Part shown: positions 1 to 64,000 of the stretch, in pieces
How positions within the stretch are numbered: position 1 is the first letter of the stretch
Layout of the letters: every line of letters begins with the position of its first letter
NCBI GenBank assembly: GCA_028279345.1
Contig: JANQNY010000078.1
Coordinates: forward strand, 1 to 64,000
Origin: Geminicoccaceae bacterium
GTDB lineage: Bacteria; Pseudomonadota; Alphaproteobacteria; Geminicoccales; Geminicoccaceae
DNA: 64,000 nucleotides
Direction: 5' to 3'
Notes under the pieces: model-generated
What the model was told of the DNA's origin: nothing
What the model saw: the letters and a program-made list of their open reading frames with translations, nothing else
The model's database searches: none
Translations under genes and position numbers: made by a program

Positions 1-22
1 CCACGCGACGGGTTGCGCCTGT

Positions 23-98
<76 letters not shown>

Positions 99-129
99 AT
101 CCAACGCCGCCGCACCTCAGAGACCTGGC

Positions 130-1803
130 GTGGCCGGGCGTGCTCGAAAGTCGACGGCGATCTCACAGCTTGCGGACAGGTTGGCAGTCGTCAGGACGGC
201 ACGCGCCGGCGGTTGGGCCACGGCGCTCACGCTCGCGGTGGCCATCTTGCTCATTCTGCCACTCGCGGCCGTGGGTCTCGCCTTCTTCGAGCCATCGGGG
301 CTCGTCTGGCAGCACACCGCCAGTGTGCTGCTACCACGCTATCTCGGAACGACCATCGAGCTCGCCGTCGGCGTGGCACTGCTCACGACGATTTTCGGCA
401 CGGGCGCTGCATGGCTCGTAACCATGTGCCGTTTCCCGGGGCGTCGCTTGATGGAGCTCTTGCTCGTCACGCCCCTGGCGCTGCCGGCTTACGTGCTTGC
501 CTATGTCTATCTCGATCTCTTGAGCCCGTCCGGCCCCATTCGCCAAACCTTGGACGCCCGGTTCGATGTCGATGTGCCGCTCTCGGTTGCTTCCACCGGC
601 GGCGCCACCATGGTGCTCGCGGCGGCGCTGTTTCCCTATGTCTACGTGCTCGCGCGCGCGGCGTTCGTGCAGCGCTCGGGCACCTTCTACGAGATCAGCC
701 GCTCCTTGGGCGTGGGGCCCTGGACGGGCTTCTTCCGGATCAGCCTGCCGCTCGCGCGGCCAGCCATCGTTGCGGGCGTCGCCCTCGTCGTGATGGAGAC
801 GCTTGCCGACTTCGGCGCCGTGATGCTCCTGGGCGTCTCTACCTTCACGACCGGCATCTACCGCGCCTGGTTCTCGATGGGCGATCCGGTCGCCGCCGCC
901 CGGCTGGGCGGCCTCCTCCTCCTGGGCGTCTTTCTTCTCCTCACCTTGGAGCGCCAGGCCCGCTCGGGTGCGGCCTACGCCGAGGCGCGCACCAAACGCG
1001 GCGTGGCGCCCTTCGAGCTTCGCGGCTGGCGGGCGGCCTTGGCGCTCGTCTTCTGCGCGCTCCCGGTGGGCGTCGGCTTCGTCCTCCCGGTGATCAGGCT
1101 CCTCTGGCTCGCGCTCGATCAAGCGGACGCTGGGGCCATCGCGCAGCTCGCACCCCTGATGGCGAACAGCCTGTTTCTGGGCGCCGTCACCGCCACCATC
1201 GCCGTCAAGCTCGCCGTCATCATGGTCTACGCAGCGCGGCGCGGACGGTCACCGCTGGCACGCGCGGGCGTGCGCGTGGCCAGTGTCGGCTACGCCGTGC
1301 CCGGCCCGGTGATCGCCGTCGGCGTGCTCGGACCGGTGGCGGCACTCGACACGGCCCTGGTCGGCACGCTCGGTTTCGTAGGCGTCGAGACCCGCCTGCT
1401 GCTGATCGGCTCGGTAGGTGTCCTCATCTATGCCTACCTGGCGCGGTTCATGACGGTGAGCCTGGGCACCGTAGAGTCGGGCCTCGCCAATGTTCGCCCG
1501 GCGCTCGACGATGCCGCCGCCACGCTGGGCATGGGCTTCGCGGGTCGTCTCTGGCGGGTGCACGTTCCGCTCGCCTGGCCGGCGCTCGCCAGTGCCTTCC
1601 TCCTGGTCGCGGTCGACGTCATCAAGGAATTGCCGGCGACGCTGGTCCTGCGGCCGTTCGATTTCGACACGCTCGCCGTGCGTACCTTCGATCTCGCCCG
1701 CGATGAGCGCTTGGCGGAAGCCGCACTGCCCGCCTTGGCGCTCGCGGTCTTGGGCATCATACCGGTCGTCCTATTGCTAAGGACGATCCACCGGCGCGGG
1801 TGA
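130..1803 (+). CDS. Iron(III)-type ABC transporter permease, two fused permease domains
   Basis: This is an inner-membrane permease of the FbpB/AfuB/ThiP type, in which two binding-protein-dependent permease domains are joined in one chain of about 557 residues and about twelve hydrophobic segments. Each half has an EAA loop that contacts the ATPase: one containing EISRSLGVG..FF..SLPLARPA and one containing DDAAATLGMG..WRVHVPLAWPA. Family members usually import ferric iron. No binding protein or ATPase is visible here; partners probably lie left of the window. The open frame extends back through the tRNA, so the start must be further in; GTG at 130 is used, and TTG at 181 is an alternative. 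Neither has a good ribosome-binding site. Confidence 0.85.
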   Translation: MAGRARKSTAISQLADRLAVVRTARAGGWATALTLAVAILLILPLAAVGLAFFEPSGLVWQHTASVLLPRYLGTTIELAVGVALLTTIFGTGAAWLVTMCRFPGRRLMELLLVTPLALPAYVLAYVYLDLLSPSGPIRQTLDARFDVDVPLSVASTGGATMVLAAALFPYVYVLARAAFVQRSGTFYEISRSLGVGPWTGFFRISLPLARPAIVAGVALVVMETLADFGAVMLLGVSTFTTGIYRAWFSMGDPVAAARLGGLLLLGVFLLLTLERQARSGAAYAEARTKRGVAPFELRGWRAALALVFCALPVGVGFVLPVIRLLWLALDQADAGAIAQLAPLMANSLFLGAVTATIAVKLAVIMVYAARRGRSPLARAGVRVASVGYAVPGPVIAVGVLGPVAALDTALVGTLGFVGVETRLLLIGSVGVLIYAYLARFMTVSLGTVESGLANVRPALDDAAATLGMGFAGRLWRVHVPLAWPALASAFLLVAVDVIKELPATLVLRPFDFDTLAVRTFDLARDERLAEAALPALALAVLGIIPVVLLLRTIHRRG

Positions 1804-1839
1804 CCGCCTGCGCGGACAAGTAAGGGGGGAGCCAAGACC

Positions 1840-2538
1840 ATGACCATCACCGTGGAGCTGCTCGAAGTGCTCAGGGGCGTCGATACGCCGACGATCTGCA
1901 ACGCGTTGGAGGTCATCGACCCGCGTTGGCACGAGCAGGGCTTCACCAGCGAGCCGTTCACCGTGCTCGATCCGGCGCTGCCCCCGATTGTCGGCGTCGC
2001 GCGCACGGCGACCATCTGCGCCCGACGGCCCGCCGAGCAGGACGAAGCCGCCGGCCGCGACCGCCGGCTCCGCTGGTACGAGCGCGTCGCGGCGGACACG
2101 CTGCCGACCATCGCCGTCATCGAGGACGTCGATCGCCCGGCCGGCTTCGGTGCCTTCTGGGGTGAAGTGCAGACAACCGTGCACAAGGGGGTCGGCTGCG
2201 TCGGCGGCATCACCAACGGCTCGATCCGCGATCTGGACGCCGCCGCGCCCGACTTCCAGCTCCTTGCCGGCCGGGTTGGCCCGAGCCACGCCTATGTGCA
2301 TCTGGTCGAGATGGGGGTCGCCGTCACCGTGCACGGCATGACCGTGAAGGAGGGCGACCTCATCCATGCCGACCGCCACGGCGCCGTCGTCGTCCCACCA
2401 CACGCCTTCGACGCACTGCCGGCGATGATCGCCCGCTTGGCGCGCAAGGAGGCCGTCATCCTCGACGCCGCCCGCGCGCCCGGTTTCGACCTCGCGAAGC
2501 TGCGCGAGGCGATGGAGCGGGCGGCCGTTGCCGAATGA
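1840..2538 (+). CDS. RraA-like family protein (HMG/CHA aldolase fold)
   Basis: The 232-residue product belongs to the RraA/dimethylmenaquinone-methyltransferase-like fold, which in bacteria includes 4-hydroxy-4-methyl-2-oxoglutarate aldolases as well as RNase E regulators. The early DTPTICNALE segment, the central GVGCVGGITNGSIRDLD loop with the G-x20-R-D signature, and HADRHGAVVVP near residue 185 are characteristic. The ATG follows a strong AAGGGGGGA ribosome-binding site at 1822-1830. It starts 36 bases after the permease and may be co-transcribed, but nothing links the two functions. Aldolase or lyase activity is the most likely role; the substrate is unknown. Confidence 0.85.
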   Translation: MTITVELLEVLRGVDTPTICNALEVIDPRWHEQGFTSEPFTVLDPALPPIVGVARTATICARRPAEQDEAAGRDRRLRWYERVAADTLPTIAVIEDVDRPAGFGAFWGEVQTTVHKGVGCVGGITNGSIRDLDAAAPDFQLLAGRVGPSHAYVHLVEMGVAVTVHGMTVKEGDLIHADRHGAVVVPPHAFDALPAMIARLARKEAVILDAARAPGFDLAKLREAMERAAVAE

Positions 2539-2784
2539 GACGCGTATCAGGCTACGAGCGCGTGCCGGCCGTTTCCCCAACCGGGATGGCTGCGTGCGCC
2601 GAAGGCGGCTTCTTGCGGTCATCGCGCCGAGGTCCGCGGAACGCTGCTTTGCGCGCAATGCGGACGTCGTGACTGATTGAACAGGCGCCAATCCCACCGA
2701 CGTTCAAAACAGTGCACGGACCGACGAATATGCGTGGTGGTGAAAAGGGGAGCGGTTAGCGCCGCATAAACCCGGAGAGAAACA

Positions 2785-3168
2785 ATGCGTGATCTGGAGA
2801 CCAAAAAATCGAACGTCGTCGCGTTCTATGACCTCATGTTCAATCAATGTGAACCACGTCGTGCGATCGAACTCTATGCCGGATCTGAGTACATTCAGTA
2901 TAATCCGCATGTCGCCACAGGAAAAGAAGGATTCATTGCGTATTTTGAGCGAATGGCAGTGAATTATCCGGGGAAATCGGTCGTTTTCAAACGGGTCATC
3001 GCTGAGGAGGAATTCGTCGTCCTGCATTGTCACCAAATCTGGCCAGGTGGGCTGGAGTATGCCGGCATCGACATTTTTCGTTTAGATGATGCCGGCAAAG
3101 TTGTCGAACACTGGGACGTGCTTCAAGAAATGCCGACCACGAGCGCGCACGACAACGGAATGTTCTGA
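2785..3168 (+). CDS. SnoaL-like / NTF2-fold protein
   Basis: A 127-residue single-domain protein resembling the predicted SnoaL-like aldol-condensation group of the NTF2 superfamily. Typical features are the N-terminal helix with FYDLMFN, the YIQYNPHVATGKEGFIAYF strand-loop segment and the closing DIFRLD..GKVVEHWDVLQ. A GGAGAG ribosome-binding site lies just before the ATG. The coding sequence is clearly poorer in G+C than its neighbours (codons such as AAA, AAT and TAT are common), which suggests recent acquisition. No partner gene gives a hint of substrate. The 246 bases upstream show no other feature. Confidence 0.8.
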   Translation: MRDLETKKSNVVAFYDLMFNQCEPRRAIELYAGSEYIQYNPHVATGKEGFIAYFERMAVNYPGKSVVFKRVIAEEEFVVLHCHQIWPGGLEYAGIDIFRLDDAGKVVEHWDVLQEMPTTSAHDNGMF

Positions 3169-3384
3169 GAGCCAGTTTCGAGCCCATCTGGCCGGCTGAT
3201 AGGCGCCGTTTTCCGCGCCCGGCAACGCCTTTGCGCCTAGGGTCGGGAGACGGGTTGTGTAGAAGCGCCGGGAAGTTCGCATCGTAGCCGTGGACCAACC
3301 GGCGCCGGAGCTCGGCGTGCGGCCTAGGACACGTCGTGTAACGGCGCGAGACGTATCGTGGCGACTTCGCCGCTTGTTGCGACG

Positions 3385-4116
3385 CTACCGCAGCGTCGTC
3401 ACCGTCAGCAGCATCGCCGCTTCGACCAGTTGTTGAGTGGTGCCCAGGACGTCGCCGGTCTGGCCGCCGAACGAGCGCCTCGCGAACCAGGCCCAGGCAC
3501 TTGCGGCGACCAGTGCCGCGAGCAGCAGGACAACCGCTTCTCGCGGGTCCAATAGCAGAAAGGCCAGCAGGACCGGTAGGCCCAGGGCGATCGCCACGCT
3601 CGTTCGGTCGGGCCGGCCGGCGGAGGCGGCGAGGCCGTCGGCGCGGGCTTGGGGTAGGGCCGCCATCAGGCCGACGATAGCGCCGCGCGAGGTGGCGCCG
3701 ACCACCGTGAGCACCGCAAGCTGGGCCACCGGGTCCCAGAGCGACGAGAGCCCGGCGAGACGCGCCAGCATGACGAGGACGAGTGCAAGCGTGCCGAACG
3801 TGCCGATGCGGCTGTCGCGCATAACCTCCAGCCGCCGCGTCCGGTCGTGCGGGCCCAGCGCGTCGGCGCAGTCGGCGAGCCCGTCCTCGTGCAGCGCGCC
3901 GGTGACGACGACGAGAAAGGCCAGGACGAGGATCGCCGCCGGGAACGAGGCCATGCCGGCAAAGGTCAGTGCCCCGAACATGGCCCCCGCGGCCGCGCCG
4001 ATCAGCGCCCCCACCACCGGAAACCACGGCGCTGCATCCGCCAGCCGGGACCCGCCCGAGCTCTTGACCGGCAGCCGCGTGAGAAAGACGAGCGCCGTGT
4101 TGAGACCTTCGCGCAC
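3385..4116 (-). CDS. cobS: Adenosylcobinamide-GDP ribazoletransferase (cobalamin synthase)
   Basis: CobS joins adenosylcobinamide-GDP to alpha-ribazole (phosphate) in the inner membrane, the last assembly step of adenosylcobalamin. The protein is about 243 residues and very hydrophobic, with the family's acidic signature GALHEDGLADCADA near residue 75 followed by R-x-E-V-M-R-D-S-R-I-G-T. The GTG at 4116 is chosen because AGGTGA lies five bases upstream; a GTG at 4134 has no ribosome-binding site. It is divergent from cobT with about 50 bases between the starts, so the two nucleotide-loop genes probably share a control region. Confidence 0.95.
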   Translation of the reverse strand: MREGLNTALVFLTRLPVKSSGGSRLADAAPWFPVVGALIGAAAGAMFGALTFAGMASFPAAILVLAFLVVVTGALHEDGLADCADALGPHDRTRRLEVMRDSRIGTFGTLALVLVMLARLAGLSSLWDPVAQLAVLTVVGATSRGAIVGLMAALPQARADGLAASAGRPDRTSVAIALGLPVLLAFLLLDPREAVVLLLAALVAASAWAWFARRSFGGQTGDVLGTTQQLVEAAMLLTVTTLR

Positions 4117-4167
4117 GTCGTCACCTCGTCCCACCGTTGCTAGGCCGCGGGTCTAGGAGGTTCGCCT

Positions 4168-5181
4168 ATGACTGTCCACGCGACGGCACCACTCGCCGAT
4201 CTGCTCCACAAGCTCCGCCCAGAGGACGTGACGGCGGCGCAAGCCGTTGCGGAGCGCGAGGCGGAACTCACCAAGCCGGCCGGCTCGCTTGGCCGGCTGG
4301 AGGAGCTGACGGCATGGCTCGCAAGCTGGCAGGGCCGCGCTGCGCCGCGCCTGGATCGGGTGCGCGTCGCGGTTTTCGCCGGCAATCACGGTGTCGCGGC
4401 CCGCGGCGTCTCGGCCTTTCCTGCGTCCGTTACCGAGCAGATGGTGCTCAATTTCGAGCGCGGCGGGGCGGCGGTCTGCCAGCTCGCGAAGCTCGCCGGC
4501 GCCGAGCTTCACGTGTGCGCCCTGGACCTCGAGCAGCCGACCGGCGACATCACCCGCGAACCGGCGCTGGACGCCGCAGCCTTTGCCGATGCCGTGGCGG
4601 TCGGCAACGCGGTGGTCGCCGACGACCTCGATCTCCTGGCGATCGGCGAGATGGGCATCGCCAACACGACGGTTGCAGCAGCGGTGGCGGCGAAGCTCTT
4701 GGGCGGCAGCGGCAGCGACTGGGTCGGCCGCGGCACGGGCGTCGACGATGACGGGCTCGCGCGCAAGGCCGCGGCCGTCGACGCGGCGCTCGCGCGCCAC
4801 ACCGAGGTCACCGAGCCGCTCGACGTGTTGCGCTGTCTCGGCGGTAAGGAGCTGGTGGCGATGGCCGCCGCGGTCGCGGCAGCGCGCGCGAGGGGCATCC
4901 CCGTGCTCGTTGACGGCTTCGTGGCAACGGCTGCCGTCCTGGCCCTCGAGCGCCACGCCGCAGGCGCCCTCGAGCACTGCCGCTTGGCCCACCTCTCGGC
5001 GGAGACCGGCCATCGACGGCTCGCCGAGGCAATGGCGCTCCGGCCGCTCCTGGCGCTCGACATGCGGCTCGGCGAGGCCTCCGGGGCGGCGCTGGCCATC
5101 CAGCTCGTGCGCGCTTCGCTCGCCTGCCACCACGGCATGGCGACCTTCGCCGAGGCCGCGGTCGACCAGCGGAACGTGTAA
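4168..5181 (+). CDS. cobT: Nicotinate-nucleotide--dimethylbenzimidazole phosphoribosyltransferase
   Basis: CobT transfers phosphoribose from nicotinate mononucleotide to 5,6-dimethylbenzimidazole, giving alpha-ribazole phosphate for CobS. At 337 residues it is of normal length. Visible family marks are KPAGSLGRLE near residue 36, the VFAGNHGV segment near 69, IGEMGIANTT near 159, and RLGEASGAA with the predicted catalytic glutamate at residue 303. AGGAGG at 4155-4160 precedes the ATG. It is a cytoplasmic enzyme, divergent from cobS. Confidence 0.97.
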   Translation: MTVHATAPLADLLHKLRPEDVTAAQAVAEREAELTKPAGSLGRLEELTAWLASWQGRAAPRLDRVRVAVFAGNHGVAARGVSAFPASVTEQMVLNFERGGAAVCQLAKLAGAELHVCALDLEQPTGDITREPALDAAAFADAVAVGNAVVADDLDLLAIGEMGIANTTVAAAVAAKLLGGSGSDWVGRGTGVDDDGLARKAAAVDAALARHTEVTEPLDVLRCLGGKELVAMAAAVAAARARGIPVLVDGFVATAAVLALERHAAGALEHCRLAHLSAETGHRRLAEAMALRPLLALDMRLGEASGAALAIQLVRASLACHHGMATFAEAAVDQRNV

Positions 5182-5283
5182 CGCCTGACGATTGGGGATG
5201 ACGCAACTCCGCTGCAACGTCCGCCTGTAGTGGGTCGCTAGTCGGGCACGGTGCACCGACCGGCGAGTTGCAGGAGGATCGGC

Positions 5284-5745
5284 ATGCCGAAGATCGACGT
5301 TGCAAGTGTCCCAACGCGCAAAGGCACAAGCTATCCAGCCGAGTTCAACGCAGCCTGCAGCGATCGGTTCAGGCAGCGACTCGGTGACGCCGGCGGGCTC
5401 TCCGATTTCGGCGTCAATTTGACCCTCCTGCCCCCAGGAAACTGGTCGAGCCAACGCCACTGGCACAGCCACGAGGACGAGTTCGTCTATGTGCTCGCGG
5501 GCGAACTCACCCTTGTCGAGGACGGCGGCAAGACGGTGCTGGGTGCCGGCGAGTGCGCCGCATTCCCCAAGAGTACCGGTGACGGCCACCACCTGATCAA
5601 CGCGTCCGACACGGATGCGGTGTATCTGGAAATCGGCTCCCGCCATCCGGACGACCTCACCATGTGCTCGGACATCGACATGAAGAGCGCAAATGCCGAC
5701 GGTCGCTTCGTGCGCAAGGATGGCACGCCCTATCCCGAGCAATGA
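5284..5745 (+). CDS. Cupin-domain protein
   Basis: A 153-residue single cupin. The first cupin motif is seen as HWHSHEDEFVYVLAGELTLVEDGG (conserved H-x-H and E metal ligands) and the second as the ECAAFPKSTGDGHHLINAS stretch. The form matches the small cupins often annotated as transcription-associated or sugar-binding cupins of unknown substrate. The ATG at 5284 is preferred over an upstream one because AGGAGG sits seven bases before it. It follows cobT after about 100 bases and precedes the GFA-family gene. Confidence 0.85.
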   Translation: MPKIDVASVPTRKGTSYPAEFNAACSDRFRQRLGDAGGLSDFGVNLTLLPPGNWSSQRHWHSHEDEFVYVLAGELTLVEDGGKTVLGAGECAAFPKSTGDGHHLINASDTDAVYLEIGSRHPDDLTMCSDIDMKSANADGRFVRKDGTPYPEQ

Positions 5746-5797
5746 CGACGTTGCCACAGCCGGAAGAAGATCGCGGCCAGGTACAGGAGCCCCACAT

Positions 5798-6190
5798 ATG
5801 CGAGGAACCTGCCACTGCACGCGCGTAAGCTGGACGCTGGATACAACGCCCAAATCCGTCACCGCCTGCAACTGCACAATCTGTCGCCGCTACGGTGCTC
5901 TCTGGGCCTACGGCCATATCGGCCATGACATTCACACAGTGGGCGACACGACAGCGTATCGCCGGGCGGATGGAGGGGCGCTCGATTTCCACTTCTGCCC
6001 GAGTTGTGGTTGCCTGACGCACTACGTGGCGACCCGTCCCGGAGACGATGGGCGGCATTGGACGGCCGTCAACCTGCGGATGTCCGAACCCGGGCCCATT
6101 TCTCGCCTGCCGATCGACCATTTCGACGGCCTCGAGAGCTTCGACGACCTGCCCCGAGATGGCCGTTGCGTAGCGGACATGTGGTTTTGA
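5798..6190 (+). CDS. GFA-family zinc protein (CENP-V/GFA domain)
   Basis: A 130-residue protein with the zinc-binding cysteine pattern of the glutathione-dependent formaldehyde-activating (GFA) family: C-H-C near residue 5, C-N-C-x2-C near residue 24 and CPSCGC near residue 67. Only some members handle S-hydroxymethylglutathione and most are uncharacterised, so the formaldehyde link is weak. The start at 5798 follows AGGAG at 5785-5789. It lies about 50 bases after the cupin gene and probably shares its transcript. Confidence 0.85.
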   Translation: MRGTCHCTRVSWTLDTTPKSVTACNCTICRRYGALWAYGHIGHDIHTVGDTTAYRRADGGALDFHFCPSCGCLTHYVATRPGDDGRHWTAVNLRMSEPGPISRLPIDHFDGLESFDDLPRDGRCVADMWF

Positions 6191-6262
6191 GCTTTAGGCG
6201 ACCGCTAAGGCGATGACCAATCGCACCGTCTCCTTGATCGCGTCGGAGCGCTGAGCTCGCGC

Positions 6263-7342
6263 TCAGCCCGCGAGGGCCTGGGCGCGCATCCTGAAGAAGC
6301 GCTCGTCGAAGTCTTGGGCGTAGCGGTTTGCCTGGATGAGGTAGGCGTCGAGGCTCTCGGCGACCTTGGCCGTGACCGGGTTCGTGGCGGCGAGGTCGGC
6401 CATGACGTCCCGGGTGGTGCGCCCGAGGGCGGCGACCACGTCGTCGGGCCAGTAGCGGAGTTCGACACCGTCTTCGAGCAGGGGGCCATAGGAGACGATG
6501 TTGTTGTAGGTGAAGTCGGCGGTCGTCTCAGTGGCGATGGCGGCGGCTGCTGTCTCGACGATCGCCTGAAGGTCGGCCGGCAAGGCTTCGAGGCTCGCCT
6601 GGTTGACGATGATCTCGAGCCCGGCGCCGGGCTCATGGAACGCCGGAACGTAGTAGTAGCGCGCCGCCTCCTGGAGCCCGAAGGCGCGGTCGGTCCAGGG
6701 GCCGACCCACTCGGCCGCGTCGACGGTGCCAGCCATCAGCGATGGCGCGATCTCGCCCGGGGCGATCAGCACGGTGTTGGCGCCAAGCCGCCGCAGCACC
6801 TCCCCGCCCAGGCCGGCGATGCGCATCTTGAGACCATCGAGGTCGGCGACGCTGTTGATCTCCTTGGTGAACCAGCCACCGGCCTGGTTCCGCGAATTAC
6901 CGGCATAGAAGGGGACGACGCCGAAGTCCGCGTAGACCTCGCGCCACAGCTCCATGCCACCGCCCTTGTAGAGCCAGCCCGCGAGCTCGTCCGACGTCAG
7001 GCCGAAGGGCGTCGTCGTGAAATACTGCAGCGCCGGGGCCTTGCCGGCCCAATAGTAGGGCGTGCCGTGGCCGAGGTCGGCGGTGCCCTGTTGGACTGCG
7101 TCGAGGACCTCGAAGGGAGGCACCAGCTCGCCGGCGCCGTACACCGTGATCCTGATCCGGCCGCCGGACATGGCCTCGACCACTTCGGCATAGCGTGTCG
7201 CGTTCACGCCGAGGCCAGGGGTCGTCTTGGGCCAGGGCATCGCCATGTTCCACTCGACCTCGGCGGCGGCGCGCGCGGACCCGCCGGCGGCCGCGGCGAC
7301 CATGCCACCGGTGGTGGCGGCGAGCAGATGGCGTCGATGCAT
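6263..7342 (-). CDS. TRAP transporter substrate-binding protein, DctP family
   Basis: The 359-residue precursor starts with a twin-arginine-like leader (MHRRHLLAATTGG) followed by an alanine-rich stretch, so it is exported to the periplasm. The body follows the DctP fold, with PW-PKTTPGLG near the N terminus and an E-WVGPWTDRAFGLQEAARYYY-x-P-x-FHEPG segment that resembles the TakP/lactate branch binding alpha-keto or hydroxy acids. The ATG is preceded by GGGAGGA. No DctQ or DctM membrane subunit is present in the window, so it is an orphan. It lies 12 bases downstream of cobB on the same strand. Confidence 0.88.
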   Translation of the reverse strand: MHRRHLLAATTGGMVAAAAGGSARAAAEVEWNMAMPWPKTTPGLGVNATRYAEVVEAMSGGRIRITVYGAGELVPPFEVLDAVQQGTADLGHGTPYYWAGKAPALQYFTTTPFGLTSDELAGWLYKGGGMELWREVYADFGVVPFYAGNSRNQAGGWFTKEINSVADLDGLKMRIAGLGGEVLRRLGANTVLIAPGEIAPSLMAGTVDAAEWVGPWTDRAFGLQEAARYYYVPAFHEPGAGLEIIVNQASLEALPADLQAIVETAAAAIATETTADFTYNNIVSYGPLLEDGVELRYWPDDVVAALGRTTRDVMADLAATNPVTAKVAESLDAYLIQANRYAQDFDERFFRMRAQALAG

Positions 7343-7353
7343 GGAATCCTCCC

Positions 7354-8694
7354 TCAGTGAAGAACGCGTGCCGGATGTCGCTCCGGCGCTTGGTCGATGA
7401 GATGCATGAACGAGCCGAACACCGTACCCCGGCACGCGCCCGCAGGCCCCAGCGGACGGCCGGCGGCATCGGCCACGTCGAAGGCCGCCGGCGCGTCGCC
7501 GGGCTCGGTCAGGCGGGCATAGTGGAACTCGTGGCCGCGGTAGGCGGTGCCGGCGTCGCCTAGGAACGTGTTCGTCTTGAGCCGCAGTCGACGATAGCCG
7601 AGGTGTAGGTGCCGATCCGCGAAGCTGGTGACGCTGGGCAAGAGCCCCGCCATCGCATGGCTGGCGCCTTCAGCGTCGATCAACGCCTCGCCCAGGACCA
7701 TGAAGCCGCCGCACTCGCCGTAGATCGTGGCGCCCTGGTCCGCCGCTCGTCGCAGCCCGCCGAGAAAGCCCACCGCTGCGGCCAGCCTGCCGGCATGCAG
7801 CTCCGGATAGCCGCCCGGCAGCACGATCGCATCGGCATCGGCGATGGGCGACTCGTCCGCGAGTGGCGAGAAGCGATGGATCGATGCGCCCGCCTGTCGC
7901 CAGCCGTCGAGCGTCGCCCGGTAGAAGAAGGCGAAGGCGTCATCCTCGGCGAGCGCGATCCGCTGACCGGGCGGCGGCACCAGAAGATCGCCCGCGCCGA
8001 ACGCCGCGAGCGCCAGGGGTTGGGCAAGCTGCTCCAGGCGCTCGAGGTCCAGATGCTCCGCGACGAGGTCGGCCGCCCGCTCGGCCAGGGCGTCCACGTC
8101 GCGCTCGCGGGCCTGGACGAGGCCCAAATGTCGCGCCGGGACCGCCAGTGTTGGGTCCTGGGGCAGGGCACCCAGTCGGCGGCCCGGCAGCACCGCATCG
8201 AGCGCTTGGGCCAGCATTCCCACATGGCGGGCGCCGCCGCTGCGGTTGCAGATGATCCCGGCGATCTCGATGTCGTCGCGATGGTTGACGAAGCCTTGCG
8301 CGAGTGCCGCCACCGATTGGCCCAGGCCCTTGGCGTCGACCACGAGCACGACCGGCAAGCCCAGGAGTGCCGCGACGTCGGCCGTCGAGCCCGAGCCGTC
8401 GGGCGCTCCATCGAACAACCCCATCACGCCCTCGCCGACAAGAATGTCGGCGTTGCTAGCTGCCGCGTCGGCGAGCTGCGCCAAGGTCGACAGGCGCATC
8501 GCCCAGCTATCGAGATTGGGACACGCGACGGCGCCGGCGCGAAGGTGAAAAGCCGGGTCGATGTAGTCGGGGCCGACCTTGAACCCGCCGACGACGAGCC
8601 CGCGGCGCCGGAAGGCGCGAATCAGGCCCAGCGTGATCAGCGTCTTTCCCGACCCCGTTTGCGGGGCGGCGATGACGAAACCCGGCGCGTGCAC
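7354..8694 (-). CDS. cobB: Hydrogenobyrinic/cobyrinic acid a,c-diamide synthase
   Basis: CobB uses ATP and glutamine to amidate the a and c side chains of (hydrogeno)byrinic acid. The 446-residue protein has an N-terminal ATPase domain with the P-loop APQTGSGKT at 10-18 and KVGPDYIDP near 39, and a C-terminal class-I glutamine amidotransferase domain with the nucleophile Cys328 in GECGG. The GTG start is supported by a GGAGGGAGG ribosome-binding site. It is transcribed towards the TRAP gene and divergent from cobK. Confidence 0.96.
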   Translation of the reverse strand: MHAPGFVIAAPQTGSGKTLITLGLIRAFRRRGLVVGGFKVGPDYIDPAFHLRAGAVACPNLDSWAMRLSTLAQLADAAASNADILVGEGVMGLFDGAPDGSGSTADVAALLGLPVVLVVDAKGLGQSVAALAQGFVNHRDDIEIAGIICNRSGGARHVGMLAQALDAVLPGRRLGALPQDPTLAVPARHLGLVQARERDVDALAERAADLVAEHLDLERLEQLAQPLALAAFGAGDLLVPPPGQRIALAEDDAFAFFYRATLDGWRQAGASIHRFSPLADESPIADADAIVLPGGYPELHAGRLAAAVGFLGGLRRAADQGATIYGECGGFMVLGEALIDAEGASHAMAGLLPSVTSFADRHLHLGYRRLRLKTNTFLGDAGTAYRGHEFHYARLTEPGDAPAAFDVADAAGRPLGPAGACRGTVFGSFMHLIDQAPERHPARVLH

Positions 8695-8777
8695 TCTCAG
8701 ACCTCCCTCCGAGGGCCCCCGCTCTAGCGTGCAGTCGCGTGCTTGAACAGCATCCCGCCCGCGGCGACAACGGAGCG

Positions 8778-9554
8778 ATGCATGGAGAGGGATCGACGGC
8801 CTCGACGTCCGCGGTGCTGGTGCTCGGTGGGACCGGCGAGGGGCGAGAGCTGGCGGGGGCGCTCGCCGGACGAAACGATGTCGATGTCACGCTCGCGCTC
8901 GCCGGTGCGACGCGGCGGCCGCGCGCCGTTCGAACGGCGATCCGGATCGGCGGTTTCGGCGGGCCCGAAGGGCTCGCGCGCCATCTGGCGACGAGCAGAA
9001 CCCGAGCGCTGGTGGACGCGACTCATCCCTATGCGGCGACGATGCCCGGCAACGCCGCGGCGGCCGCGCGGATCGCCGACGTCCCCAGGCTGCGGCTCAT
9101 GCGCGAGCCCTGGTGCAGTGATTCCGGTGACCGTTGGCACTCGGCAGCCAACGTAACAGCGGCGGCAGCAATCGCGCGCGGTTTGGGCCGCCGCCCGCTG
9201 GTGACGCTGGGCGCGCGGGGGGCCGGTGGCTTCGCAGCGGACGGGTTCGAGGTGATGTACGTCCGCGCGATCGAGCCGCCGGCAGACCTGCCATCCAGGG
9301 CGCGCTGGATCGAGGCACGGCCGCCCTTCGCCCTCGCCGACGAACGGCAGCTTCTCGCGTCCCTAGCGGTCGACGTCCTGGTCACACGCAATGCCGGAGG
9401 ACCGGCGACGGAGGCCAAGCTGCAGGCCGCGCGTGAGCTCGGGCTTCCGGTCGTCGTGATCGATCGACCGGAACCGCCGGCGGGCCCGCTTGTCACCACC
9501 GTTGCGGAGGCGATCGCGTGGTTCGATCAGGTGCTCGGCTCGCGGCACACATGA
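8778..9554 (+). CDS. cobK: Precorrin-6A reductase
   Basis: CobK reduces precorrin-6A to dihydroprecorrin-6B (precorrin-6B) with NADPH. The roughly 258-residue product begins with [13 protein letters not shown], contains the [14 protein letters not shown] segment near residue 80 and a late [15 protein letters not shown] stretch, all typical of CobK/CbiJ. ATG at 8778 gives normal length; an upstream GTG at 8739 is possible, and neither has a strong ribosome-binding site. It is divergent from cobB, and its 3' end overlaps the 3' end of cobM by 28 bases on the opposite strand. Confidence 0.94.
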
Positions 9555-10288
9555 TGGTGGTCGGCGGCGTAGAGCCGGCTCTCCTCGAAGGCGTCGTCAG
9601 CGAGCACGCGGCCGACCAGGATGAGCGCGGTGCGGGTGATGCCGGCTGCCTTCACCTGCTCGCGTATCGTCGTGAGCGTGCCCTGGATGATGCGTTGATC
9701 CGGCCAGCCGACCCGATAGGCGACGACCACGGGCCCGTCCGTGCCGTAGTGCGGCTCGAGCGTGCGCACGACATGGACGAGGTTGTTGATCGAGAGGTGG
9801 ATGGCGAGTGTCGAACCGGTCCGGGCGAAGCTGGCCAGCTCCTCGCCCGCGGGCATGGCCGACGCCCGCACGGCGGTGCGCGTCAGGACGACGGACTGGG
9901 CAATGCCTGGCAGCGTCAGCTCGCGCTTGAGGGCGGCGGCAGCCGCGGCATAAGCGGGCACGCCAGGCACGACCTCGCAAGGGATGTCAAGTTCATCTAG
10001 CCGCCGCATTTGCTCAGCGATAGCGCCGTAGAGGGACGGATCGCCCGAGTGCACGCGGGCGACGTCTTGGCCCCGCTCGTGGGCGGCCGCGATGTCGGCG
10101 ATGATTTGATCGAGGTGCAGGGAGGCGGTGTCGACGACGACGGCATCGGCACGGGCCTCGACCAGCAGTTCGCGCGGCACGAGCGATCCAGCGTAGAGGA
10201 TAACCGGGGCGCTTCGGAGCAGGCGCAGCCCGCGGACGGTGATGAGGTCCGGCGCGCCCGGGCCGGCGCCGATGAAGTAGACCGTCAT
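9527..10288 (-). CDS. cobM: Precorrin-4 C11-methyltransferase
   Basis: CobM methylates C11 of precorrin-4 using S-adenosylmethionine. The 253-residue protein has the tetrapyrrole methylase N terminus [18 protein letters not shown], the YAGSLVP segment, the [10 protein letters not shown] motif near residue 80 and VVPGVPAY near 107. It is the last gene of the leftward cobH-cobL-cobI-cobJ-cobM series and overlaps the upstream cbiG-cobJ gene by four bases (ATGA), implying translational coupling. Confidence 0.96.
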
Positions 10289-12054
10289 GACGGGCGATAG
10301 CCTCTGGGCGTGAACATGTGCCTATGCCCGTAGCCATCCTCCCAGATGCGGCTTTCGCGATTGCCGACGATGACCAGGGTCAGCATGTCGACAGCGGCAT
10401 TGCCGAGCTGGCCCAGCGCCACCAGTTGTACGACCTCGTCGGCGCGACCGACCTGGCGGGCGACGACACACGGCGTGTCCGGCGAGCGGTGGGCTTCGAG
10501 TAGGCGCCTGGCGCGCTCCAAGCCCTCGCGGCGCGCGGCAGAGACCGGGTTGTAGAAGGCGATGACGAAGTCGCCTTCCGCGGCGGCCCGGATGCGTGTC
10601 TCGATGACGCTCCAAGGGGTGAGCAGGTCCGACAGGGAGATCGCGCAGAAGTCGTGGCCGAGCGGAGCGCCAGCACGAGCGGCTGCGGCCTGCATCGCGC
10701 TGATGCCGGCGAGCGATCTGATCGGCACCCGCTGAAACGCCGGCTCGTCCGCGGCGATCTCGTGAACCAATGCCGCCATGGCGTAGACTCCCACATCGCC
10801 CGAGCCCAACAGGCCGACATCCGCGCCGTCGGCGGCGAGCGCGAGCGCGTGGCGGCAGCGGTCCGCCTCTCGCCCGAGCTCGAACGAATGCCGCCGCGCC
10901 TGGACGGTCGGTTCGATGAGGTCGATATAGCCGGCATAGCCGACGAGATCGGAACAGCGCCTGAGCGCCGCATCGACATCCAGGCTGCGCTCGCGGCGAT
11001 CGCCCGGCCCGAGGCTCAGAAGGCTCAGCGAGCCGCCCGGCCGCCCGACGCTCGACGGGTCGATCGGCGCCGGCGCCTGAGCGATGGCGACGGTCGCGCG
11101 CTCGCCCTTCGCCTTGGGTACCAGTAGCCGACCCTCGGGGCCGACAGCGGCGAGTGCAGCGGCTTCGGCAACGCCGTGGCAACCGACCTCGCGGAACACC
11201 TCGGTCGATGGCGTCGCCAGACGTGGCGTCTCCCGCTCCAACATTGCGGCACCGAAAAACCGCGCTGGCACGCTCATGCGTTCTGCTAGGGTCCGCACCG
11301 CCGGCTCGCCCGCCTTGAGGTCGAGCGACGCGACGAGCGCCAAGGCTGCCGGGGCGAGGTTGTGCGCCTCCAGCGTATCGGCGACCAGCGCTTCGAGCTC
11401 GGCGGTGGGGAGGCCGCGCTCGCAACCGACGCCGAGCGCGAGGACCCGCGGTATCAAGGCGACGGACGCCGAGGCGCGGCGGCGGATCGTGGTCTCGACG
11501 TCCGCGGTGCCTCCTGCCGCACGGATCGGGTCGAGCCATGGCGCCGGAAAGGCCTGGTCGTCGACGACGAGGCGCTCGCCGTCGCGCACACGGCGCATGA
11601 GGGGCTTGGGCTCACTGTCCGCGGCGAGCGACCAGCCGATGGGCGGATCGTCCAGCGCGACCGCACCTTCGAGGTCGCTCGCCGTGGTGATCGAAGCGTG
11701 CGCACCGATCGCCGCCGCCACCTCTGCGGCCAAACGGTTGGCGCCGCGATGGCCGCCGAGCAGCGGCACGACGCTCGAGCCGTCCGGGGCGACGGCCAGG
11801 ACCGGCGGCTCGTGACGCTTGTCTTCGAGGAGCGGTGCCAGCGTCCGGATCAGAATGCCGGCAGCGCAGATGCCGACGATCGGCACACCGGCCCGAAACA
11901 GCCCCCGCAGGTGCGTGGCGAGGTCATCGACGATGATGACGTCGGCGGCTGGTGCCCGGCCATGCAAGCGTGCCTTGGGGACGGCGACGGTGATCCGCCG
12001 GCCGAGCGCCTCGGTGGCGGGCGCAAGAACGACGACCGCCGGCTCAGGCTGCAT
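10285..12054 (-). CDS. cobJ: CbiG-CobJ fusion: cobalt-precorrin-5A hydrolase-like domain plus precorrin-3B C17-methyltransferase
   Basis: Two enzymes in a single 589-residue chain. Residues 1-330 are CbiG-like: the N-terminal part has [10 protein letters not shown] near residue 61 and LLGGHRGAN near 98, and the C-terminal (CobE-like) part has [12 protein letters not shown] near 205. Residues from about 340 to the end are the CobJ methylase, with [34 protein letters not shown] and IAFYNPVS. CobJ performs ring contraction-linked methylation at C17. The ATG at 12054 overlaps the end of cobI by 11 bases. Fusion to CbiG, an enzyme of the anaerobic route, beside aerobic-route genes is unusual but seen in other proteobacteria. 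Confidence 0.94.
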
Positions 12055-12751
12055 CCGCCAACGCCAGGCCACGGGTGAGCACGAGCGAGAAATAGGGCGC
12101 CCGCGCGGCACTCCAATCGCCGAGTGCCAGCCGGCGCTCGCCCGCTCCGCCGAGTTCGACCACGAGCCGCGCGCTCGCCTCGAGCCCGAGCGTCCGCAAG
12201 AGCGCGCGGACTTCTTCGAAGCGCCGCCCGACCTTGATGATCGCGGCGGCGCTGACCACCGCGAGGCACGCGTGAAGGCGGGCGGCGCCCATCGTCGCCG
12301 GCAGGACGGCGAAGCCCTGGGTGCCAACCGCGAGCGGCCATGCCTCGGCGGCGGCCGCGGCGATAGGTGAGGGGATGCCCGGGACGACCTCGACAGGCGA
12401 CGTTGGCTCGAGCCGATGCATGAGATGAACGAACGTGCCGAAGAGCAGCGGATCGCCTTCGCACAGCACGGCGACGGTGGCGCCGGCGACCAGTTCCGCG
12501 CGCACGGCCGCGGCAAGGCGTGCATAGCTGGCGTCAGCGGTCCGCGGGTCGGGGCCCATGTCCAGCTCGACGATGCACTCGCGGACGCCCGCCGGCAGGT
12601 GCGCTGCCGCGATCGCCCGCGCGCGCGAGGGGTGTCCCGCGGCGGCGACCGAGACCACGACGTCGGCGTCGGCCAGGCGGCGGGCGGCCTTGAGGGTCAG
12701 GAGCTCGGGATCGCCCGGCCCCACGCCGATCCCGACGAGGCGGCCGGTCAC
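12044..12751 (-). CDS. cobI: Precorrin-2 C20-methyltransferase
   Basis: CobI adds the C20 methyl group to precorrin-2 from S-adenosylmethionine. The 235-residue protein shows the family N terminus LVGIGVGPGDPELLTLKA, CEGDPLLFGTFVHLM near residue 97 and EVVPGIPS near 120. The GTG start overlaps the cobL stop as GTGA, and the stop overlaps the start of the cbiG-cobJ gene, so the genes are probably translated as a coupled set. Confidence 0.96.
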   Translation of the reverse strand: MTGRLVGIGVGPGDPELLTLKAARRLADADVVVSVAAAGHPSRARAIAAAHLPAGVRECIVELDMGPDPRTADASYARLAAAVRAELVAGATVAVLCEGDPLLFGTFVHLMHRLEPTSPVEVVPGIPSPIAAAAAEAWPLAVGTQGFAVLPATMGAARLHACLAVVSAAAIIKVGRRFEEVRALLRTLGLEASARLVVELGGAGERRLALGDWSAARAPYFSLVLTRGLALADAA

Positions 12752-13944
12752 GGCTTGCGGGCTTCCAGCTGCAGGACCGGCAGGCTCGCGCGCCAGGTCG
12801 TTTTCGTCCCCAGTGGCGCGCGGTTCTCGCGGTGAAAACGGACGAGCGTGCCGCTGAACGTCTCAGCAAGCTTCGTCAGCACGGCCTGACCCTCGACGCT
12901 CACCGCCTGGGCCACAAGGCGGCCACCGCCGCGCAGACGTTCCCAAGCCCCTTCGACGACCGGTAGATCGTGCGCCCCGCCGCCGACGAAGACGACATCG
13001 GGATCGTCGAGCTCGTCGTAGACGTCCGGCGCATCCGCGATCACGACCTGCACCTCCGGCGTGCCGAGGCGGTCCGCATTCTTCTGCAGAATGGCTGCGC
13101 GGTCGAAGTCGCGCTCGATCGCGGAGACGCGGCCCTGCCGCGCTGCTCGGAGCCAGCTCACGGCGATCCCGCCGCAACCGGCGCCGATGTCCCAGAGATG
13201 CTGGCCCGGCAACGGGTTCAGCGCAAACAGCGCATGCATGCGCGCCTGCGTCTTGCTGAACTTACCGTCGTGGTCGAACGCTTCGTCGTCCAGGGCGAAA
13301 CCGGCGATGAGTGGCACGCCCGGCTTGGGCCAGCACTCGACCGCTACCGTGTCGAGCTCGGTGATGGTCGGATCGGTCCAGTCATGGGCTGGCCCCTCGG
13401 CGATCAGCTCGTCGGCGGCGCCGAGGCGGGAGAGGCGCCAGACCAGGCTCGGTCCCCAACCCGAATCGCGTAGCGCTTGGGCGATCGCAAAGGCCGAGGT
13501 CTTGGCGTCGGTGAGGATCAAGAGCTTGCGGCCTGGTGCCAGCTCTCGCTTGAGCCGCGTCAGCGGCCGCGCGTGCAAGCTGAAACAGATCACCTCGTCG
13601 CGTGACCAGCCGAGCCGCGCGCAGGCCAGCGAGAACGCGCTCGGATGCGGATGCACCGAGATCTGCTCGCGCCCATAGCGGTCGAACAGTCGAAGCGCCA
13701 CGCCGTGATCGAGCGGATCGCCAGAGGCGAGCACCACGATGCGGCGGTCGCTGTGCTGGTCGAGCTCCTGAAACGTCGCTTCGAGCGGGCGCTGCCAGGC
13801 GATCTTGAGCGCTTCATGGTTGTCGACGAAGCCCAGATGGCGGGTCCCGCCGACGATCACCTCGGCCGCATCGAGCAAGGCTCGAACGTCGGGTACGAGC
13901 CCCTGAATGCCGTCGGCGCCGATGCCGATTACCTCGATGCGCAT
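12748..13944 (-). CDS. cobL: Precorrin-6Y C5,15-methyltransferase (decarboxylating)
   Basis: CobL methylates C5 and C15 of precorrin-6B and removes the C12 acetate carboxyl. The 398-residue protein has both expected parts: a CbiE-like methylase domain (VIGIGADGIQGL at the start, ASGDPLDHGVA near residue 73) and a CbiT-like domain from about residue 215 (SKTQARMHAL, LWDIGAGCGGIAVSW, VFVGGGAHD). It overlaps cobH by 16 bases and cobI by four, consistent with one transcript. Confidence 0.96.
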   Translation of the reverse strand: MRIEVIGIGADGIQGLVPDVRALLDAAEVIVGGTRHLGFVDNHEALKIAWQRPLEATFQELDQHSDRRIVVLASGDPLDHGVALRLFDRYGREQISVHPHPSAFSLACARLGWSRDEVICFSLHARPLTRLKRELAPGRKLLILTDAKTSAFAIAQALRDSGWGPSLVWRLSRLGAADELIAEGPAHDWTDPTITELDTVAVECWPKPGVPLIAGFALDDEAFDHDGKFSKTQARMHALFALNPLPGQHLWDIGAGCGGIAVSWLRAARQGRVSAIERDFDRAAILQKNADRLGTPEVQVVIADAPDVYDELDDPDVVFVGGGAHDLPVVEGAWERLRGGGRLVAQAVSVEGQAVLTKLAETFSGTLVRFHRENRAPLGTKTTWRASLPVLQLEARKP

Positions 13945-14579
13945 GCGTCACCTGCTTCGATGGCGAGCGCATTGACGGCGGCCGCGGCGATCGCGCTGCC
14001 GCCACGCCGGCCGAGAACGGTAACGAAGGGGACCTCGGTGCATGCCGCGAGCGCCCGCTTGCTCTCCGCGGCACCGACGAAGCCGACGGGCACGCCGATC
14101 ACCGCCGCGGGCTCGGACGCGCCGGCACCGATCCGCTCCAGCAGCCGGAAGAGCGCGGTCGGCGCATTGCCGATCACCACGAGCGCCCCGTCCAGGCCGG
14201 CACCCGCTTCATCGATGGCGGCAGCCGACCGCGTCGTGCCTGGGCGCGCGGCGCCGTCGTCGGCATCGAGCAAGCAGCGGACGGCGTTCTGCGCCGGAAG
14301 CAGGCGGTCCGTGATACCCGCGCGGACCATGCGCGCATCGGTGACGATCGGCGCGCCACCGGCAAGCGCCGCCGTCGCGCGCGGGACGAAGTCGGCGGAG
14401 CTGCGCACGTCGCCGGCAAGATCGCACATGCCGCACGCGTGGATCATGCGGCGGATGATCGGTCGGAGAGCTCCGTCGACGCCACGCCAGTCCGTCTCCT
14501 CATCAATCAACGCGAAAGAGCGGGCGTAGATCGCCGCGGGATCCTCGACGTAGGTCCCGCGGGCGACGCCGACGCTCAC
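13929..14579 (-). CDS. cobH: Precorrin-8X methylmutase
   Basis: CobH moves the C11 methyl group to C12, converting precorrin-8X to hydrogenobyrinate. The 216-residue sequence carries the catalytic histidine (His47) in IIRRMIHACGMCDL and the late GVPVGFVGAAESK loop. The GTG start follows GAGGAG about eight bases upstream. It is the first gene of the leftward cobH-L-I-J-M operon and is divergent from cobD; the 140 bases between them hold the presumed promoters. I saw no B12-box or other sign of a cobalamin riboswitch there. Confidence 0.96.
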   Translation of the reverse strand: MSVGVARGTYVEDPAAIYARSFALIDEETDWRGVDGALRPIIRRMIHACGMCDLAGDVRSSADFVPRATAALAGGAPIVTDARMVRAGITDRLLPAQNAVRCLLDADDGAARPGTTRSAAAIDEAGAGLDGALVVIGNAPTALFRLLERIGAGASEPAAVIGVPVGFVGAAESKRALAACTEVPFVTVLGRRGGSAIAAAAVNALAIEAGDACASR

Positions 14580-14719
14580 GCCGCACGCTCCTCTATCGTC
14601 CCGCTCGCGCGTCGAGATCGGTTCACGTCGCTGCCACTCTTGCCGTTGTCGCTAACTGGGGTAGCAACGGCGTCGGCGAGCGGCAAGGTCGCTTGCCGTC
14701 GCGGTCGAGGGAGAGAAGC

Positions 14720-15691
14720 TTGCTGACAGCGCCCCCGGAGGCGTTGCTCTTCGCGGCGCTGGTGGCCCTCGTCGTCGATGCGCTCGCCGGTGAGCCCCGC
14801 TGGCTCTACCGCCGCCTGCCGCATCCCGTGGTCGCGATCGGTCGGCTTGTCGGCGCGCTCGAAGGGCGGCTCTGGCAACCTGGCCAATCTTCGGTCCTAC
14901 GCTGTCGGCGCGGCGCGCAGCTCGTGACCCTGACCCTCACGGCTAGCTTGGTCGTGAGCCTCCCTTTTGCGTGCCTCCTTTGGCAGGGAACCGTCGCGAC
15001 GGTGATCACCGGGCTTGCCGCCGGCACGCTGCTCGCTCAGCGGAGCCTGGTTGATCATGTGCGGGCCGTGGCCCAAGGCCTCGACGAGGACGTCGAGACA
15101 GGACGCACCGCCGTCGCGCAGATCGTCGGTCGCGATCCGCAGAGCCTGGACGCCTCGGGTGTGGCACGCGCCGCGATCGAATCGGCGGCGGAAAACCTGT
15201 CGGACGGCGTCGTGGCGCCGCTCTGCTGGCTCCTGCTTCTGGGCCCTCTGGGCCTCGTCGGCTACAAAGCGATCAACACCATGGACAGCATGGTCGGCTA
15301 CCGCTCCGAACGGTACCTCGCGTTCGGCCGGACCGCGGCACGTCTGGACGATCGGGTCAACTGGCTGCCGGCGCGGCTCACGGCCCTTCTGCTGCTGCTC
15401 GTCGCCGGGCGGCTCGATGCGCGAGCGCGCCTGCCGCGCGAAGCACGCAAGCATCGCTCGCCCAACGCCGGCTGGCCCGAGGCGGCGATGGCCGTGGCAC
15501 TCGACGTCCGCCTGGCGGGCCCCCGCGTCTATGCGTCGGGAACCGTCGACGACGACTGGATCGGCGACGGTCGCGCGGAGCTGGGAGCGTCGGACATACG
15601 GCGTGCGGTCGGACTGCTGTGGCGGGTCTGGACCGTCCTCGCGCTGCTCGTTGGCGGCTCGGCGATCGCCATCGCGCTGCTCGTGGGCTAA
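14720..15691 (+). CDS. cobD: Adenosylcobinamide-phosphate synthase
   Basis: CobD/CbiB is the membrane enzyme that attaches aminopropanol (phosphate) to adenosylcobyric acid. The protein of about 323 residues has several hydrophobic segments and the family motifs D-ALAGEPRWLYRRLPHPVV-IG near the N terminus, SAAENLSDGVVAPL and INTMDSMVGYRSERY in the middle. TTG at 14720 is chosen because GGGAGAG lies a few bases upstream; another TTG at 14693 has none. It is divergent from cobH. Confidence 0.95.
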   Translation: MLTAPPEALLFAALVALVVDALAGEPRWLYRRLPHPVVAIGRLVGALEGRLWQPGQSSVLRCRRGAQLVTLTLTASLVVSLPFACLLWQGTVATVITGLAAGTLLAQRSLVDHVRAVAQGLDEDVETGRTAVAQIVGRDPQSLDASGVARAAIESAAENLSDGVVAPLCWLLLLGPLGLVGYKAINTMDSMVGYRSERYLAFGRTAARLDDRVNWLPARLTALLLLLVAGRLDARARLPREARKHRSPNAGWPEAAMAVALDVRLAGPRVYASGTVDDDWIGDGRAELGASDIRRAVGLLWRVWTVLALLVGGSAIAIALLVG

Positions 15692-15736
15692 AAGGCGGTT
15701 GGAAGAATTGGCAGAAGCGACGCGCCGGAGGCGCGG

Positions 15737-16057
15737 ATGATATGTCGGCTTTGGCGCGGCTGGGCGACACCTGAGAACGCGGACGTCTATGAGCAGATTG
15801 TCCGCTACGAGGTGATCCCGGCGATCGAGCAACGCGCCATAACGGGCTTTCGCCACATCGACCTGCTCCGCCGCGACGCCGGCGCCGAGGTCGAGTTCGT
15901 GACGCTCATGTGGTTCGACGACCTCGAAGCGATCAGGGCATTCATCGGGGAAGATTATGCGGTGAGCCACGTCCCGCCGGCGGCGCGCGCGGTGCTCGCC
16001 CGGTTCGACGAGCGCGCGACCCATTTCGACGTGCGCGACCGCCGCCCCCAGGCCTGA
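15737..16057 (+). CDS. ABM-superfamily small protein (dimeric alpha-beta barrel)
   Basis: A 106-residue protein of the antibiotic-biosynthesis-monooxygenase type fold. The opening ICRLWRGWATPENADVYEQ, the central GFRHIDLLRR..EVEFVTLMWFDDLEAIRAF and the hydrophobic C-terminal strand match small dimeric barrels. Members range from haem-degrading enzymes to proteins of unknown function, and no haem-binding residue can be assigned with confidence. The ATG follows GGAGG after a short spacer. It lies 45 bases behind cobD on the same strand and may ride on its transcript. Confidence 0.7.
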   Translation: MICRLWRGWATPENADVYEQIVRYEVIPAIEQRAITGFRHIDLLRRDAGAEVEFVTLMWFDDLEAIRAFIGEDYAVSHVPPAARAVLARFDERATHFDVRDRRPQA

Positions 16058-16077
16058 CGGGCCGGGAGCCTTGTGGT

Positions 16078-16653
16078 TCAGGGCGTCCATCGCATCAGCG
16101 CGCGCAGCTCCGTCCGCTGCTCCAGGGCGACGAACCCGGCGCGTTCGAGCGTCGAGCGGATGCCCACATAGCCCTCGCCCCAGACGAGCGGCCGGCGCGG
16201 CGCAATGGGTGCCGCATCGACGGCGACGGCGCCCTGGGACGCCGCGTACGCGCAAGCCGCCCGGGCGAGCGCCTCCATGAGACCCCGCCCGCGCACGTCC
16301 TTTCTGAGGAAGAAGCAGGAGACGAGCCAGACGCCCGCCGCCGCGTCGTTCTTGGGCGGCCGCGCGCTGCGGGTACGATCAAAGCGAGGCACGTCGGCCC
16401 GCGGGGTCACCTGCACCCACCCGGCCGCGCGCTCTCCGTCATAGAGCAGGAGGCCGGGCGGTGGACCCGCTTCGACCCGGCGCTTGAACGAGGCGCGCAG
16501 CTCGGCGCGGTCGTTCTTTTGCCAATCGCTCGCCCGGACCCGCCACCACATGCACCAGCAGCCGCGCGTGTTCGCGTCACCCTCGAACAACGCTTCGAGG
16601 TCCGAGAAGCGGTCGGCGGTCAGCGGCTCGACCCGCGGCGCGCGCGCCGTCAT
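16078..16653 (-). CDS. GNAT-family N-acetyltransferase
   Basis: The 191-residue protein has the GNAT acetyl-CoA-binding core: a strand ending [21 protein letters not shown] (R-x-x-G-x-G/A type loop near residue 121) and the following helix. An N-terminal [12 protein letters not shown] segment with clustered cysteine and tryptophan occurs in a subgroup often found in actinobacteria and alphaproteobacteria. The start overlaps the cobQ stop by four bases (ATGA), so it is probably the distal gene of a cobQ transcript. The acceptor is unknown. Confidence 0.85.
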
Positions 16654-18104
16654 GCGGCCACCTCCAGCAAACGGTCGACGGCGATGTGGGCCGCCAGGTG
16701 ATCGGCGAGCGCGTCGAGCGTACGCTCGACCTCGGTCTCGTAGGCGAGGGCGCTGGCACTGGCGCCCCAGCCGTCGAGCAGCCAGGCGCGGAAGCCGTCG
16801 GCGGCGAAGAGGCCGTGCACATAGGTGCCAACGATGCGGCCATCGGCGGAGCTGGCCCCTTCGGCGCGGCCGTCGACCGCGAAGGCTGGACGATCCCGGT
16901 CGGGCCCGTCAGTGCGACCGACGTGCATCTCGTAGCCGTGCGCAGCAGGTCCATCGGGCCACGCGCGCACCGTCACCCGTTCGAGCGTTTTGTCGCCGGT
17001 GAGCACCGTGTCGACGTCGAGCAGGCCGAGGCCCGCGTCCTCGCCCGGTGCGCCCTCGATGCCATCGGGATCGGTGATGCGTCGGCCGAGCATCTGATAG
17101 CCGCCGCAGAGGCCGAGCACGCGGCCGCCACGCCGGGTGTGGGCCAGGAGGTCGATGTCCCAACCCGCAGCCCTGAACGCCTTGAGGTCGCTTCGCGTCG
17201 CCTTCGAGCCCGGCAAGAGAACGAGATCGGCATCCGCCGGTAGCGGCTGGCCGGGCAGCACGATCTCGACCGCGCAGCCGGGCTCGGCCTTGAGCGGGTC
17301 CAGGTCGTCGAAATTGGCGATCCGTGGGGTGCGCGGCACGACGATCTTGAAGCCGGAGCCCTGATCGCTCGTGCTGTTTAGGTCGAGGACATCCTCTGCC
17401 GGCAGTCGCCACGCATCTTCGAACCAGGGCACGACGCCCAGATTGGCGAGCCCCGTTCGGCGCTCCAGGATCGGATGGGCGTTGTCGAAGAGCGACGGGT
17501 CGCCGCGGAACCGGTTGACGATGTAGCCCTTGATCAGCGCGCGCTCGGCGGGCTCCAGGAGCGCCATCGTGCCCACGAGCGCCGCGATGACGCCGCCGCG
17601 CTCGATGTCGCCCACGAGCGCCACGGGCACGTCGGCGGCGAGCGCGAAACCCATGTTGGCGAGGTCGCCTTCCCGCAGATTGACCTCAGCCGGCGACCCT
17701 GCGCCCTCGACCAGCACGAGGTCATGTGCGGCCTTGAGGCGCTCGAAGCTCTTGAGGATTGGCGCCATCAGCTCGGGCTTGAGGGCGTGGTAGGCCCGCG
17801 CGTCGAAACGCCCGCGCATGCGGCCCCGGACCACGACTTGGGCACCCTTGTCGGTCTCGGGCTTCAAGAGCACCGGGTTCATGTCGGTGTGGGGCTCGAG
17901 CCCCGCGGCGCGCGCCTGCAACGCCTGTGCGCGGCCGATCTCGCCGCCGTCCGCGGTGACGGCCGCGTTGTTGGACATGTTCTGCGGCTTGAAGGGCGCT
18001 ACCCGAAGCCGGCGCCGCGCGCACAGGCGGCACAGCCCGGCGGTGAGCAGCGACTTGCCGACGTTCGAGCCGGTCCCCTGGAGCATCAACGAGCGAGCGG
18101 TCAT
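16650..18104 (-). CDS. cobQ: Cobyric acid synthase
   Basis: CobQ amidates the b, d, e and g side chains of adenosylcobyrinic acid a,c-diamide using glutamine and ATP. The 484-residue product has the ATP-binding N terminus [15 protein letters not shown], the [14 protein letters not shown] segment, [13 protein letters not shown] near residue 132, and a glutamine amidotransferase domain with Cys333 in [10 protein letters not shown] and His430 in TYVHG. The first ATG that gives this canonical start is at 18104; the longer open frame upstream has no family similarity. It is divergent from the amidohydrolase gene. Confidence 0.96.
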
Positions 18105-18294
18105 GGTGCACGAATAGTGGTGGTCCGTCGTCTTTAGGGGTTTGTCCCGCGAGCAATCGCCGATCCGGCGGTGTCTCGCAAGCCGGCCACGCGGCGGCTG
18201 CGTGGTGTAGCACCGGCCGCTGTCGGGGTTGGATTGCCGGTACGCACGCTTTGCGCCACCTTCGCGTCGACGTCCCTCGAAGCGGAGACCTGGA

Positions 18295-19938
18295 TTGCCG
18301 CGCATCGCCGCCGACACGCTGTTGCGCCGTGGCCGGTTCTGGTGCGGCATCGGCCAGTCGAGCGCGCGCGTTCTAGCCATCTTTGGCGGCCGCATCCTTG
18401 CCGTGGGCGACGACGACCTGGAAGAGCTGGCGGGCCCGGACACGCGGGTGATCGACCTCGAGGGCCGGTTCGCCATGCCAGGGCTCAATGATGCTCATCT
18501 GCATCTCTTGCCGATGGGTCTCGCCATGGCAGAGGTCGATCTGCGGCCGAGCGCAGCCCCCGATTTGGCGACGCTGTTGGCACGGTTGCGCGAGCATGCA
18601 GCGACGTTGCCGCGTGGCGCCTGGGTGCTTGGCCGGGGCTATGACCATTTCAAGCTGCCCGAGGGCCGGCACCCGACGCGCGCCGAGCTTGACCACGCTC
18701 TCCCAGATCATCCCGTCTATGTCTCGCGGACCTGCGGGCATCTGGCCGTCTGCAATTCGCTGGCGCTCGACGCCGCGGGCATCTGGGTCGAAACGCCGTC
18801 GCCTCAGGGTGGCCTGATCGAGGTCCGCGACGGCGAACTCACGGGCCTCCTCGCCGAGACCGCGCGCGAGCCGGTGAAAGCGCTACTTCCGACCGTCACC
18901 GAAGATGACCTCGTCGCGGCGATCGAGCGTGCGGGCAGGCGCTGCGCGGGTCTCGGCATCACCAGCGTGATGGATGCCGCCGTCGGCATGCGGATGGGCT
19001 TCGCGGAGATGGCCGCGTATCAGCGTGCCAAGCGTGAGAGCCGCTTGCCGGTGCGGGCTTATCTCTGCCTGCTGGGCGGGACCGGCGGCATCGTCGAGCC
19101 TTGCCTGGAGGCGGGGTTGGTCACAGGCACCGGCGACCACGACTTGCGCATCGGGCCCGTCAAGCTCTTCACCGACGGCAGTGCCGGCGTCGGCACGGCC
19201 GCCATGCGCACGCCCTATCGCGATGGCGGCTATGGATTGTTGACCTACGACGATGCGGCGTTGGCGGGATTGGTCCGAGAGTACCACGACGCGGGCTATC
19301 AGTTGGCGCTGCACGCGATCGGCGACGCCGCGATCGAGCAAGTGCTAGACGCCTACGAGCAGGCGCTTTCGGCAACGCCGGCACCGGACCGCCGCCATCG
19401 GATCGAGCACTCCGGGTTCGTCACGCCCGAACAGATCGAGCGGCTCGTGCGGCTCGGGGTCCAGCCGGTGCCACAGCCCGTCTTCCTGCGCGATTTCGGT
19501 AACCTCTATGTCGACGTGGTGGGCGAAGGGCGCGCCGCTGCGGCCTATCCGATGCGTCGGTGGCTTGAAGCCGGGCTTCATCCTGCCGCGAGCACCGACT
19601 GCCCGGTCTGCGACTGCGACCCGTTCGCCAACCTGCACACCATGCTGACGCGCCACACCGACCGCGGCACCGTCGTCGGCAGCGGCGAACGCTTGACGCA
19701 CGACGAGGCGCTCCACGCCTACACCTGGAACGGCGCCTATGTGAGCCATGCGGAGTCCCACAAGGGGCGGCTCCAGCGCGGCTTACTTGCCGATCTCGCG
19801 GTGTTCGACACGGACCTCTCGGCCGCGGACCCGGACACGGTGGCGGCGGCCCAGTGCGAGCTGACGCTCAGGGGCGGCGAGGTAGTGTTCGACCGTCAGG
19901 GTTTGGCGGGCGCACGCGCAGGAGAGACGCGATCATGA
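18295..19938 (+). CDS. Amidohydrolase, YtcJ/exoenzyme-regulatory AepA-like
   Basis: A metal-dependent hydrolase of about 547 residues. Family marks are [17 protein letters not shown] (metal-binding H-x-H), VLGRGYDH, a [15 protein letters not shown] segment, [28 protein letters not shown], and the late [16 protein letters not shown]. The TTG at 18295 is chosen because GGAGA lies seven bases upstream and the frame then begins with the typical leader before the R-G-R-x-WCGIG element. The next amidohydrolase overlaps it by four bases, so they form an operon. The substrate is unknown; N-acyl amino acids or N-substituted formamides are known for relatives. Confidence 0.85.
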
Positions 19939-21374
19939 CGACGACGGTCATCCGCAACGCCGCATGGGTGGCGGCTTACGACCCGGCGCGGCAGGAGCAC
20001 GTCTATCTACGCGATGTCGACGTGGCGTTCACCGGCAACCGCATCGTGCATGTCGGTGCCGGATTTGGCGATGTGGCCGACGTCGAGCTGGACGCGCGGC
20101 AGCGTTTCGTCATGCCGGGGCTGGTCAACATCCACAGCCACCCGCTGTCGGAGCCGATGAACAAGGGCTTCCTCGACGAGCTGGGCTCCAAGGGGCTCTA
20201 CATGAGCTCGTTGTTCGAGTTCATGCCGATCTTTCGGCCCGACGGGGAGGGAATGGTCGCCTGCGCGCGGATGGCGCTCGCGGAACTCCTGATGAGCGGC
20301 GTGACGACGCTCGTCGACCTCTCGGTTCCCTATGACGGTTGGCTCGACACGCTTGCCGGCAGCGGCATTCGCGGCGTCGCAGCGCCGATGTACCGCTCGG
20401 CGCGCTGGTTCACGAAGAACGGTCATGTGGTCGAGTACGAATGGGACGAGGCCGCTGGGCGTGCCGCGATGGACGCGGCGCTCGCGGTGGTCGACGCCGC
20501 AAACGCCCATCCGTCCGGGCGGCTCACCGCGATGATCGCACCCTCACAGATCGACACCTGCACGCCGGAGCTCATCAAGGACAGCTTCGATGCCGCGCAG
20601 GCTCGCGGGCTGCCGCTGCAGATTCACGCAGCCCAGAGCGTCGTGGAGTTTCACGAGATCAACCGCCGGCATGGACTAACGCCTATCCAATGGCTGCACT
20701 GGCTGGGCGTGCTCGGCGCGGACACAGTGATCGGTCACGGCATCTTCCTCGATCACCACACCAGCGCCCATTGGCCGCGCACCGGCGACCTGGCGCGGTT
20801 GGTCGAGACGGGGACGGCGGTCGCGCATTGCCCGACGGTGTTCCAGCGCCGCGGCATCACATTGCAGACGCTCGGCCGCTATCTTCGTGACGGCGTCCCC
20901 GTCGGCATCGGCACCGACACCTACCCGCACAACATGCTGGAGGAGCTGCGGAGCGCGCTTTACCTGTCGCGCGTCACGAGCCAGGACGTCTTCGACCTCA
21001 CGACCACCGATGCCTTCAACGCAGCGACGTTGGGCGGTGCCGCGATCCTCAAGCGCGACGACATCGGCCGCCTGGCGCCCGGCGCCAAGGCTGATCTGGT
21101 TCTTGTCGACCTCGAAACGCCGTCGATGCACCCGCTCCGCGATCCTCTCAAATCGCTGATCTACGCCGCTGCCGAGCGCGCCGTGACGGATGTTTGGGTG
21201 GATGGCGAGCAGGTGGTCGCCGGCGGTCGCTGTCTCACCATCGACTACGTGGAGGCCGCACATGCGGTGAGCGCGGCGCAGCGGCGGGCCGAGGCGAAAG
21301 TGCGTCAGCTCGACTGGGCGGCGCGCGATCATTGGGAGATCGCGCCACCGGTGCTCCCGTTCCGGGATTCTTGA
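19935..21374 (+). CDS. Amidohydrolase, TrzA/AtzB/SAH-deaminase-like
   Basis: A 479-residue cytosine-deaminase-type hydrolase. The metal site is seen in VMPGLVNIHSHPLSEP (H-x-H), LQIHAAQSVVEF, VIGHGIFLDHHT and GIGTDTYPHNMLEELR. The closest described groups are chlorohydrolases/deaminases of triazines, methylthioadenosine and S-adenosylhomocysteine. The ATG overlaps the stop of the preceding amidohydrolase (ATGA) and has AGGAGAG upstream. Two successive hydrolases of one superfamily suggest consecutive steps on an N-containing substrate. Confidence 0.87.
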   Translation: MTTTVIRNAAWVAAYDPARQEHVYLRDVDVAFTGNRIVHVGAGFGDVADVELDARQRFVMPGLVNIHSHPLSEPMNKGFLDELGSKGLYMSSLFEFMPIFRPDGEGMVACARMALAELLMSGVTTLVDLSVPYDGWLDTLAGSGIRGVAAPMYRSARWFTKNGHVVEYEWDEAAGRAAMDAALAVVDAANAHPSGRLTAMIAPSQIDTCTPELIKDSFDAAQARGLPLQIHAAQSVVEFHEINRRHGLTPIQWLHWLGVLGADTVIGHGIFLDHHTSAHWPRTGDLARLVETGTAVAHCPTVFQRRGITLQTLGRYLRDGVPVGIGTDTYPHNMLEELRSALYLSRVTSQDVFDLTTTDAFNAATLGGAAILKRDDIGRLAPGAKADLVLVDLETPSMHPLRDPLKSLIYAAAERAVTDVWVDGEQVVAGGRCLTIDYVEAAHAVSAAQRRAEAKVRQLDWAARDHWEIAPPVLPFRDS

Positions 21375-21383
21375 GCCCCTCGC

Positions 21384-22217
21384 TCAGTCGAGCTTGAAGC
21401 CGCGCGCGCGGACGAAGGCGCCGAAGTCCGTGCGCTGGGCTCCGGCGTATTGGCGGGCCTTGTCTTCGGACCAGCCATAGGCATGAGAGCGACCAAAGCG
21501 GTCTTCGCTGCGTTGCCGGCGATAGGGCTGCAGCGCGCGCCGGCGGGCGTCGTACGCCGCCACCTGCTCGGTGATGCCTTCCTCGGACCAACGGTTCTCG
21601 TGCACCGTGACCTGCAGTGGTAGCCGGGGCGAAACCTCCGGAGGTTCTGCCGGGTAGCCGAGGGCGAGCCCGGCGACAGGAAAGACGTGCTCGGGCAGGC
21701 GCAGAAGTTCAGAGACCTGGTCGGGCCGGTCACGCAGGCCACTGATCGGACAGGCGCCGAGCCCGGCGGCCTCGGCGACAAGCACCAGCGTCGCGAGCAC
21801 GATGGCGCCGTCGACCGTGGCGTTGAAGAAGGCGTCGAGATGATCGTTCGCGAAGGGGTGGCCGCGCCACGCGTGGACCTGGCGCTGCCGCCGGTTGTTG
21901 CCACAGATGACGACGAGGGCGGGGGCGCCCGCCACCCAGGTCTGGCTCGGCACCGTCGCCGCGAGCGCCGTCCGCAGGCCCGCGTCGGTGGCGAGCACGA
22001 TGTCCGCCTGCTGCAGATCGCTCTTCGATGGTGCGCACAGAGCGAGTGCCGCGAGGCTGCGCAGAAGCTCGGTCTCGACCGGACGCTGATCGAAGGCGCG
22101 GCACGATCCTCTAGAAGCCAACGCCGAGGCCAGCGCGCTCTCCGCCAACTCCGCGCTGACGTTCGGCGCCTTGCCGAAGCGATAGACCAGCAGCTCCGCC
22201 AGGTTCGCCGTCGCCAT
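21384..22217 (-). CDS. NfsA-type nitroreductase / NADPH-dependent flavin oxidoreductase
   Basis: The 277-residue protein follows the NfsA/FRP pattern: SRGSCRAFD-QRPVETELL near the N terminus, APSKSDLQ for FMN binding, GACPISGLRDRPDQVSELLRLPEHVFPVAGLALGYP, and a C-terminal extension with AYGWSEDKARQYAG. It is probably a cytoplasmic FMN enzyme reducing nitro compounds or quinones. The ATG at 22217 is preferred because AAGGGAGAGG lies upstream. It faces the amidohydrolase operon tail to tail with a nine-base gap and is divergent from ettA. It is not BluB despite the shared fold. Confidence 0.85.
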   Translation of the reverse strand: MATANLAELLVYRFGKAPNVSAELAESALASALASRGSCRAFDQRPVETELLRSLAALALCAPSKSDLQQADIVLATDAGLRTALAATVPSQTWVAGAPALVVICGNNRRQRQVHAWRGHPFANDHLDAFFNATVDGAIVLATLVLVAEAAGLGACPISGLRDRPDQVSELLRLPEHVFPVAGLALGYPAEPPEVSPRLPLQVTVHENRWSEEGITEQVAAYDARRRALQPYRRQRSEDRFGRSHAYGWSEDKARQYAGAQRTDFGAFVRARGFKLD

Positions 22218-22328
22218 CCACACCTCTCCCTTCGACCGCGCCGCCGCCATGCGGCGGTTCTTTCAACGGCGGCTTCGCGCTGCTACATGGTGGCGTGTTC
22301 CCCCAACAAGCAAAGACCGCGCGCGTCC

Positions 22329-24005
<1,677 letters not shown>

Positions 24006-24033
24006 TATATAGACATGTTGCGGAGTAATAAAT

Positions 24034-24729
24034 TTGAACGCGCCAAATTCTCTGAGATTTGCGGGATGCATCGCATTGGTAACGATTCTTGTAGCTTGCG
24101 CTACACCAAAAGACAATTATCAACCAACTGAAGAGCGTTTTTCAATACCAGCTATTGGAGCTGAGAGCGAAGCATTCGTTGGTGACGAGATGCTTTCAGT
24201 TGGCGTTAAATCGGACTATGATGTTCTTGTTATTGATTCGACCCAAGAGATTTCTCTATACGAGGCACATCCTGGTGTATTTCTGCCTCGTGGGTCTGAT
24301 CAAGAATACACGTACTTTTTTGCTCCGACGACGGCCTTGAGGCAAGGTGCTGGGTACGTGTCGGAGGCATGGATTGCTGACCCGGTGGACGCACTTGCTG
24401 TGAACAGGGGTCGAACAGAGCTTTGTGCAGTTACCGTTTTTACGGCTATAGTATGCAATGATGACGCCTATTTTAGCATAGAAAAGCGTAGTGGTTTTTC
24501 CGAAGATGCGTTTCAACAGACTCTCATTTACAGTGGTCGTATAGAAGATCGTGTTAGAATAAGTTATAGAGAGTTTTACGGTGATACGGCGCGTCCGGCG
24601 TTTTCCAATGACGTGGATTACGATCTGTCTGAGTCGAACTTAATTTCGTATAAAGGCGCTCGTATCGAAATACTGTCTGCTGACAACAGTTCGATCCGGT
24701 ATCGAGTTCTCTCGAATTTCCGGTCCTAA
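24034..24729 (+). CDS. AT-rich putative lipoprotein of unknown function
   Basis: A 231-residue product that I do not recognise. It begins with a hydrophobic segment ending in LVTILVACATPK, a good lipobox with the modified cysteine near residue 22, so a membrane-anchored lipoprotein is likely. The rest is mixed beta-like sequence with two further cysteines near residue 130 and many acidic residues. The TTG start has GGAG eight bases upstream. Base use differs sharply from every neighbour: A/T-ending codons dominate. It sits between ettA and a decayed duplicate of the ettA tail, so it looks like cargo of a recent insertion. Confidence 0.75.
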   Translation: MNAPNSLRFAGCIALVTILVACATPKDNYQPTEERFSIPAIGAESEAFVGDEMLSVGVKSDYDVLVIDSTQEISLYEAHPGVFLPRGSDQEYTYFFAPTTALRQGAGYVSEAWIADPVDALAVNRGRTELCAVTVFTAIVCNDDAYFSIEKRSGFSEDAFQQTLIYSGRIEDRVRISYREFYGDTARPAFSNDVDYDLSESNLISYKGARIEILSADNSSIRYRVLSNFRS

Positions 24730-24817
24730 GCAGCTGGCCGAACGCGTTGTCAGCTGGCGTAAATCGCGGTTCGACGGGAACGATCTTTTGTGACGGACGC
24801 GAGAAATCTCTCGACGT

Positions 24818-24948
24818 CCTCGCCTTCGAGGGAGACAGTTACGTCAGGTGGTGGGGGCAATTCGAGGAGTATGAGGAAGACAAGCGCCGCCGCCTTGGCG
24901 ACGGCTCCACGGAGCCCCACCCTAACAGTACAAGTCCCTGAAGGTCGC
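24818..24948 (+). pseudogene. Decayed duplicate of the ettA 3' end (right repeat copy)
   Basis: About 131 bases repeat the last 135 bases of ettA in the same orientation. In one frame it still reads DVLAFEGDSYVRWW, then QFEEYEEDKRRRLGDGSTEPH, after which a small deletion shifts the frame before the last codons. Upstream there is no ettA sequence and no start that would make a sensible protein, although an open frame of 64 codons crosses it. It is best seen as a repeat flanking the AT-rich lipoprotein insert. Confidence 0.88.
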
Positions 24949-25051
24949 CTGACGGATTTGGGAAACGCTTCGGGAGCTGCGTGATCGCTCCCGGTGGCGA
25001 TGTCGTACGTTGGCCGCCTACTCCACCTTGAGCCGTAGAGAGGTTTCACCG

Positions 25052-25576
25052 GTGTCTGACCTGACCACCGTTCCTCTCGCTACCGCGCGGCTGGCGTTGC
25101 GCTCGGTCGAGCTCGACGACGTGCCGACGCTCGTCGAACTCGCCAACGATCTCGAAGTGGCGCGGCGGCTGAGCCGGCTACCGCATCCCTATGGCGAGGC
25201 CGATGCGGTCCGGTTCGTGACCGAGATCTCCCGACAGGGCGCGCACTGGAAGGTTGTCGAGCGTGACGCCTCCATGGTCGGCATCGTTGGCTTGAACCCG
25301 CCGAACAGCGGTACTGCGGAACTGGGCTATTGGTATGGGCGTCGCTTCTGGGGCCGCGGTTTCGCGACCGAAGCGGGGCGCCGCGTGGTCGCGTACGCAT
25401 TGGAGGAAAGCGGGCTGGAGGCGCTCGTCTCCGGCTACTTCGCCGACAACGAGGCGTCGGGGCACGTGCTGCGCAAGGTCGGCTTCGTCGAGCAGAGACG
25501 CTCGCCCCGACGCTGCGAGGCGCTCGACCGGGACCTGCCGCACGTCGAGATGCTGCTGATCCGCGACGGGCGCTGA
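25052..25576 (+). CDS. GNAT-family acetyltransferase (RimJ/RimL-like)
   Basis: The 174-residue protein starts LATARLALRSVELDDV, the usual opening of the RimJ/RimL/ribosomal-protein acetyltransferase group, and has the acetyl-CoA core AELGYWYGRRFWGRGFATEAGRRVVAYAL and a final NEASGHVLRKVGFV. The GTG at 25052 is chosen because GAGAGG lies upstream. The acceptor may be a protein N terminus or a small amine. It faces the next GNAT gene tail to tail. Confidence 0.88.
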   Translation: MSDLTTVPLATARLALRSVELDDVPTLVELANDLEVARRLSRLPHPYGEADAVRFVTEISRQGAHWKVVERDASMVGIVGLNPPNSGTAELGYWYGRRFWGRGFATEAGRRVVAYALEESGLEALVSGYFADNEASGHVLRKVGFVEQRRSPRRCEALDRDLPHVEMLLIRDGR

Positions 25577-25599
25577 CCGGCAGCGCGGCGCTGCGGCGC

Positions 25600-26076
25600 T
25601 CAAAGCTGCAGGCGGTAGTAGCGCACGCTCTGGATGGGTTTGTGGTCGTAAGCCTCGCACTGCTCGAACCCGAGGCCCTCGTAGAGCCTGACGGCCTCCG
25701 GCATCCGGTCGGTGAGCGTCTCCAGCACGACCTCGACAAAGGCGGCGTTGCGCGCTCGCGTCATGGCGGCCGCCGAGAGCGCACGCGCGAGGCCCCGACC
25801 CCGCGCCTCGCGTTCCACATAGAGGCGCTTCAGCTCGGCGCGTGTCGCCGTGAGGGGGCGCAACGCGGCGACGCCCACGGCTCCTGGCCCGTGGCCTGCC
25901 AGCCACAGCCCGCCGCGCGGCGGTCGGTACGCCCCAGGCAGTTCCGCGAGTTCGGCATCGAACCCCTGGAAGCACAGCGGCACCTCGAGCCAAGCGGCGT
26001 AGCGCTCGAACAGGCGTCGTGCCTGGGCAACGGCTGCGGCGTCGTTCGGATCGACCTCGGTGACCGGCGCGTTCAT
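25600..26076 (-). CDS. GNAT-family N-acetyltransferase
   Basis: A single GNAT domain of 158 residues. The core is AELKRLYVEREARGRGLARALSAAAMTRAR followed by the EAVRLYEGLGFE motif near the C terminus. The ATG at 26076 overlaps the stop of the dehalogenase-like gene by four bases (ATGA), so it is the distal gene of a three-gene leftward operon with the hydrolase and the EamA transporter. The acceptor is unknown. Confidence 0.87.
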   Translation of the reverse strand: MNAPVTEVDPNDAAAVAQARRLFERYAAWLEVPLCFQGFDAELAELPGAYRPPRGGLWLAGHGPGAVGVAALRPLTATRAELKRLYVEREARGRGLARALSAAAMTRARNAAFVEVVLETLTDRMPEAVRLYEGLGFEQCEAYDHKPIQSVRYYRLQL

Positions 26077-26957
26077 CGGCCGACGAAGAAGCGGTCGAAG
26101 GCGGCGAGCACGCCATTCGGGCACTCTTCGGCCAGGTAGTGGCCGCAGGGCAGGGCCTCCCCTTCCACGCTGTAAGGCTCCGCATGTTTCACGCGCCAAG
26201 TCTCTCTAACGTCGAAGTGGCGGTGCATGAGACCCTGCTCGCCCCAAAGGACCAGAAGCGGGCACTCGATCCGCGCTTGCTCGTCGCCGCGGTCGTGCTC
26301 GAGGTCGATCGTCGCGGCCGCGCGGTAGTCCTCGCACATCGCGTGGACGGTCGCCGGGTCCTGGATGCAGCGCTCGTACTCGGCAAGCACCGCCGGCGGG
26401 AAGGCGTCGGCGGCACTCCCCCAGCGGGCGAGCTTGGCATGCAGGTAGGTGATCGGTGCGGCGTTGATGAGGTCCTCCGGCAATGGCGCCGGCTGCGCCA
26501 GAAAGAACCAGTGATAGTAGCCCATGGCGAGCGCCATGTTGGTGGCCTCGAACAGGGTGCGCGTCGGCACGATGTCGAGCAGTGCCAGTCGCTCAACGCG
26601 GTCCGCATGGTCGAGTGCCAGGCGATGCGCCACTCGGCCGCCACGATCGTGGGCGCCGAGCTGGAAGCGCTCGAAGCCGAACTCGGCCATCAGTTCGACC
26701 ATGTCTCGGGCCACGGCGCGCTTGGCGTAGCCGGCGTGACGCGCGTCGTCCTCCGGCTTGCTGCTGTCGCCATAGCCGGGGAGATCCGCGCAGACGACGG
26801 TAAACCGCTCGGCGAGCGTCGGCGCCACCGCGTGCCACATCACGTGCGTCTGCGGAAAGCCGTGCAGTAGCAGCAATGGCGGTCCTTCACCGCCGATGCG
26901 GGCGTTGATGATCCCAGCGGCGACGTCGACACGGCGTTGCGTGAAGCCTTCGAACAC
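26073..26957 (-). CDS. Fluoroacetate/haloacetate dehalogenase-like alpha/beta hydrolase
   Basis: The 294-residue sequence closely follows the fluoroacetate dehalogenase group. The nucleophile Asp104 lies in AHDRGGR with the carboxylate-binding arginines 105 and 108; Asp128 (LLDIVPT) and His273 (CGHYL) complete the triad; His149-Trp150 and Tyr211 correspond to the halide-binding pocket. These match residues known for the Rhodopseudomonas enzyme at offsets of six to eight. Epoxide hydrolases lack this His-Trp/Tyr set. The GTG start follows GGGGAGG and overlaps the upstream transporter stop by one base. It probably acts in the cytoplasm on a short halogenated acid. Confidence 0.85.
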   Translation of the reverse strand: MFEGFTQRRVDVAAGIINARIGGEGPPLLLLHGFPQTHVMWHAVAPTLAERFTVVCADLPGYGDSSKPEDDARHAGYAKRAVARDMVELMAEFGFERFQLGAHDRGGRVAHRLALDHADRVERLALLDIVPTRTLFEATNMALAMGYYHWFFLAQPAPLPEDLINAAPITYLHAKLARWGSAADAFPPAVLAEYERCIQDPATVHAMCEDYRAAATIDLEHDRGDEQARIECPLLVLWGEQGLMHRHFDVRETWRVKHAEPYSVEGEALPCGHYLAEECPNGVLAAFDRFFVGR

Positions 26958-27877
26958 TAGGCCTCCCCCCGGAGTGGCTCGGTCGCAGGCGGCCGGCTGA
27001 CGAGCCAGATGCCGACGGCGACGAGCGCCGCGGCCGCCAGATGATAGGGCCTCAGCGGCTCGCCCAGAAACAGGATGGCGAGGACCGCGCCATAGATCGG
27101 GACGAGATTGGTGAACACGCCCCCTGCTTGCGGCCCGAGGACGCGAACACCCGCACTCCAGGCGATGTAGGCGAGGACCGACGGGAACAGCACCAGGTAA
27201 GCGAGCCCGATCCCCACCTCCGGCGACCACACCAGGTTGAACTCGCGGATGGTGTAGGTGGTCAACGAGAGTGCCAGACCGGGGAGGATGGTCGCCAGCA
27301 GGAACGGCAGGTTGGGGATGTCGCGCGGGCGGTAGCGCAGCAGCACAGTGTAGAGCGCCCAGAAGAAGATCGCGGCGATCTGGAGGACATCGCCCATCGC
27401 CGCCTTGAGCTGAACGAGGGCCGCCAGTTCGCCCCGCGTGACGATGAGGATTGCGCCCAAGATCGACAGGGCTAGGCCCAGCGCCTGCCAGCGGTCGATG
27501 CGGTCGCCCGAGATGGCCCAAGCGATCAGCACCGTGTAGAGCGGCGTCATCGCCGAAAGCACCGCGACGTTGAGCACCGTGGTGTGGGCGAGTGCCGTGT
27601 ACTGCAGCAGGTGGAAGCAGCCGAGGCCGCTGAGGCCGAGGGCGAGGATCAGCCGGCGCTCGCGCCACAGGCCCGCGCGATGCCGCCAGAAGCTGCCGCC
27701 ACAGAAGAGCGCCAAGAGCACCGCAGCACAACCCCAGCGGGCGACGTTGATCGTCGTTGGATCGACCGCACCGGCGAGCGTGCGGCCGACGACCAAATTG
27801 CCGCCCCAGGTGAGGGGCGCGAACGCCAAAAGGCAGTAGGCGAGGAAAACCGCGGACCGTTCCCGATCCCGGCTCAC
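26957..27877 (-). CDS. DMT-superfamily EamA transporter
   Basis: A 306-residue inner-membrane protein with about ten hydrophobic helices in two EamA repeats. Signs of the family are AFAPLTWGGNLVVGRTLA in helix 1, the conserved AL--T repeat ends and PIYGAVLAILFLGEPL in the ninth helix. Such proteins export or import small metabolites. It is the first gene of the transporter-dehalogenase-GNAT operon, so its cargo may be the halogenated substrate or its product, though this is only inference. GTG at 27877 has only a weak ribosome-binding site. Confidence 0.88.
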   Translation of the reverse strand: MSRDRERSAVFLAYCLLAFAPLTWGGNLVVGRTLAGAVDPTTINVARWGCAAVLLALFCGGSFWRHRAGLWRERRLILALGLSGLGCFHLLQYTALAHTTVLNVAVLSAMTPLYTVLIAWAISGDRIDRWQALGLALSILGAILIVTRGELAALVQLKAAMGDVLQIAAIFFWALYTVLLRYRPRDIPNLPFLLATILPGLALSLTTYTIREFNLVWSPEVGIGLAYLVLFPSVLAYIAWSAGVRVLGPQAGGVFTNLVPIYGAVLAILFLGEPLRPYHLAAAALVAVGIWLVSRPPATEPLRGEA

Positions 27878-28045
27878 CAGAATTTCTTCGCACGGGTTCG
27901 CTGGGGCAACTGCTCAAGTTCCTCCGCTGATCGGCGGGACTATGGCGCCCCGGGCAGGGTTGATCCACGCCGGTTGGCGCAGGCGTGGCTTGCACGCGCG
28001 GTCCGCTCGGCTTGACCGAGACCGCGCGAGTTCCACTCTACGCGC

Positions 28046-28720
28046 ATGAACCCGGTCACCGCTGTCATGGAGCGTCTCGCTGCCGCCGCGCGGACACCCG
28101 TCACCGATGTCGGCGTCAAGCGTCGCCGGAGCGCCTTCCAGAGCCTCGTCGCCTGCTTGTTGAGCGCGCAGTCGCGCGACGCCAATACGAAGAAGGCGGC
28201 CGATGCTCTCTTTGCGGCCGCGGCGACCCCGGCGGCGATCTTGGCACTCGACGAGGCGAGGATCGCCGAGTTGATCCGCCCCTGTGGGCTCTACAACTCC
28301 AAGGCGCGCAACCTGAAGCGCCTCTGCCGGGATCTGCTCGACCGCCATGGCGGCGAGGTGCCCAGCGATCGGGAGGGCTTGATGGCGCTGCCGGGCATCG
28401 GCCGGAAGTGCGCCGACATCATGCTGCGCTTCGTCTATGGCGAGCCCGTGATCGCCGTCGACACGCACGTCTTTCGGGCCGCCCGACGGCTCGGTCTCTC
28501 GCAGGCATCCACGGCGGATGGCGTCGCCCGCGACCTCGAGGCTACGGTGCCGGCGCGGTTCAAGCACGACGCGCACCTACTCCTGTTGGAGCACGGCAAG
28601 CGCATCTGTCGGTCGCGACAACCGCGTTGCGACGCTTGCGTCCTTGCCGAGCTTTGCCCATCAGCGCGCACGGCGGCGCCGATGCGCGTCGCGCGGGCGA
28701 GCGGGGTATCGCAAGGATGA
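28046..28720 (+). CDS. nth: Endonuclease III
   Basis: Nth is a DNA glycosylase/AP lyase that removes oxidised pyrimidines. The 224-residue protein has the helix-hairpin-helix LPGIGRKCADIM with catalytic Lys121, the catalytic Asp139 in AVDTHVFR, and the [4Fe-4S] loop with cysteines 188, 195, 198 and 204 in the C-x6-C-x2-C-x5-C spacing. Length and order are standard. The next gene, a nitroreductase, overlaps its stop as ATGA. Confidence 0.96.
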   Translation: MNPVTAVMERLAAAARTPVTDVGVKRRRSAFQSLVACLLSAQSRDANTKKAADALFAAAATPAAILALDEARIAELIRPCGLYNSKARNLKRLCRDLLDRHGGEVPSDREGLMALPGIGRKCADIMLRFVYGEPVIAVDTHVFRAARRLGLSQASTADGVARDLEATVPARFKHDAHLLLLEHGKRICRSRQPRCDACVLAELCPSARTAAPMRVARASGVSQG

Positions 28721-29385
28721 TGGATGTCGAGGAGGCGATCACAGGCAGGCGCTCGATCCGTCGGTTCTTGGATGAGTCGGTCCCGCGCCCGCTCGTCGAG
28801 CATATCCTGGAGGTGTCGGCTCGCGCGCCCAGTGGCGCCAACATGCAACCGTGGATCGTCCACGTCGTGACCGGGGCGTCGCGCGCCCGGGTGGGTGACG
28901 CGGTCCGCGACGCGGCGCGCAGTGGCCGCAGGAGCCCAGACTACGTCTACTATCCCGACGAGTTCTTCGAACCCTTCAAGAGCCGGCGCCGCAAGATCGG
29001 CTTCGATCTCTACGCGCTCCTGGGCATCGGCCGCGATGACGCCGCGGCGCGGGCGCGTCAGAGCGAGGCGAACTTCGCTTTCTTCGGCGCGCCAGTTGGC
29101 CTGTTCGTTACGGTCAACCGCAGGCTCAACCCCGGCAGCTGGCTCGACTGCTTCATGTTCATCCAGAACCTGCTGCTGGTTGCGCGCGGCCATCGCCTCG
29201 AGACCTGCGCGCAAGCCTCGTGGATCCCCTATGCCGGCACCGTGCGGCAGACGCTGGGCATCAACGAGGAGGAGGTGCTCCTCTGCGGCATTGCCTTGGG
29301 CTATCCCGACCCCGACGCGCCGGAGAACGCGCTCGCCACCGAACGAGCGCCGGTGGAGACGTTCACCACCTGGCACGGTGCGTAG
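28717..29385 (+). CDS. Nitroreductase-family FMN oxidoreductase
   Basis: A 222-residue protein of the NfnB/PnbA-like nitroreductase branch. The opening DVEEAITGRRSIRRFLD and ARAPSGANMQPW form the FMN phosphate and ring contacts; GSWLDCFMFIQNLLLVARGHRLETCAQ is the dimer helix; and LCGIALGYPDPDAPEN is the C-terminal signature. It probably reduces nitro compounds or enones with NAD(P)H. The ATG overlaps the nth stop, so both are likely co-expressed. A long open frame running through nth in another phase is not coding. Confidence 0.88.
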   Translation: MMDVEEAITGRRSIRRFLDESVPRPLVEHILEVSARAPSGANMQPWIVHVVTGASRARVGDAVRDAARSGRRSPDYVYYPDEFFEPFKSRRRKIGFDLYALLGIGRDDAAARARQSEANFAFFGAPVGLFVTVNRRLNPGSWLDCFMFIQNLLLVARGHRLETCAQASWIPYAGTVRQTLGINEEEVLLCGIALGYPDPDAPENALATERAPVETFTTWHGA

Positions 29386-29530
29386 CGAGGTCGGCCTTGG
29401 CGCTCAGTCGCACGCAGCGCGCTGCTACATCGCGCACGGCGGCGGTTCCGCTGCGGCGAGGCGCTCCGCACATTGCAGCACCGTGCAGCCGTGCAACGTG
29501 GTGGCAGACCTCCCCCGAGCGGTCATTCCG

Positions 29531-29544
29531 CCCGGCTAGCCGGG
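29531..29544. promoter_or_regulatory. Perfect 14-bp palindrome between convergent genes
   Basis: CCCGGCTAGCCGGG is self-complementary and lies in the 214-base gap between the convergent nitroreductase and MFS genes. It could form a short hairpin acting as a two-way terminator, but there is no T tract on either side. Confidence 0.35.
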
Positions 29545-29599
29545 TGAGCTGTCGTGGGCGAGGCTAAGCGGGCGCTGCGCAGAATCCGGGTCGTGACCG

Positions 29600-31186
29600 T
29601 CAATCGGCCTGCCCGATCCTGCCGACATGCCGGAGCGCTACTGCCGCAAGGATGACAAGGGCAGTTACGGTGACTGCGCTGAAGACAGCCGCGCCTTCGA
29701 AGCCTCCCATGAACGCGATCTGCGCTGATTCAATCAGCCCAGCAGGCAACGCCGGCGCGATGGCCGTTGCCGCCCAGAGGCTGTCGCTCACCGCTTCGCT
29801 CGCACCCTCGGCCAAGTTGTCCGGCAAGTGCTCCAGCATGGTGCGGCGATAGATGGCGGTGGATAGGCTGCCAAGTATCGCGATGCCGAGTGAGACCCCC
29901 AGGTCCTGAACGGTCTCGGACATCGCCGAGGCTGAGCCCGCCTTGTCGGGCGGTGCGGCTCCGACGACCAGATTGGTGCCCAGCGCAGCGATGGTCCCCA
30001 GCCCGAGGTAGGCGAGCGAGAAGCCAGCAACGACCATGGCGACGGCTGCTCGTCCCTCGCCCAACTGGGTGAGCATCACATAGCCGACGACCGACAGACC
30101 AAGTGCACCGGCAACGACGAAGCCTGGCCGCACATGCCGTGCGACGAGCGGTGCGCCGAGACCGGCTGCGACCATGGCGAGCGCGGGTGGCCCCATCCAC
30201 AAGCCAGCAACCAAAGGCGAGAAGCCCGCTACGAGCTGGAGATACTGCGTGACCAGCAACATCGTTCCGCCGACGGCAATCAGCCCGAAGAGCAGCACGA
30301 TCAGGGCTACGGAAAAGGCTCGGTTGCCAAACAGGCTCATGTCGAGCAGCGGATCGGCCAGCCGCCGTTGCCGCCGGACGAAGAGCACTGCAAAGCAGAA
30401 ACCTACGGCGATCGCGGCGACTGCATCGGTGACATAGCCATACTTGGCAATCTGCTTGATGCCGTAGATCACTGGCAGCATTGCGGCGAGCGAGAGTGCC
30501 ACGCTGAAGAGGTCGATCCGCCCCGCGTCCGGCGCGCGATACTCGGGCAACAGCACTGGCGCGAGCACCAGCAAGAGCCCGACAACCGGCACGGCGAGCA
30601 GAAAGCCCGCACCCCACCAGAAGTGTTCGAGCAGCGCCCCGCCCACGACCGGTCCGGCTGCCATGCCGAGGGCAAACATGGTCGCCCACACACCGAAGCC
30701 GAGCGCCCGTTGGCGGGGATCGGCAAAGAGATTGCTGATGAGTGCAAGGGTGGAGGGCATCAGCGTTGCACCGGCGACGCCGAGCGCCGCTCTCGCCGCG
30801 ATCAGCATCAAGGCGCTGGTCGAAAAGGCCGCGATCACGGAAGCAACGGCGAACGCAGCGGCGCCAACCATCAGGAGTTTGCGCCGGCCGATGCGGTCGC
30901 CGAGCGTTCCCATGGTGATCAGGAAGCCCGCGATCATGAAGCCATACGCGTCCATGATCCACAGCGCCTCGGTGCTCGTCGGCTGCAGATCGGTAGCGAG
31001 CGCCGGCAGCGCCAGATGAAGCAGCGTTAGATCGAGGCCGAGCAGAATGGTTGGCAACGCCAACAGCGCCAGTCCCAGCCATTCCCGTGGGCCGGCCTTG
31101 GCAGCCGATGGTGTCTCGCCTCGGACTGCCGCTTCGGGGTTCGAAGCCCCAGCCTTCCGCACAACGTCGTCGCAGTGATCCGTCAT
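29600..31186 (-). CDS. MFS drug exporter, DHA2 (14-helix) family
   Basis: A 528-residue inner-membrane antiporter of the SmvA/QacA type. It has the D1 motif LDLTLLHLALPALATDL, the loop motif GTLGDRIGRRKLL between helices 2 and 3, and GVAGATLMPSTLALI in helix 4, with about fourteen hydrophobic segments. Probable role is proton-driven export of cationic or other toxic compounds. The ATG follows GGAGG. It is divergent from an XRE regulator 85 bases away, an arrangement typical of an inducible efflux pump. Confidence 0.93.
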   Translation of the reverse strand: MTDHCDDVVRKAGASNPEAAVRGETPSAAKAGPREWLGLALLALPTILLGLDLTLLHLALPALATDLQPTSTEALWIMDAYGFMIAGFLITMGTLGDRIGRRKLLMVGAAAFAVASVIAAFSTSALMLIAARAALGVAGATLMPSTLALISNLFADPRQRALGFGVWATMFALGMAAGPVVGGALLEHFWWGAGFLLAVPVVGLLLVLAPVLLPEYRAPDAGRIDLFSVALSLAAMLPVIYGIKQIAKYGYVTDAVAAIAVGFCFAVLFVRRQRRLADPLLDMSLFGNRAFSVALIVLLFGLIAVGGTMLLVTQYLQLVAGFSPLVAGLWMGPPALAMVAAGLGAPLVARHVRPGFVVAGALGLSVVGYVMLTQLGEGRAAVAMVVAGFSLAYLGLGTIAALGTNLVVGAAPPDKAGSASAMSETVQDLGVSLGIAILGSLSTAIYRRTMLEHLPDNLAEGASEAVSDSLWAATAIAPALPAGLIESAQIAFMGGFEGAAVFSAVTVTALVILAAVALRHVGRIGQAD

Positions 31187-31226
31187 TTCGCCTCCGTGTA
31201 GAGGCCTACAATCCGGGCGGATCCTG

Positions 31227-31258
31227 CCTATTACTATGTAGGAAGTTATCCTATTACT
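31227..31258. promoter_or_regulatory. Direct repeats CCTATTACT between exporter and regulator
   Basis: Two identical nonamers CCTATTACT start 23 bases apart in the AT-rich centre of the divergent MFS/XRE spacer; the first also begins a CCTA-N8-TAGG inverted repeat. Their position, 14 bases before the regulator start and about 40 bases before the exporter start, fits an operator bound by the XRE protein. Confidence 0.55.
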
Positions 31259-31271
31259 GGGAGCAATACTC

Positions 31272-32063
31272 TTGTCCGGCCGCGCTCTTGCGCGCACACG
31301 AAGTGATCTCTCGCACTTCGTCATGCGCCACCGAAGAAAGCTCACACCCGACGCTGTCGGTCTGCCCGCTGCCGGAAGCCGGCGTACACCGGGCCTGAGG
31401 CGCGAGGAAGTGGCCGCGCTCGCGGGTGTCGGGCTTACCTGGTACACGTGGTTTGAGCAGGGTCGCGACATCCAGGTCTCGGAGAGCTTTCTGCTGAACG
31501 TCGCGAAGGCGCTAAGGCTGGATGACGCCGAATGCACCCACCTCTTCCTGCTAGCTCATCGACGCCCGCCACCACCGGAGGCCTGTCAATGGTCGACCGT
31601 TGGCCCGCTGGTCCAGCAACTGCTGGACGATCTGCCGGCGCGGCCGGCTTATGTCTTGAATCTGCGGTGGGACGTCATCGCGTGGAACGGGACGGCCGAC
31701 CGGTTGTTCGATTTCGCCAGCCGACCGCACCGAGACCGCAATATCGTGCGTATGGTCTTTGCCGATCCGGACTTGCGGCGCCGCTTGCCGGCGTGGCGGG
31801 AGGATGCCCCCCGCCTGCTCGCGCAATTCCGCTGCGATCTGGCGGGCGCACCGGACGATCCGGGTATGCTTTGGCTGATCGACGAGTTGAAACTCGTGTC
31901 GCCTGATTTTCGACGTTGGATCGAGCAGCCGAGCAAGGAAAACTACAGCTGGGGGCTTGGAACCATACTCGGCAACGACGGCAAGCGACGTCGTTTCAGC
32001 CATCAGATGCTAACGGTGGACGAACACCGCTACCTGAAGATGGTCGTGTACTTCCAGCAGTAA
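31272..32063 (+). CDS. XRE-family regulator with MmyB-like ligand-binding domain
   Basis: The 263-residue protein has an N-terminal helix-turn-helix with the group signature RRTPGLRREEVAALAGVGLTWYTWFEQGRDIQVS (residues about 36-70) and a C-terminal MmyB-like PAS-fold domain from about residue 110 that in relatives binds fatty-acid-like ligands. TTG at 31272 has GGGAGC upstream. It is divergent from a DHA2 exporter and probably controls it and itself through the repeated CCTATTACT sites. Confidence 0.92.
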   Translation: MSGRALARTRSDLSHFVMRHRRKLTPDAVGLPAAGSRRTPGLRREEVAALAGVGLTWYTWFEQGRDIQVSESFLLNVAKALRLDDAECTHLFLLAHRRPPPPEACQWSTVGPLVQQLLDDLPARPAYVLNLRWDVIAWNGTADRLFDFASRPHRDRNIVRMVFADPDLRRRLPAWREDAPRLLAQFRCDLAGAPDDPGMLWLIDELKLVSPDFRRWIEQPSKENYSWGLGTILGNDGKRRRFSHQMLTVDEHRYLKMVVYFQQ

Positions 32064-32146
32064 GTCGTGGTCTGGAGCCTTAGGATCGTGACGACAATGG
32101 ACGTTTCCGCGAACGTTTGTCCGTGCCAAATCGAGGTGCCGGTGGT

Positions 32147-32755
32147 TCACGGCACTTGCAACGGCACGCGGCCGATCGGGATGGCCGGCGGCAGGCCCCA
32201 CTCGCGGCCGGCGTCTGAGAGTAGGCACCAGACATGATCGGCGTGCGAGCGCCGGACGAACAGGCGGAACACCGGGTCCTCTGCGGTGAGCCAAAGCCAG
32301 ATCGATGACTTGGCGAGCATCGTTGCGACAGCCGTGCCTGCGGCGAAGGCCCGCGGGTGCAGGTCGATAGTGACGAGCTTGGCGAGTAGGTTGCGAGCGT
32401 GGCGTCCGCCGATCTCGATCCCCGCATAGGCATCGCTAACGTCGACAAGCTGGTAGTGCTGTTCGGCGAGGCCGGCGCGCAGGCGCTCGCGCAACCGCGT
32501 CGGCTCCGCGGCGGTGATGAGGACCCATTCATCCGGACCCAGCCAAAGCGCTTCGAGGTCGTCGCCGATGCCGGTCGTTCCAACAGCTCGCGGGAGGTCG
32601 ACCCCGGTGGCGAGCCGGAACGGCTCGGCAGCGGCTTCCGGCTCACAGCGGAGGATCAAGAGGCCTGCGGGCGCGTGCTCGGCGAGCCGCGCCTCGTCGC
32701 CCACGACGATCGGGTCGCGGTGGCCCAAGGGTGTGCGTTCGACGGGTGCGCTCAC
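32147..32755 (-). CDS. soxG: Sarcosine oxidase subunit gamma
   Basis: The gamma subunit of heterotetrameric sarcosine oxidase, a GcvT-like small subunit of 202 residues that packs against alpha. Visible features are WLGPDEWVLI near residue 70, VDVSDAYAGIEIGG-ARNLLAK in the middle, and SSIWLWLT..FRLFVRRSHADHVW..L near the end. The GTG overlaps the soxA stop (GTGA), so the operon order soxB-D-A-G is kept with translational coupling. The complex oxidises sarcosine to glycine in the cytoplasm, passing the methyl group to tetrahydrofolate or releasing formaldehyde. Confidence 0.93.
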   Translation of the reverse strand: MSAPVERTPLGHRDPIVVGDEARLAEHAPAGLLILRCEPEAAAEPFRLATGVDLPRAVGTTGIGDDLEALWLGPDEWVLITAAEPTRLRERLRAGLAEQHYQLVDVSDAYAGIEIGGRHARNLLAKLVTIDLHPRAFAAGTAVATMLAKSSIWLWLTAEDPVFRLFVRRSHADHVWCLLSDAGREWGLPPAIPIGRVPLQVP

Positions 32756-35751
32756 GCTTCGCCCTGCTCGGCGGCGAGGAAATCCGGCGCACAGATGACG
32801 GCCGGGGCGGGCGACGCGCCGGCGCGAGCGACATAGACCGTCTGGCCCATGAGCCCGCGACCGCCCTCGACCAGCGCCAAGGCGATGGAGCGGTCGAGGT
32901 TGGGGCTGAAGTAGCTCGACGTGACGTGGCCCAGCATGGGTGTGCGCGGCTGCTGCTCGTTGGCCGTTTCGATGATCTGAGAGCCTTCCGGAATGACGAA
33001 GGCCGGGTCCTCCGTGCGCAGGCCCACGAGTTGGCGCCGGTCGTCGCGCGCCGTGTCGCTGCGGAAGAGCGAGCGGCGGCCGATGAAGTCGGCGCTCTTC
33101 TTCACCGCCCAGTCCATGCCGAGGTCGATCAGGGTCACGGTGCCGTCGGTGTCCTGCCCTGCGATGATGAAGCCCTTTTCGGCGCGGAGGAGATGCATAC
33201 CCTCGGTGCCGTAGGGTGTGATGCCGTAGGCGGCGCCACGCTCCATCAGCATGTTCCAGAGCCAGAGACCGTAACGCGTGGGCACGTTGATCTCGTAGGA
33301 CAGCTCGCCGGTGAAGGAGATGCGGAAGACCCGCGCCGGCACGCCCGCGACATGGCCCGTGCGGTGGGTCATGAACGGAAACGCGTCGGGGTCCGGATCG
33401 ATGTCGTCCAGAAGGTCCGCCATGAGCTGGGGCGCGAGCGGGCCGGAGATGGATGCGACCGCCCATTGCTCGGTCGCGGAGGTCAGATAGACCCGCAGCT
33501 CCGGCCACTCGGTCTGGAGATACTCTTCGAGCCAGCTCAGCACCTTTGCCGCACCACCGGTCGTCGTCGTCATGTGGAAGTGGTCGTCGGCGAGGCACGC
33601 GGTGACGCCGTCGTCGAAGACCATGCCGTCCTCGTTGAGCATGAGCCCGTAGCGGCAGCGGCCGGGCGCCAGCTTGAGCCAGGCGTTGGTGTAGACGCGG
33701 TTGAGGAAGGTCCGGGCATCGGGCCCGCGCACGTCGATCTTGCCCAGCGTCGACGCGTCGAGCACGACCACGCCCGTGCGCGCCGCCTTGCACTCGCGCA
33801 TCAGCGCATCATCGAAGCTCTCGCCAGGCGCCGGGTAGACGCGTGGGCGCAGCCAATCGCCCACCAGCTCGAACACCGCGCCGGCCTCGACATGGGCTTC
33901 GTGCATCGGCGTCGTGCGGCGCGGATGAAACAGCTCGCCGACATGCTGGCCGGCGACGGCACCGAAGCTCACCGGCTTGTAGGGCGGCCGGAAGGTCGTT
34001 ACGCCGACCTCGCCAATGGGCTTGTCGAGCGCCCGCGCGATGATCGCGAAGCCGTTGGTGCCCGAGGTTTTGCCCTGGTCGGTGCCCATGCCGAGCGTCG
34101 TGTAGCGCTTGGCCAGCTCGACCGACGCGTAGCCCTCCTGCACGGCGAGGTGCAGGTCCTTGGCGGTGACGTCGTCCTGCAGGTCGACGAAGGCGCGCGT
34201 CCGCGCTGGCGGCAACGCCGAGGGCAGCTCCCATGTCGGTTGGACGCTGTAGGTCTCGAAGCTCTCTACAGACGTTGTGGCGGGCGGCTGCGGCGCGGTG
34301 GTGTCCACGGCTGCGACAGCCTCGGCGAGCGCATCGGCGAGCGCGAATGTCCCGGTCGCGGCCCCGGCAACCTGCATGCCGCGGTGCGCGCCGGCCGGAC
34401 GGAAGGCCGCTATGGCGTCGTCGAAGACGAGCGCGCCGCCCGCCTGCGAGAACAGCGCGACGTTGGGCGACCAGCCGCCGGAGATGGCGAGCAGGTCGCA
34501 GTCGAAAGCCGCCTGATCGCCCCTGAGGCCACCTGCGCCGTCGAGCTTGGCGACGGTCACGCCGGCGACGCGGCGGCGGCCGCGGGTGGCGATGACGCCC
34601 GCACGGGCGTGGATCGGCATCTGGAGAGCCTGTGCGCGGGCGACAAGCTCGGCGCCAGGGGCCTCGCGCACATCCACGATTGCAGCAACCTCGGCACCGG
34701 CACTGGCGAGGTCGAAGGCCGTCTGCCAGGCGCCATCGTTGTTGGTGAAGACCACTGCGCGGCGACCGGCGAGCACGCCGTAGCGATGGAGGAACGTGCG
34801 CACGGCACCTGCCAGCATCACGCCAGGCCGGTCATTGCCGTGAAAGACGAGGGGGCGTTCGACGGCACCGGTCGCGAGCACCACGTGACCCGCGCGCACG
34901 CGCCAAAGCCGCTGGCGCGGCAGCCGGTCGTCGCGCTCTTCGGGGTGCAGATGGTCCTGCACGTCCTCGACGAGCCCGACCCAGTTGTCATCGTAGTGTC
35001 CGAACGCGCAGGTGCGCCGCAGCACCGTCACCTCGGGCAGCGCTGCGAGTTCCGCGGTGACGGCCTCGACCCACGCCCGGCCGGCTTGGCCCTCGATCAT
35101 CGAGCTGTCCGCGGCCTCGTTGAGGAGGCGACCGCCGAGATAGGGCGTCTCCTCGGCGAGGACGACGCGCGCGCCGCTCGCCGCGGCTGTTCGTGCCGCC
35201 GCGAGGCCCACCGGGCCGCCGCCGATCACAAGGACCTCGCAATGCCGGTTGACGTGCTCGTAGCGATCAGGGTCCGGCGCTTCCGGACACCGGCCGAGGC
35301 CCGCCGCGCGGCGGATCGTCGGCTCGAAGGTCATCCAGCTGCCGGGCGGGCCCATAAAGGTCTTGTAGTAGAAGCCTGAAGGCAGGAAGCGCGCCGCCAA
35401 GTCGTTGATCTCACCCACGTCGACCTGAAGCGACGGCCAGCAGTTCTGAGCGAAGGCCTCGAGGCCGTCCCAGAGTTCGAGCTCGGTGGCGCGCACGTTC
35501 GGGACGATCGTCGCCGGATCGCGGCCAACTTGCACGAGCGCCGCCGGGTCCTCGCTGCCGGCGCCGAGGATGCCGCGCGGGCGATGGTACTTGAAGCTGC
35601 GGGCCACCAGGTGGACACCATTGGCCAGCAGCGCCGAGGCGAGCGTGTCGCCGGCATAGCCCTGCATGGCCTTGCCGGCGAAGCTGAAGCGGATCGGCCG
35701 GCTCCGGTCGATGAGCCCGCCCTGTTCGAGGCGAAAGGGCTGGGCGCTCAC
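32752..35751 (-). CDS. soxA: Sarcosine oxidase subunit alpha
   Basis: The 999-residue alpha subunit carries NAD+ and tetrahydrofolate sites and helps bind FMN. From the N terminus: a 2Fe-2S-ferredoxin-like domain without iron ligands (FSFAGKAMQGYAGDTLASALLA), an NAD-binding domain with VLVIGGGPVGLAAARTAAASG near residue 175, and a C-terminal GcvT-type folate domain from about residue 600 (LDASTLGKIDVRGPDA, SFTGELSYEINVP). GTG at 35751 is used because it overlaps the soxD stop as GTGA and gives the standard SAQPFRLEQGGLIDR start. Confidence 0.96.
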   Translation of the reverse strand: MSAQPFRLEQGGLIDRSRPIRFSFAGKAMQGYAGDTLASALLANGVHLVARSFKYHRPRGILGAGSEDPAALVQVGRDPATIVPNVRATELELWDGLEAFAQNCWPSLQVDVGEINDLAARFLPSGFYYKTFMGPPGSWMTFEPTIRRAAGLGRCPEAPDPDRYEHVNRHCEVLVIGGGPVGLAAARTAAASGARVVLAEETPYLGGRLLNEAADSSMIEGQAGRAWVEAVTAELAALPEVTVLRRTCAFGHYDDNWVGLVEDVQDHLHPEERDDRLPRQRLWRVRAGHVVLATGAVERPLVFHGNDRPGVMLAGAVRTFLHRYGVLAGRRAVVFTNNDGAWQTAFDLASAGAEVAAIVDVREAPGAELVARAQALQMPIHARAGVIATRGRRRVAGVTVAKLDGAGGLRGDQAAFDCDLLAISGGWSPNVALFSQAGGALVFDDAIAAFRPAGAHRGMQVAGAATGTFALADALAEAVAAVDTTAPQPPATTSVESFETYSVQPTWELPSALPPARTRAFVDLQDDVTAKDLHLAVQEGYASVELAKRYTTLGMGTDQGKTSGTNGFAIIARALDKPIGEVGVTTFRPPYKPVSFGAVAGQHVGELFHPRRTTPMHEAHVEAGAVFELVGDWLRPRVYPAPGESFDDALMRECKAARTGVVVLDASTLGKIDVRGPDARTFLNRVYTNAWLKLAPGRCRYGLMLNEDGMVFDDGVTACLADDHFHMTTTTGGAAKVLSWLEEYLQTEWPELRVYLTSATEQWAVASISGPLAPQLMADLLDDIDPDPDAFPFMTHRTGHVAGVPARVFRISFTGELSYEINVPTRYGLWLWNMLMERGAAYGITPYGTEGMHLLRAEKGFIIAGQDTDGTVTLIDLGMDWAVKKSADFIGRRSLFRSDTARDDRRQLVGLRTEDPAFVIPEGSQIIETANEQQPRTPMLGHVTSSYFSPNLDRSIALALVEGGRGLMGQTVYVARAGASPAPAVICAPDFLAAEQGEA

Positions 35752-36032
35752 GCGCGGTCGGTCCACGGCCGGTCTTCACCCACGCGATAGACGGCAAGGA
35801 TCTCATCGGTTGCGGTGTCCCGCAGCGCGTTGAACCACTTGCGGCAGCCACCGCTGTGGCACCAGCGCTCGGCGAACACGCCCTTGGTGTTGCTGCGCAT
35901 GAAGACGAACTCGGCCCATTCGGCGTCGCTCAGCTGCTCCGGATGCTGAGGCCGGCTGATATGGGCTTCGCCGCCATTGGTGAACTCGGTCGGCTCGCGG
36001 GGGCCACAATAGGGACAGGTGATGCGGAACAT
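35748..36032 (-). CDS. soxD: Sarcosine oxidase subunit delta
   Basis: The small zinc-binding delta subunit, 94 residues. It starts with RITCPYCGPREPTEF (two zinc cysteines) and contains RWCHSGGCRKWFNALRDT (a further cysteine/histidine pair), the usual pattern for tetrameric sarcosine oxidase. Size and position between soxB and soxA are standard. The start lies 13 bases after the soxB stop. Confidence 0.94.
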   Translation of the reverse strand: MFRITCPYCGPREPTEFTNGGEAHISRPQHPEQLSDAEWAEFVFMRSNTKGVFAERWCHSGGCRKWFNALRDTATDEILAVYRVGEDRPWTDRA

Positions 36033-36045
36033 GCGTATCGCTCGA

Positions 36046-37302
36046 CTAGTGCGCCACGGCGGCGGCACCATGCTCGGCGACCAGCTTGCCGGTGGTGAAG
36101 CGCTCGAGCGTGTAGGGCGCCGCGATCTCGTTCGGGGCGTCGTTGGCCACGAGGTCGGCGAAGACGTGGCCCGAGCCCGGCGTCGCCTTCCACCCACCGG
36201 TGCCCCAGCCGCCATTGATGTAGAAGCCCCGGAGCGGCGTCTTCGAGATGATCGGGCTCGCGTCGGGGCAGATGTCGACGGTGCCTGCCCAGTGCCGCAT
36301 GAGCTTCATGCGCGAGAACTGCGGGAACAGCTCCAGGAGTGCGGCAATCTCCTCCTCGATGACGTGGAAGCCGCCGCGCTGGGTGTAGGACTGATGCAGG
36401 TCGATGCCGGCGCCGATGACCAGCTCCCCCTTGTCCGACTGGCTGCAATAGGCGTGCACGGCGTTCGACATGACCACGCAGGGGAGGATCGGCTTCACCG
36501 GCTCCGAGACGAGCGCCTGGAGCGGGTGGCTGACGATGGGTAGGCGCAGGTCCACCATGCTGGCGATGACGCTCGTATGCCCGGCGGTGACGCTCGCCAC
36601 CTTGGGTGTCTTGATGGTGCCGCGCGTGGTGCGCACGGCCGTGACGGCGCCACCGGCGACGTCGATGCCGAGCACCTCGCAGTTCTGCACGATGTCGACG
36701 CCGAGCCCGCTCGCCGCGCGTGCATAGCCCCAGACGACGGCGTCGTGCCGGTTGACGCCGCCCGAGCGCTGCAGCGTCGCGCCGATGACGGGGTAGCGGA
36801 CATTGTCTGAAATGTTGATCGGCGGGCAGAAGTCCTTCACCTGCCTGGCGTCGAGCCACTCGGCATCGACCCCGTTGAGCCGATTGGCCTCGACGCGGCG
36901 CTTGAGCTGGCGGGCCTCGCCGTCGTCGTGGGCGAGGTTCATGACGCCCCGATGGCTCATCATGATGTTGAAGTTCAGCTCGCGGCCCAGGTTGCGCCAG
37001 AGCTGCATGGCGTGGTCGTAGATGGCGGCACTGGCGTCGTAGAGATAGTTCGAGCGGATGATGGTGGTGTTGCGCGCGGCGTTGCCACCACCGAGCCAGC
37101 CCTTCTCCAGTACCGCGACGTTGGTGAGCCCGTGCTCCTTGGCCAGGTAGTACGCGGTGGCGCAGCCATGCCCGCCGCCGCCGATGACCACGGCATCATA
37201 GGCCTGCTTCGGTTCGGCATTGCGCCAGGCCGGCTGCCAGCCGCGATGGCCACCGATGCCCTCGCGCAGGAGCGACAAGAGCGAGTAACGTTGCGCCGTC
37301 AT
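36046..37302 (-). CDS. soxB: Sarcosine oxidase subunit beta
   Basis: The catalytic beta subunit, 418 residues, carrying FAD and covalent FMN. It opens [11 protein letters not shown], then the Rossmann motif [19 protein letters not shown] near residue 37, [22 protein letters not shown] near 65 and a late [30 protein letters not shown]. The ATG at 37302 gives the usual N terminus; an in-frame ATG nine codons earlier is less likely. It is the first gene of the soxBDAG operon, 90 bases downstream of the AraC-type regulator. Confidence 0.96.
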
Positions 37303-37392
37303 GGGTGGGTGACCGCTCTCCGACAGCATCGAACACTCATGACCGGCGCCGTCGACGTCGGCTGGCGAGATCCAGCCGGTGGTAGCTTCTCG

Positions 37393-38427
37393 CTAGCGCA
37401 CATTGTGGCTCGCGCGCGACATCCCTTTGCCTCCATGCGACACGCGTTCGTTCGGGACGCGCTCCATCTCCTGGCGTTCGTCCCGTGGCGAACGGTGGAA
37501 CGCCTCGCGGTAGCACCGCGCGAAGTGCGAGGCTGAGGAGAAGCCGGAAGCGACCGCTACTTGGATGACGGACATCGAGGTCTGCTTGAGCAAGAGCCGC
37601 GCGCGTTTGAGCCGCAGCTCCAGGTAGTAGCGCGAAGGCGTCGTCTTGAGCCGTTGCTTGAACAGCCGCTCGAGCTGGCGTGGTGACAGCTCGACGGCCT
37701 CGGCGACGTCGGCCAGCGGAACAGGGCTTTCGACATAGGCCTCCATATGCGCGATCGCGGCCAGGAGCTTCGGATGCGTGATGCCGGTTCGATACTGGAT
37801 GGGTAGGCGTTGTGGGTCGTGCGGGTGGCGGACCGAATGGTGCAGCAGGAACTCGGCGACCTGTACGGCCAGATCTTCGCCGTGGGCGAGACCGATCCAG
37901 CTCAGCATCATGTCCATCGGCGCTGTGCCGCCCGAGCAGGTGTAGCGATCACGGTCGATCTCGAAGAGCGTCGCCGTGATGTCGAGGTCCGGGAAGACCT
38001 CGACGAACCCTTCGACGTTCTCCCAGTGCAGCGTGCAGCGATAGCCGTCGAGCACGCCCGCACGCGCAAGCGCAATGGTGCCGGTGCAGACACCGCCGAG
38101 CCCCACACCGTGCCTGGCAAGCTCGCGCAGGCGCTGCGCCACCCGCGCGTCATCGAAATGCTCCGCACCCAGGCCCGCGCAGACGAGGAGCGTTCCCGCC
38201 TTGCCGGTGTCGCGAAGCGCCGCGCCCGGCACAACGGTGACACCGTTGCTGGCGGTTACGGGTGCGCCGTCCACGCTGAAGGTCCGCCACCGGTAGAGCG
38301 TTCGCCCCGCCAGCTGGTTGGCGGCCCGCAACGGCTCCACGACCGACGCGAACGCCATCATCGAAAAGTTGGGCAGTATAAGGAGATCGATATCTGTGGT
38401 GGTTTCCGGCTGTTCAGTACCGGTCAT
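37393..38427 (-). CDS. GlxA/GbdR-type transcriptional regulator (DJ-1 domain plus AraC HTH)
   Basis: The 344-residue protein joins an N-terminal DJ-1/PfpI-like ligand domain (LLILPNFSMMAFASVVEPLRAANQ; GGVCTGTIALARAGVLDG near residue 112) with a C-terminal AraC helix-turn-helix pair (VAEAVELSPRQLERLFKQRLKTTPSRYYLELRLKRAR, then VAVASGFSSASHFARCYREAF). This is the arrangement of GbdR, which senses glycine betaine and dimethylglycine, and of SouR, which senses sarcosine. Its position directly before soxBDAG and divergent from the demethylase operon argues that it controls both. Confidence 0.93.
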   Translation of the reverse strand: MTGTEQPETTTDIDLLILPNFSMMAFASVVEPLRAANQLAGRTLYRWRTFSVDGAPVTASNGVTVVPGAALRDTGKAGTLLVCAGLGAEHFDDARVAQRLRELARHGVGLGGVCTGTIALARAGVLDGYRCTLHWENVEGFVEVFPDLDITATLFEIDRDRYTCSGGTAPMDMMLSWIGLAHGEDLAVQVAEFLLHHSVRHPHDPQRLPIQYRTGITHPKLLAAIAHMEAYVESPVPLADVAEAVELSPRQLERLFKQRLKTTPSRYYLELRLKRARLLLKQTSMSVIQVAVASGFSSASHFARCYREAFHRSPRDERQEMERVPNERVSHGGKGMSRASHNVR

Positions 38428-38771
38428 GATATGCGGTTCCTGGCAATCGCCGCGCGGTCAGTTTCTCATTTGTTCTTCTGATGTCTGCCGCGGTGTGAGC
38501 GCGGCGGCGCCCAACCGGTGAGTCCGCGGCAAGTCACTCTTGGTGTAGATTGTGGAGTCGCGCGGCCCACTTTGCCTTTGCGATTGACCAGGGTCTTGAT
38601 CCATGTGCCCGCTCAAGAGGATGGGGCGCCGGTCCACCCGCGCCGTCTGAACGAAAAAGACATGCGTGACGGATTTCGTCAATTTCCCGTCGCCATGGGA
38701 GTATCGGGCCATAGGCAACTGGTCGCAGACTGTGCGCTCATCAAGTATGCGCCAACGACTGGACGAGCCCG
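38428..38771. other. Divergent control region between regulator/sox and demethylase operons
   Basis: This 344-base stretch has no convincing gene. It is less G+C rich than its flanks, particularly near 38435-38490 and 38640-38690, as expected of promoters. It holds one clear inverted repeat (annotated separately). An 85-codon open frame at 38518-38775 lacks a ribosome-binding site and resembles nothing known to me. Confidence 0.6.
38667..38681. promoter_or_regulatory. Inverted repeat TGACG-N5-CGTCA, possible operator
   Basis: A perfect five-base inverted repeat with a GATTT spacer lies about 90 bases before the demethylase gene in the divergent control region. Its location suits a regulator site for the oxidative C1 operon. 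The AraC-type protein normally prefers direct or asymmetric sites, so another factor is possible. Confidence 0.35.
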
Positions 38772-40133
38772 ATGATCGAAGCTCCTACGGCCAACGTGAC
38801 CGACCCGGCTGTCGTGACGGCACGCTCGCTGGGTGCCCAGGTCACTTCCATCGACCAGTCGGACCGACGCGTGCCGATCAATCTCAGGCAGAGCGGACGG
38901 ACGCCGGTGGAGATGCTGATCTCGACGCGGGTTCGGAAATCTCCCTACTGGCATCTCTCGATCGAAGCGGGCTGCTGGCGCTGCACGGTCTACAATCGCA
39001 TCTACCATCCGCGCGGCTATGTGCGTCCCGAGGACGGCGGCGCCATGGTCGAGTACGATGCGCTCGTCAACCACGTCACCATGTGGAACGTCGCCGTCGA
39101 GCGACAGATTTGCGTCAAGGGCCCGGACGCCGAGGCGTTCGTGAACTACGTCATCACCCGCGACGCCACGAAGATCCAGCCGATGCACGGCAAGTACGTC
39201 ATCCTCTGCAATGAGGCCGGAGGCATCCTCAACGACCCGGTGCTGCTGCGGCTCAGTGAGGACGAGTTCTGGTTCTCCATCTCCGACAGCGACCTCGAGT
39301 TCTGGCTGAGGGGCGTGAATGTCGGCATGGGCTTCGACGTCACGATCGGCGAGATCGACGTGGCGCCGGTGCAGATCCAGGGGCCCAAGTCGGAAGCCCT
39401 CATGGTCGACCTGTTCGGCGAGCAGGTGCGCGACATTCCCTACTACGGACTGATGCGCGGCCAGGTGGCCGGGCGTGATGTCGTCGTCTCGCAGACCGGC
39501 TTCACGGGCGAGAAGGGTTACGAAATCTACCTGATCGACGCGACGCGCTACGCCGAAGACATGTGGTACGCGGTGCTCGAGGCCGGCAAGGCGCACAGTC
39601 TCATGGTCATCGCGCCGGCGCATCACCGGCGGATCGCGGCCGGCATACTCTCCTGGGGGCAGGACATCGACAGCGAGACGCTGCCCTTCCAGTGCAACCT
39701 GGCCTACCAGGTGCCGCGTAAGAAGGAGGCCGACTACATCGGCAAGCAGCGCTTGGAAGCGGTGCGCGCGCAGATCGAGGCCGGCCAGCCGCCGTTCAAG
39801 AACCGCATGGTGGGGATCGCGTTTGGTGGCCGGCCGGTCACGGACTATGCGCCGGACTTCTGGCTGATCTCAGAGACGCCGGCGAGCGATCCGATCGGCT
39901 ATGTGACGTCGCCCTGGTACTCGCCCGAGCTCGAGACGAACATCGCGCTCGCGTGGGTCGCCAACGACTACACAGCACTCGGCACCGAGCTGTGCGTCTG
40001 GTTGCCGGAGGAGTATGCCGAAGTGACCGGCAAGCCTGCCGAAGGGCGCGTCGTGGAGGTGCCCTTCCGCCCCTCCGTCAATCCGAATGCACGCGAATTG
40101 GCCAAGGAGCAGGGTCGGGACTTCGCCTACTGA
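38772..40133 (+). CDS. DmdA/GcvT-family tetrahydrofolate-dependent demethylase
   Basis: A 453-residue aminomethyltransferase-fold protein. The segments YNRIYHP, DALVNHVTMWNVAVERQICVKGPDAEAF, GGILNDPVLLRLSEDEFWFSISDSD, VAPVQIQGPKSEALM and GFTGEKGYEIYL follow the order seen in DMSP demethylase DmdA, although this protein is about 80 residues longer. Such enzymes move a methyl group from sulfur, oxygen or nitrogen to tetrahydrofolate. Its neighbours, a MetF-like reductase and formate-THF ligase, are the pair expected to oxidise 5-methyl-THF, as in the ligM-metF-ligH cluster of Sphingobium. The donor substrate is unknown. Confidence 0.85.
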   Translation: MIEAPTANVTDPAVVTARSLGAQVTSIDQSDRRVPINLRQSGRTPVEMLISTRVRKSPYWHLSIEAGCWRCTVYNRIYHPRGYVRPEDGGAMVEYDALVNHVTMWNVAVERQICVKGPDAEAFVNYVITRDATKIQPMHGKYVILCNEAGGILNDPVLLRLSEDEFWFSISDSDLEFWLRGVNVGMGFDVTIGEIDVAPVQIQGPKSEALMVDLFGEQVRDIPYYGLMRGQVAGRDVVVSQTGFTGEKGYEIYLIDATRYAEDMWYAVLEAGKAHSLMVIAPAHHRRIAAGILSWGQDIDSETLPFQCNLAYQVPRKKEADYIGKQRLEAVRAQIEAGQPPFKNRMVGIAFGGRPVTDYAPDFWLISETPASDPIGYVTSPWYSPELETNIALAWVANDYTALGTELCVWLPEEYAEVTGKPAEGRVVEVPFRPSVNPNARELAKEQGRDFAY

Positions 40134-40154
40134 GCGGCCTGAGGGGGAGCGGTC

Positions 40155-41048
40155 GTGCACGTCGTCGGCGCCGCATCGCCGTTCGCGGCAGCGCGCGCCG
40201 AACTCTTGGCGGACGTGTCGATCGAAGCGACGCCGCATCAGGTCGAGCGCTCGATAGCGGGACTAGCCCGACATGTTCCCGGCGCAGAGGTCTATGTCAC
40301 CGCGCTGCCCGGCGCGCATGCTGAGCTGAGCGTCGATGCGATCCGCCGCCTGGCGGCGGCAGGCTTGCGTCCGGTCCCGCACATCGCGGCGCGCGGGATC
40401 GCCGGGCCTGCAGCCCTCGATGACCGCCTCGGCCGTTATGTCGAAGCGGGCGCCGACGCCATCCTCTTGGTCGCGGGCGACCTCTCGCGGCCGGCGGGAC
40501 GGTTCGCCAGCACGCTCGACGTGATGGCGACGGGGCTGCTGGAGCGCCACGGCGTGCGGCGGGTCGGGGTGGCCGGGCATCCGCAGGGCCATCCGATCGC
40601 CGACGCGGCAGCGCTGGAGGCGGCGCTGCGGGCGAAGGCGGCCTACGCCGCAACGACCGACGCAGAGATGTGGCTGGTCACGCAGTTCGCCTTCGAGCCT
40701 TCACCAGTCTTGGCTTGGCACGCAGGGCTCGTGGCGCAAGAGCTGGCGCTGCCCGTCCGGGTTGGACTACCGGGACCGGCGAAGCCACGAACGTTGCTCG
40801 CCTATGCGATGCGCTGCGGTGTCGGGGTCTCCTCGCGGCTCCTGGCGCGGCGTCCGGATGCGCTCAGGCTGTTCGGGCGCTGGGCGCCCGACGACCTGCT
40901 CGAAGCGCTAGCCGCCCATCGCGCCGAGCAGCCCCGTAGCCAGTTGGGCGCACTACATCTGTTTCCCTTCGGCGGCATCGACGCATCGCTCGAATGGCTC
41001 GAGCGACACCGTCTAGCCGCCGGTATGGCGTCAGCGGAGGTATCGTGA
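40155..41048 (+). CDS. MetF-like methylenetetrahydrofolate reductase
   Basis: The 297-residue protein has the MetF barrel pattern: [11 protein letters not shown] near residue 24 (family Glu), VTALPGA in the second strand, [11 protein letters not shown] near 77, [16 protein letters not shown] near 100 (D for FAD/ribityl contact), [10 protein letters not shown] and an [13 protein letters not shown] segment in which the Q-F pair is conserved. It is divergent from housekeeping MetF. Between a demethylase and fhs it probably runs in the oxidising direction, 5-methyl-THF to 5,10-methylene-THF. GTG follows GGGGGAG; the stop overlaps fhs (TGATG). Confidence 0.85.
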
Positions 41049-42811
41049 TGAACGGTGTGGCCGAGGCTCCGCAACGTCCGGTGGCGCGCTTAGCGCCCAT
41101 GGCCCTGCCGGTGGAGGACGACCGCTTGCCGCCGCCGGGTTCGCCCGATCTCGACATTGCGCGCGCTGCGACCATGCAGCCGATCCTCTCCTTGGCGGAG
41201 GAGGCACTCGGCATTCCCGCCGACGGGCTCGTTCCCTTCGGCCACTATAAGGCCAAGCTGACGCAGGCCTTCACCAGCTCGCTCGACGCGCGCCCGCGCG
41301 GCAAGCTCGTCCTGGTGACGGCGATGACACCGACGCCGGCGGGCGAAGGCAAGACCACAACAAGCGTTGGCCTGAGCGACGGCCTCAACCGGCTCGGCGT
41401 AAGGTCGATGGTGTGCCTGCGCGAACCGTCGCTCGGGCCCTGCTTCGGCATGAAGGGTGGTGCCGCAGGCGGCGGCAGGTCGCAGGTGCTGCCGATGGAG
41501 GACATCAACCTCCACTTCAACGGCGATTTCCACGCCGTCACGGCCGCGCACAACCTACTGGCCGCGATCCTCGACAATCACCTGCACTGGGGCAACGAGC
41601 TGGGGATCGATTGGCGGCGCGTGTCGTGGCGTCGGGTGCTCGACATGAACGACCGCGCTCTTCGCGACGTGGTCGCGGGCCTAGGTGGCGCTGCCCACGG
41701 CGTGCCCCGCGAGACCGGCTTCGATATCACCGTTGCTTCCGAGGTCATGGCGATCCTCTGCCTGGCTGAGGACCTGGAGGATCTGCAGCGTCGGCTCGCC
41801 CGCATGGTCGTCGCCCGCCGCCGCGACGGTAGCCAAGTCACCGCCGGCGATCTCCAGATCCACGGCGCCATGGCGGTGCTGCTCAAGGACGCGTTCCTGC
41901 CCAATCTCGTGCAGAGCATCGAGCACAACCCGGCCTTCATCCACGGCGGCCCATTCGCCAATATCGCGCATGGCTGCAACTCGCTGATGGCGACCAAGTC
42001 GGCACTGGCGCTCAACGACGTTGTGGTGACCGAAGCGGGCTTCGGCGCCGATCTGGGTGCCGAGAAGTTCTTGGACATCAAGTGCCGGCAGTCGGGACTT
42101 CGGCCGGATGCCGTGGTGCTCGTCTGCACCCTGCGCGCGCTCAAGATGCAGGGCGGCACACCGAAGTCGGCGCTCGGTACGCCCGCGCCCGAGGCCGTTC
42201 GTCGGGGCTCCGTCAACCTCCGCCGCCACGTCCGAAATCTCGCCCGCTTCGGGCTCAAGCCGGTGGTTGCCGTGAACGCCTTCATGGGCGACAGCGAGGC
42301 GGAGCTCGACGTCGTCAGGCCCGTCTGTGCCGAGCTCGGTGTCACCGCGGTCGACGCGCGGCATTGGGCCGAGGGCGGGGTTGGCGCCGAGCGCCTCGCA
42401 GCGGCCGTCCTGTCCAGCCTTGAGGGTGAAGCGCCCGAGGTGAAGCTATTGTACAGTAACGGATTGCCGCTGGCCGAAAAGGTGCGGACCGTCGCTACGC
42501 AACTCTACGGCGCGCGCGACATCGCCGTGAGTCCGCTCGCCGAGCGCGCGTTCACGAGCATGGAAGCGGAGGGCTATGGCGAGCTGCCCGTGTGCGTTGC
42601 CAAGACGCAGTACAGCTTCGCTGCCGATCCAACGCTCCTGGGCGCACCCGAGGATCACGTGTTGCCGGTGCGCGAGGCCCGGCTCGCAGCCGGTGCCGGG
42701 TTCGTCGTCGCCATCTGCGGTGACATCATGACCATGCCAGGCCTACCGTCCCGCCCTGCGGCGCTCGACATCGGGCTCGACGCGTCTGGCGATATCGTCG
42801 GGCTTTCCTAG
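41048..42811 (+). CDS. fhs: Formate--tetrahydrofolate ligase
   Basis: Fhs interconverts formate, ATP and THF with 10-formyl-THF. At 587 residues it carries a slightly long N terminus, then [15 protein letters not shown], the P-loop [17 protein letters not shown] near residue 98, GLREPSLGP-like [41 protein letters not shown], and a C-terminal [17 protein letters not shown]. The ATG at 41048 follows CGGAGG. In this context it likely runs in reverse, releasing formate and ATP for the downstream formate dehydrogenase. Confidence 0.96.
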
Positions 42812-43666
42812 GTGCACGCGGCAGCATTCCGCCGCTGGGAACCGGAGCAGTCGCCCGAAGCGCTGAGTAGGGCGTTGTTCGAGGGCGAGCTGGTTGTGTT
42901 CGAAGGGCGGCGTATCGCCCAGGCGCTGCGCGCCCATGCCGTCGCGATGGTCGAAGCCGCGTTCGGCGATGAGCCGGAGCGAGCTGAGTGGCGCATGAGC
43001 GCCGCGGCGTTTCGGCAAGCGGCGCTCGAGGTCCGCAAGACGGTCGAAGCGGATCCGACGATCCAACAGTTGTGGCGCCGTTTCCTCGTCGAAGTCGGCT
43101 ACGCGGACGACGACGTGCTCTGCGACCGGCTCAGGCTCCGAGCCGTTCCGGCGCGGCGCGACACGGATGGCCGTCTGGCGCGCCCGCTGCCGGTTCACCG
43201 TGATACCTGGGCGTCGGGTATCACGGCCCAAGTGAACTGGTGGATGCCGCTCTACCCGTTGGCCCGGGAGCAGACGATGGTGCTATGGCCGGCGCTGTTC
43301 GCCACGCCGGTGCCCAACACGGCCGCCGAGTGGGACTACGACGCGGCGCGCACGCAAAGGGGCTATCCGCTGCTGCCCGAGGCAATGGCGACGCCGTCGC
43401 GCGAACCGGTCGCGGTGGTGATCGAGCCGGGCACGGTGCTGGCCTTCTCGGGCGCGCATCTGCATGCAAGCCGCAGTGAGGGCGCCGAGCGCGCACGGTT
43501 CAGCCTGGACACGCGCACCGTCTGGCAGCCCGATGTCGACGCAGGGCGCGGCGCTCCCGACGTCGATGGTGCTGGACGGGCGCCGCGTTGGGAGATGTTC
43601 GAACGCACGGCGACAGGGCGTGGTCATAGAGCCGAGCGGAGCGCGAGCTTGGGAGACGCGAGATGA
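42812..43666 (+). CDS. PhyH-like Fe(II)/2-oxoglutarate dioxygenase family protein
   Basis: A 284-residue protein that I assign by fold motifs only. VHRDTWASGI near residue 128 offers the H-x-D metal pair, VNWWMPLYPL follows as in phytanoyl-CoA-dioxygenase-like enzymes, and HLHASRSEGAERARFSLDTR near 222 supplies the distal histidine and a 2-oxoglutarate-binding arginine. The GTG starts directly after the fhs stop, and the stop overlaps the next gene (ATGA), so it is an integral member of the C1 operon. An oxidative demethylation or hydroxylation of the pathway substrate is the obvious guess. Confidence 0.72.
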   Translation: MHAAAFRRWEPEQSPEALSRALFEGELVVFEGRRIAQALRAHAVAMVEAAFGDEPERAEWRMSAAAFRQAALEVRKTVEADPTIQQLWRRFLVEVGYADDDVLCDRLRLRAVPARRDTDGRLARPLPVHRDTWASGITAQVNWWMPLYPLAREQTMVLWPALFATPVPNTAAEWDYDAARTQRGYPLLPEAMATPSREPVAVVIEPGTVLAFSGAHLHASRSEGAERARFSLDTRTVWQPDVDAGRGAPDVDGAGRAPRWEMFERTATGRGHRAERSASLGDAR

Positions 43667-46098
43667 AGGATCAGGCCAGGGTGCTGGTCATCGGTGGCGG
43701 GGTCGTGGGTGTCTCCACTCTCTACCATCTCGCCAAGAAAGGTTGGTCGGACGTGGTCCTCATCGAGCGGAAAGAGCTGACGTCCGGCTCGACTTGGCAC
43801 GCCGCCGGCCTCTTGCCACTCTTCAACATGAGCTACTCGGTGGGCCAGATCCACAAGTACTCGGTGGGCCTCTACGGCGAGCTCGAGGCCGAAACCGGGC
43901 AGAATGTCGGCTTAAAGCGCTGCTCCAACATCCGCCTCGCCACGACCCGCGACCGCATGGACGAGTACCACCAATATGCCGGCGTCGCGCGCACGATCGG
44001 CGTGCAAGTCGACTTCCTCTCACCGACTCAAGTGCAAGAGATTTGGCCCTTCGCCGTCACCGACGGCCTTATTGGCGCGATCCGTCATCCTGAGGATGGC
44101 TACATCCAGCCCGCCGACCTGACCCAGGCTTTGGCCACCGGCGCCCGGGCGCTGGGTGCCACGATCCACCGCCAGACGACGGTGACGGCTATCCGCCAGA
44201 AGCCGGGCGGCGAGTGGGTCGTCACCACGGACAAGGGTGAGATCACCTGCGAGCACGTGGTTTCGGCGACTGGCAATTTCGCGCGCCGAACGGGCGCGAT
44301 GGTGGGCCTCGACATTCCGGTCGTCCCGGTCGAGCACCAGTTCATCGTCACCGAGCCGCACGCGGCCATCCAGGAGCGGAAAGCCCAGGGTTTGCCCGAA
44401 CTCGGCGTGCTCCGCGAGAGCGACGGCTCCTGGTACATGCGCGAGGAGAATGGCGGGCTGCTGCTCGGACCCTACGAGGTGGGTGCACCAGCCTGCTATG
44501 TCGACGGGCCCGATGCCGACAGCGAGTACGAGCTGTTTCAGGAGGATGTCGACCGACTGGCGCCGCACATCGAAAGCGCCATCCACCGCGTGCCCATCTT
44601 CGGCGAGTTGGGCATCAAGGAGGTCTACAACGGCGCCATCGCCTACACACCTGACGGCAGCCCCATCATCGGACCGGCCTGGGGCAAGCGTAACTTCTGG
44701 CTCAACGAGGGCCACAGCTTCGGGATCACGGCCGCCGGTGGCGCCGGATGGCAGCTCGCCGAATGGATCGTCGAGGGCGAGCCCACGATCGACATGCTCG
44801 GCGTCGACCCCAGGCGCTTCGGCGACTACGCGTCCGAGGCCTACCTCAAGACCAAGAACGAAGAGGCCTACGCCAACGTCTTCACCGTCCACTACCCGGA
44901 CGAGGAGCGGCCCGCCGCGCGGCCGCTCAGGACGGCGCCCTGCTACGAGCGGATGCGCGATCTGGGGGCCGTGTTCGGCCAGAAGTTCGGCTGGGAACGC
45001 CCCAACTGGTTCGCGCCCAAGGGCGTGCCGGCCGAGGACCACTGGTCGTTCCGCCGCTCACGCTGGTTCGAGCATGTCGGCGACGAGTGCCGCAACGTGG
45101 CCGACAATGTGGGTCTCTTGGACATGACGGCCTTCGCCAAGGCGCGCGTCTCCGGGCCCGGTGCGGCGGCTTGGCTCGATGGCCTGGTCGCCAACAAGCT
45201 GCCGGCACGCGTGGGGCGCATAGCCCTCGCGCATGGGCTCACCACCCGCGGCGGTGTTCACTCCGAGTTCACGATCTTCCGCGAGGCCGAGGACAGCTTC
45301 TACCTGGTGTCCGCCGGCGCGTTGCAGCGGCTGGATCATGACTGGCTCAGGAAGCAGCTGTCTGGCGATGGGTCGGTCCAGCTCGAGAATTTGACGACCT
45401 CGATGGGAGTGCTGGTCGTTGCTGGCCCCAACAGCCGAAACCTCCTCGAACGGGTCTGCGGCGCCGATCTCTCGAACGCTGCATTCCCTTGGCTCACTGG
45501 CCAGGACACGACCGTTGGCCTGGCGCCCGCCCGCCTGCTGCGCGTCAACTTCGTCGGCGAGTTGGGCTGGGAGATCCACCACGGAATAGAGTTCCAGAAC
45601 CACATCTTCGATGCCCTGATGGAGGCCGGCCGCGACCTCGACCTTCAGCCGTTCGGCATTCGCGCGATGGATTCGCTGCGCATCGAGAAGTCGTATCGTA
45701 TGGTCGGAACCGAACTGTCGATCGAGTATGCGGCCCTCGAGTCCGGGCTCGACCGGTTCGTGCGGCCCGACAAGGGCGACTTCGTCGGCCGGGAGGGGCT
45801 GCTTGCCTGGCGCGAGCGCGGCTTCGCCAATGCCTTCGCGACGCTGGAGGTCACCGGTCACAACGAGGCCGACCCCTTGGGGAACAACCCGATCTACCTT
45901 GATGGCGAGCTGGTGGGCCGCGCCACCGGCGGCAATTTCGGCTTTCGCGTCGGCAAGTCCTTGGCGCTGGCCATGCTGCGACCGGACCTCGCGGTTGCCG
46001 GCGGCGCCTTTGCCATGGACGTGCTCGGCACCACCTGTACCGCAACGGTCGTTCCGGAGAGCCCCTATGATCCGGAGAACTCCAGGTTGCGCGCCTGA
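43663..46098 (+). CDS. Dimethylglycine/sarcosine dehydrogenase-like FAD-THF enzyme
   Basis: An 811-residue two-part enzyme. Residues 1-400 form a DAO-type FAD domain with VLVIGGGVVGVSTLYHLAKKG and SGSTWHAAGL, where His46 is the predicted covalent FAD attachment; residues about 430-811 form a GcvT-like folate domain with GLLDMTAFAKARVSGPGA, RVNFVGELGWEIHH and SYRMVGTELSIEYAALE. Such enzymes oxidatively demethylate dimethylglycine or sarcosine and give methylene-THF. The natural substrate here could be another N-methyl compound. It is the fifth gene of the rightward C1 operon. Confidence 0.92.
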   Translation: MKDQARVLVIGGGVVGVSTLYHLAKKGWSDVVLIERKELTSGSTWHAAGLLPLFNMSYSVGQIHKYSVGLYGELEAETGQNVGLKRCSNIRLATTRDRMDEYHQYAGVARTIGVQVDFLSPTQVQEIWPFAVTDGLIGAIRHPEDGYIQPADLTQALATGARALGATIHRQTTVTAIRQKPGGEWVVTTDKGEITCEHVVSATGNFARRTGAMVGLDIPVVPVEHQFIVTEPHAAIQERKAQGLPELGVLRESDGSWYMREENGGLLLGPYEVGAPACYVDGPDADSEYELFQEDVDRLAPHIESAIHRVPIFGELGIKEVYNGAIAYTPDGSPIIGPAWGKRNFWLNEGHSFGITAAGGAGWQLAEWIVEGEPTIDMLGVDPRRFGDYASEAYLKTKNEEAYANVFTVHYPDEERPAARPLRTAPCYERMRDLGAVFGQKFGWERPNWFAPKGVPAEDHWSFRRSRWFEHVGDECRNVADNVGLLDMTAFAKARVSGPGAAAWLDGLVANKLPARVGRIALAHGLTTRGGVHSEFTIFREAEDSFYLVSAGALQRLDHDWLRKQLSGDGSVQLENLTTSMGVLVVAGPNSRNLLERVCGADLSNAAFPWLTGQDTTVGLAPARLLRVNFVGELGWEIHHGIEFQNHIFDALMEAGRDLDLQPFGIRAMDSLRIEKSYRMVGTELSIEYAALESGLDRFVRPDKGDFVGREGLLAWRERGFANAFATLEVTGHNEADPLGNNPIYLDGELVGRATGGNFGFRVGKSLALAMLRPDLAVAGGAFAMDVLGTTCTATVVPESPYDPENSRLRA

Positions 46099-46200
46099 GG
46101 CTGGCCCCGCCGCGCAGCCGATCGTCTCTTGTCGGGCGACACGAAATAATATGAAATGGCGCATGTGTGTGGAAGCGTCTCGAGCAAGCCGTAGCCCTGG

Positions 46201-46653
46201 ATGACGGACTGGGACGTGGGCGCAGCATTCGAGGTGGTGCAGCAGCATCGGCAAAAGGGCGGGCTGCTCGGGGCTCTGCACGGCCTTCTCGACGCGTTCG
46301 GCTATGTCGATCCCCGCGCGATCCCGATGGTTGCCGACGTCTTCAACCTCACGCGCGCCGAGGTCACCGGCGTCGTCTCGTTCTACAAGGACTTCCGCAC
46401 CACACCGCCGGGCCGACACGTGCTGAAGCTCTGCCGCGCCGAGGCCTGCCAGGCGGTCGGCTGCGAAACGGTGGCTCAAGAGCTGGAGACGCGCCTCGGG
46501 GTCGGCGCGGACGCCACCACCGCCGACGACGCGGTCACCGTTGAGACCGTCTACTGCCTGGGCAATTGCGCGCTCGGTCCCGCGGCCCTCGTCGACGGCA
46601 AGCTCTACGGCCGCGTCGATGCGCCAAGCTTGCTCGCGAGGCTTGGAAGATGA
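46201..46653 (+). CDS. fdsG: NAD-dependent formate dehydrogenase, gamma (NuoE-like) subunit
   Basis: The 150-residue subunit carries one [2Fe-2S] cluster of thioredoxin-like ferredoxin type: LCRAEACQAVGC (C-x4-C) near residue 80 and YCLGNCALGPA (C-x3-C) near 120. The N-terminal helical part with GLLGALHGLLDAFGYVDPRAI is as in NuoE/FdsG. It lacks a clear ribosome-binding site at the ATG used. It is the first gene of fdsGBA-fdhD, separated from the dehydrogenase-like gene by about 100 bases. Confidence 0.94.
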   Translation: MTDWDVGAAFEVVQQHRQKGGLLGALHGLLDAFGYVDPRAIPMVADVFNLTRAEVTGVVSFYKDFRTTPPGRHVLKLCRAEACQAVGCETVAQELETRLGVGADATTADDAVTVETVYCLGNCALGPAALVDGKLYGRVDAPSLLARLGR

Positions 46654-48209
46654 GCGCTGCCCGCATCTTCGTGCCCGCGGATGCCGCCGCGCTATCGGTC
46701 GGGGCGCATGAGGTGGCCAGAGCCGTGCGGGCCGAAGTGGAGCGACGTGAGCTCGACGTCGAGCTGGTGCGGACCGGCTCGAGGGGGCTCTTCTGGCTCG
46801 AGCCGCTGGTCGAGCTGGAGGCGCCTGAAGGTCGGATCGGCTTCGGTTCGCTCACGCCCGACGACGTGCCGGCGCTGTTCGACGACGAGGTCCACCCAAA
46901 GGCGCTCGGCCGGGTCGAAGAGCTGCCCTGGCTCGCGCGCCAGGAGCGGGTGACATTCGCCCGGTGCGGCGTCATCGACCCGCTGGATCTCGAAGACTAC
47001 GAGCGCCATGGTGGCCTCGGGGGCCTGCGCCGGGCGCTCGAGCTGACACCGGCTGAGATCGTCGAGGCGGTGACGGAGTCCGGGCTGAGGGGGCGCGGTG
47101 GCGCTGGTTTCCCCGCCGGCATCAAATGGCGGACCGCGGCGGCGACCGAGGCGGACGCGCGCTACGTCGTCTGCAATGCCGATGAAGGCGACAGCGGTAC
47201 CTTCGCCGACCGCATGCTGATGGAAGGCGATCCGTTCCTGCTGATCGAAGGGATGGTCATCGCGGGCATCGCCATCGGCGCGCGTCAGGGCGTCATCTAC
47301 CTCCGCTCCGAATACCCGCATGCCCACCGCAAGCTTGCCCGAGCGTTGGCGCTCGCTCGCGCCGAGGGTCTGCTCGGCGCCAGCGTGCTCGGCTCGGGCC
47401 AGGCCTTCGACATCGAGCTGCGGCTGGGCGCGGGTGCTTACATCTGCGGTGAGGAAACCTCGCTGCTGGAGAGCCTCGAAGGCAAGCGCGGCCAGGTGCG
47501 GGCGAAGCCACCGCTGCCGGCGATCGCCGGGCTCTTCGGGCGCCCCACCATCGTCCACAACGTCCTGACGCTCGCCGCCGTGCCGACCATTCTGGCCGGG
47601 GGCGCCGAGTTCTATCGTGCGTTCGGCACGGGCCGCTCGCGTGGCACGATGCCCATCCAGCTCGCCGGCAATGTCCGCCATGGCGGGCTCATCGAGTTGC
47701 CGTTCGGCCTGACGCTTCGTGAGATTGTCGAGGACTATGGCGGCGGCACCCGCACCGGCCGGCCGGTCCGTGCCGTCCAGGTGGGTGGCCCATTGGGCGC
47801 ATACTGGCCTGAAGCGCTGTTCGACACGCCCCTCGACTACGAGGCGTTCGCCGAGCGCGGCGGGATGGTCGGCCATGGCGGCGTGGTCGTCTTCGACGAT
47901 ACCGTCGATCTGGCGCGGCAGGCGCGATTCGCGTTCCAATTCTGCGCGGAGGAGAGCTGCGGCAAATGCACGCCGTGCCGGATCGGCACGCTGCGCGGTG
48001 CAGAGACGATCGACCGAATCATCCAGGGTGAGCGCGTCGCGGCCAACCTCGCGCTCGTCGAGGATCTCTGTGAGGTCTTGCGCGACGGCTCATTGTGTGC
48101 GCTCGGTGGGCTCACCCCGGTGCCGGTCGAGAGCGCGATCCGGCATTTCCCCGAGGACTTCGAGCGAGCCGCGACCAGGGAGGCGGTCCATGGCGAAGCG
48201 ATCGGTTGA
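46650..48209 (+). CDS. fdsB: NAD-dependent formate dehydrogenase, beta (NuoF-like) subunit
   Basis: The 519-residue flavin subunit passes electrons from the iron-sulfur chain to NAD+. It has a thioredoxin-like N-terminal domain, the NADH/FMN motifs SGLRGRGGAGFPAGIKW and CNADEGDSGTFADRMLMEG, YICGEETSLLESLEGKRG, and the [4Fe-4S] ligands in EESCGKCTPCRIG plus a cysteine near residue 485. The ATG overlaps the fdsG stop. Confidence 0.95.
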   Translation: MSAARIFVPADAAALSVGAHEVARAVRAEVERRELDVELVRTGSRGLFWLEPLVELEAPEGRIGFGSLTPDDVPALFDDEVHPKALGRVEELPWLARQERVTFARCGVIDPLDLEDYERHGGLGGLRRALELTPAEIVEAVTESGLRGRGGAGFPAGIKWRTAAATEADARYVVCNADEGDSGTFADRMLMEGDPFLLIEGMVIAGIAIGARQGVIYLRSEYPHAHRKLARALALARAEGLLGASVLGSGQAFDIELRLGAGAYICGEETSLLESLEGKRGQVRAKPPLPAIAGLFGRPTIVHNVLTLAAVPTILAGGAEFYRAFGTGRSRGTMPIQLAGNVRHGGLIELPFGLTLREIVEDYGGGTRTGRPVRAVQVGGPLGAYWPEALFDTPLDYEAFAERGGMVGHGGVVVFDDTVDLARQARFAFQFCAEESCGKCTPCRIGTLRGAETIDRIIQGERVAANLALVEDLCEVLRDGSLCALGGLTPVPVESAIRHFPEDFERAATREAVHGEAIG

Positions 48210-51024
48210 CGACATGGGTACGCCGGTGCGCGAGGGCGTGCCGGTGACGCTCCAAGTCGATGGTGTCGAGGTCACGGTGCCGGCAGGCACCTCCCTGATG
48301 CGCGCGGCGAGCGAGGCCGGCATCAAGGTGCCGAAGCTCTGTTCGACCGACACGCTCGAGCCCTTCGGCTCCTGCCGACTCTGCCTGGTCGAGATCGACG
48401 GGCGCAAGGGCACGCCCGCCTCGTGCACCACGCCCGCCGAGACCGGCATGGTGGTGCGGACGCAGAGCGAGCGTCTATCGCGCCTCCGCCGCGGCGTCAT
48501 GGAGCTCTACATCAGCGACCATCCGCTCGACTGTCTGACCTGTGCGGCCAATGGCGACTGCGAGCTGCAGGACATGGCGGGTGTCGTGGGTCTCAGGGAG
48601 GTCCGCTACGGCCTGGCGGGCGCCAACCACCTCGAGGCGCAGAAGGACGAAACTAACCCCTATTTCACCTTCGATCCGGCCAAGTGCATTGTCTGCTCGC
48701 GCTGCGTGCGCGCCTGTGAAGAGCAGCAGGGCACCTTCGCCCTCACCATCGTCGACCGCGGCTTCGGGTCGAAGGTGGCTGCGTCGATGGACGAGGCTTT
48801 CATCGACAGCGAGTGCGTCTCCTGCGGCGCGTGCGTCAACGCATGCCCGACCGCGACCCTGATGGAGAAATCGGTCGCCGAGCACGGCCTGGGCGAGCGG
48901 CAGGTGGCAACGACCTGCGCCTATTGCGGCGTCGGCTGCGGCTTCATAGCCGAGCTTCAGGGTGATCGCGTCGTGCGCATGCGGCCCGCCAAGGACGGCA
49001 AGGCCAATGAGGGGCACAGTTGCGTCAAGGGCCGGTTCGCCTGGGGCTATGCCACCCACCCCGATCGCGTCACCAAGCCGATGATCCGCCCATCGATCGA
49101 CGAGCCATGGCGCGAGGTGAGCTGGGACGAGGCGATCGCGCACGCTGCCCATGAGTTCAAGCGGCTCCAGGCGACCTACGGCCGCAAGGCGATCGGCGGC
49201 ATTACCAGCTCACGTTGCACCAACGAGGAAACCTTCCTCGTTCAGAAGCTGATCCGCGCCGGCTTCGGTAACAACAACACCGATACGTGCGCCCGCGTCT
49301 GCCACGCGCCCACGGGCTACGGCCTGAAGCAGACCTTCGGAACGTCGGCTGGCACCCAGGACTTCAAGAGCGTCGAAGCCGCCAACGTCATCATGGTGAT
49401 CGGCGCCAACCCGACGGACGCGCACCCCGTCTTTGCCTCGCGCATGAAGCGACGCCTGCGCGACGGTGCCCAGCTCATCATCGTCGACCCGCGGCGCACC
49501 GACCTCGTCCGCACGCCGCACGTCGAGGCGCAGCACCATCTGCAGCTCCGGCCGGGGACCAATGTCGCGCTTATCAATGCCATGGCGCACGTCGTGGTGA
49601 CCGAGGGGCTGGTCGACGAGCCTTTCGTCGACGAGCGCTGCGACCTCGAGGCCTTTGCGGAATGGCGCGGGTTCGTCGCCGAGGAGCGCAACGCGCCGGA
49701 AGCGATCGCGGCGATCACGCAGGTCCCCGCCGAGCAACTGCGCGCCGCCGCGCGGCTCTACGCGACCGGCGGCAATGCCGCAATCTACTACGGTCTGGGC
49801 GTGACCGAGCACAGCCAGGGCACGACCATGGTTATGGGGATGGCCAACCTGGCGATGGCGACCGGGAACATCGGTCGGCCAGGCGTCGGCGTGAACCCGC
49901 TCCGGGGCCAGAACAACGTGCAGGGCGCCTGCGACATGGGCTCGTTTCCGCACGAGTTCGCGGGCTACCGCCCCGTCGACGACGACCGGGTTCGGTCGAG
50001 CTTCGAAAGCGCCTGGGAGACGGTGCTCGATGCGGAGCCTGGGCTACGCATCCCCAACATGCTGGACGCAGCAGTCGCCGGCGGTTTCAAGGGCATCTAC
50101 ATCCAGGGCGAGGACATCGCCCAGTCCGATCCCAACACCCACCACGTGGTCGAGGCACTTCGCGCGATGGAGTGCGTGGTCGTCCAAGACCTGTTTCTCA
50201 ACGAGACCGCAAACTACGCGCACGTGTTTCTGCCCGGCGCCTCCTTCCTGGAAAAGGATGGGACCTTCACCAATGCAGAGCGCCGCATCAGCCGGGTCAG
50301 GAAGGCGATGGAGCCCTTAGCCGGGCTCGCCGAGTGGGAGGTCACCCAGCGGCTTGCATGCGCGATGGACTATCCGATGCACTACACGCACCCGAGCGAG
50401 ATCATGGCGGAGATCGCGGCACTCACGCCGACCTTTGCCGGCGTCTCGTACGAGCTGCTCGACCGTGTAGGCAGCGTCCAGTGGCCCTGCAACGAGGCAG
50501 CGCTGGAGGGCACGCCCGTCATGCACGTCGACGGCTTCGTGCGGGGGAAGGGGCGGTTCGTCGTGACGGAGTTCGTGCCGACCGAGGAGCGGACGGGGCC
50601 GCGCTTTCCGCTGCTGCTCACGACGGGGCGCATTCTCACGCAGTACAATGTGGGCGCGCAGTCCAGGCGAACGGCGAACAGCCTTTGGCATGATGAGGAT
50701 CTCTTGGACATCCACCCGCACGACGCGGAGCAGCGGGGGATCCGCGACGGCGATCGGGTGACGCTCGCGAGCCGCACCGGTGAGACGACCCTGCACGCGC
50801 GTCTGAGCGAGCGGGTGAGCCCAGGCGTCGTCTACACTACCTTCCACCACCCCGAGACCGCCGCCAACGTCGTGACCACGGAGCACAGCGATTGGGCGAC
50901 CGAGTGCCCGGAGTACAAAGTGACGGCCGTCGAGGTGCGGCCGACTAACCGCTGGTCGGACTGGCAGAGAGAGGCGGAGGATGTCCGGCGACGGAGCCAC
51001 CGGATCGACGTCGCGGCCGGCTGA
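48190..51024 (+). CDS. fdsA: NAD-dependent formate dehydrogenase, alpha (molybdopterin) subunit
   Basis: The 944-residue catalytic subunit oxidises formate to CO2 in the cytoplasm. It contains an N-terminal [2Fe-2S] domain (Cys51, 62, 65, 79), a His-ligated [4Fe-4S] site (His111, Cys115, 118, 124), two ferredoxin clusters (Cys166-176 and 209-219), a further cluster at Cys243, 246, 250, 278, and the bis-MGD domain with Mo ligand Cys371 and the neighbouring His372 in CARVCHAPTGY. No selenocysteine is used. The ATG at 48190 follows GGGAGG and overlaps fdsB by 20 bases. Confidence 0.96.
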   Translation: MAKRSVDDMGTPVREGVPVTLQVDGVEVTVPAGTSLMRAASEAGIKVPKLCSTDTLEPFGSCRLCLVEIDGRKGTPASCTTPAETGMVVRTQSERLSRLRRGVMELYISDHPLDCLTCAANGDCELQDMAGVVGLREVRYGLAGANHLEAQKDETNPYFTFDPAKCIVCSRCVRACEEQQGTFALTIVDRGFGSKVAASMDEAFIDSECVSCGACVNACPTATLMEKSVAEHGLGERQVATTCAYCGVGCGFIAELQGDRVVRMRPAKDGKANEGHSCVKGRFAWGYATHPDRVTKPMIRPSIDEPWREVSWDEAIAHAAHEFKRLQATYGRKAIGGITSSRCTNEETFLVQKLIRAGFGNNNTDTCARVCHAPTGYGLKQTFGTSAGTQDFKSVEAANVIMVIGANPTDAHPVFASRMKRRLRDGAQLIIVDPRRTDLVRTPHVEAQHHLQLRPGTNVALINAMAHVVVTEGLVDEPFVDERCDLEAFAEWRGFVAEERNAPEAIAAITQVPAEQLRAAARLYATGGNAAIYYGLGVTEHSQGTTMVMGMANLAMATGNIGRPGVGVNPLRGQNNVQGACDMGSFPHEFAGYRPVDDDRVRSSFESAWETVLDAEPGLRIPNMLDAAVAGGFKGIYIQGEDIAQSDPNTHHVVEALRAMECVVVQDLFLNETANYAHVFLPGASFLEKDGTFTNAERRISRVRKAMEPLAGLAEWEVTQRLACAMDYPMHYTHPSEIMAEIAALTPTFAGVSYELLDRVGSVQWPCNEAALEGTPVMHVDGFVRGKGRFVVTEFVPTEERTGPRFPLLLTTGRILTQYNVGAQSRRTANSLWHDEDLLDIHPHDAEQRGIRDGDRVTLASRTGETTLHARLSERVSPGVVYTTFHHPETAANVVTTEHSDWATECPEYKVTAVEVRPTNRWSDWQREAEDVRRRSHRIDVAAG

Positions 51025-51880
51025 TGACGAGCGGGCGCTCCTCGCGGCTCCCGCAGCGCCGACGACCGTCACAGCATCGATCACGCGCTTGGCCCGCGAC
51101 CGAGAGCCTGCCGCCGAGCGCGACGATCTCGCGGTGGAGACGCCGGTAGCACTCCGTTTCAACGACCGAAACCACGTCGTGATGATGGCGAGCCCGGCCG
51201 ACCTCGTCGATTTCGCCTACGGCTTCGCACTCAGCGAGGGGATCGTCACCGACGTCCGGGAGATCGAGGCGGTCGTCGCGAGCCCCCGCCCGGAGGGCGT
51301 CAGCCTCTCCATCCGTATCCCCACAGCGCGCGCGCAGGCGTTGGCTGCGCGTGAGCGCAACCTAGCCGGCCGGACCGGTTGCGGTGTCTGCGGCGTCAGC
51401 GAGATCGCCGCCGTGCTCCGCCCCCTGCCGCGGATCGAATCGGGGGCACGCGTGTCTGCGGCCGCCATCGATCGCGCCGTCTTGGCGCTGCCGGCGCTGC
51501 AGACGCGCAACCACCCATGCGGCGCGCTACATGCTGCGGCCTTTGCGGACCGGGACGGAACGGTGCGGCTGGTGCGCGAGGATGTCGGCCGGCACAACGC
51601 GCTCGACAAGCTCATCGGCGCGCTCACGCGCGCGAGCATCGATGCGGCCACCGGCTTCATCGTCGTCACGAGCCGTTGCAGCATGGAGATGGTGCAGAAG
51701 GCCGCGAGCTGCGGCTGTGCGGTCTTGGTCGCGGTCTCGGCGCCCACGGCGTTGGCGGTCGAACTCGCCGAGCAGGCCGGGCTCACGGTCTCTGGCCTCG
51801 CCCGCGGCGCCGGCTGCAATCTCTACAGCCACCCCGAACGCATCGATACGGCCGAGGCAGGGCCGGCTCGTTTGGACTAA
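50981..51880 (+). CDS. fdhD: Formate dehydrogenase accessory sulfurtransferase FdhD
   Basis: FdhD moves sulfur from the cysteine desulfurase to the molybdenum cofactor, which is required for formate dehydrogenase activity. The 299-residue protein shows LAVETPVALRFND, YGFALSEGIVT, the sulfur-carrying pair in TGCGVCG near residue 133, REDVGRHNALDKLIG near 205 and VVTSRCSMEMVQKAA. It overlaps fdsA by 44 bases. Its stop and that of the convergent cyclase share a 13-base inverted repeat, GGACTA-A-TAGTCC. Confidence 0.95.
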   Translation: MSGDGATGSTSRPADDERALLAAPAAPTTVTASITRLARDREPAAERDDLAVETPVALRFNDRNHVVMMASPADLVDFAYGFALSEGIVTDVREIEAVVASPRPEGVSLSIRIPTARAQALAARERNLAGRTGCGVCGVSEIAAVLRPLPRIESGARVSAAAIDRAVLALPALQTRNHPCGALHAAAFADRDGTVRLVREDVGRHNALDKLIGALTRASIDAATGFIVVTSRCSMEMVQKAASCGCAVLVAVSAPTALAVELAEQAGLTVSGLARGAGCNLYSHPERIDTAEAGPARLD

Positions 51881-52986
51881 TAGTCCGGCAGCAGATCACG
51901 CGGCAGGTCGAGCCGGTGCGGGACGAGATCGTTCATGCCGAGGAGGCGGTAGACCGACTGCTCGCCCATGCCTTTGAAACGCACGTCGCCGGCGGGCTCC
52001 AAGCGAAACTGCTCATCTATCAGCGTTGCGGTTCCTTCCCCCACGGTGATCTCCATCGGGCCCGACTGGGCTTCGCAACGTGCTGCCAGATTCACGGAAG
52101 CGCCGAAGATGTCATAGACGTATTTCTGGACGCCGACGACCGAGCCGATCACGGGGCCGGTCCCGATCCCCATCCGAGCCTCCCAGATGTGCCGACCGGT
52201 GCGGTTGCGCTGAGTCAGATAGCGGCGAATGAGGAGGGCGACGCGCGCGGCGTTGTGCGCATGATCGGGTGTCGGCTCGGGAACGCCGGACACCGCCATG
52301 TACCCGTCACCGATGGTCTTGATCCGCTCGCAGCCGAATTGCTCGGCAATGCGGTCGAAGTTGGAGAACAGGTCGTTCAATTCGCCGACCAGTTCCGCTG
52401 CGTCGACTTCGAGCGAGCGTTGCGCGAAGCCCACGAAATCCAACATCAAGACGCTTGCTGCTTCGTACCGCTGTGGCGTCGTTACGCCGAACTCCTTGAG
52501 CTCCTCGTAGACCGCGCGCGGCATGATGTTCAGCAAGAGGCGTTCCGCCCGCTCCTTCTCTTTCTGGAGCGAGCGGTTCTGTCGTTCAATCATGCTCGAA
52601 TAGGAAGAGATGAGCGATTCGAGCTCCCTGACCTTACTGTTATTCTGATACTCGATGATCCAATAGGAGACGCCGGCGCGGCTCTCGGTCTGCAGCCGGA
52701 CGGCCAGGGCTATGGGGCGCCGCTTGGGCTTGACCGTGAGTTCCGTAGAGAAGGTTCCGCTGCGCTCGAGGGCCTCCTCGATTGCCGCCCGGTCGACGTC
52801 CGGAAGCAGGTCTCGGAGGCCGGGCGAGCCACTCTCATCGAGCTTTGGCAGCCAGTCCAACAGGCGCCGGTTGTGCAAGACGCACCGGTCCGCTTGCGGA
52901 TCGAACACCGCGAGGCCTACGCCCGCGGCCTCCAGTAGCAGGCGGTTGAACAAGTCCGTGTCGAGTTGTGTCGAGGCTTCAGGCAT
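51877..52986 (-). CDS. Class III adenylate cyclase with PAS-like sensor domain
   Basis: The 369-residue protein has an N-terminal PAS-like domain (LLLEAAGVGLAVFDPQADRCVLHN), a coiled signalling helix with SSMIERQNRSLQKEKERAERLLLNIMP, and a cyclase domain. Metal-binding Asp183 and Asp227, adenine-recognising Lys223 and Asp292, and transition-state Asn299/Arg303 are all present, so an active ATP-specific cyclase is predicted. The ATG at 52986 overlaps the stop of the upstream globin gene; a GTG at 53016 is possible. There is no membrane segment, so it acts in the cytoplasm. Confidence 0.93.
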   Translation of the reverse strand: MPEASTQLDTDLFNRLLLEAAGVGLAVFDPQADRCVLHNRRLLDWLPKLDESGSPGLRDLLPDVDRAAIEEALERSGTFSTELTVKPKRRPIALAVRLQTESRAGVSYWIIEYQNNSKVRELESLISSYSSMIERQNRSLQKEKERAERLLLNIMPRAVYEELKEFGVTTPQRYEAASVLMLDFVGFAQRSLEVDAAELVGELNDLFSNFDRIAEQFGCERIKTIGDGYMAVSGVPEPTPDHAHNAARVALLIRRYLTQRNRTGRHIWEARMGIGTGPVIGSVVGVQKYVYDIFGASVNLAARCEAQSGPMEITVGEGTATLIDEQFRLEPAGDVRFKGMGEQSVYRLLGMNDLVPHRLDLPRDLLPDY

Positions 52987-53350
52987 CGCCGGCCGGATCG
53001 ACGATTGACGGGGCACGGCGGCCGAACTCCGACATCACCCTCTCCACGTCATCCTCGTCCATGCCGCAGTCGAGCAGCACGCTCGCAAGGATGTCGTTCG
53101 TACGCTCGAAATCGGCAGCCGAAATGCGATACTGCGCATGCACCCGCCGAAGATGCTCGTCACTGAAGCTGGCTGGACCGCCCATAAGCGTCGAAATGAA
53201 CTTCGTCTGGTGGTCCATGAGGCGCGGCAGATCAACGTCTTCGAAATAGGGGCCAACCTGATCGTCATCGAGAAGGCGCTCATAGAACGCCATGACGATC
53301 TTGCTGACCGCGGCGAAGCCCCCGTAGCGTTCGAATAGCGTCGCACTCAA
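52979..53350 (-). CDS. Truncated haemoglobin (group 1)
   Basis: A 123-residue 2-over-2 globin. LFERYGGFAAVSKIVMAFYERLLDDDQVGPYFEDVDLPRLMDHQTKFI matches TrHbN-type sequences, with the B10 tyrosine replaced by phenylalanine or shifted, and the proximal histidine expected in the LRRVHAQYRI segment near residue 70. It overlaps the start of the adenylate cyclase gene, so the two are coupled. A role as an oxygen or NO receptor for the cyclase is plausible, as is simple NO detoxification. Confidence 0.9.
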   Translation of the reverse strand: MSATLFERYGGFAAVSKIVMAFYERLLDDDQVGPYFEDVDLPRLMDHQTKFISTLMGGPASFSDEHLRRVHAQYRISAADFERTNDILASVLLDCGMDEDDVERVMSEFGRRAPSIVDPAGDA

Positions 53351-53507
53351 TCCTGCTCTCCCCGGGAGCTTCTAGCGCCGCGCGAGCACGCTCGGCAAGT
53401 TTCGGACCAGTGCCTCGGACCCGTTGCGTGCGCCGGGCATCGTCGGGATGTGTGGCGAGCCGCCGAGGACAGACGAGACGTCGCGCTTGCACGCCTCCTT
53501 CGGATTG

Positions 53508-54968
53508 CTAGCCGGAACCGCTGCGCGGGCTGGAAGGCTTTGGTGATGTGGAGTCCTCCTTGTAGCCGGTCTTCGCCAGCACCCGCACGCGGTCCCAGCT
53601 CTCCAGGACGTGCTTCCGCTCGGTCGTCCGCGCACCGACGGACCAGCGAACGACGGCCCGGCCCTGGTGGGAGTGCGGCGTGAGATACAGGAACCCGTCG
53701 TCGTTGACGCGCTCGAGGAGCGCGCGGTTGTGGGCATCGAGGTCGGCGACATCGGCTGGCACGTGCCGGAAGGTGAGGAGCGCCAGCGAGGGCGAAGTCA
53801 CTAGCTCGAAACCGGGCTCAGCCGCAATCCACTCCGCCAGCTCCTTGGTCCAAGTGATGTGGTTGCGCAGCATGGCCCGGAGCGCCTCCAGGCCGTAGGT
53901 GCGGAGCGTGAACCAGAGCTTCAGCGCGCGGAACCGGCGGCCGAGGGGGATCGACCAATCACGGTAGTCGATGACGGCGCCGGTCTCGCTTGAGGTCAGA
54001 TAGCTCGGCTGGATGCCCAGCGCCGCGGTGAGCACGCCCGGGTCCTTCACGAAGTGCGCGGCGCAGTCGAACTGCACGCCGAGCCACTTGTGCGGGTTGA
54101 AGACAAAGCTGTCGGCCGCCTCGATCCCATCGATCATCCAGCGCCACTCGTCGAGCAGCAGCGCCGAGCCGGCCCAGGCGGCATCGACATGGAGGTAGAG
54201 GTCCTCGGCGCGACAGACCTGGGCGATCTCTGGCAGCGGGTCGACGGCGCCGATCCCGGTGCTGCCGAGGGTGGCGACGACCGCTGCCGGATGGAGGCCT
54301 GCGGCCCCGTCGGTCGCTACCTGCGCGGCCAGGTCCGTCGGGATCATGCGACCCATGCCGTCGACCGCCACGCGCCTCAGGCCGCCGCTGCCGATGCCGG
54401 CGATTCGGCACGCCTTCTCGACGGAGGAGTGTGCCTCGGCCGTCGCATAGACCGTCACCGGTCGATGCTGTGCGAGGCCGTCGCGGTTGCCGTTGCCCTC
54501 GAGCGCCCGCTCGCGTGCGGCGACCAATGCCGCGAGCGTCGCGGTCGATGCGGAATCCTGGATGACGCCGGCGAAGCCTTCGGGAAGGCCGATGGCTTGG
54601 CGCACCCAATCGAGGACGCGCGTCTCCATCTCGGTTGCCGCCGGCGAGGTCTGCCAGAGCATGCACTGGGCGGCGATGCCGGCGGTGAGGATCTCCGCAA
54701 GCACGGACGGCGGGCTGGCGTTGGCCGGGAAGTAGGCAAAGAAGCGTGGGTGCTGCCAGTGGGTGATGCCGGGCATGACGATGCGCTCGAAGTCGGCGAG
54801 GATCGCTGCGACGTCGTGCGGTCGGTCGGGTGCCTCGCGGGCAAGGTGGGCGTCGATGGCGCCTGGTCGCACCTGCGCCCGCACCGGCTGCTCCTCGACG
54901 GTCACCAGATAGTCGGTGATCCAGTCGATCGCGGCGTGACCGTGATTGCGGAAGCTATCGAGGTCCAA
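53508..54968 (-). CDS. PLP-dependent aromatic-L-amino-acid decarboxylase family enzyme
   Basis: A group II decarboxylase of about 486 residues. The order is LDLDSFRNHGHAAIDWITDYL, GITHWQHPRFFAYFPANASPPSVLAEIL, EMETRVLDWV, EAHSSVEKAC with the PLP-stacking His, LHVDAAWAGSALLLDEWR, and the Schiff-base lysine in FNPHKWLGVQFDC (residue 294). Substrates of relatives are tryptophan, DOPA, phenylalanine or tyrosine. TTG at 54968 is used because GGAG lies eight bases before it; GTG at 54992 has no ribosome-binding site. It faces the cyclase/globin pair with about 157 bases of spacer. Confidence 0.92.
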   Translation of the reverse strand: MDLDSFRNHGHAAIDWITDYLVTVEEQPVRAQVRPGAIDAHLAREAPDRPHDVAAILADFERIVMPGITHWQHPRFFAYFPANASPPSVLAEILTAGIAAQCMLWQTSPAATEMETRVLDWVRQAIGLPEGFAGVIQDSASTATLAALVAARERALEGNGNRDGLAQHRPVTVYATAEAHSSVEKACRIAGIGSGGLRRVAVDGMGRMIPTDLAAQVATDGAAGLHPAAVVATLGSTGIGAVDPLPEIAQVCRAEDLYLHVDAAWAGSALLLDEWRWMIDGIEAADSFVFNPHKWLGVQFDCAAHFVKDPGVLTAALGIQPSYLTSSETGAVIDYRDWSIPLGRRFRALKLWFTLRTYGLEALRAMLRNHITWTKELAEWIAAEPGFELVTSPSLALLTFRHVPADVADLDAHNRALLERVNDDGFLYLTPHSHQGRAVVRWSVGARTTERKHVLESWDRVRVLAKTGYKEDSTSPKPSSPRSGSG

Positions 54969-55219
54969 GGCACAGGCTCCGAGTTCAGACACACATGGTT
55001 GAGGACGAGTTCAACAGCACCGGGCTCGAGAGGCCTATAGTCGGAAGGGGCGGGTGCTGGGATTGCCTCTCAGTGGCGGCGCCTGGCGCCACACTCTGGC
55101 TGCAGCAATGGCGCCGCTCGCATTGGCGTGACCGCGCGGCGAGTGTGATCTCCGTTATAGGTGTGGGATCAGGGCTACTACTACGTGGCAGCCCTGATGA
55201 ACCGGGAGGAACACCGACG

Positions 55220-55876
55220 ATGACGCTGCCAATCAACACAACGGCGCCGGATTTCGAGGCCGCGACGACCGAGGGGCCGATCCGCTTCCACGCGTGGATG
55301 GGTGACGGCTGGGCGATCCTGTTCTCGCATCCGAAGGATTTTACGCCGGTTTGCACCACCGAGCTTGGTGCGATGGCGCATCTGAATCCGGAGTTCGCCA
55401 AGCGGAACACCAAGGTGATCGGCATCAGCGCCGACACAATGGAGCGCCATCAAGGCTGGATGGCGGACATTCAGAAGGTTGGCGGCGAGGCGCTCAACTA
55501 TCCGCTGATCGCCGATCCGGAGCTCCAGGTGGCCAAGCTCTACGGCATGTTGCCAGCCGACGCGGCGCCGGGGGAGGGGCGCACGCCAGCCGACAACGCG
55601 ACCGTGCGCACGGTCTTCGTCATCGGCCCCGACAAGCTGATCAAGCTGGTGCTGAGCTACCCGATGAGCACGGGGCGCAACTTCGCGGAGATCCTAAGGG
55701 TGCTCGATTCGATCCAGCTCACCGCGCACCACAAGGTGGCGACGCCGGCGGACTGGCAGCAGGGCGAGCAGGTGATCATACTGCCGGCGGTTTCCGACGA
55801 GGAGGCCAAGGCGCGCTATCCGGAAGGCTGGGACGCGCCAGTCCCCTATATGCGGGTTGTCGATCAGCCGCGCTGA
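55220..55876 (+). CDS. 1-Cys peroxiredoxin (PRDX6 type)
   Basis: The 218-residue thiol peroxidase has the peroxidatic Cys45 in SHPKDFTPVCTTELG, the later NATVRTVFVIGPD with the conserved arginine, and the long C-terminal domain WQQGEQVIILPAVSDEEAKARYPEGW typical of the PRDX6 branch. There is no resolving cysteine. GGGAGGA precedes the ATG. It is divergent from the decarboxylase gene with about 250 bases between starts, and a DinB gene follows within 30 bases. Confidence 0.95.
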   Translation: MTLPINTTAPDFEAATTEGPIRFHAWMGDGWAILFSHPKDFTPVCTTELGAMAHLNPEFAKRNTKVIGISADTMERHQGWMADIQKVGGEALNYPLIADPELQVAKLYGMLPADAAPGEGRTPADNATVRTVFVIGPDKLIKLVLSYPMSTGRNFAEILRVLDSIQLTAHHKVATPADWQQGEQVIILPAVSDEEAKARYPEGWDAPVPYMRVVDQPR

Positions 55877-55904
55877 GCGCAACTCGGCTCGCGAGCGTTT
55901 CGTC

Positions 55905-56495
55905 ATGTTGCTGGAGCAGGTGCGTACGTTCGCGCGGTACAATGACTGGGCCAATGCGCGGCTGGCGACGGCTGTGCGCGCGCTGAACGAAGGCGACTAT
56001 CGCTCGGACCGAGGTCTCTTCTTTGGCTCGATCCACAGCACGCTCAATCACGTGCTCGTCGCCGATCGCATCTGGCTGCATCGGCTCGGCGGCCAGATTG
56101 ACGGCGTGCTGCCAACGGCGCTCGACCAGCTTCTCGAAGACGATCGTCAACAGCTCCTCGCCGCGCGTGAGCGCATGGATGCGTTGATCATCGCCTTCGC
56201 CGACGCGCTCGACGCGCGGCGGCTGGAGGGCTCGATCAGCTACACCAACGTGGCAGGGGACCGCTTCGAGCAACCGCTCGCGCCGGTGGTCGCGCACATC
56301 TTCAACCACCAGACGCATCATCGGGGGCAGGTCCACGCGGCGTTGACCGGCCTCGGACGCGGGCGCCGCCGTCCCGCCTCGCGCCACAAGGCGAGTGCCG
56401 CCACTGCCGCGCCAAACGCGACCACGCCAATGGGTAGTGGCACTGGGATCAATCGTTCGCTCTCGTCAACCGCCGCCACCCCGCTCGACAAGTGA
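55905..56495 (+). CDS. DinB-family metalloprotein with altered C terminus
   Basis: The first 150 residues form a normal DinB four-helix protein: QVRTFARYNDWANARL, STLNHVLVADRIWLHRL with His48, and IFNHQTHHRGQVHAAL with the other metal histidines. The expected closing segment after LTGLG is missing; instead the frame continues for about 45 residues of low-complexity Arg/Ala/Thr sequence that is antisense to a small convergent gene. Either the tail was replaced by a rearrangement or this is a frameshifted gene. The ATG at 55905 is chosen to match family starts. Confidence 0.8.
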   Translation: MLLEQVRTFARYNDWANARLATAVRALNEGDYRSDRGLFFGSIHSTLNHVLVADRIWLHRLGGQIDGVLPTALDQLLEDDRQQLLAARERMDALIIAFADALDARRLEGSISYTNVAGDRFEQPLAPVVAHIFNHQTHHRGQVHAALTGLGRGRRRPASRHKASAATAAPNATTPMGSGTGINRSLSSTAATPLDK

Positions 56496-56605
56496 AACGC
56501 ACCCGCCGAGTCCACTGACGGTTGGAGCAGCGCCGCCGCGCCGACATGTCCCGAAGCTGCCGCGAGAAGCACAGCCAAGATGAAACAACCCACAGCGAAT
56601 TTCAT
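56318..56605 (-). CDS. Small secreted protein with VPLPA-CTERM-like sorting signal
   Basis: A 95-residue product with a cleavable-type signal (MKFAVGCFILAVLLAAASG), about 30 residues of mature sequence, then VPLPIGVVAFGAAVAALAL followed by a basic RRRPRPRP cluster. That order, a V-P-L-P motif, one hydrophobic helix and arginines, is the VPLPA-CTERM plan recognised by exosortases. The last residues run antisense into dinB. The ribosome-binding site is poor. No exosortase gene is in the window. It could instead be a chance frame, but the signal-plus-sorting design makes that less likely. Confidence 0.5.
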   Translation of the reverse strand: MKFAVGCFILAVLLAAASGHVGAAALLQPSVDSAGAFHLSSGVAAVDESERLIPVPLPIGVVAFGAAVAALALWREAGRRRPRPRPVNAAWTCPR

Positions 56606-57026
56606 GATCTTTTGCGCTATTATTCTCTACCGCAACGATATCGACTGCTGGCTTGGCTGTCACTCGGTTTTTCGCGTCAGCAAGCCCGGATTGCCAGTAA
56701 CACTAGCCGCAGTCGGCAGACGACGCGGCGCGCACATTTATCTACCTTGGCGCGAAGAGCGCCTAGCGGACGTCCATGTTGCGCGGCCCGCATGACGGAG
56801 CTGTTAGAGTCTCTGTCACGACCGTGCTTGCGATGTTGGCCACCGCGCGTGCCGGACACGACTGCACAGCCGGCGCTCGGTAGCGCCGTAGGCGTACATA
56901 TGCTGAACGCACGCACGGCGACGGCCAACCAACAGCCGCCGCCGCGGTGGGACAGCCTGGCCCATTGCTCTTCGAGAGCCCAGCCAGTATCGTTGCACAA
57001 TGCAACAATATCCGCAGCAATCCTCC
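56606..57026. other. Non-coding stretch before the MarR-GNAT gene
   Basis: About 420 bases without a gene I can support. The first 100 bases are AT-rich and probably contain the promoter of the small leftward gene. A GGCGC-N5-GCGCC hairpin lies at 56749-56763. The right end holds the palindrome annotated separately. Open frames across the stretch show no ribosome-binding site or family likeness. Confidence 0.5.
56992..57006. promoter_or_regulatory. Palindrome GTTGCA-CAA-TGCAAC, probable MarR operator
   Basis: A perfect six-base inverted repeat with a three-base centre sits 21 bases upstream of the chosen MarR-GNAT start. An alternative ATG at 57000 lies inside it. Symmetric TTGCA/TGCAA sites overlapping the promoter are typical of MarR autoregulation. 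Confidence 0.55.
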
Positions 57027-57962
57027 ATGCAGATTGCCGAGCTCCGTCGAGCTGCGCGCGACATGGTGCGGTCGTTCGGCTTCATGCAGCGCACGCTCGC
57101 CGGCACCGATCTTCATGCTTCTGCCGTGCATGCGCTCATCGACATCGGTCGGGCTGGTGCCTTGCAGGCGAACGCTTTGGCGCGTGCGCTTCGGCTCGAC
57201 AAGTCGACGGTGAGCCGGCTCATTCGCAGCCTCACGAAGCAAAGCCTCATCTGCGCGGAACGCGATGACCAGGATGCCCGTCGCCAAGTGCTCCGGCTGA
57301 CGCCCAGAGGTGCTGCCGTGCTGACGACCATCGACCGCCACGCGGACGCGCAAATCGCTGCGGCACTGGCCAGGCTCGACGCGGCCGATCGGGAAGCCGT
57401 CATCCCCGGGGTTACGCGGTTCGCCGAGGCCCTGTCAGAAGCTGGTCCCATGGCAACGGCCGAACCGACGCTCCATTCGGGGCCCCTCCCGGGACTTGCT
57501 GGCCGCATCGTCGACCTGCACGCCACCTATTACAACCGCGAGGCCGATCTCGGGGCGGCGTTCGAGGCCGTCGTCGCCAAAGGCCTCGCCGACTTTCTCC
57601 CGCGGGCGTGCGGCGAGCGGAACGGCATCTGGCACGCCCAGCTCGAGGGACGCTTCGCAGGTTCGATCGCCATCGACGGTGAGGATCTGGGCGGCAATGT
57701 TGCGCATCTGCGCTGGTTCATCGTGGCTGACGACGCGCGCGGCCGGGGGCTGGGCGGCGCGCTGCTCGACCGGGCGCTCGCGTTTGTCGACGCGCGGGCG
57801 TTCGACGCGGCGCGGCTCTGGACCTTTGAGGGCTTGGACGCCGCCCGGCGGCTCTACGAGGCGCGCGGCTTTGTGCTCGAGGAGGCCTATCCGGGCGAAC
57901 AGTGGGGTCAGCCCCTGACCGAGCAGCGCTTTGTCCGGTCACGGCCGGTCACGGCCGGCTGA
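57027..57962 (+). CDS. MarR-family regulator fused to a GNAT acetyltransferase
   Basis: The 311-residue protein has an N-terminal winged helix (SAVHALIDIGRAGALQANALARALRLDKSTVSRLIRSLTKQSL, wing with DQDARRQVLRLTPRG) and a C-terminal GNAT domain from about residue 160 with LRWFIVADDARGRGLGGALLDRAL and a final ARRLYEARGFVLEE. This fused architecture is widespread and little studied. ATG at 57027 fits the family N terminus; ATG at 57000 is the alternative. It probably represses its own promoter through the adjacent palindrome. Confidence 0.9.
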   Translation: MQIAELRRAARDMVRSFGFMQRTLAGTDLHASAVHALIDIGRAGALQANALARALRLDKSTVSRLIRSLTKQSLICAERDDQDARRQVLRLTPRGAAVLTTIDRHADAQIAAALARLDAADREAVIPGVTRFAEALSEAGPMATAEPTLHSGPLPGLAGRIVDLHATYYNREADLGAAFEAVVAKGLADFLPRACGERNGIWHAQLEGRFAGSIAIDGEDLGGNVAHLRWFIVADDARGRGLGGALLDRALAFVDARAFDAARLWTFEGLDAARRLYEARGFVLEEAYPGEQWGQPLTEQRFVRSRPVTAG

Positions 57963-58055
57963 CGCGAGCGTCTCGCTGGTTGCGCCGTCATCCACGCGCG
58001 TGGTTGATGCCCCATCCCGCCGGCGACCGTCCGCTGGCCATCACCCGAAAGCACC

Positions 58056-59198
58056 ATGGCCATGACGTCCTTGTTCACGCCGCTCCAGTTGCGTGGCGTG
58101 ACGCTGAAAAACCGCATCGTCGTTTCACCGATGAGCCAGTACCGGGCGAAGGAGGGCGTCGCCGACGACTGGCATCTCGTGCATCTCGGGCGCTTCGCGC
58201 TGGGTGGCGCCGGCTTGGTCTTCGCTGAGGCGACGGCCGTCGAGGCGCGTGGCCGGCGGACGCATGGGGATTTGGGGTTGTGGAGCGACGCCCAAGTGGA
58301 GCCCTTGGCCAGGGTCGTGCGCTTTCTCGAGGCCGAAGGCGCCGTTGCGGGCATTCAGCTCGGCCATGCGGGACGAAAGGCATCCGAGCGGCGACCCTGG
58401 CACGGCGAAACGCCCGTCGACGCGACCGACGCGGAGGAGCGGGGTGAAGCGCCGTGGCCGGCCATCGCGCCGTCGCCATTGGCCTATGCCGACGGCTGGC
58501 CCGAACCGCAGGCGATGACCGATGATGACGTCGCCCAGGTGATCGACGCGTTCGAAGCCGCCGCCGGGCGTGCGGCCGCGGCCGGCTTTCGGGTACTCGA
58601 GATCTACGCCGCCCACGGCTTTCTGATCCATCAGTTCCTGTCGCCGCTGGCCAACCTGCGCACCGATCGTTGGGGCGGAGATGGTGCGGGTCGCCGCCGC
58701 TTCGCGGTCGAGGTCGCGCGTGCCGTGCGCCGGGCCTGGCCCGAGCGCTTGCCGCTGAGCTTCCGTCTGTCGGCAACGGACTGGGTCGAAGGCGGTCTGG
58801 AGGTCGACGACACGGTCGCCGTGGCGCGCGCGCTCGCGGCTGAGGGCGTCGATCTGATCGACGTGTCCTCGGGTGGGATCGGCGGCCGCGAACGGCCGCA
58901 ACGGATGGCGCTCGCGCAGGGCTTTCAGGTGCCGTTTGCCGAGACGGTGCGGCGCGAGGCAGCGATCGCGACCATCGCCGTCGGTCTCTTGTGGGACGTC
59001 GAGGCGTGTGACGCGATCGTGCGGGACGGCCGCGCGGACCTCGTGGCTCTCGCGCGCGAGGTGCTCGACGATTCGAATTGGCCCCTGCACGCGGCTCGGC
59101 ACCTTGGAGCCGACACGGAGCACGCGCACTGGCCGGTCGAAGCCGGATGGTGGCTGATGAAGCGCCAGCGCCTGCTCGACCGCCTGGGCCTGCGGTGA
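58056..59198 (+). CDS. Old Yellow Enzyme-type NADH:flavin oxidoreductase (YqjM/XenA-like)
   Basis: A 380-residue FMN barrel enzyme that in relatives reduces activated alkenes and nitro esters. It has LFTPLQLRGVTLKNRIVVSPMSQY, GIQLGHAGRKAS, GFRVLEIYAAHGFLIHQFLSPLANLRTDRWGG, and DLIDVSSGGIGGRE. Two positions differ from YqjM: the redox-tuning cysteine of PMCMY is serine here, and the first histidine of the HAAH ligand-binding motif is tyrosine (YAAH). The barrel is otherwise intact. ATG at 58056 or 58062 both fit. Confidence 0.92.
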   Translation: MAMTSLFTPLQLRGVTLKNRIVVSPMSQYRAKEGVADDWHLVHLGRFALGGAGLVFAEATAVEARGRRTHGDLGLWSDAQVEPLARVVRFLEAEGAVAGIQLGHAGRKASERRPWHGETPVDATDAEERGEAPWPAIAPSPLAYADGWPEPQAMTDDDVAQVIDAFEAAAGRAAAAGFRVLEIYAAHGFLIHQFLSPLANLRTDRWGGDGAGRRRFAVEVARAVRRAWPERLPLSFRLSATDWVEGGLEVDDTVAVARALAAEGVDLIDVSSGGIGGRERPQRMALAQGFQVPFAETVRREAAIATIAVGLLWDVEACDAIVRDGRADLVALAREVLDDSNWPLHAARHLGADTEHAHWPVEAGWWLMKRQRLLDRLGLR

Positions 59199-59353
59199 CC
59201 GTTCTACGTGGCCATGTCGCGCATGGTGGGTCGACGTCGCGCCCACTATCCGTCAAGTCTTGCGAGACGCATCCTTCTGTGCCGAGGTCGATCCAGCCCA
59301 AGGGTCGAGTGGACCACGCGCCGAAGAGGAAGCTCAAGGACTGGAGGTCTCCG

Positions 59354-59719
59354 ATGTTGAAGATCACCTCAGATGAGAATCGGCAAATCGTCACAGTCGA
59401 ACCGGATGGCGCGCTTGAAGCATCTGATTTTCAGCGCCTCGACGACGTCGTCGATCCGATCATAGCAACGAAGGGCGGCTTAAGCGGCCTGCTGATCCAT
59501 GCGAAACAGTTTCCCGGCTGGCAGTCTTTTTCAGATTTTCTCGCCCACACACGCTTCCTCCGAGATCATCTCACCAAGGTCAGCAAGGTGGCATTGGTAA
59601 CTGACAGCCCTGCGGCTGAATTGGCGCAGGTAGTGAGTAGATTCGTCTCAACAGATGTGCGTCATTTCCACTACGACAAACTAGACGACGCAGTTGCGTG
59701 GCTTGAGGCGAGGGCATAA
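59354..59719 (+). CDS. STAS/SpoIIAA-like domain protein
   Basis: The 121-residue protein resembles the SpoIIAA-like (DUF3478) group: an opening strand pair with IVTVEPDGALEASDFQRL, a DPIIATKGGLSGLLIHAKQFPGWQSFSDFLAHTRFLRDH middle, and VSKVALVTDSPAAELAQVVSRFV near the end. Function in this group is unknown; membrane or lipid association has been suggested for relatives. The ATG follows GGAGG. Its G+C content is visibly below that of its neighbours. Confidence 0.82.
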   Translation: MLKITSDENRQIVTVEPDGALEASDFQRLDDVVDPIIATKGGLSGLLIHAKQFPGWQSFSDFLAHTRFLRDHLTKVSKVALVTDSPAAELAQVVSRFVSTDVRHFHYDKLDDAVAWLEARA

Positions 59720-59777
59720 CCGACGAGCGCTACAACATGTAGCTGATCGGAGAGGTCGGGCGCCTGCAAGGAGTTGA

Positions 59778-59879
59778 TTACGTCGCGTGGCGTCGGCACA
59801 GGTCGTCGACCTTCGCCCCCGCCTCGTTCTCCTTCAGGATCGCGATCACCTGCTCGTCGCTGAACGGGCTGCGCTTCAT
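59778..59879 (-). pseudogene. Remnant of an IS3-family transposase OrfA
   Basis: Thirty-three codons read MKRSPFSDEQVIAILKENEAG then KVDDLCRRHAT before a stop. This is the N terminus of the helix-turn-helix OrfA of IS3-family elements, cut off just before the second half of the motif. A GGAGGAAG ribosome-binding site still stands before the ATG. No OrfB or second inverted repeat is nearby. Confidence 0.8.
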
Positions 59880-60049
59880 CGGTCTTCCTCCTTCATCGAT
59901 CGAAAGGTGGAAAACTCCAGCCCGCATTGGCCCGGATTGCCGGGGAAAGGTAAGGAGAAGTCGTGATTTGGTGCCGCCGGCTGCCGGAAGCCAGGGCTTT
60001 TCACGATCGTAGCCAGCGGCCCAGGACGAGCGCAACCAGACAAGAGCCA
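59880..60049. other. Non-coding flank of the IS remnant
   Basis: Together with the remnant, 59720-60049 holds no intact gene. The part next to the remnant (59880-59970) probably derives from the insertion sequence's left end, since it includes the leader upstream of the transposase start. I could not define an inverted repeat or target duplication. Confidence 0.4.
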
Positions 60050-60913
60050 TCAGCCGAAGCGCCCGCTCCACGCTGCCATGAGGCACCGGGCCGTCGTCCA
60101 TGGAGGCCGCTCGGTGAGGCGGCCGTCGAAGACGTCGAACTCGCGGGCATCAAGTCGGGCGAGATCCTGGCGAGCGAGTACCGCGGGGACGAACGCCGCG
60201 GCGAGTCTGCGCGGCTGGCGCTTGCCAACGGCCCCCAACAACGCGCGAGCGCGCTCCACGAGTTCTGCAACCACCGGACGCAGGGCGGCGGCGTCCGGAT
60301 TGGACCGCAGCGCCTCGGCGCTCGTGCCGTGGGCAGCCAGGAGGTCCTTCGGCAAGAGCGGCTGGGCGCGTCGCAGCACAAAGGGGACCGCCCGAACGAT
60401 GCCCAGGATGCCGTAGGCTGTGCCGACGTTCAGGGCCGCCGTGGCGGCGGCCTCGTCGGCGCCCACCAACGTCGCGGCGGCGCGATTGAGCGCACCGGCC
60501 GTCGCCCGGGCGTGCCCCTCGACATCCTCGGCGCGCCTGAGCGGCGTCGCGTCGAGCTCGCGCTCACGCGCATCGACGAGCGCCAGCAGCACCACCGGAG
60601 TGAGCCGCTCGGCGAGCCCTACCGAGGCCATCGATGCCAGTGTCGGGGACGCGGGGGGCTGGTCGTTGCCGAGCGTGCTGAGCATGTCCCGCCACCATTG
60701 CAGGCGGATGAGCCCGGCCACCGGCTCGCCCGCATGATCGGCGATGCGCGCGAGCTCGAGGTTGAAGTGGAAGAGTGCCAGCAAAGCCGGCCGATCCGCG
60801 GACGCCGCCAGCAGCACCTGGAGATACCGGTCATGGTCGGCGGTTCGCAGCGCGTCGAGCGTGTCGCTGTCCGCGGAACCTTCCGAACGATTGCGACGTT
60901 CGTTTGACATCAT
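60050..60913 (-). CDS. Squalene/phytoene synthase family protein (NDUFAF6-like)
   Basis: A 287-residue all-helical protein of the head-to-head prenyl synthase fold. DHDRYLQVLLAASADRPALLALFHFNLELARI, RLQWWRDML near residue 72 and YGILGIVRAVPF near 170 are typical. The second aspartate-rich motif is not evident, which fits the alphaproteobacterial relatives of the mitochondrial complex I assembly factor NDUFAF6 rather than a true carotenoid enzyme. It is divergent from sodB with only 56 bases between starts. The start is one of two adjacent ATGs. Confidence 0.85.
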   Translation of the reverse strand: MMSNERRNRSEGSADSDTLDALRTADHDRYLQVLLAASADRPALLALFHFNLELARIADHAGEPVAGLIRLQWWRDMLSTLGNDQPPASPTLASMASVGLAERLTPVVLLALVDARERELDATPLRRAEDVEGHARATAGALNRAAATLVGADEAAATAALNVGTAYGILGIVRAVPFVLRRAQPLLPKDLLAAHGTSAEALRSNPDAAALRPVVAELVERARALLGAVGKRQPRRLAAAFVPAVLARQDLARLDAREFDVFDGRLTERPPWTTARCLMAAWSGRFG

Positions 60914-60969
60914 GAGGGGCGCGCGTATGTGTCCCGGTGTCCCGCAGACGTTCCGCTTCCGGAGGACAC

Positions 60970-61557
60970 ATGGCTTTCGAACTTCCGCCGCTGCCTTACG
61001 CCCACGACGCCCTCGAGCCCTATATGGGCCGGGAGACACTGGAGCTGCATCATGGCAAGCATCACAACACCTATGTGGTGAACCTCAACAATCTCGTCGA
61101 CGGCGCCGGTCTCGCCGGCAAAGGTCTCGACGAGGTGGTGGTCGAAGGCTTCAAGGCCGGCAATGCCGGCATCATCAACAATGCCGGCCAGCACTGGAAC
61201 CACAACCTGTTCTGGCGGATCATGAAGAAGGACGCGGGTGGCCCGCAGGGCGAGCTCAAGCGTCGGATCGATCAGGACTTCGGGTCGCTGGAGCAGATGA
61301 AGGAGACCTTCAAGGCCGCCGCGACGGGCCAGTTCGGCTCGGGTTGGGCCTGGCTCGTCGTCGATGGCGACAAGCTCGACGTGATGAAGACGCCCAACGG
61401 CGAGAACCCACTCATGCACGGCAAGAAGGCCCTGATGGGCATCGACGTCTGGGAGCACGCCTATTACCTCGACTACCGCAATCGGCGTCCCGACTACGTC
61501 CAGGCGTGGCTCGACCACCTCGTGAACTGGGACGAGGTCGAAGCCGGTCTGAGCTGA
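60970..61557 (+). CDS. sodB: Superoxide dismutase (Fe type)
   Basis: The 195-residue enzyme has all metal ligands: His27 (ELHHGKHH), His75 (AGQHWNHNLFW), Asp159 and His163 (GIDVWEHAYYLDY). Gln74 in AGQH, rather than a glutamine near residue 146, points to the iron form. GGAGG lies five bases before the ATG. There is no signal peptide, so it is cytoplasmic. A strong hairpin terminator follows. Confidence 0.96.
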   Translation: MAFELPPLPYAHDALEPYMGRETLELHHGKHHNTYVVNLNNLVDGAGLAGKGLDEVVVEGFKAGNAGIINNAGQHWNHNLFWRIMKKDAGGPQGELKRRIDQDFGSLEQMKETFKAAATGQFGSGWAWLVVDGDKLDVMKTPNGENPLMHGKKALMGIDVWEHAYYLDYRNRRPDYVQAWLDHLVNWDEVEAGLS

Positions 61558-61598
61558 GGCCTTCGACCGATGGGGCGAAGCCTGCGCTCGAGAGACGC

Positions 61599-61626
61599 AC
61601 GGCGCCGCGGTTAGCCGCGGCGCCGT
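61599..61626 (+). terminator. Hairpin terminator after sodB
   Basis: ACGGCGCCGCGG and CCGCGGCGCCGT form a perfect 12-base stem around a TTAG loop, 41 bases after the sodB stop. The tail CTTCGT contains few T residues, so termination may rely on the stem itself. Confidence 0.85.
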
Positions 61627-61822
61627 CTTCGTGCGAGCGATAAGGGCCGGGCGTCGTTCAGCCAGATAGCAGGCACTCGGCTGCCGAAACGTCGGCCCCG
61701 CCTCATTTGCTCACGCAACGTTAGGTCGAGTTCGAAGCGTCGCATAAACGGGGGCTTTTCGCTGCCGGGGTGCGCCGGTAACGACAGGGCAAGGAATGTC
61801 TGCTCCGAGGTGAACCCGCCGC

Positions 61823-64000
61823 ATGCGCGGAGACATCATCGACACGCGGGAGGATCCGTTCTCAGGTGCGCGCGAACGGCGGCGACGCTTTGCGCAGCTT
61901 GCTTTCCCCTTCCTCACCGCCCTGCTGCTCGTGGCGGCGATCGCGGCCATCACCCTCTACACCGCGCACATCAACCGCCGCGATGCGCTCGAGCTCACAG
62001 ATCAGATGGTTCATGCGCTGCAACGTTCCGTGCGCGCGGAGGTTGCCGCCTATCTGGCGCCGACCAAAGCGGCGGTGACGCTGCTCGCCGAGGTGGCGGC
62101 CGAGAGCGGTGTTAGTGGTCGCGGCGACAATGATCGCCTGCTGGAACGTGCGATGCGGCAGGCGCTTCGCCAGACCCCGCCGCTCGCCGCGGTCTTCGTC
62201 GGCGACACGGAGGGCGACTTCGTGATGGTCCAGCGGGCCGATGCCGGGGTGGTGACCAAGCTCATCGCCGCGAGTGGCGGTCCACGCGAGGTGCGCTGGG
62301 TGGAACGAGCCGGTGGCGTCGTCGTGGCCGAGCGGGAAGAGCAGGGGGACACCTTCGATCCGGCGACGCGGCCTTGGTTCGCCGATGCGGTCGCGAGCGA
62401 CGACGTTGCCTTTAGCCATGTCTATCGCTTCTTCACGAGCCAGCGGCTCGGCGTGACCGTGTCCGTCCAGGTGGAGACGGAAGGCGAGCTGCCGCCGACC
62501 GTTGCTGGCGCCGATCTGGAGCTTGACGAGATCGGCCGGTTTCTGGACGCGCTCGCATTGGGCGCGGGCAGCCGCGCCGGTGTGGTCGGTGGGGACGGAA
62601 CGCTGGTTGCTGTGCGCGGCGGCGACGCGCAGGTCGACGACGTGCCGACGATCGACGGCCACGGCGACCGCGTGCTCGCCGAGGCGTTCGAGCGCTTTCG
62701 GATCAACCGCGCTTCGGCGGGCTTCGTCTACATCGACGGCCGGCCCTACGTCGCCGCCATCGCGCCGCTGGCCGATCTCGTGCGTCGGGACTGGTGGCTC
62801 TTCCTGCTCGTGCCGGAGGAGAGCGCCATCGGCTTCGTCGCAGACAACACGCGAACCTCACTTGCCCTCTCGTCCGTGGTCGTGCTGCTGGCGATGAGCG
62901 TCGCCGCACTGCTCACCCTGCAGGGCCTACAGTCCGACGCTCGCGCGCAGCGGGCCTCACGCTCCGAGAGGGCCGTCCGTGATCAGCAGGACACGCTCGA
63001 AGCCCTGGCGGCGCTCGAAGGCTTGGTCGATCCTGCCGACGAGGTGAGCCTGCGCCGCTTCGCGACCGTCGCGGCGGATGCCGCGGAAGCTCGGCGCGTG
63101 GCGATCTGGTGGCTGAGTGCCGCCGGCGACCGGCTCGTCAGCGTCGAGACCTATGATCGCGAGGCGCACGGCCACACGGCGGCAGCGACGCTGCCGCGGG
63201 AGCATCTCGGGGCGGCCTGGGAGGCGCTCACATCCAGTGCCGGTCTCAGGGTTTCCGCCGATGATCACGGCGACACCGCGTCCCACATTCGACAGATTTA
63301 CCTCCGCGGTGTCGGCTCCGAGCATCTGGACGTGGTGCCGATCACGAGAGGCGGGCGCGTGCTCGGCTCGCTCTGGTTCGAGGACGCGAACCCCGAGGCG
63401 GCGGTCATCGGCCACCCGAGCCTCGTGCATGTGATGGCGCGGATGATTGCGCCCCGTCTCGAACGAATGCGGCAAGCGGACCGTGGGGGCAGTGTCGACG
63501 CCACCGCACCGGAGCCATTGCTGCCAACGGCTGCGGGGCCGACCACCGTTGCCGCGGGTGCTGCGCGACGCACCTTCATCGCCGTGGAGCGCGACCGCGC
63601 ATTGTTGCGCAGATTGCGCGAGCACGGCGGCACGGATGCCATGCTGGCGACGCTCCATCCGCGTGTCGCCGTGCTGCATCTCGACCTCGGCGACGCCCTC
63701 GCGCTGGCCGGAGAGGGGCCTGCCGATGCGGCGGCCGACCAGCGTCCGGCCTTGGCGACGCTCGCCGCGGAGATCAGCGCAGCCGCCGAGCAGCGAGAGA
63801 TCGCGTATCTGAAGCTCCTGGGCAGTGTCATCGTGGCCGCCGACGGCTTCGAGGGTGGCCCTGACGGCGATGTGCGCGCGGCCACGATGGCCGACTTTGC
63901 GTTGGCGGTGCAGCCCGCCTGCCGCACGGCCGAACGGCATTCGGGGCGCCGCACGGCCTTTCGCATGGGTCTCGACATCGGTGCGGCGTTCGGCGCATCG
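61823..64000 (+). CDS. Membrane sensor with cache, GAF and degenerate nucleotidyl-cyclase domains (partial)
   Basis: The frame is open for 726 codons and leaves the window unfinished. It has a first transmembrane helix near residues 30-50 (LAFPFLTALLLVAAIAAITLY), a periplasmic cache-like domain with FVGDTEGDFVMVQR and RPWFADAVASDD, a second helix near 350 (SLALSSVVVLLAMSVAALL), a GAF-like domain (FATVAADAAEARRVAIWWL), and a class III cyclase-like region (VAVLHLDLGDAL; YLKLLGSVIVAADGF). The second metal aspartate of the usual GD motif is serine here. AGGTGA precedes the ATG. It is probably a signal-transducing membrane protein. Confidence 0.85.
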   Translation, partial: MRGDIIDTREDPFSGARERRRRFAQLAFPFLTALLLVAAIAAITLYTAHINRRDALELTDQMVHALQRSVRAEVAAYLAPTKAAVTLLAEVAAESGVSGRGDNDRLLERAMRQALRQTPPLAAVFVGDTEGDFVMVQRADAGVVTKLIAASGGPREVRWVERAGGVVVAEREEQGDTFDPATRPWFADAVASDDVAFSHVYRFFTSQRLGVTVSVQVETEGELPPTVAGADLELDEIGRFLDALALGAGSRAGVVGGDGTLVAVRGGDAQVDDVPTIDGHGDRVLAEAFERFRINRASAGFVYIDGRPYVAAIAPLADLVRRDWWLFLLVPEESAIGFVADNTRTSLALSSVVVLLAMSVAALLTLQGLQSDARAQRASRSERAVRDQQDTLEALAALEGLVDPADEVSLRRFATVAADAAEARRVAIWWLSAAGDRLVSVETYDREAHGHTAAATLPREHLGAAWEALTSSAGLRVSADDHGDTASHIRQIYLRGVGSEHLDVVPITRGGRVLGSLWFEDANPEAAVIGHPSLVHVMARMIAPRLERMRQADRGGSVDATAPEPLLPTAAGPTTVAAGAARRTFIAVERDRALLRRLREHGGTDAMLATLHPRVAVLHLDLGDALALAGEGPADAAADQRPALATLAAEISAAAEQREIAYLKLLGSVIVAADGFEGGPDGDVRAATMADFALAVQPACRTAERHSGRRTAFRMGLDIGAAFGAS

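Follow-up and report, generated by a model that had tools for sequence, protein, structure and literature searches.

The locus and its genes

The DNA analysed here (the window) is a stretch of 64,000 nucleotides from a Geminicoccaceae bacterium. As originally described, its positions 38772-40133 contain a forward-strand open reading frame that starts with ATG and encodes a protein of 453 amino acids. This gene and its neighbours were assigned as follows, with the supporting matches in brackets.

32147..32755, minus strand: SoxG-like gamma subunit, C-terminal part of ORF 32147-33793, borders approximate (tblastn: gene right after SoxA in related loci)
32752..35766, minus strand: SoxA, sarcosine oxidase alpha (TIGR01372, 1362.8 bits, cut-off 1164)
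35748..36215, minus strand: SoxD, sarcosine oxidase delta, homologous part about 35750-36023 (TIGR01374, 121.3 bits, cut-off 116.5)
36046..37329, minus strand: SoxB, sarcosine oxidase beta (TIGR01373, 644.7 bits, cut-off 529)
37393..38427, minus strand: GbdR-like AraC-family regulator with a DJ-1/PfpI domain (NF052371 GbdR, 380.3 bits, cut-off 480, next best 144.6)
38772..40133, plus strand: DmdA-like long demethylase, proposed glycine betaine:THF methyltransferase (GCV_T and GCV_T_C; DmdA model 259.5 bits; own clade)
40155..41048, plus strand: divergent MetF-like 5,10-methylene-THF reductase, proposed to oxidize 5-methyl-THF (PDB 7xg9, 156.7 bits; NCBIfam fadh2, 19.9 bits)
40994..42811, plus strand, true start probably near 41042: Fhs, formate-THF ligase (NF010030, 833.9 bits, cut-off 652)
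42812..43666, plus strand: PhyH-like (Fe/2-oxoglutarate dioxygenase-like) protein (PhyH, 20.0 bits, just below the cut-off of 22)
43663..46098, plus strand: dimethylglycine dehydrogenase (DMGDH), 811 aa (full-length match to rat DMGDH 4p9s, 613 bits)
46201..46653, plus strand: formate dehydrogenase gamma, NuoE-like (NF004638, 182.7 bits, cut-off 198)
46566..48209, plus strand, true start probably near 46650: formate dehydrogenase beta, NuoF-like (nuoF_fam, 423 bits)
48209..51024, plus strand, homologous part of ORF 47719-51024, start approximate: formate dehydrogenase alpha (TIGR01591, 911 bits, cut-off 666)
50981..51880, plus strand: FdhD, formate dehydrogenase accessory protein (TIGR00129, 193.9 bits, cut-off 140.9)

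The gene for the GbdR-like regulator (the model's name is choline metabolism regulator) and soxBDAG are divergent from the series formed by the demethylase, metF, fhs, PhyH-like, DMGDH and formate dehydrogenase genes. The DmdA-like gene is therefore encoded together with dimethylglycine and sarcosine catabolic genes, as expected of a glycine betaine demethylase. Judging from these assignments, the window holds the enzymes required once glycine betaine has been demethylated, with the exception of FolD, but none of the established ones for the first step, for which the DmdA-like gene is the only candidate left there.

The original prediction had placed metF and fhs beside the gene, and both are indeed there, the metF-like gene being followed on the same strand by fhs. 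It had also described the setting as that of LigM-type O-demethylases, a description that fits these two genes but not the other neighbours, which belong to glycine betaine catabolism, nor the protein itself, which scores very low against the LigM and DesA models (see below). The resemblance is only superficial, because metF and fhs are of use to every pathway with 5-methyl-THF as its product, whereas the GbdR-like regulator, DMGDH, soxBDAG and formate dehydrogenase genes indicate glycine betaine.

Three further observations concern the window. The MetF-like protein has no Pfam match and possibly represents a catabolic MetF subfamily travelling with the long demethylase. The PhyH-like ORF, here between fhs and the dimethylglycine dehydrogenase gene, is also found next to the demethylase gene elsewhere (L056, L059, L066, L074, L100 and L103); its product could assist betaine or choline metabolism as an accessory oxygenase. 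Genes for cobalamin biosynthesis (cobT, cobB, cbiE/cbiT and others) lie at positions 4168-13944, about 25 kb from the demethylase gene.

The protein and its relation to DmdA

The 453-residue protein has the GcvT fold, with the Pfam domains GCV_T (130.8 bits) and GCV_T_C (37.4 bits) and the folate-site residues of the superfamily, and is closest to DmdA in both sequence and predicted fold. Its top NCBIfam model was that of DmdA (NF009133), at 259.5 bits versus a cut-off of 410, and the models for TMAO demethylase, GcvT and SoxA ranked behind it at 115-158 bits. The NCBIfam cut-offs for GcvT were missed (155.3 vs 300 and 130.6 vs 235.85 bits), as were those of the LigM/DesA models NF047885 (29.8 vs 580 bits) and NF047633 (47.8 vs 800 bits). 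Among PDB sequences, the top match was DmdA 3tfh (160 bits), the enzyme of Ca. Pelagibacter ubique.

The gene had been described as DmdA-like but about 80 residues longer, and this was confirmed: 3TFH has 369 residues, 84 fewer than our protein. The extra length consists of an N-terminal extension of ~42 residues, short internal insertions and a C-terminal extension. A stretch near the N-terminus, 'DQSDR-VP-NLRQSGPTPVEMLISTRVRKSPYWHLS', is conserved in the long form, with the invariant core 'DQSDR-VP-NLRQSG', and its first part has no DmdA counterpart. The gene is far beyond a chance ORF, since the full-length form recurs at 55-85% identity, with at least 587 confirmed relatives in one genome scan.

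The AlphaFold model of the protein had a mean pLDDT of 75.8, with residues 1-54 and some loops, including those of the donor site, poorly modelled; at the donor site it is too poor for a substrate argument from the pocket. Its best match was again DmdA 3TFH (Foldseek E 2.9e-33, TM 0.87 on the target), for which VIA gave a Z of 37.2 and an rmsd of 2.8 over 359 residues. By the same measure human DMGDH tied with 3TFH within about 1 Z unit, and LigM reached a Z of 25.

A careful maximum-likelihood analysis of 39 sequences grouped the long family into one clade, supported at 100/100 for 16 of its 17 rows; adding the basal row L025, at 55% identity, lowered the support to 88/71. DmdA occupied a separate clade (100/98) that excludes the long family. 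A quick 68-row tree that included LigM, GcvT and the SoxA/DMGDH domains agreed, with a support of 99 for the long family and with the LigM rows on a very long separate branch, not grouped with it. The suggestion of a distinct THF-dependent branch was thus upheld: the protein belongs to a clade of its own outside DmdA, GcvT, SoxA/DMGDH and LigM, and is very probably THF-dependent. It was placed in neither the DmdA nor the GcvT clade, and the substrate residues of DmdA are not all conserved in it.

The 39-sequence tree also contained an uncharacterized DmdA-like clade of ~380 aa ('FGFGTQIRKSPYFDATVRWGA'), which grouped with DmdA. Its members (L026, L028, L031-L033, L035, L042, L044-L046, L048 and L049) score below the DmdA cut-off where scored, and the clade is common in Alphaproteobacteria.

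The alignment attested to the retention of the folate residues and of the active-site Asp: D155, S169, Y142, E251 and Y253 are equivalent to D108, S122, Y95, E204 and Y206 of DmdA. At the donor site, W171 (= W197 of 3TFH) has been named a key residue for DMSP (PMC7487153). The W197 position is an invariant Phe (F244) in the long family, and in the above-cut-off DmdA rows it is Tyr or Trp, Tyr accounting for half. Further invariant or nearly invariant changes with respect to DmdA are R194 to Q241, L37 to H79, A39 to R81, L236 to H284, E238 to R286 and Y247 to W295. Of the changed residues, F244, Q241, H79, H284, R286 and W295 are predicted to help form the donor site. Going by these aligned residues, the donor pocket of the long family differs from that of DmdA, in line with the different methyl donor proposed at the outset (W197 to F244 and R194 to Q241 in particular), although the changes alone name no donor.

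In sum, DmdA and the long family share the fold, the THF-binding residues, the active-site Asp and the expected redox-neutral methyl transfer to THF, but the long protein differs in length, clade, donor-site residues, model score and gene neighbours. The C-terminal folate domains of GcvT, SoxA and DMGDH likewise share the fold and the folate site; however, they serve amine oxidation or glycine cleavage, with 5,10-methylene-THF chemistry, and lie on a separate tree branch. LigM and DesA are similar in length to the long family and share with it the THF acceptor as well as metF and fhs as neighbours, but the sequence similarity is very weak, and their substrates and remaining neighbours are different.

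Spread of the long family and its gene settings

The long family is tight, and its members occur well beyond the Geminicoccales. Whole-genome searches found the gene in two more Geminicoccales genomes (84% and 64% identity), in 17 further genomes of Alphaproteobacteria at 65-83% and one at 55% (the matches there also include shorter relatives), in other Proteobacteria, and on haloarchaeal plasmids at 55-67%. The at least 587 confirmed relatives came from a scan of 84,980 species genomes. The best 80 of them include, within Proteobacteria, Marinobacter, relatives of Halomonas, Rhodospira, HIMB59-type bacteria, Pelagibacteraceae and SAR86, and, in other phyla, Gemmatimonadota, Nitrospinota, Latescibacterota and the Actinomycetota Brevibacterium, Leucobacter and Arthrobacter. 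In G058, G060 and G150 the long gene occurs alongside a DmdA above the cut-off; since a true DmdA coexists in these three genomes, the long gene is not the DmdA of these organisms.

The gene setting was assessed on 80 named loci, which became 52 after collapsing the HIMB59-type and Marinobacter sets; 33 of these had at least 7 kb on both sides. A gene for a DMGDH/DMGO-type flavoprotein was found nearby in 24 of the 33, metF or fhs in 20, a GbdR-like gene in 9 and soxB in 8, so that 28 loci had at least one partner gene and five had none. Our rough estimate for a random locus is a few per cent, given the few such genes in a 4-Mb genome and a span of 20 kb. The partner flavoproteins are full-length homologues of DMGDH or dimethylglycine oxidase in Proteobacteria, Brevibacterium and Haloarcula; the latter two match dimethylglycine oxidase 1PJ5 over the full length, with 530 and 585 bits.

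Other neighbours vary among the lineages. Loci of Actinomycetota add etfBA, glyA, folD and purU (the last three seen in Arthrobacter), and haloarchaeal plasmids add metF, folD, glyA and a threonine/serine ammonia-lyase gene, with a BCCT transporter gene accompanying folD and metF on one of them. A choline dehydrogenase-like neighbour occurs in four loci. In the SAR11-like genomes G325 and G236, there is an overlap of a few bases between metF and the long gene, and a DMGDH 71-73% identical to that of the window is encoded 4-8 kb away; in G190 a DMGDH gene comes after the long gene, with one small opposite-strand ORF in between. Neither DMSP genes nor aromatic-catabolism genes were recurrent among the neighbours in the related loci, and MTTB or B12-binding domains matched at most 1 of the 93 other flanking proteins.

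Rieske oxygenase genes were also seen in some of these loci. In two SAR11-like loci a gene for the alpha subunit is divergent from the metF-demethylase pair (L175, 10332-11525, plus strand; L176, 10261-11487, plus strand), and on the Haloarcula plasmid pHMA411 another lies near the long gene (L136, 20028-21164, plus strand; 132 bits to the GbcA model, cut-off 670).

A gene of the SAR11 bacterium Ca. Pelagibacter seems to belong here. SAR11_1265 has been described as a gcvT-like aminomethyltransferase related to DmdA, its substrate unassigned since 2011, and is adjacent to metF (SAR11_1264), with dmgdh as SAR11_1253 (PMC3160333). This order resembles that of G325 and G236, where the family member has metF and DMGDH nearby, and SAR11_1265 is probably of the same family as the long demethylase, the orthology of this HTCC1062 gene being drawn from gene order. 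In sulfur-limitation samples of Ca. Pelagibacter, SAR11_1265 was down 10-fold and metF 5- to 8-fold, and bhmT was up to 33-fold up (PMC5069961). Such opposite changes suit two enzymes competing for glycine betaine, and other readings too.

As for the established first-step enzymes, a domain search of the window's genome returned no Ring_hydroxyl_A, the Rieske oxygenase catalytic domain, implying that GbcA is absent there. Among 41 carrier genomes, five passed the GbcA cut-off, and 37 of the 44 carriers in Marinobacteraceae were without GbcA. Nevertheless, mutual exclusion was not found: of 163 Marinobacteraceae genomes, 44 carried the long gene and 14 GbcA, and seven had both versus 3.8 expected, a result that led us to reject GbcA exclusion as proof of replacement. 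In M. iranensis, GbcAB is encoded in a cluster of its own with GbdR, serine genes and sox genes (L183). The GbcA proteins of Marinobacteraceae score either about 810 or about 715 bits, and the demethylase co-occurs only with the lower-scoring class (7/10 vs 0/4; the comparison set G870, G888, G909 and G918 against G849, G851, G899, G914, G922 and G947-G949).

The cut-off of the BHMT model NF005718 was passed in 1 of the 41 carriers, a nearly uninformative figure because the PF02574 genes of SAR11-like bacteria with reported Bhmt also fall below it; for this reason the model was rejected as a test of BHMT absence. Contig C77 of the window's genome carries a 383-aa PF02574 (BHMT/MtgE-like) gene (L133, 9412-10560, plus strand; 116 bits, BHMT cut-off 338), which from its family assignment could be Bhmt or MtgE. 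Divergent from it is the gene for a second DMGDH-like flavoprotein (L133, 6900-9323, minus strand), beside an ABC transporter set. Finally, glycine betaine supports the growth of Arthrobacter sp. Rue61a, in which the first step of its breakdown was reported as incomplete (PMC3534580). Two Arthrobacter genomes, both other than Rue61a, carry the long gene.

A proposed first step of glycine betaine breakdown

For THF to be methylated with no oxidation involved, the donor is expected to be either an onium compound or an aryl methyl ether, as in the chemistry of DmdA and LigM, and the enzymes for dimethylglycine and sarcosine deliver 5,10-methylene-THF. Next to a dimethylglycine dehydrogenase, the natural donor would be glycine betaine. 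Gene context may thus narrow the donor class, initially left as N-, S- or O-linked, to compounds with a quaternary N-methyl group, glycine betaine being the most likely of them. Consequently, we think that the gene probably encodes a THF-dependent glycine betaine demethylase, which would convert glycine betaine and THF to N,N-dimethylglycine and 5-methyl-THF.

The reaction would be DmdA-type chemistry on a trimethylammonium donor, with redox-neutral transfer of the onium methyl to N5 of THF. For DmdA itself, methyl transfer is redox-neutral and the C1 unit arrives as 5-methyl-THF (PMC5395565); a C1 unit arriving in this form makes sense of a catabolic metF, whose product would oxidize 5-methyl-THF to 5,10-methylene-THF. 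Dimethylglycine would be converted to sarcosine by dimethylglycine dehydrogenase and then to glycine by SoxBDAG, each step adding 5,10-methylene-THF. FolD and Fhs, the latter working in reverse, would release formate with a gain of ATP, and the NAD-linked formate dehydrogenase would oxidize formate to CO2. Induction would probably depend on the GbdR-like regulator.

Other readings of the locus have to be weighed against this one. It is rather unlikely, but still deserves consideration, that the protein is a THF-dependent demethylase of another onium compound in or beside the pathway (stachydrine, carnitine, beta-alanine betaine or choline), or one of broad specificity: the donor pocket is known only as different from that of DmdA, SAR11-like genomes and Haloarcula encode Rieske oxygenases of unassigned betaine type close by, and GbcA is present in some carriers. 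However, the partner that recurs is an enzyme for dimethylglycine, the compound that glycine betaine demethylation would supply, and the adjoining regulator is GbdR-like. We regard it as improbable that a BHMT-like protein or MtgBCD performs the first step and that the long protein plays a side role in folate C1 metabolism, as a C1 sensor or in transfer from a minor donor. The PF02574 gene beside the second DMGDH-like gene on C77 would fit such an arrangement, as would the betaine-binding residues that SAR11 Bhmt is reported to retain (PMC12478193); yet it would leave unexplained why metF, fhs and DMGDH accompany the gene in different phyla and why residues of active-site type are so strictly conserved, and the near absence of MTTB and B12-binding domains from the flanking proteins also argues against it.

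A role in DMSP breakdown, either as an unusual DmdA or in a second demethylation as speculated for SAR11_1265 (PMC3160333), has a very low probability in our judgement. DmdA is the closest characterized relative, and under DMSP limitation SAR11_1265 and metF decreased (PMC5069961), but the protein scores below the DmdA cut-off and outside its clade, Trp197 and Arg194 are replaced by an invariant Phe and by Gln, a true DmdA coexists in three genomes, and DMSP genes do not recur among the neighbours. Moreover, the gene is common in soil Actinomycetota and haloarchaea, and a thioether methyl would presumably be a poor donor to THF. Plain DmdA was rejected on model score, tree and donor-site residues. 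To an aryl O-demethylase of the LigM/DesA kind we assign next to no probability: the metF and fhs neighbours and the length (453 vs about 460-475 aa) are compatible with it, but the model scores, the very long separate branch of LigM, the VIA Z of 25 vs 37 for DmdA and the lack of recurrent aromatic-catabolism neighbours are not, and a LigM-type O-demethylase was rejected on scores, tree, neighbours and structure match.

GcvT-fold THF demethylases are a known mechanism class; for the favoured glycine betaine demethylase, the substrate and the pathway role would be new. PMC12478193 (PNAS, September 2025) gives GbcAB, Bhmt and the cobalamin-dependent MtgBCD as routes of aerobic glycine betaine demethylation, with only SAR11 proposed to use a single enzyme, Bhmt. 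These routes have in common with ours the proposed product, dimethylglycine, and the downstream genes for dimethylglycine and sarcosine enzymes, but GbcAB (O2), Bhmt (homocysteine) and MtgBCD (cobalamin) are unrelated proteins, whereas the long family would transfer the methyl directly to THF. In the passages searched and in its Discussion, that paper describes no THF-direct glycine betaine demethylase, and in the open-access literature searched we found no description of a direct DmdA-type, THF-dependent one.

We lean, with some caution, towards a fourth aerobic first step of betaine breakdown, in which a single protein would pass the methyl straight to THF, dispensing with cobalamin, O2 and homocysteine, in SAR11-like bacteria, HIMB59, SAR86, Marinobacter, Actinomycetota and haloarchaea; SAR11 would then not depend on Bhmt alone. 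Glycine betaine is among the most abundant osmolytes of the sea and a very common cell-protecting solute. If the proposal is correct, marker-gene surveys would have missed the breakdown of betaine by SAR11-like bacteria, Gammaproteobacteria, Actinomycetota and haloarchaea, the carriers including ocean bacteria, soil bacteria and salt-loving archaea. Their first step on betaine would need neither vitamin B12 nor oxygen, and the methyl groups would be gained as folate C1 units. The GcvT fold would acquire a nitrogen counterpart of DmdA, and SAR11_1265 would be offered a substrate.
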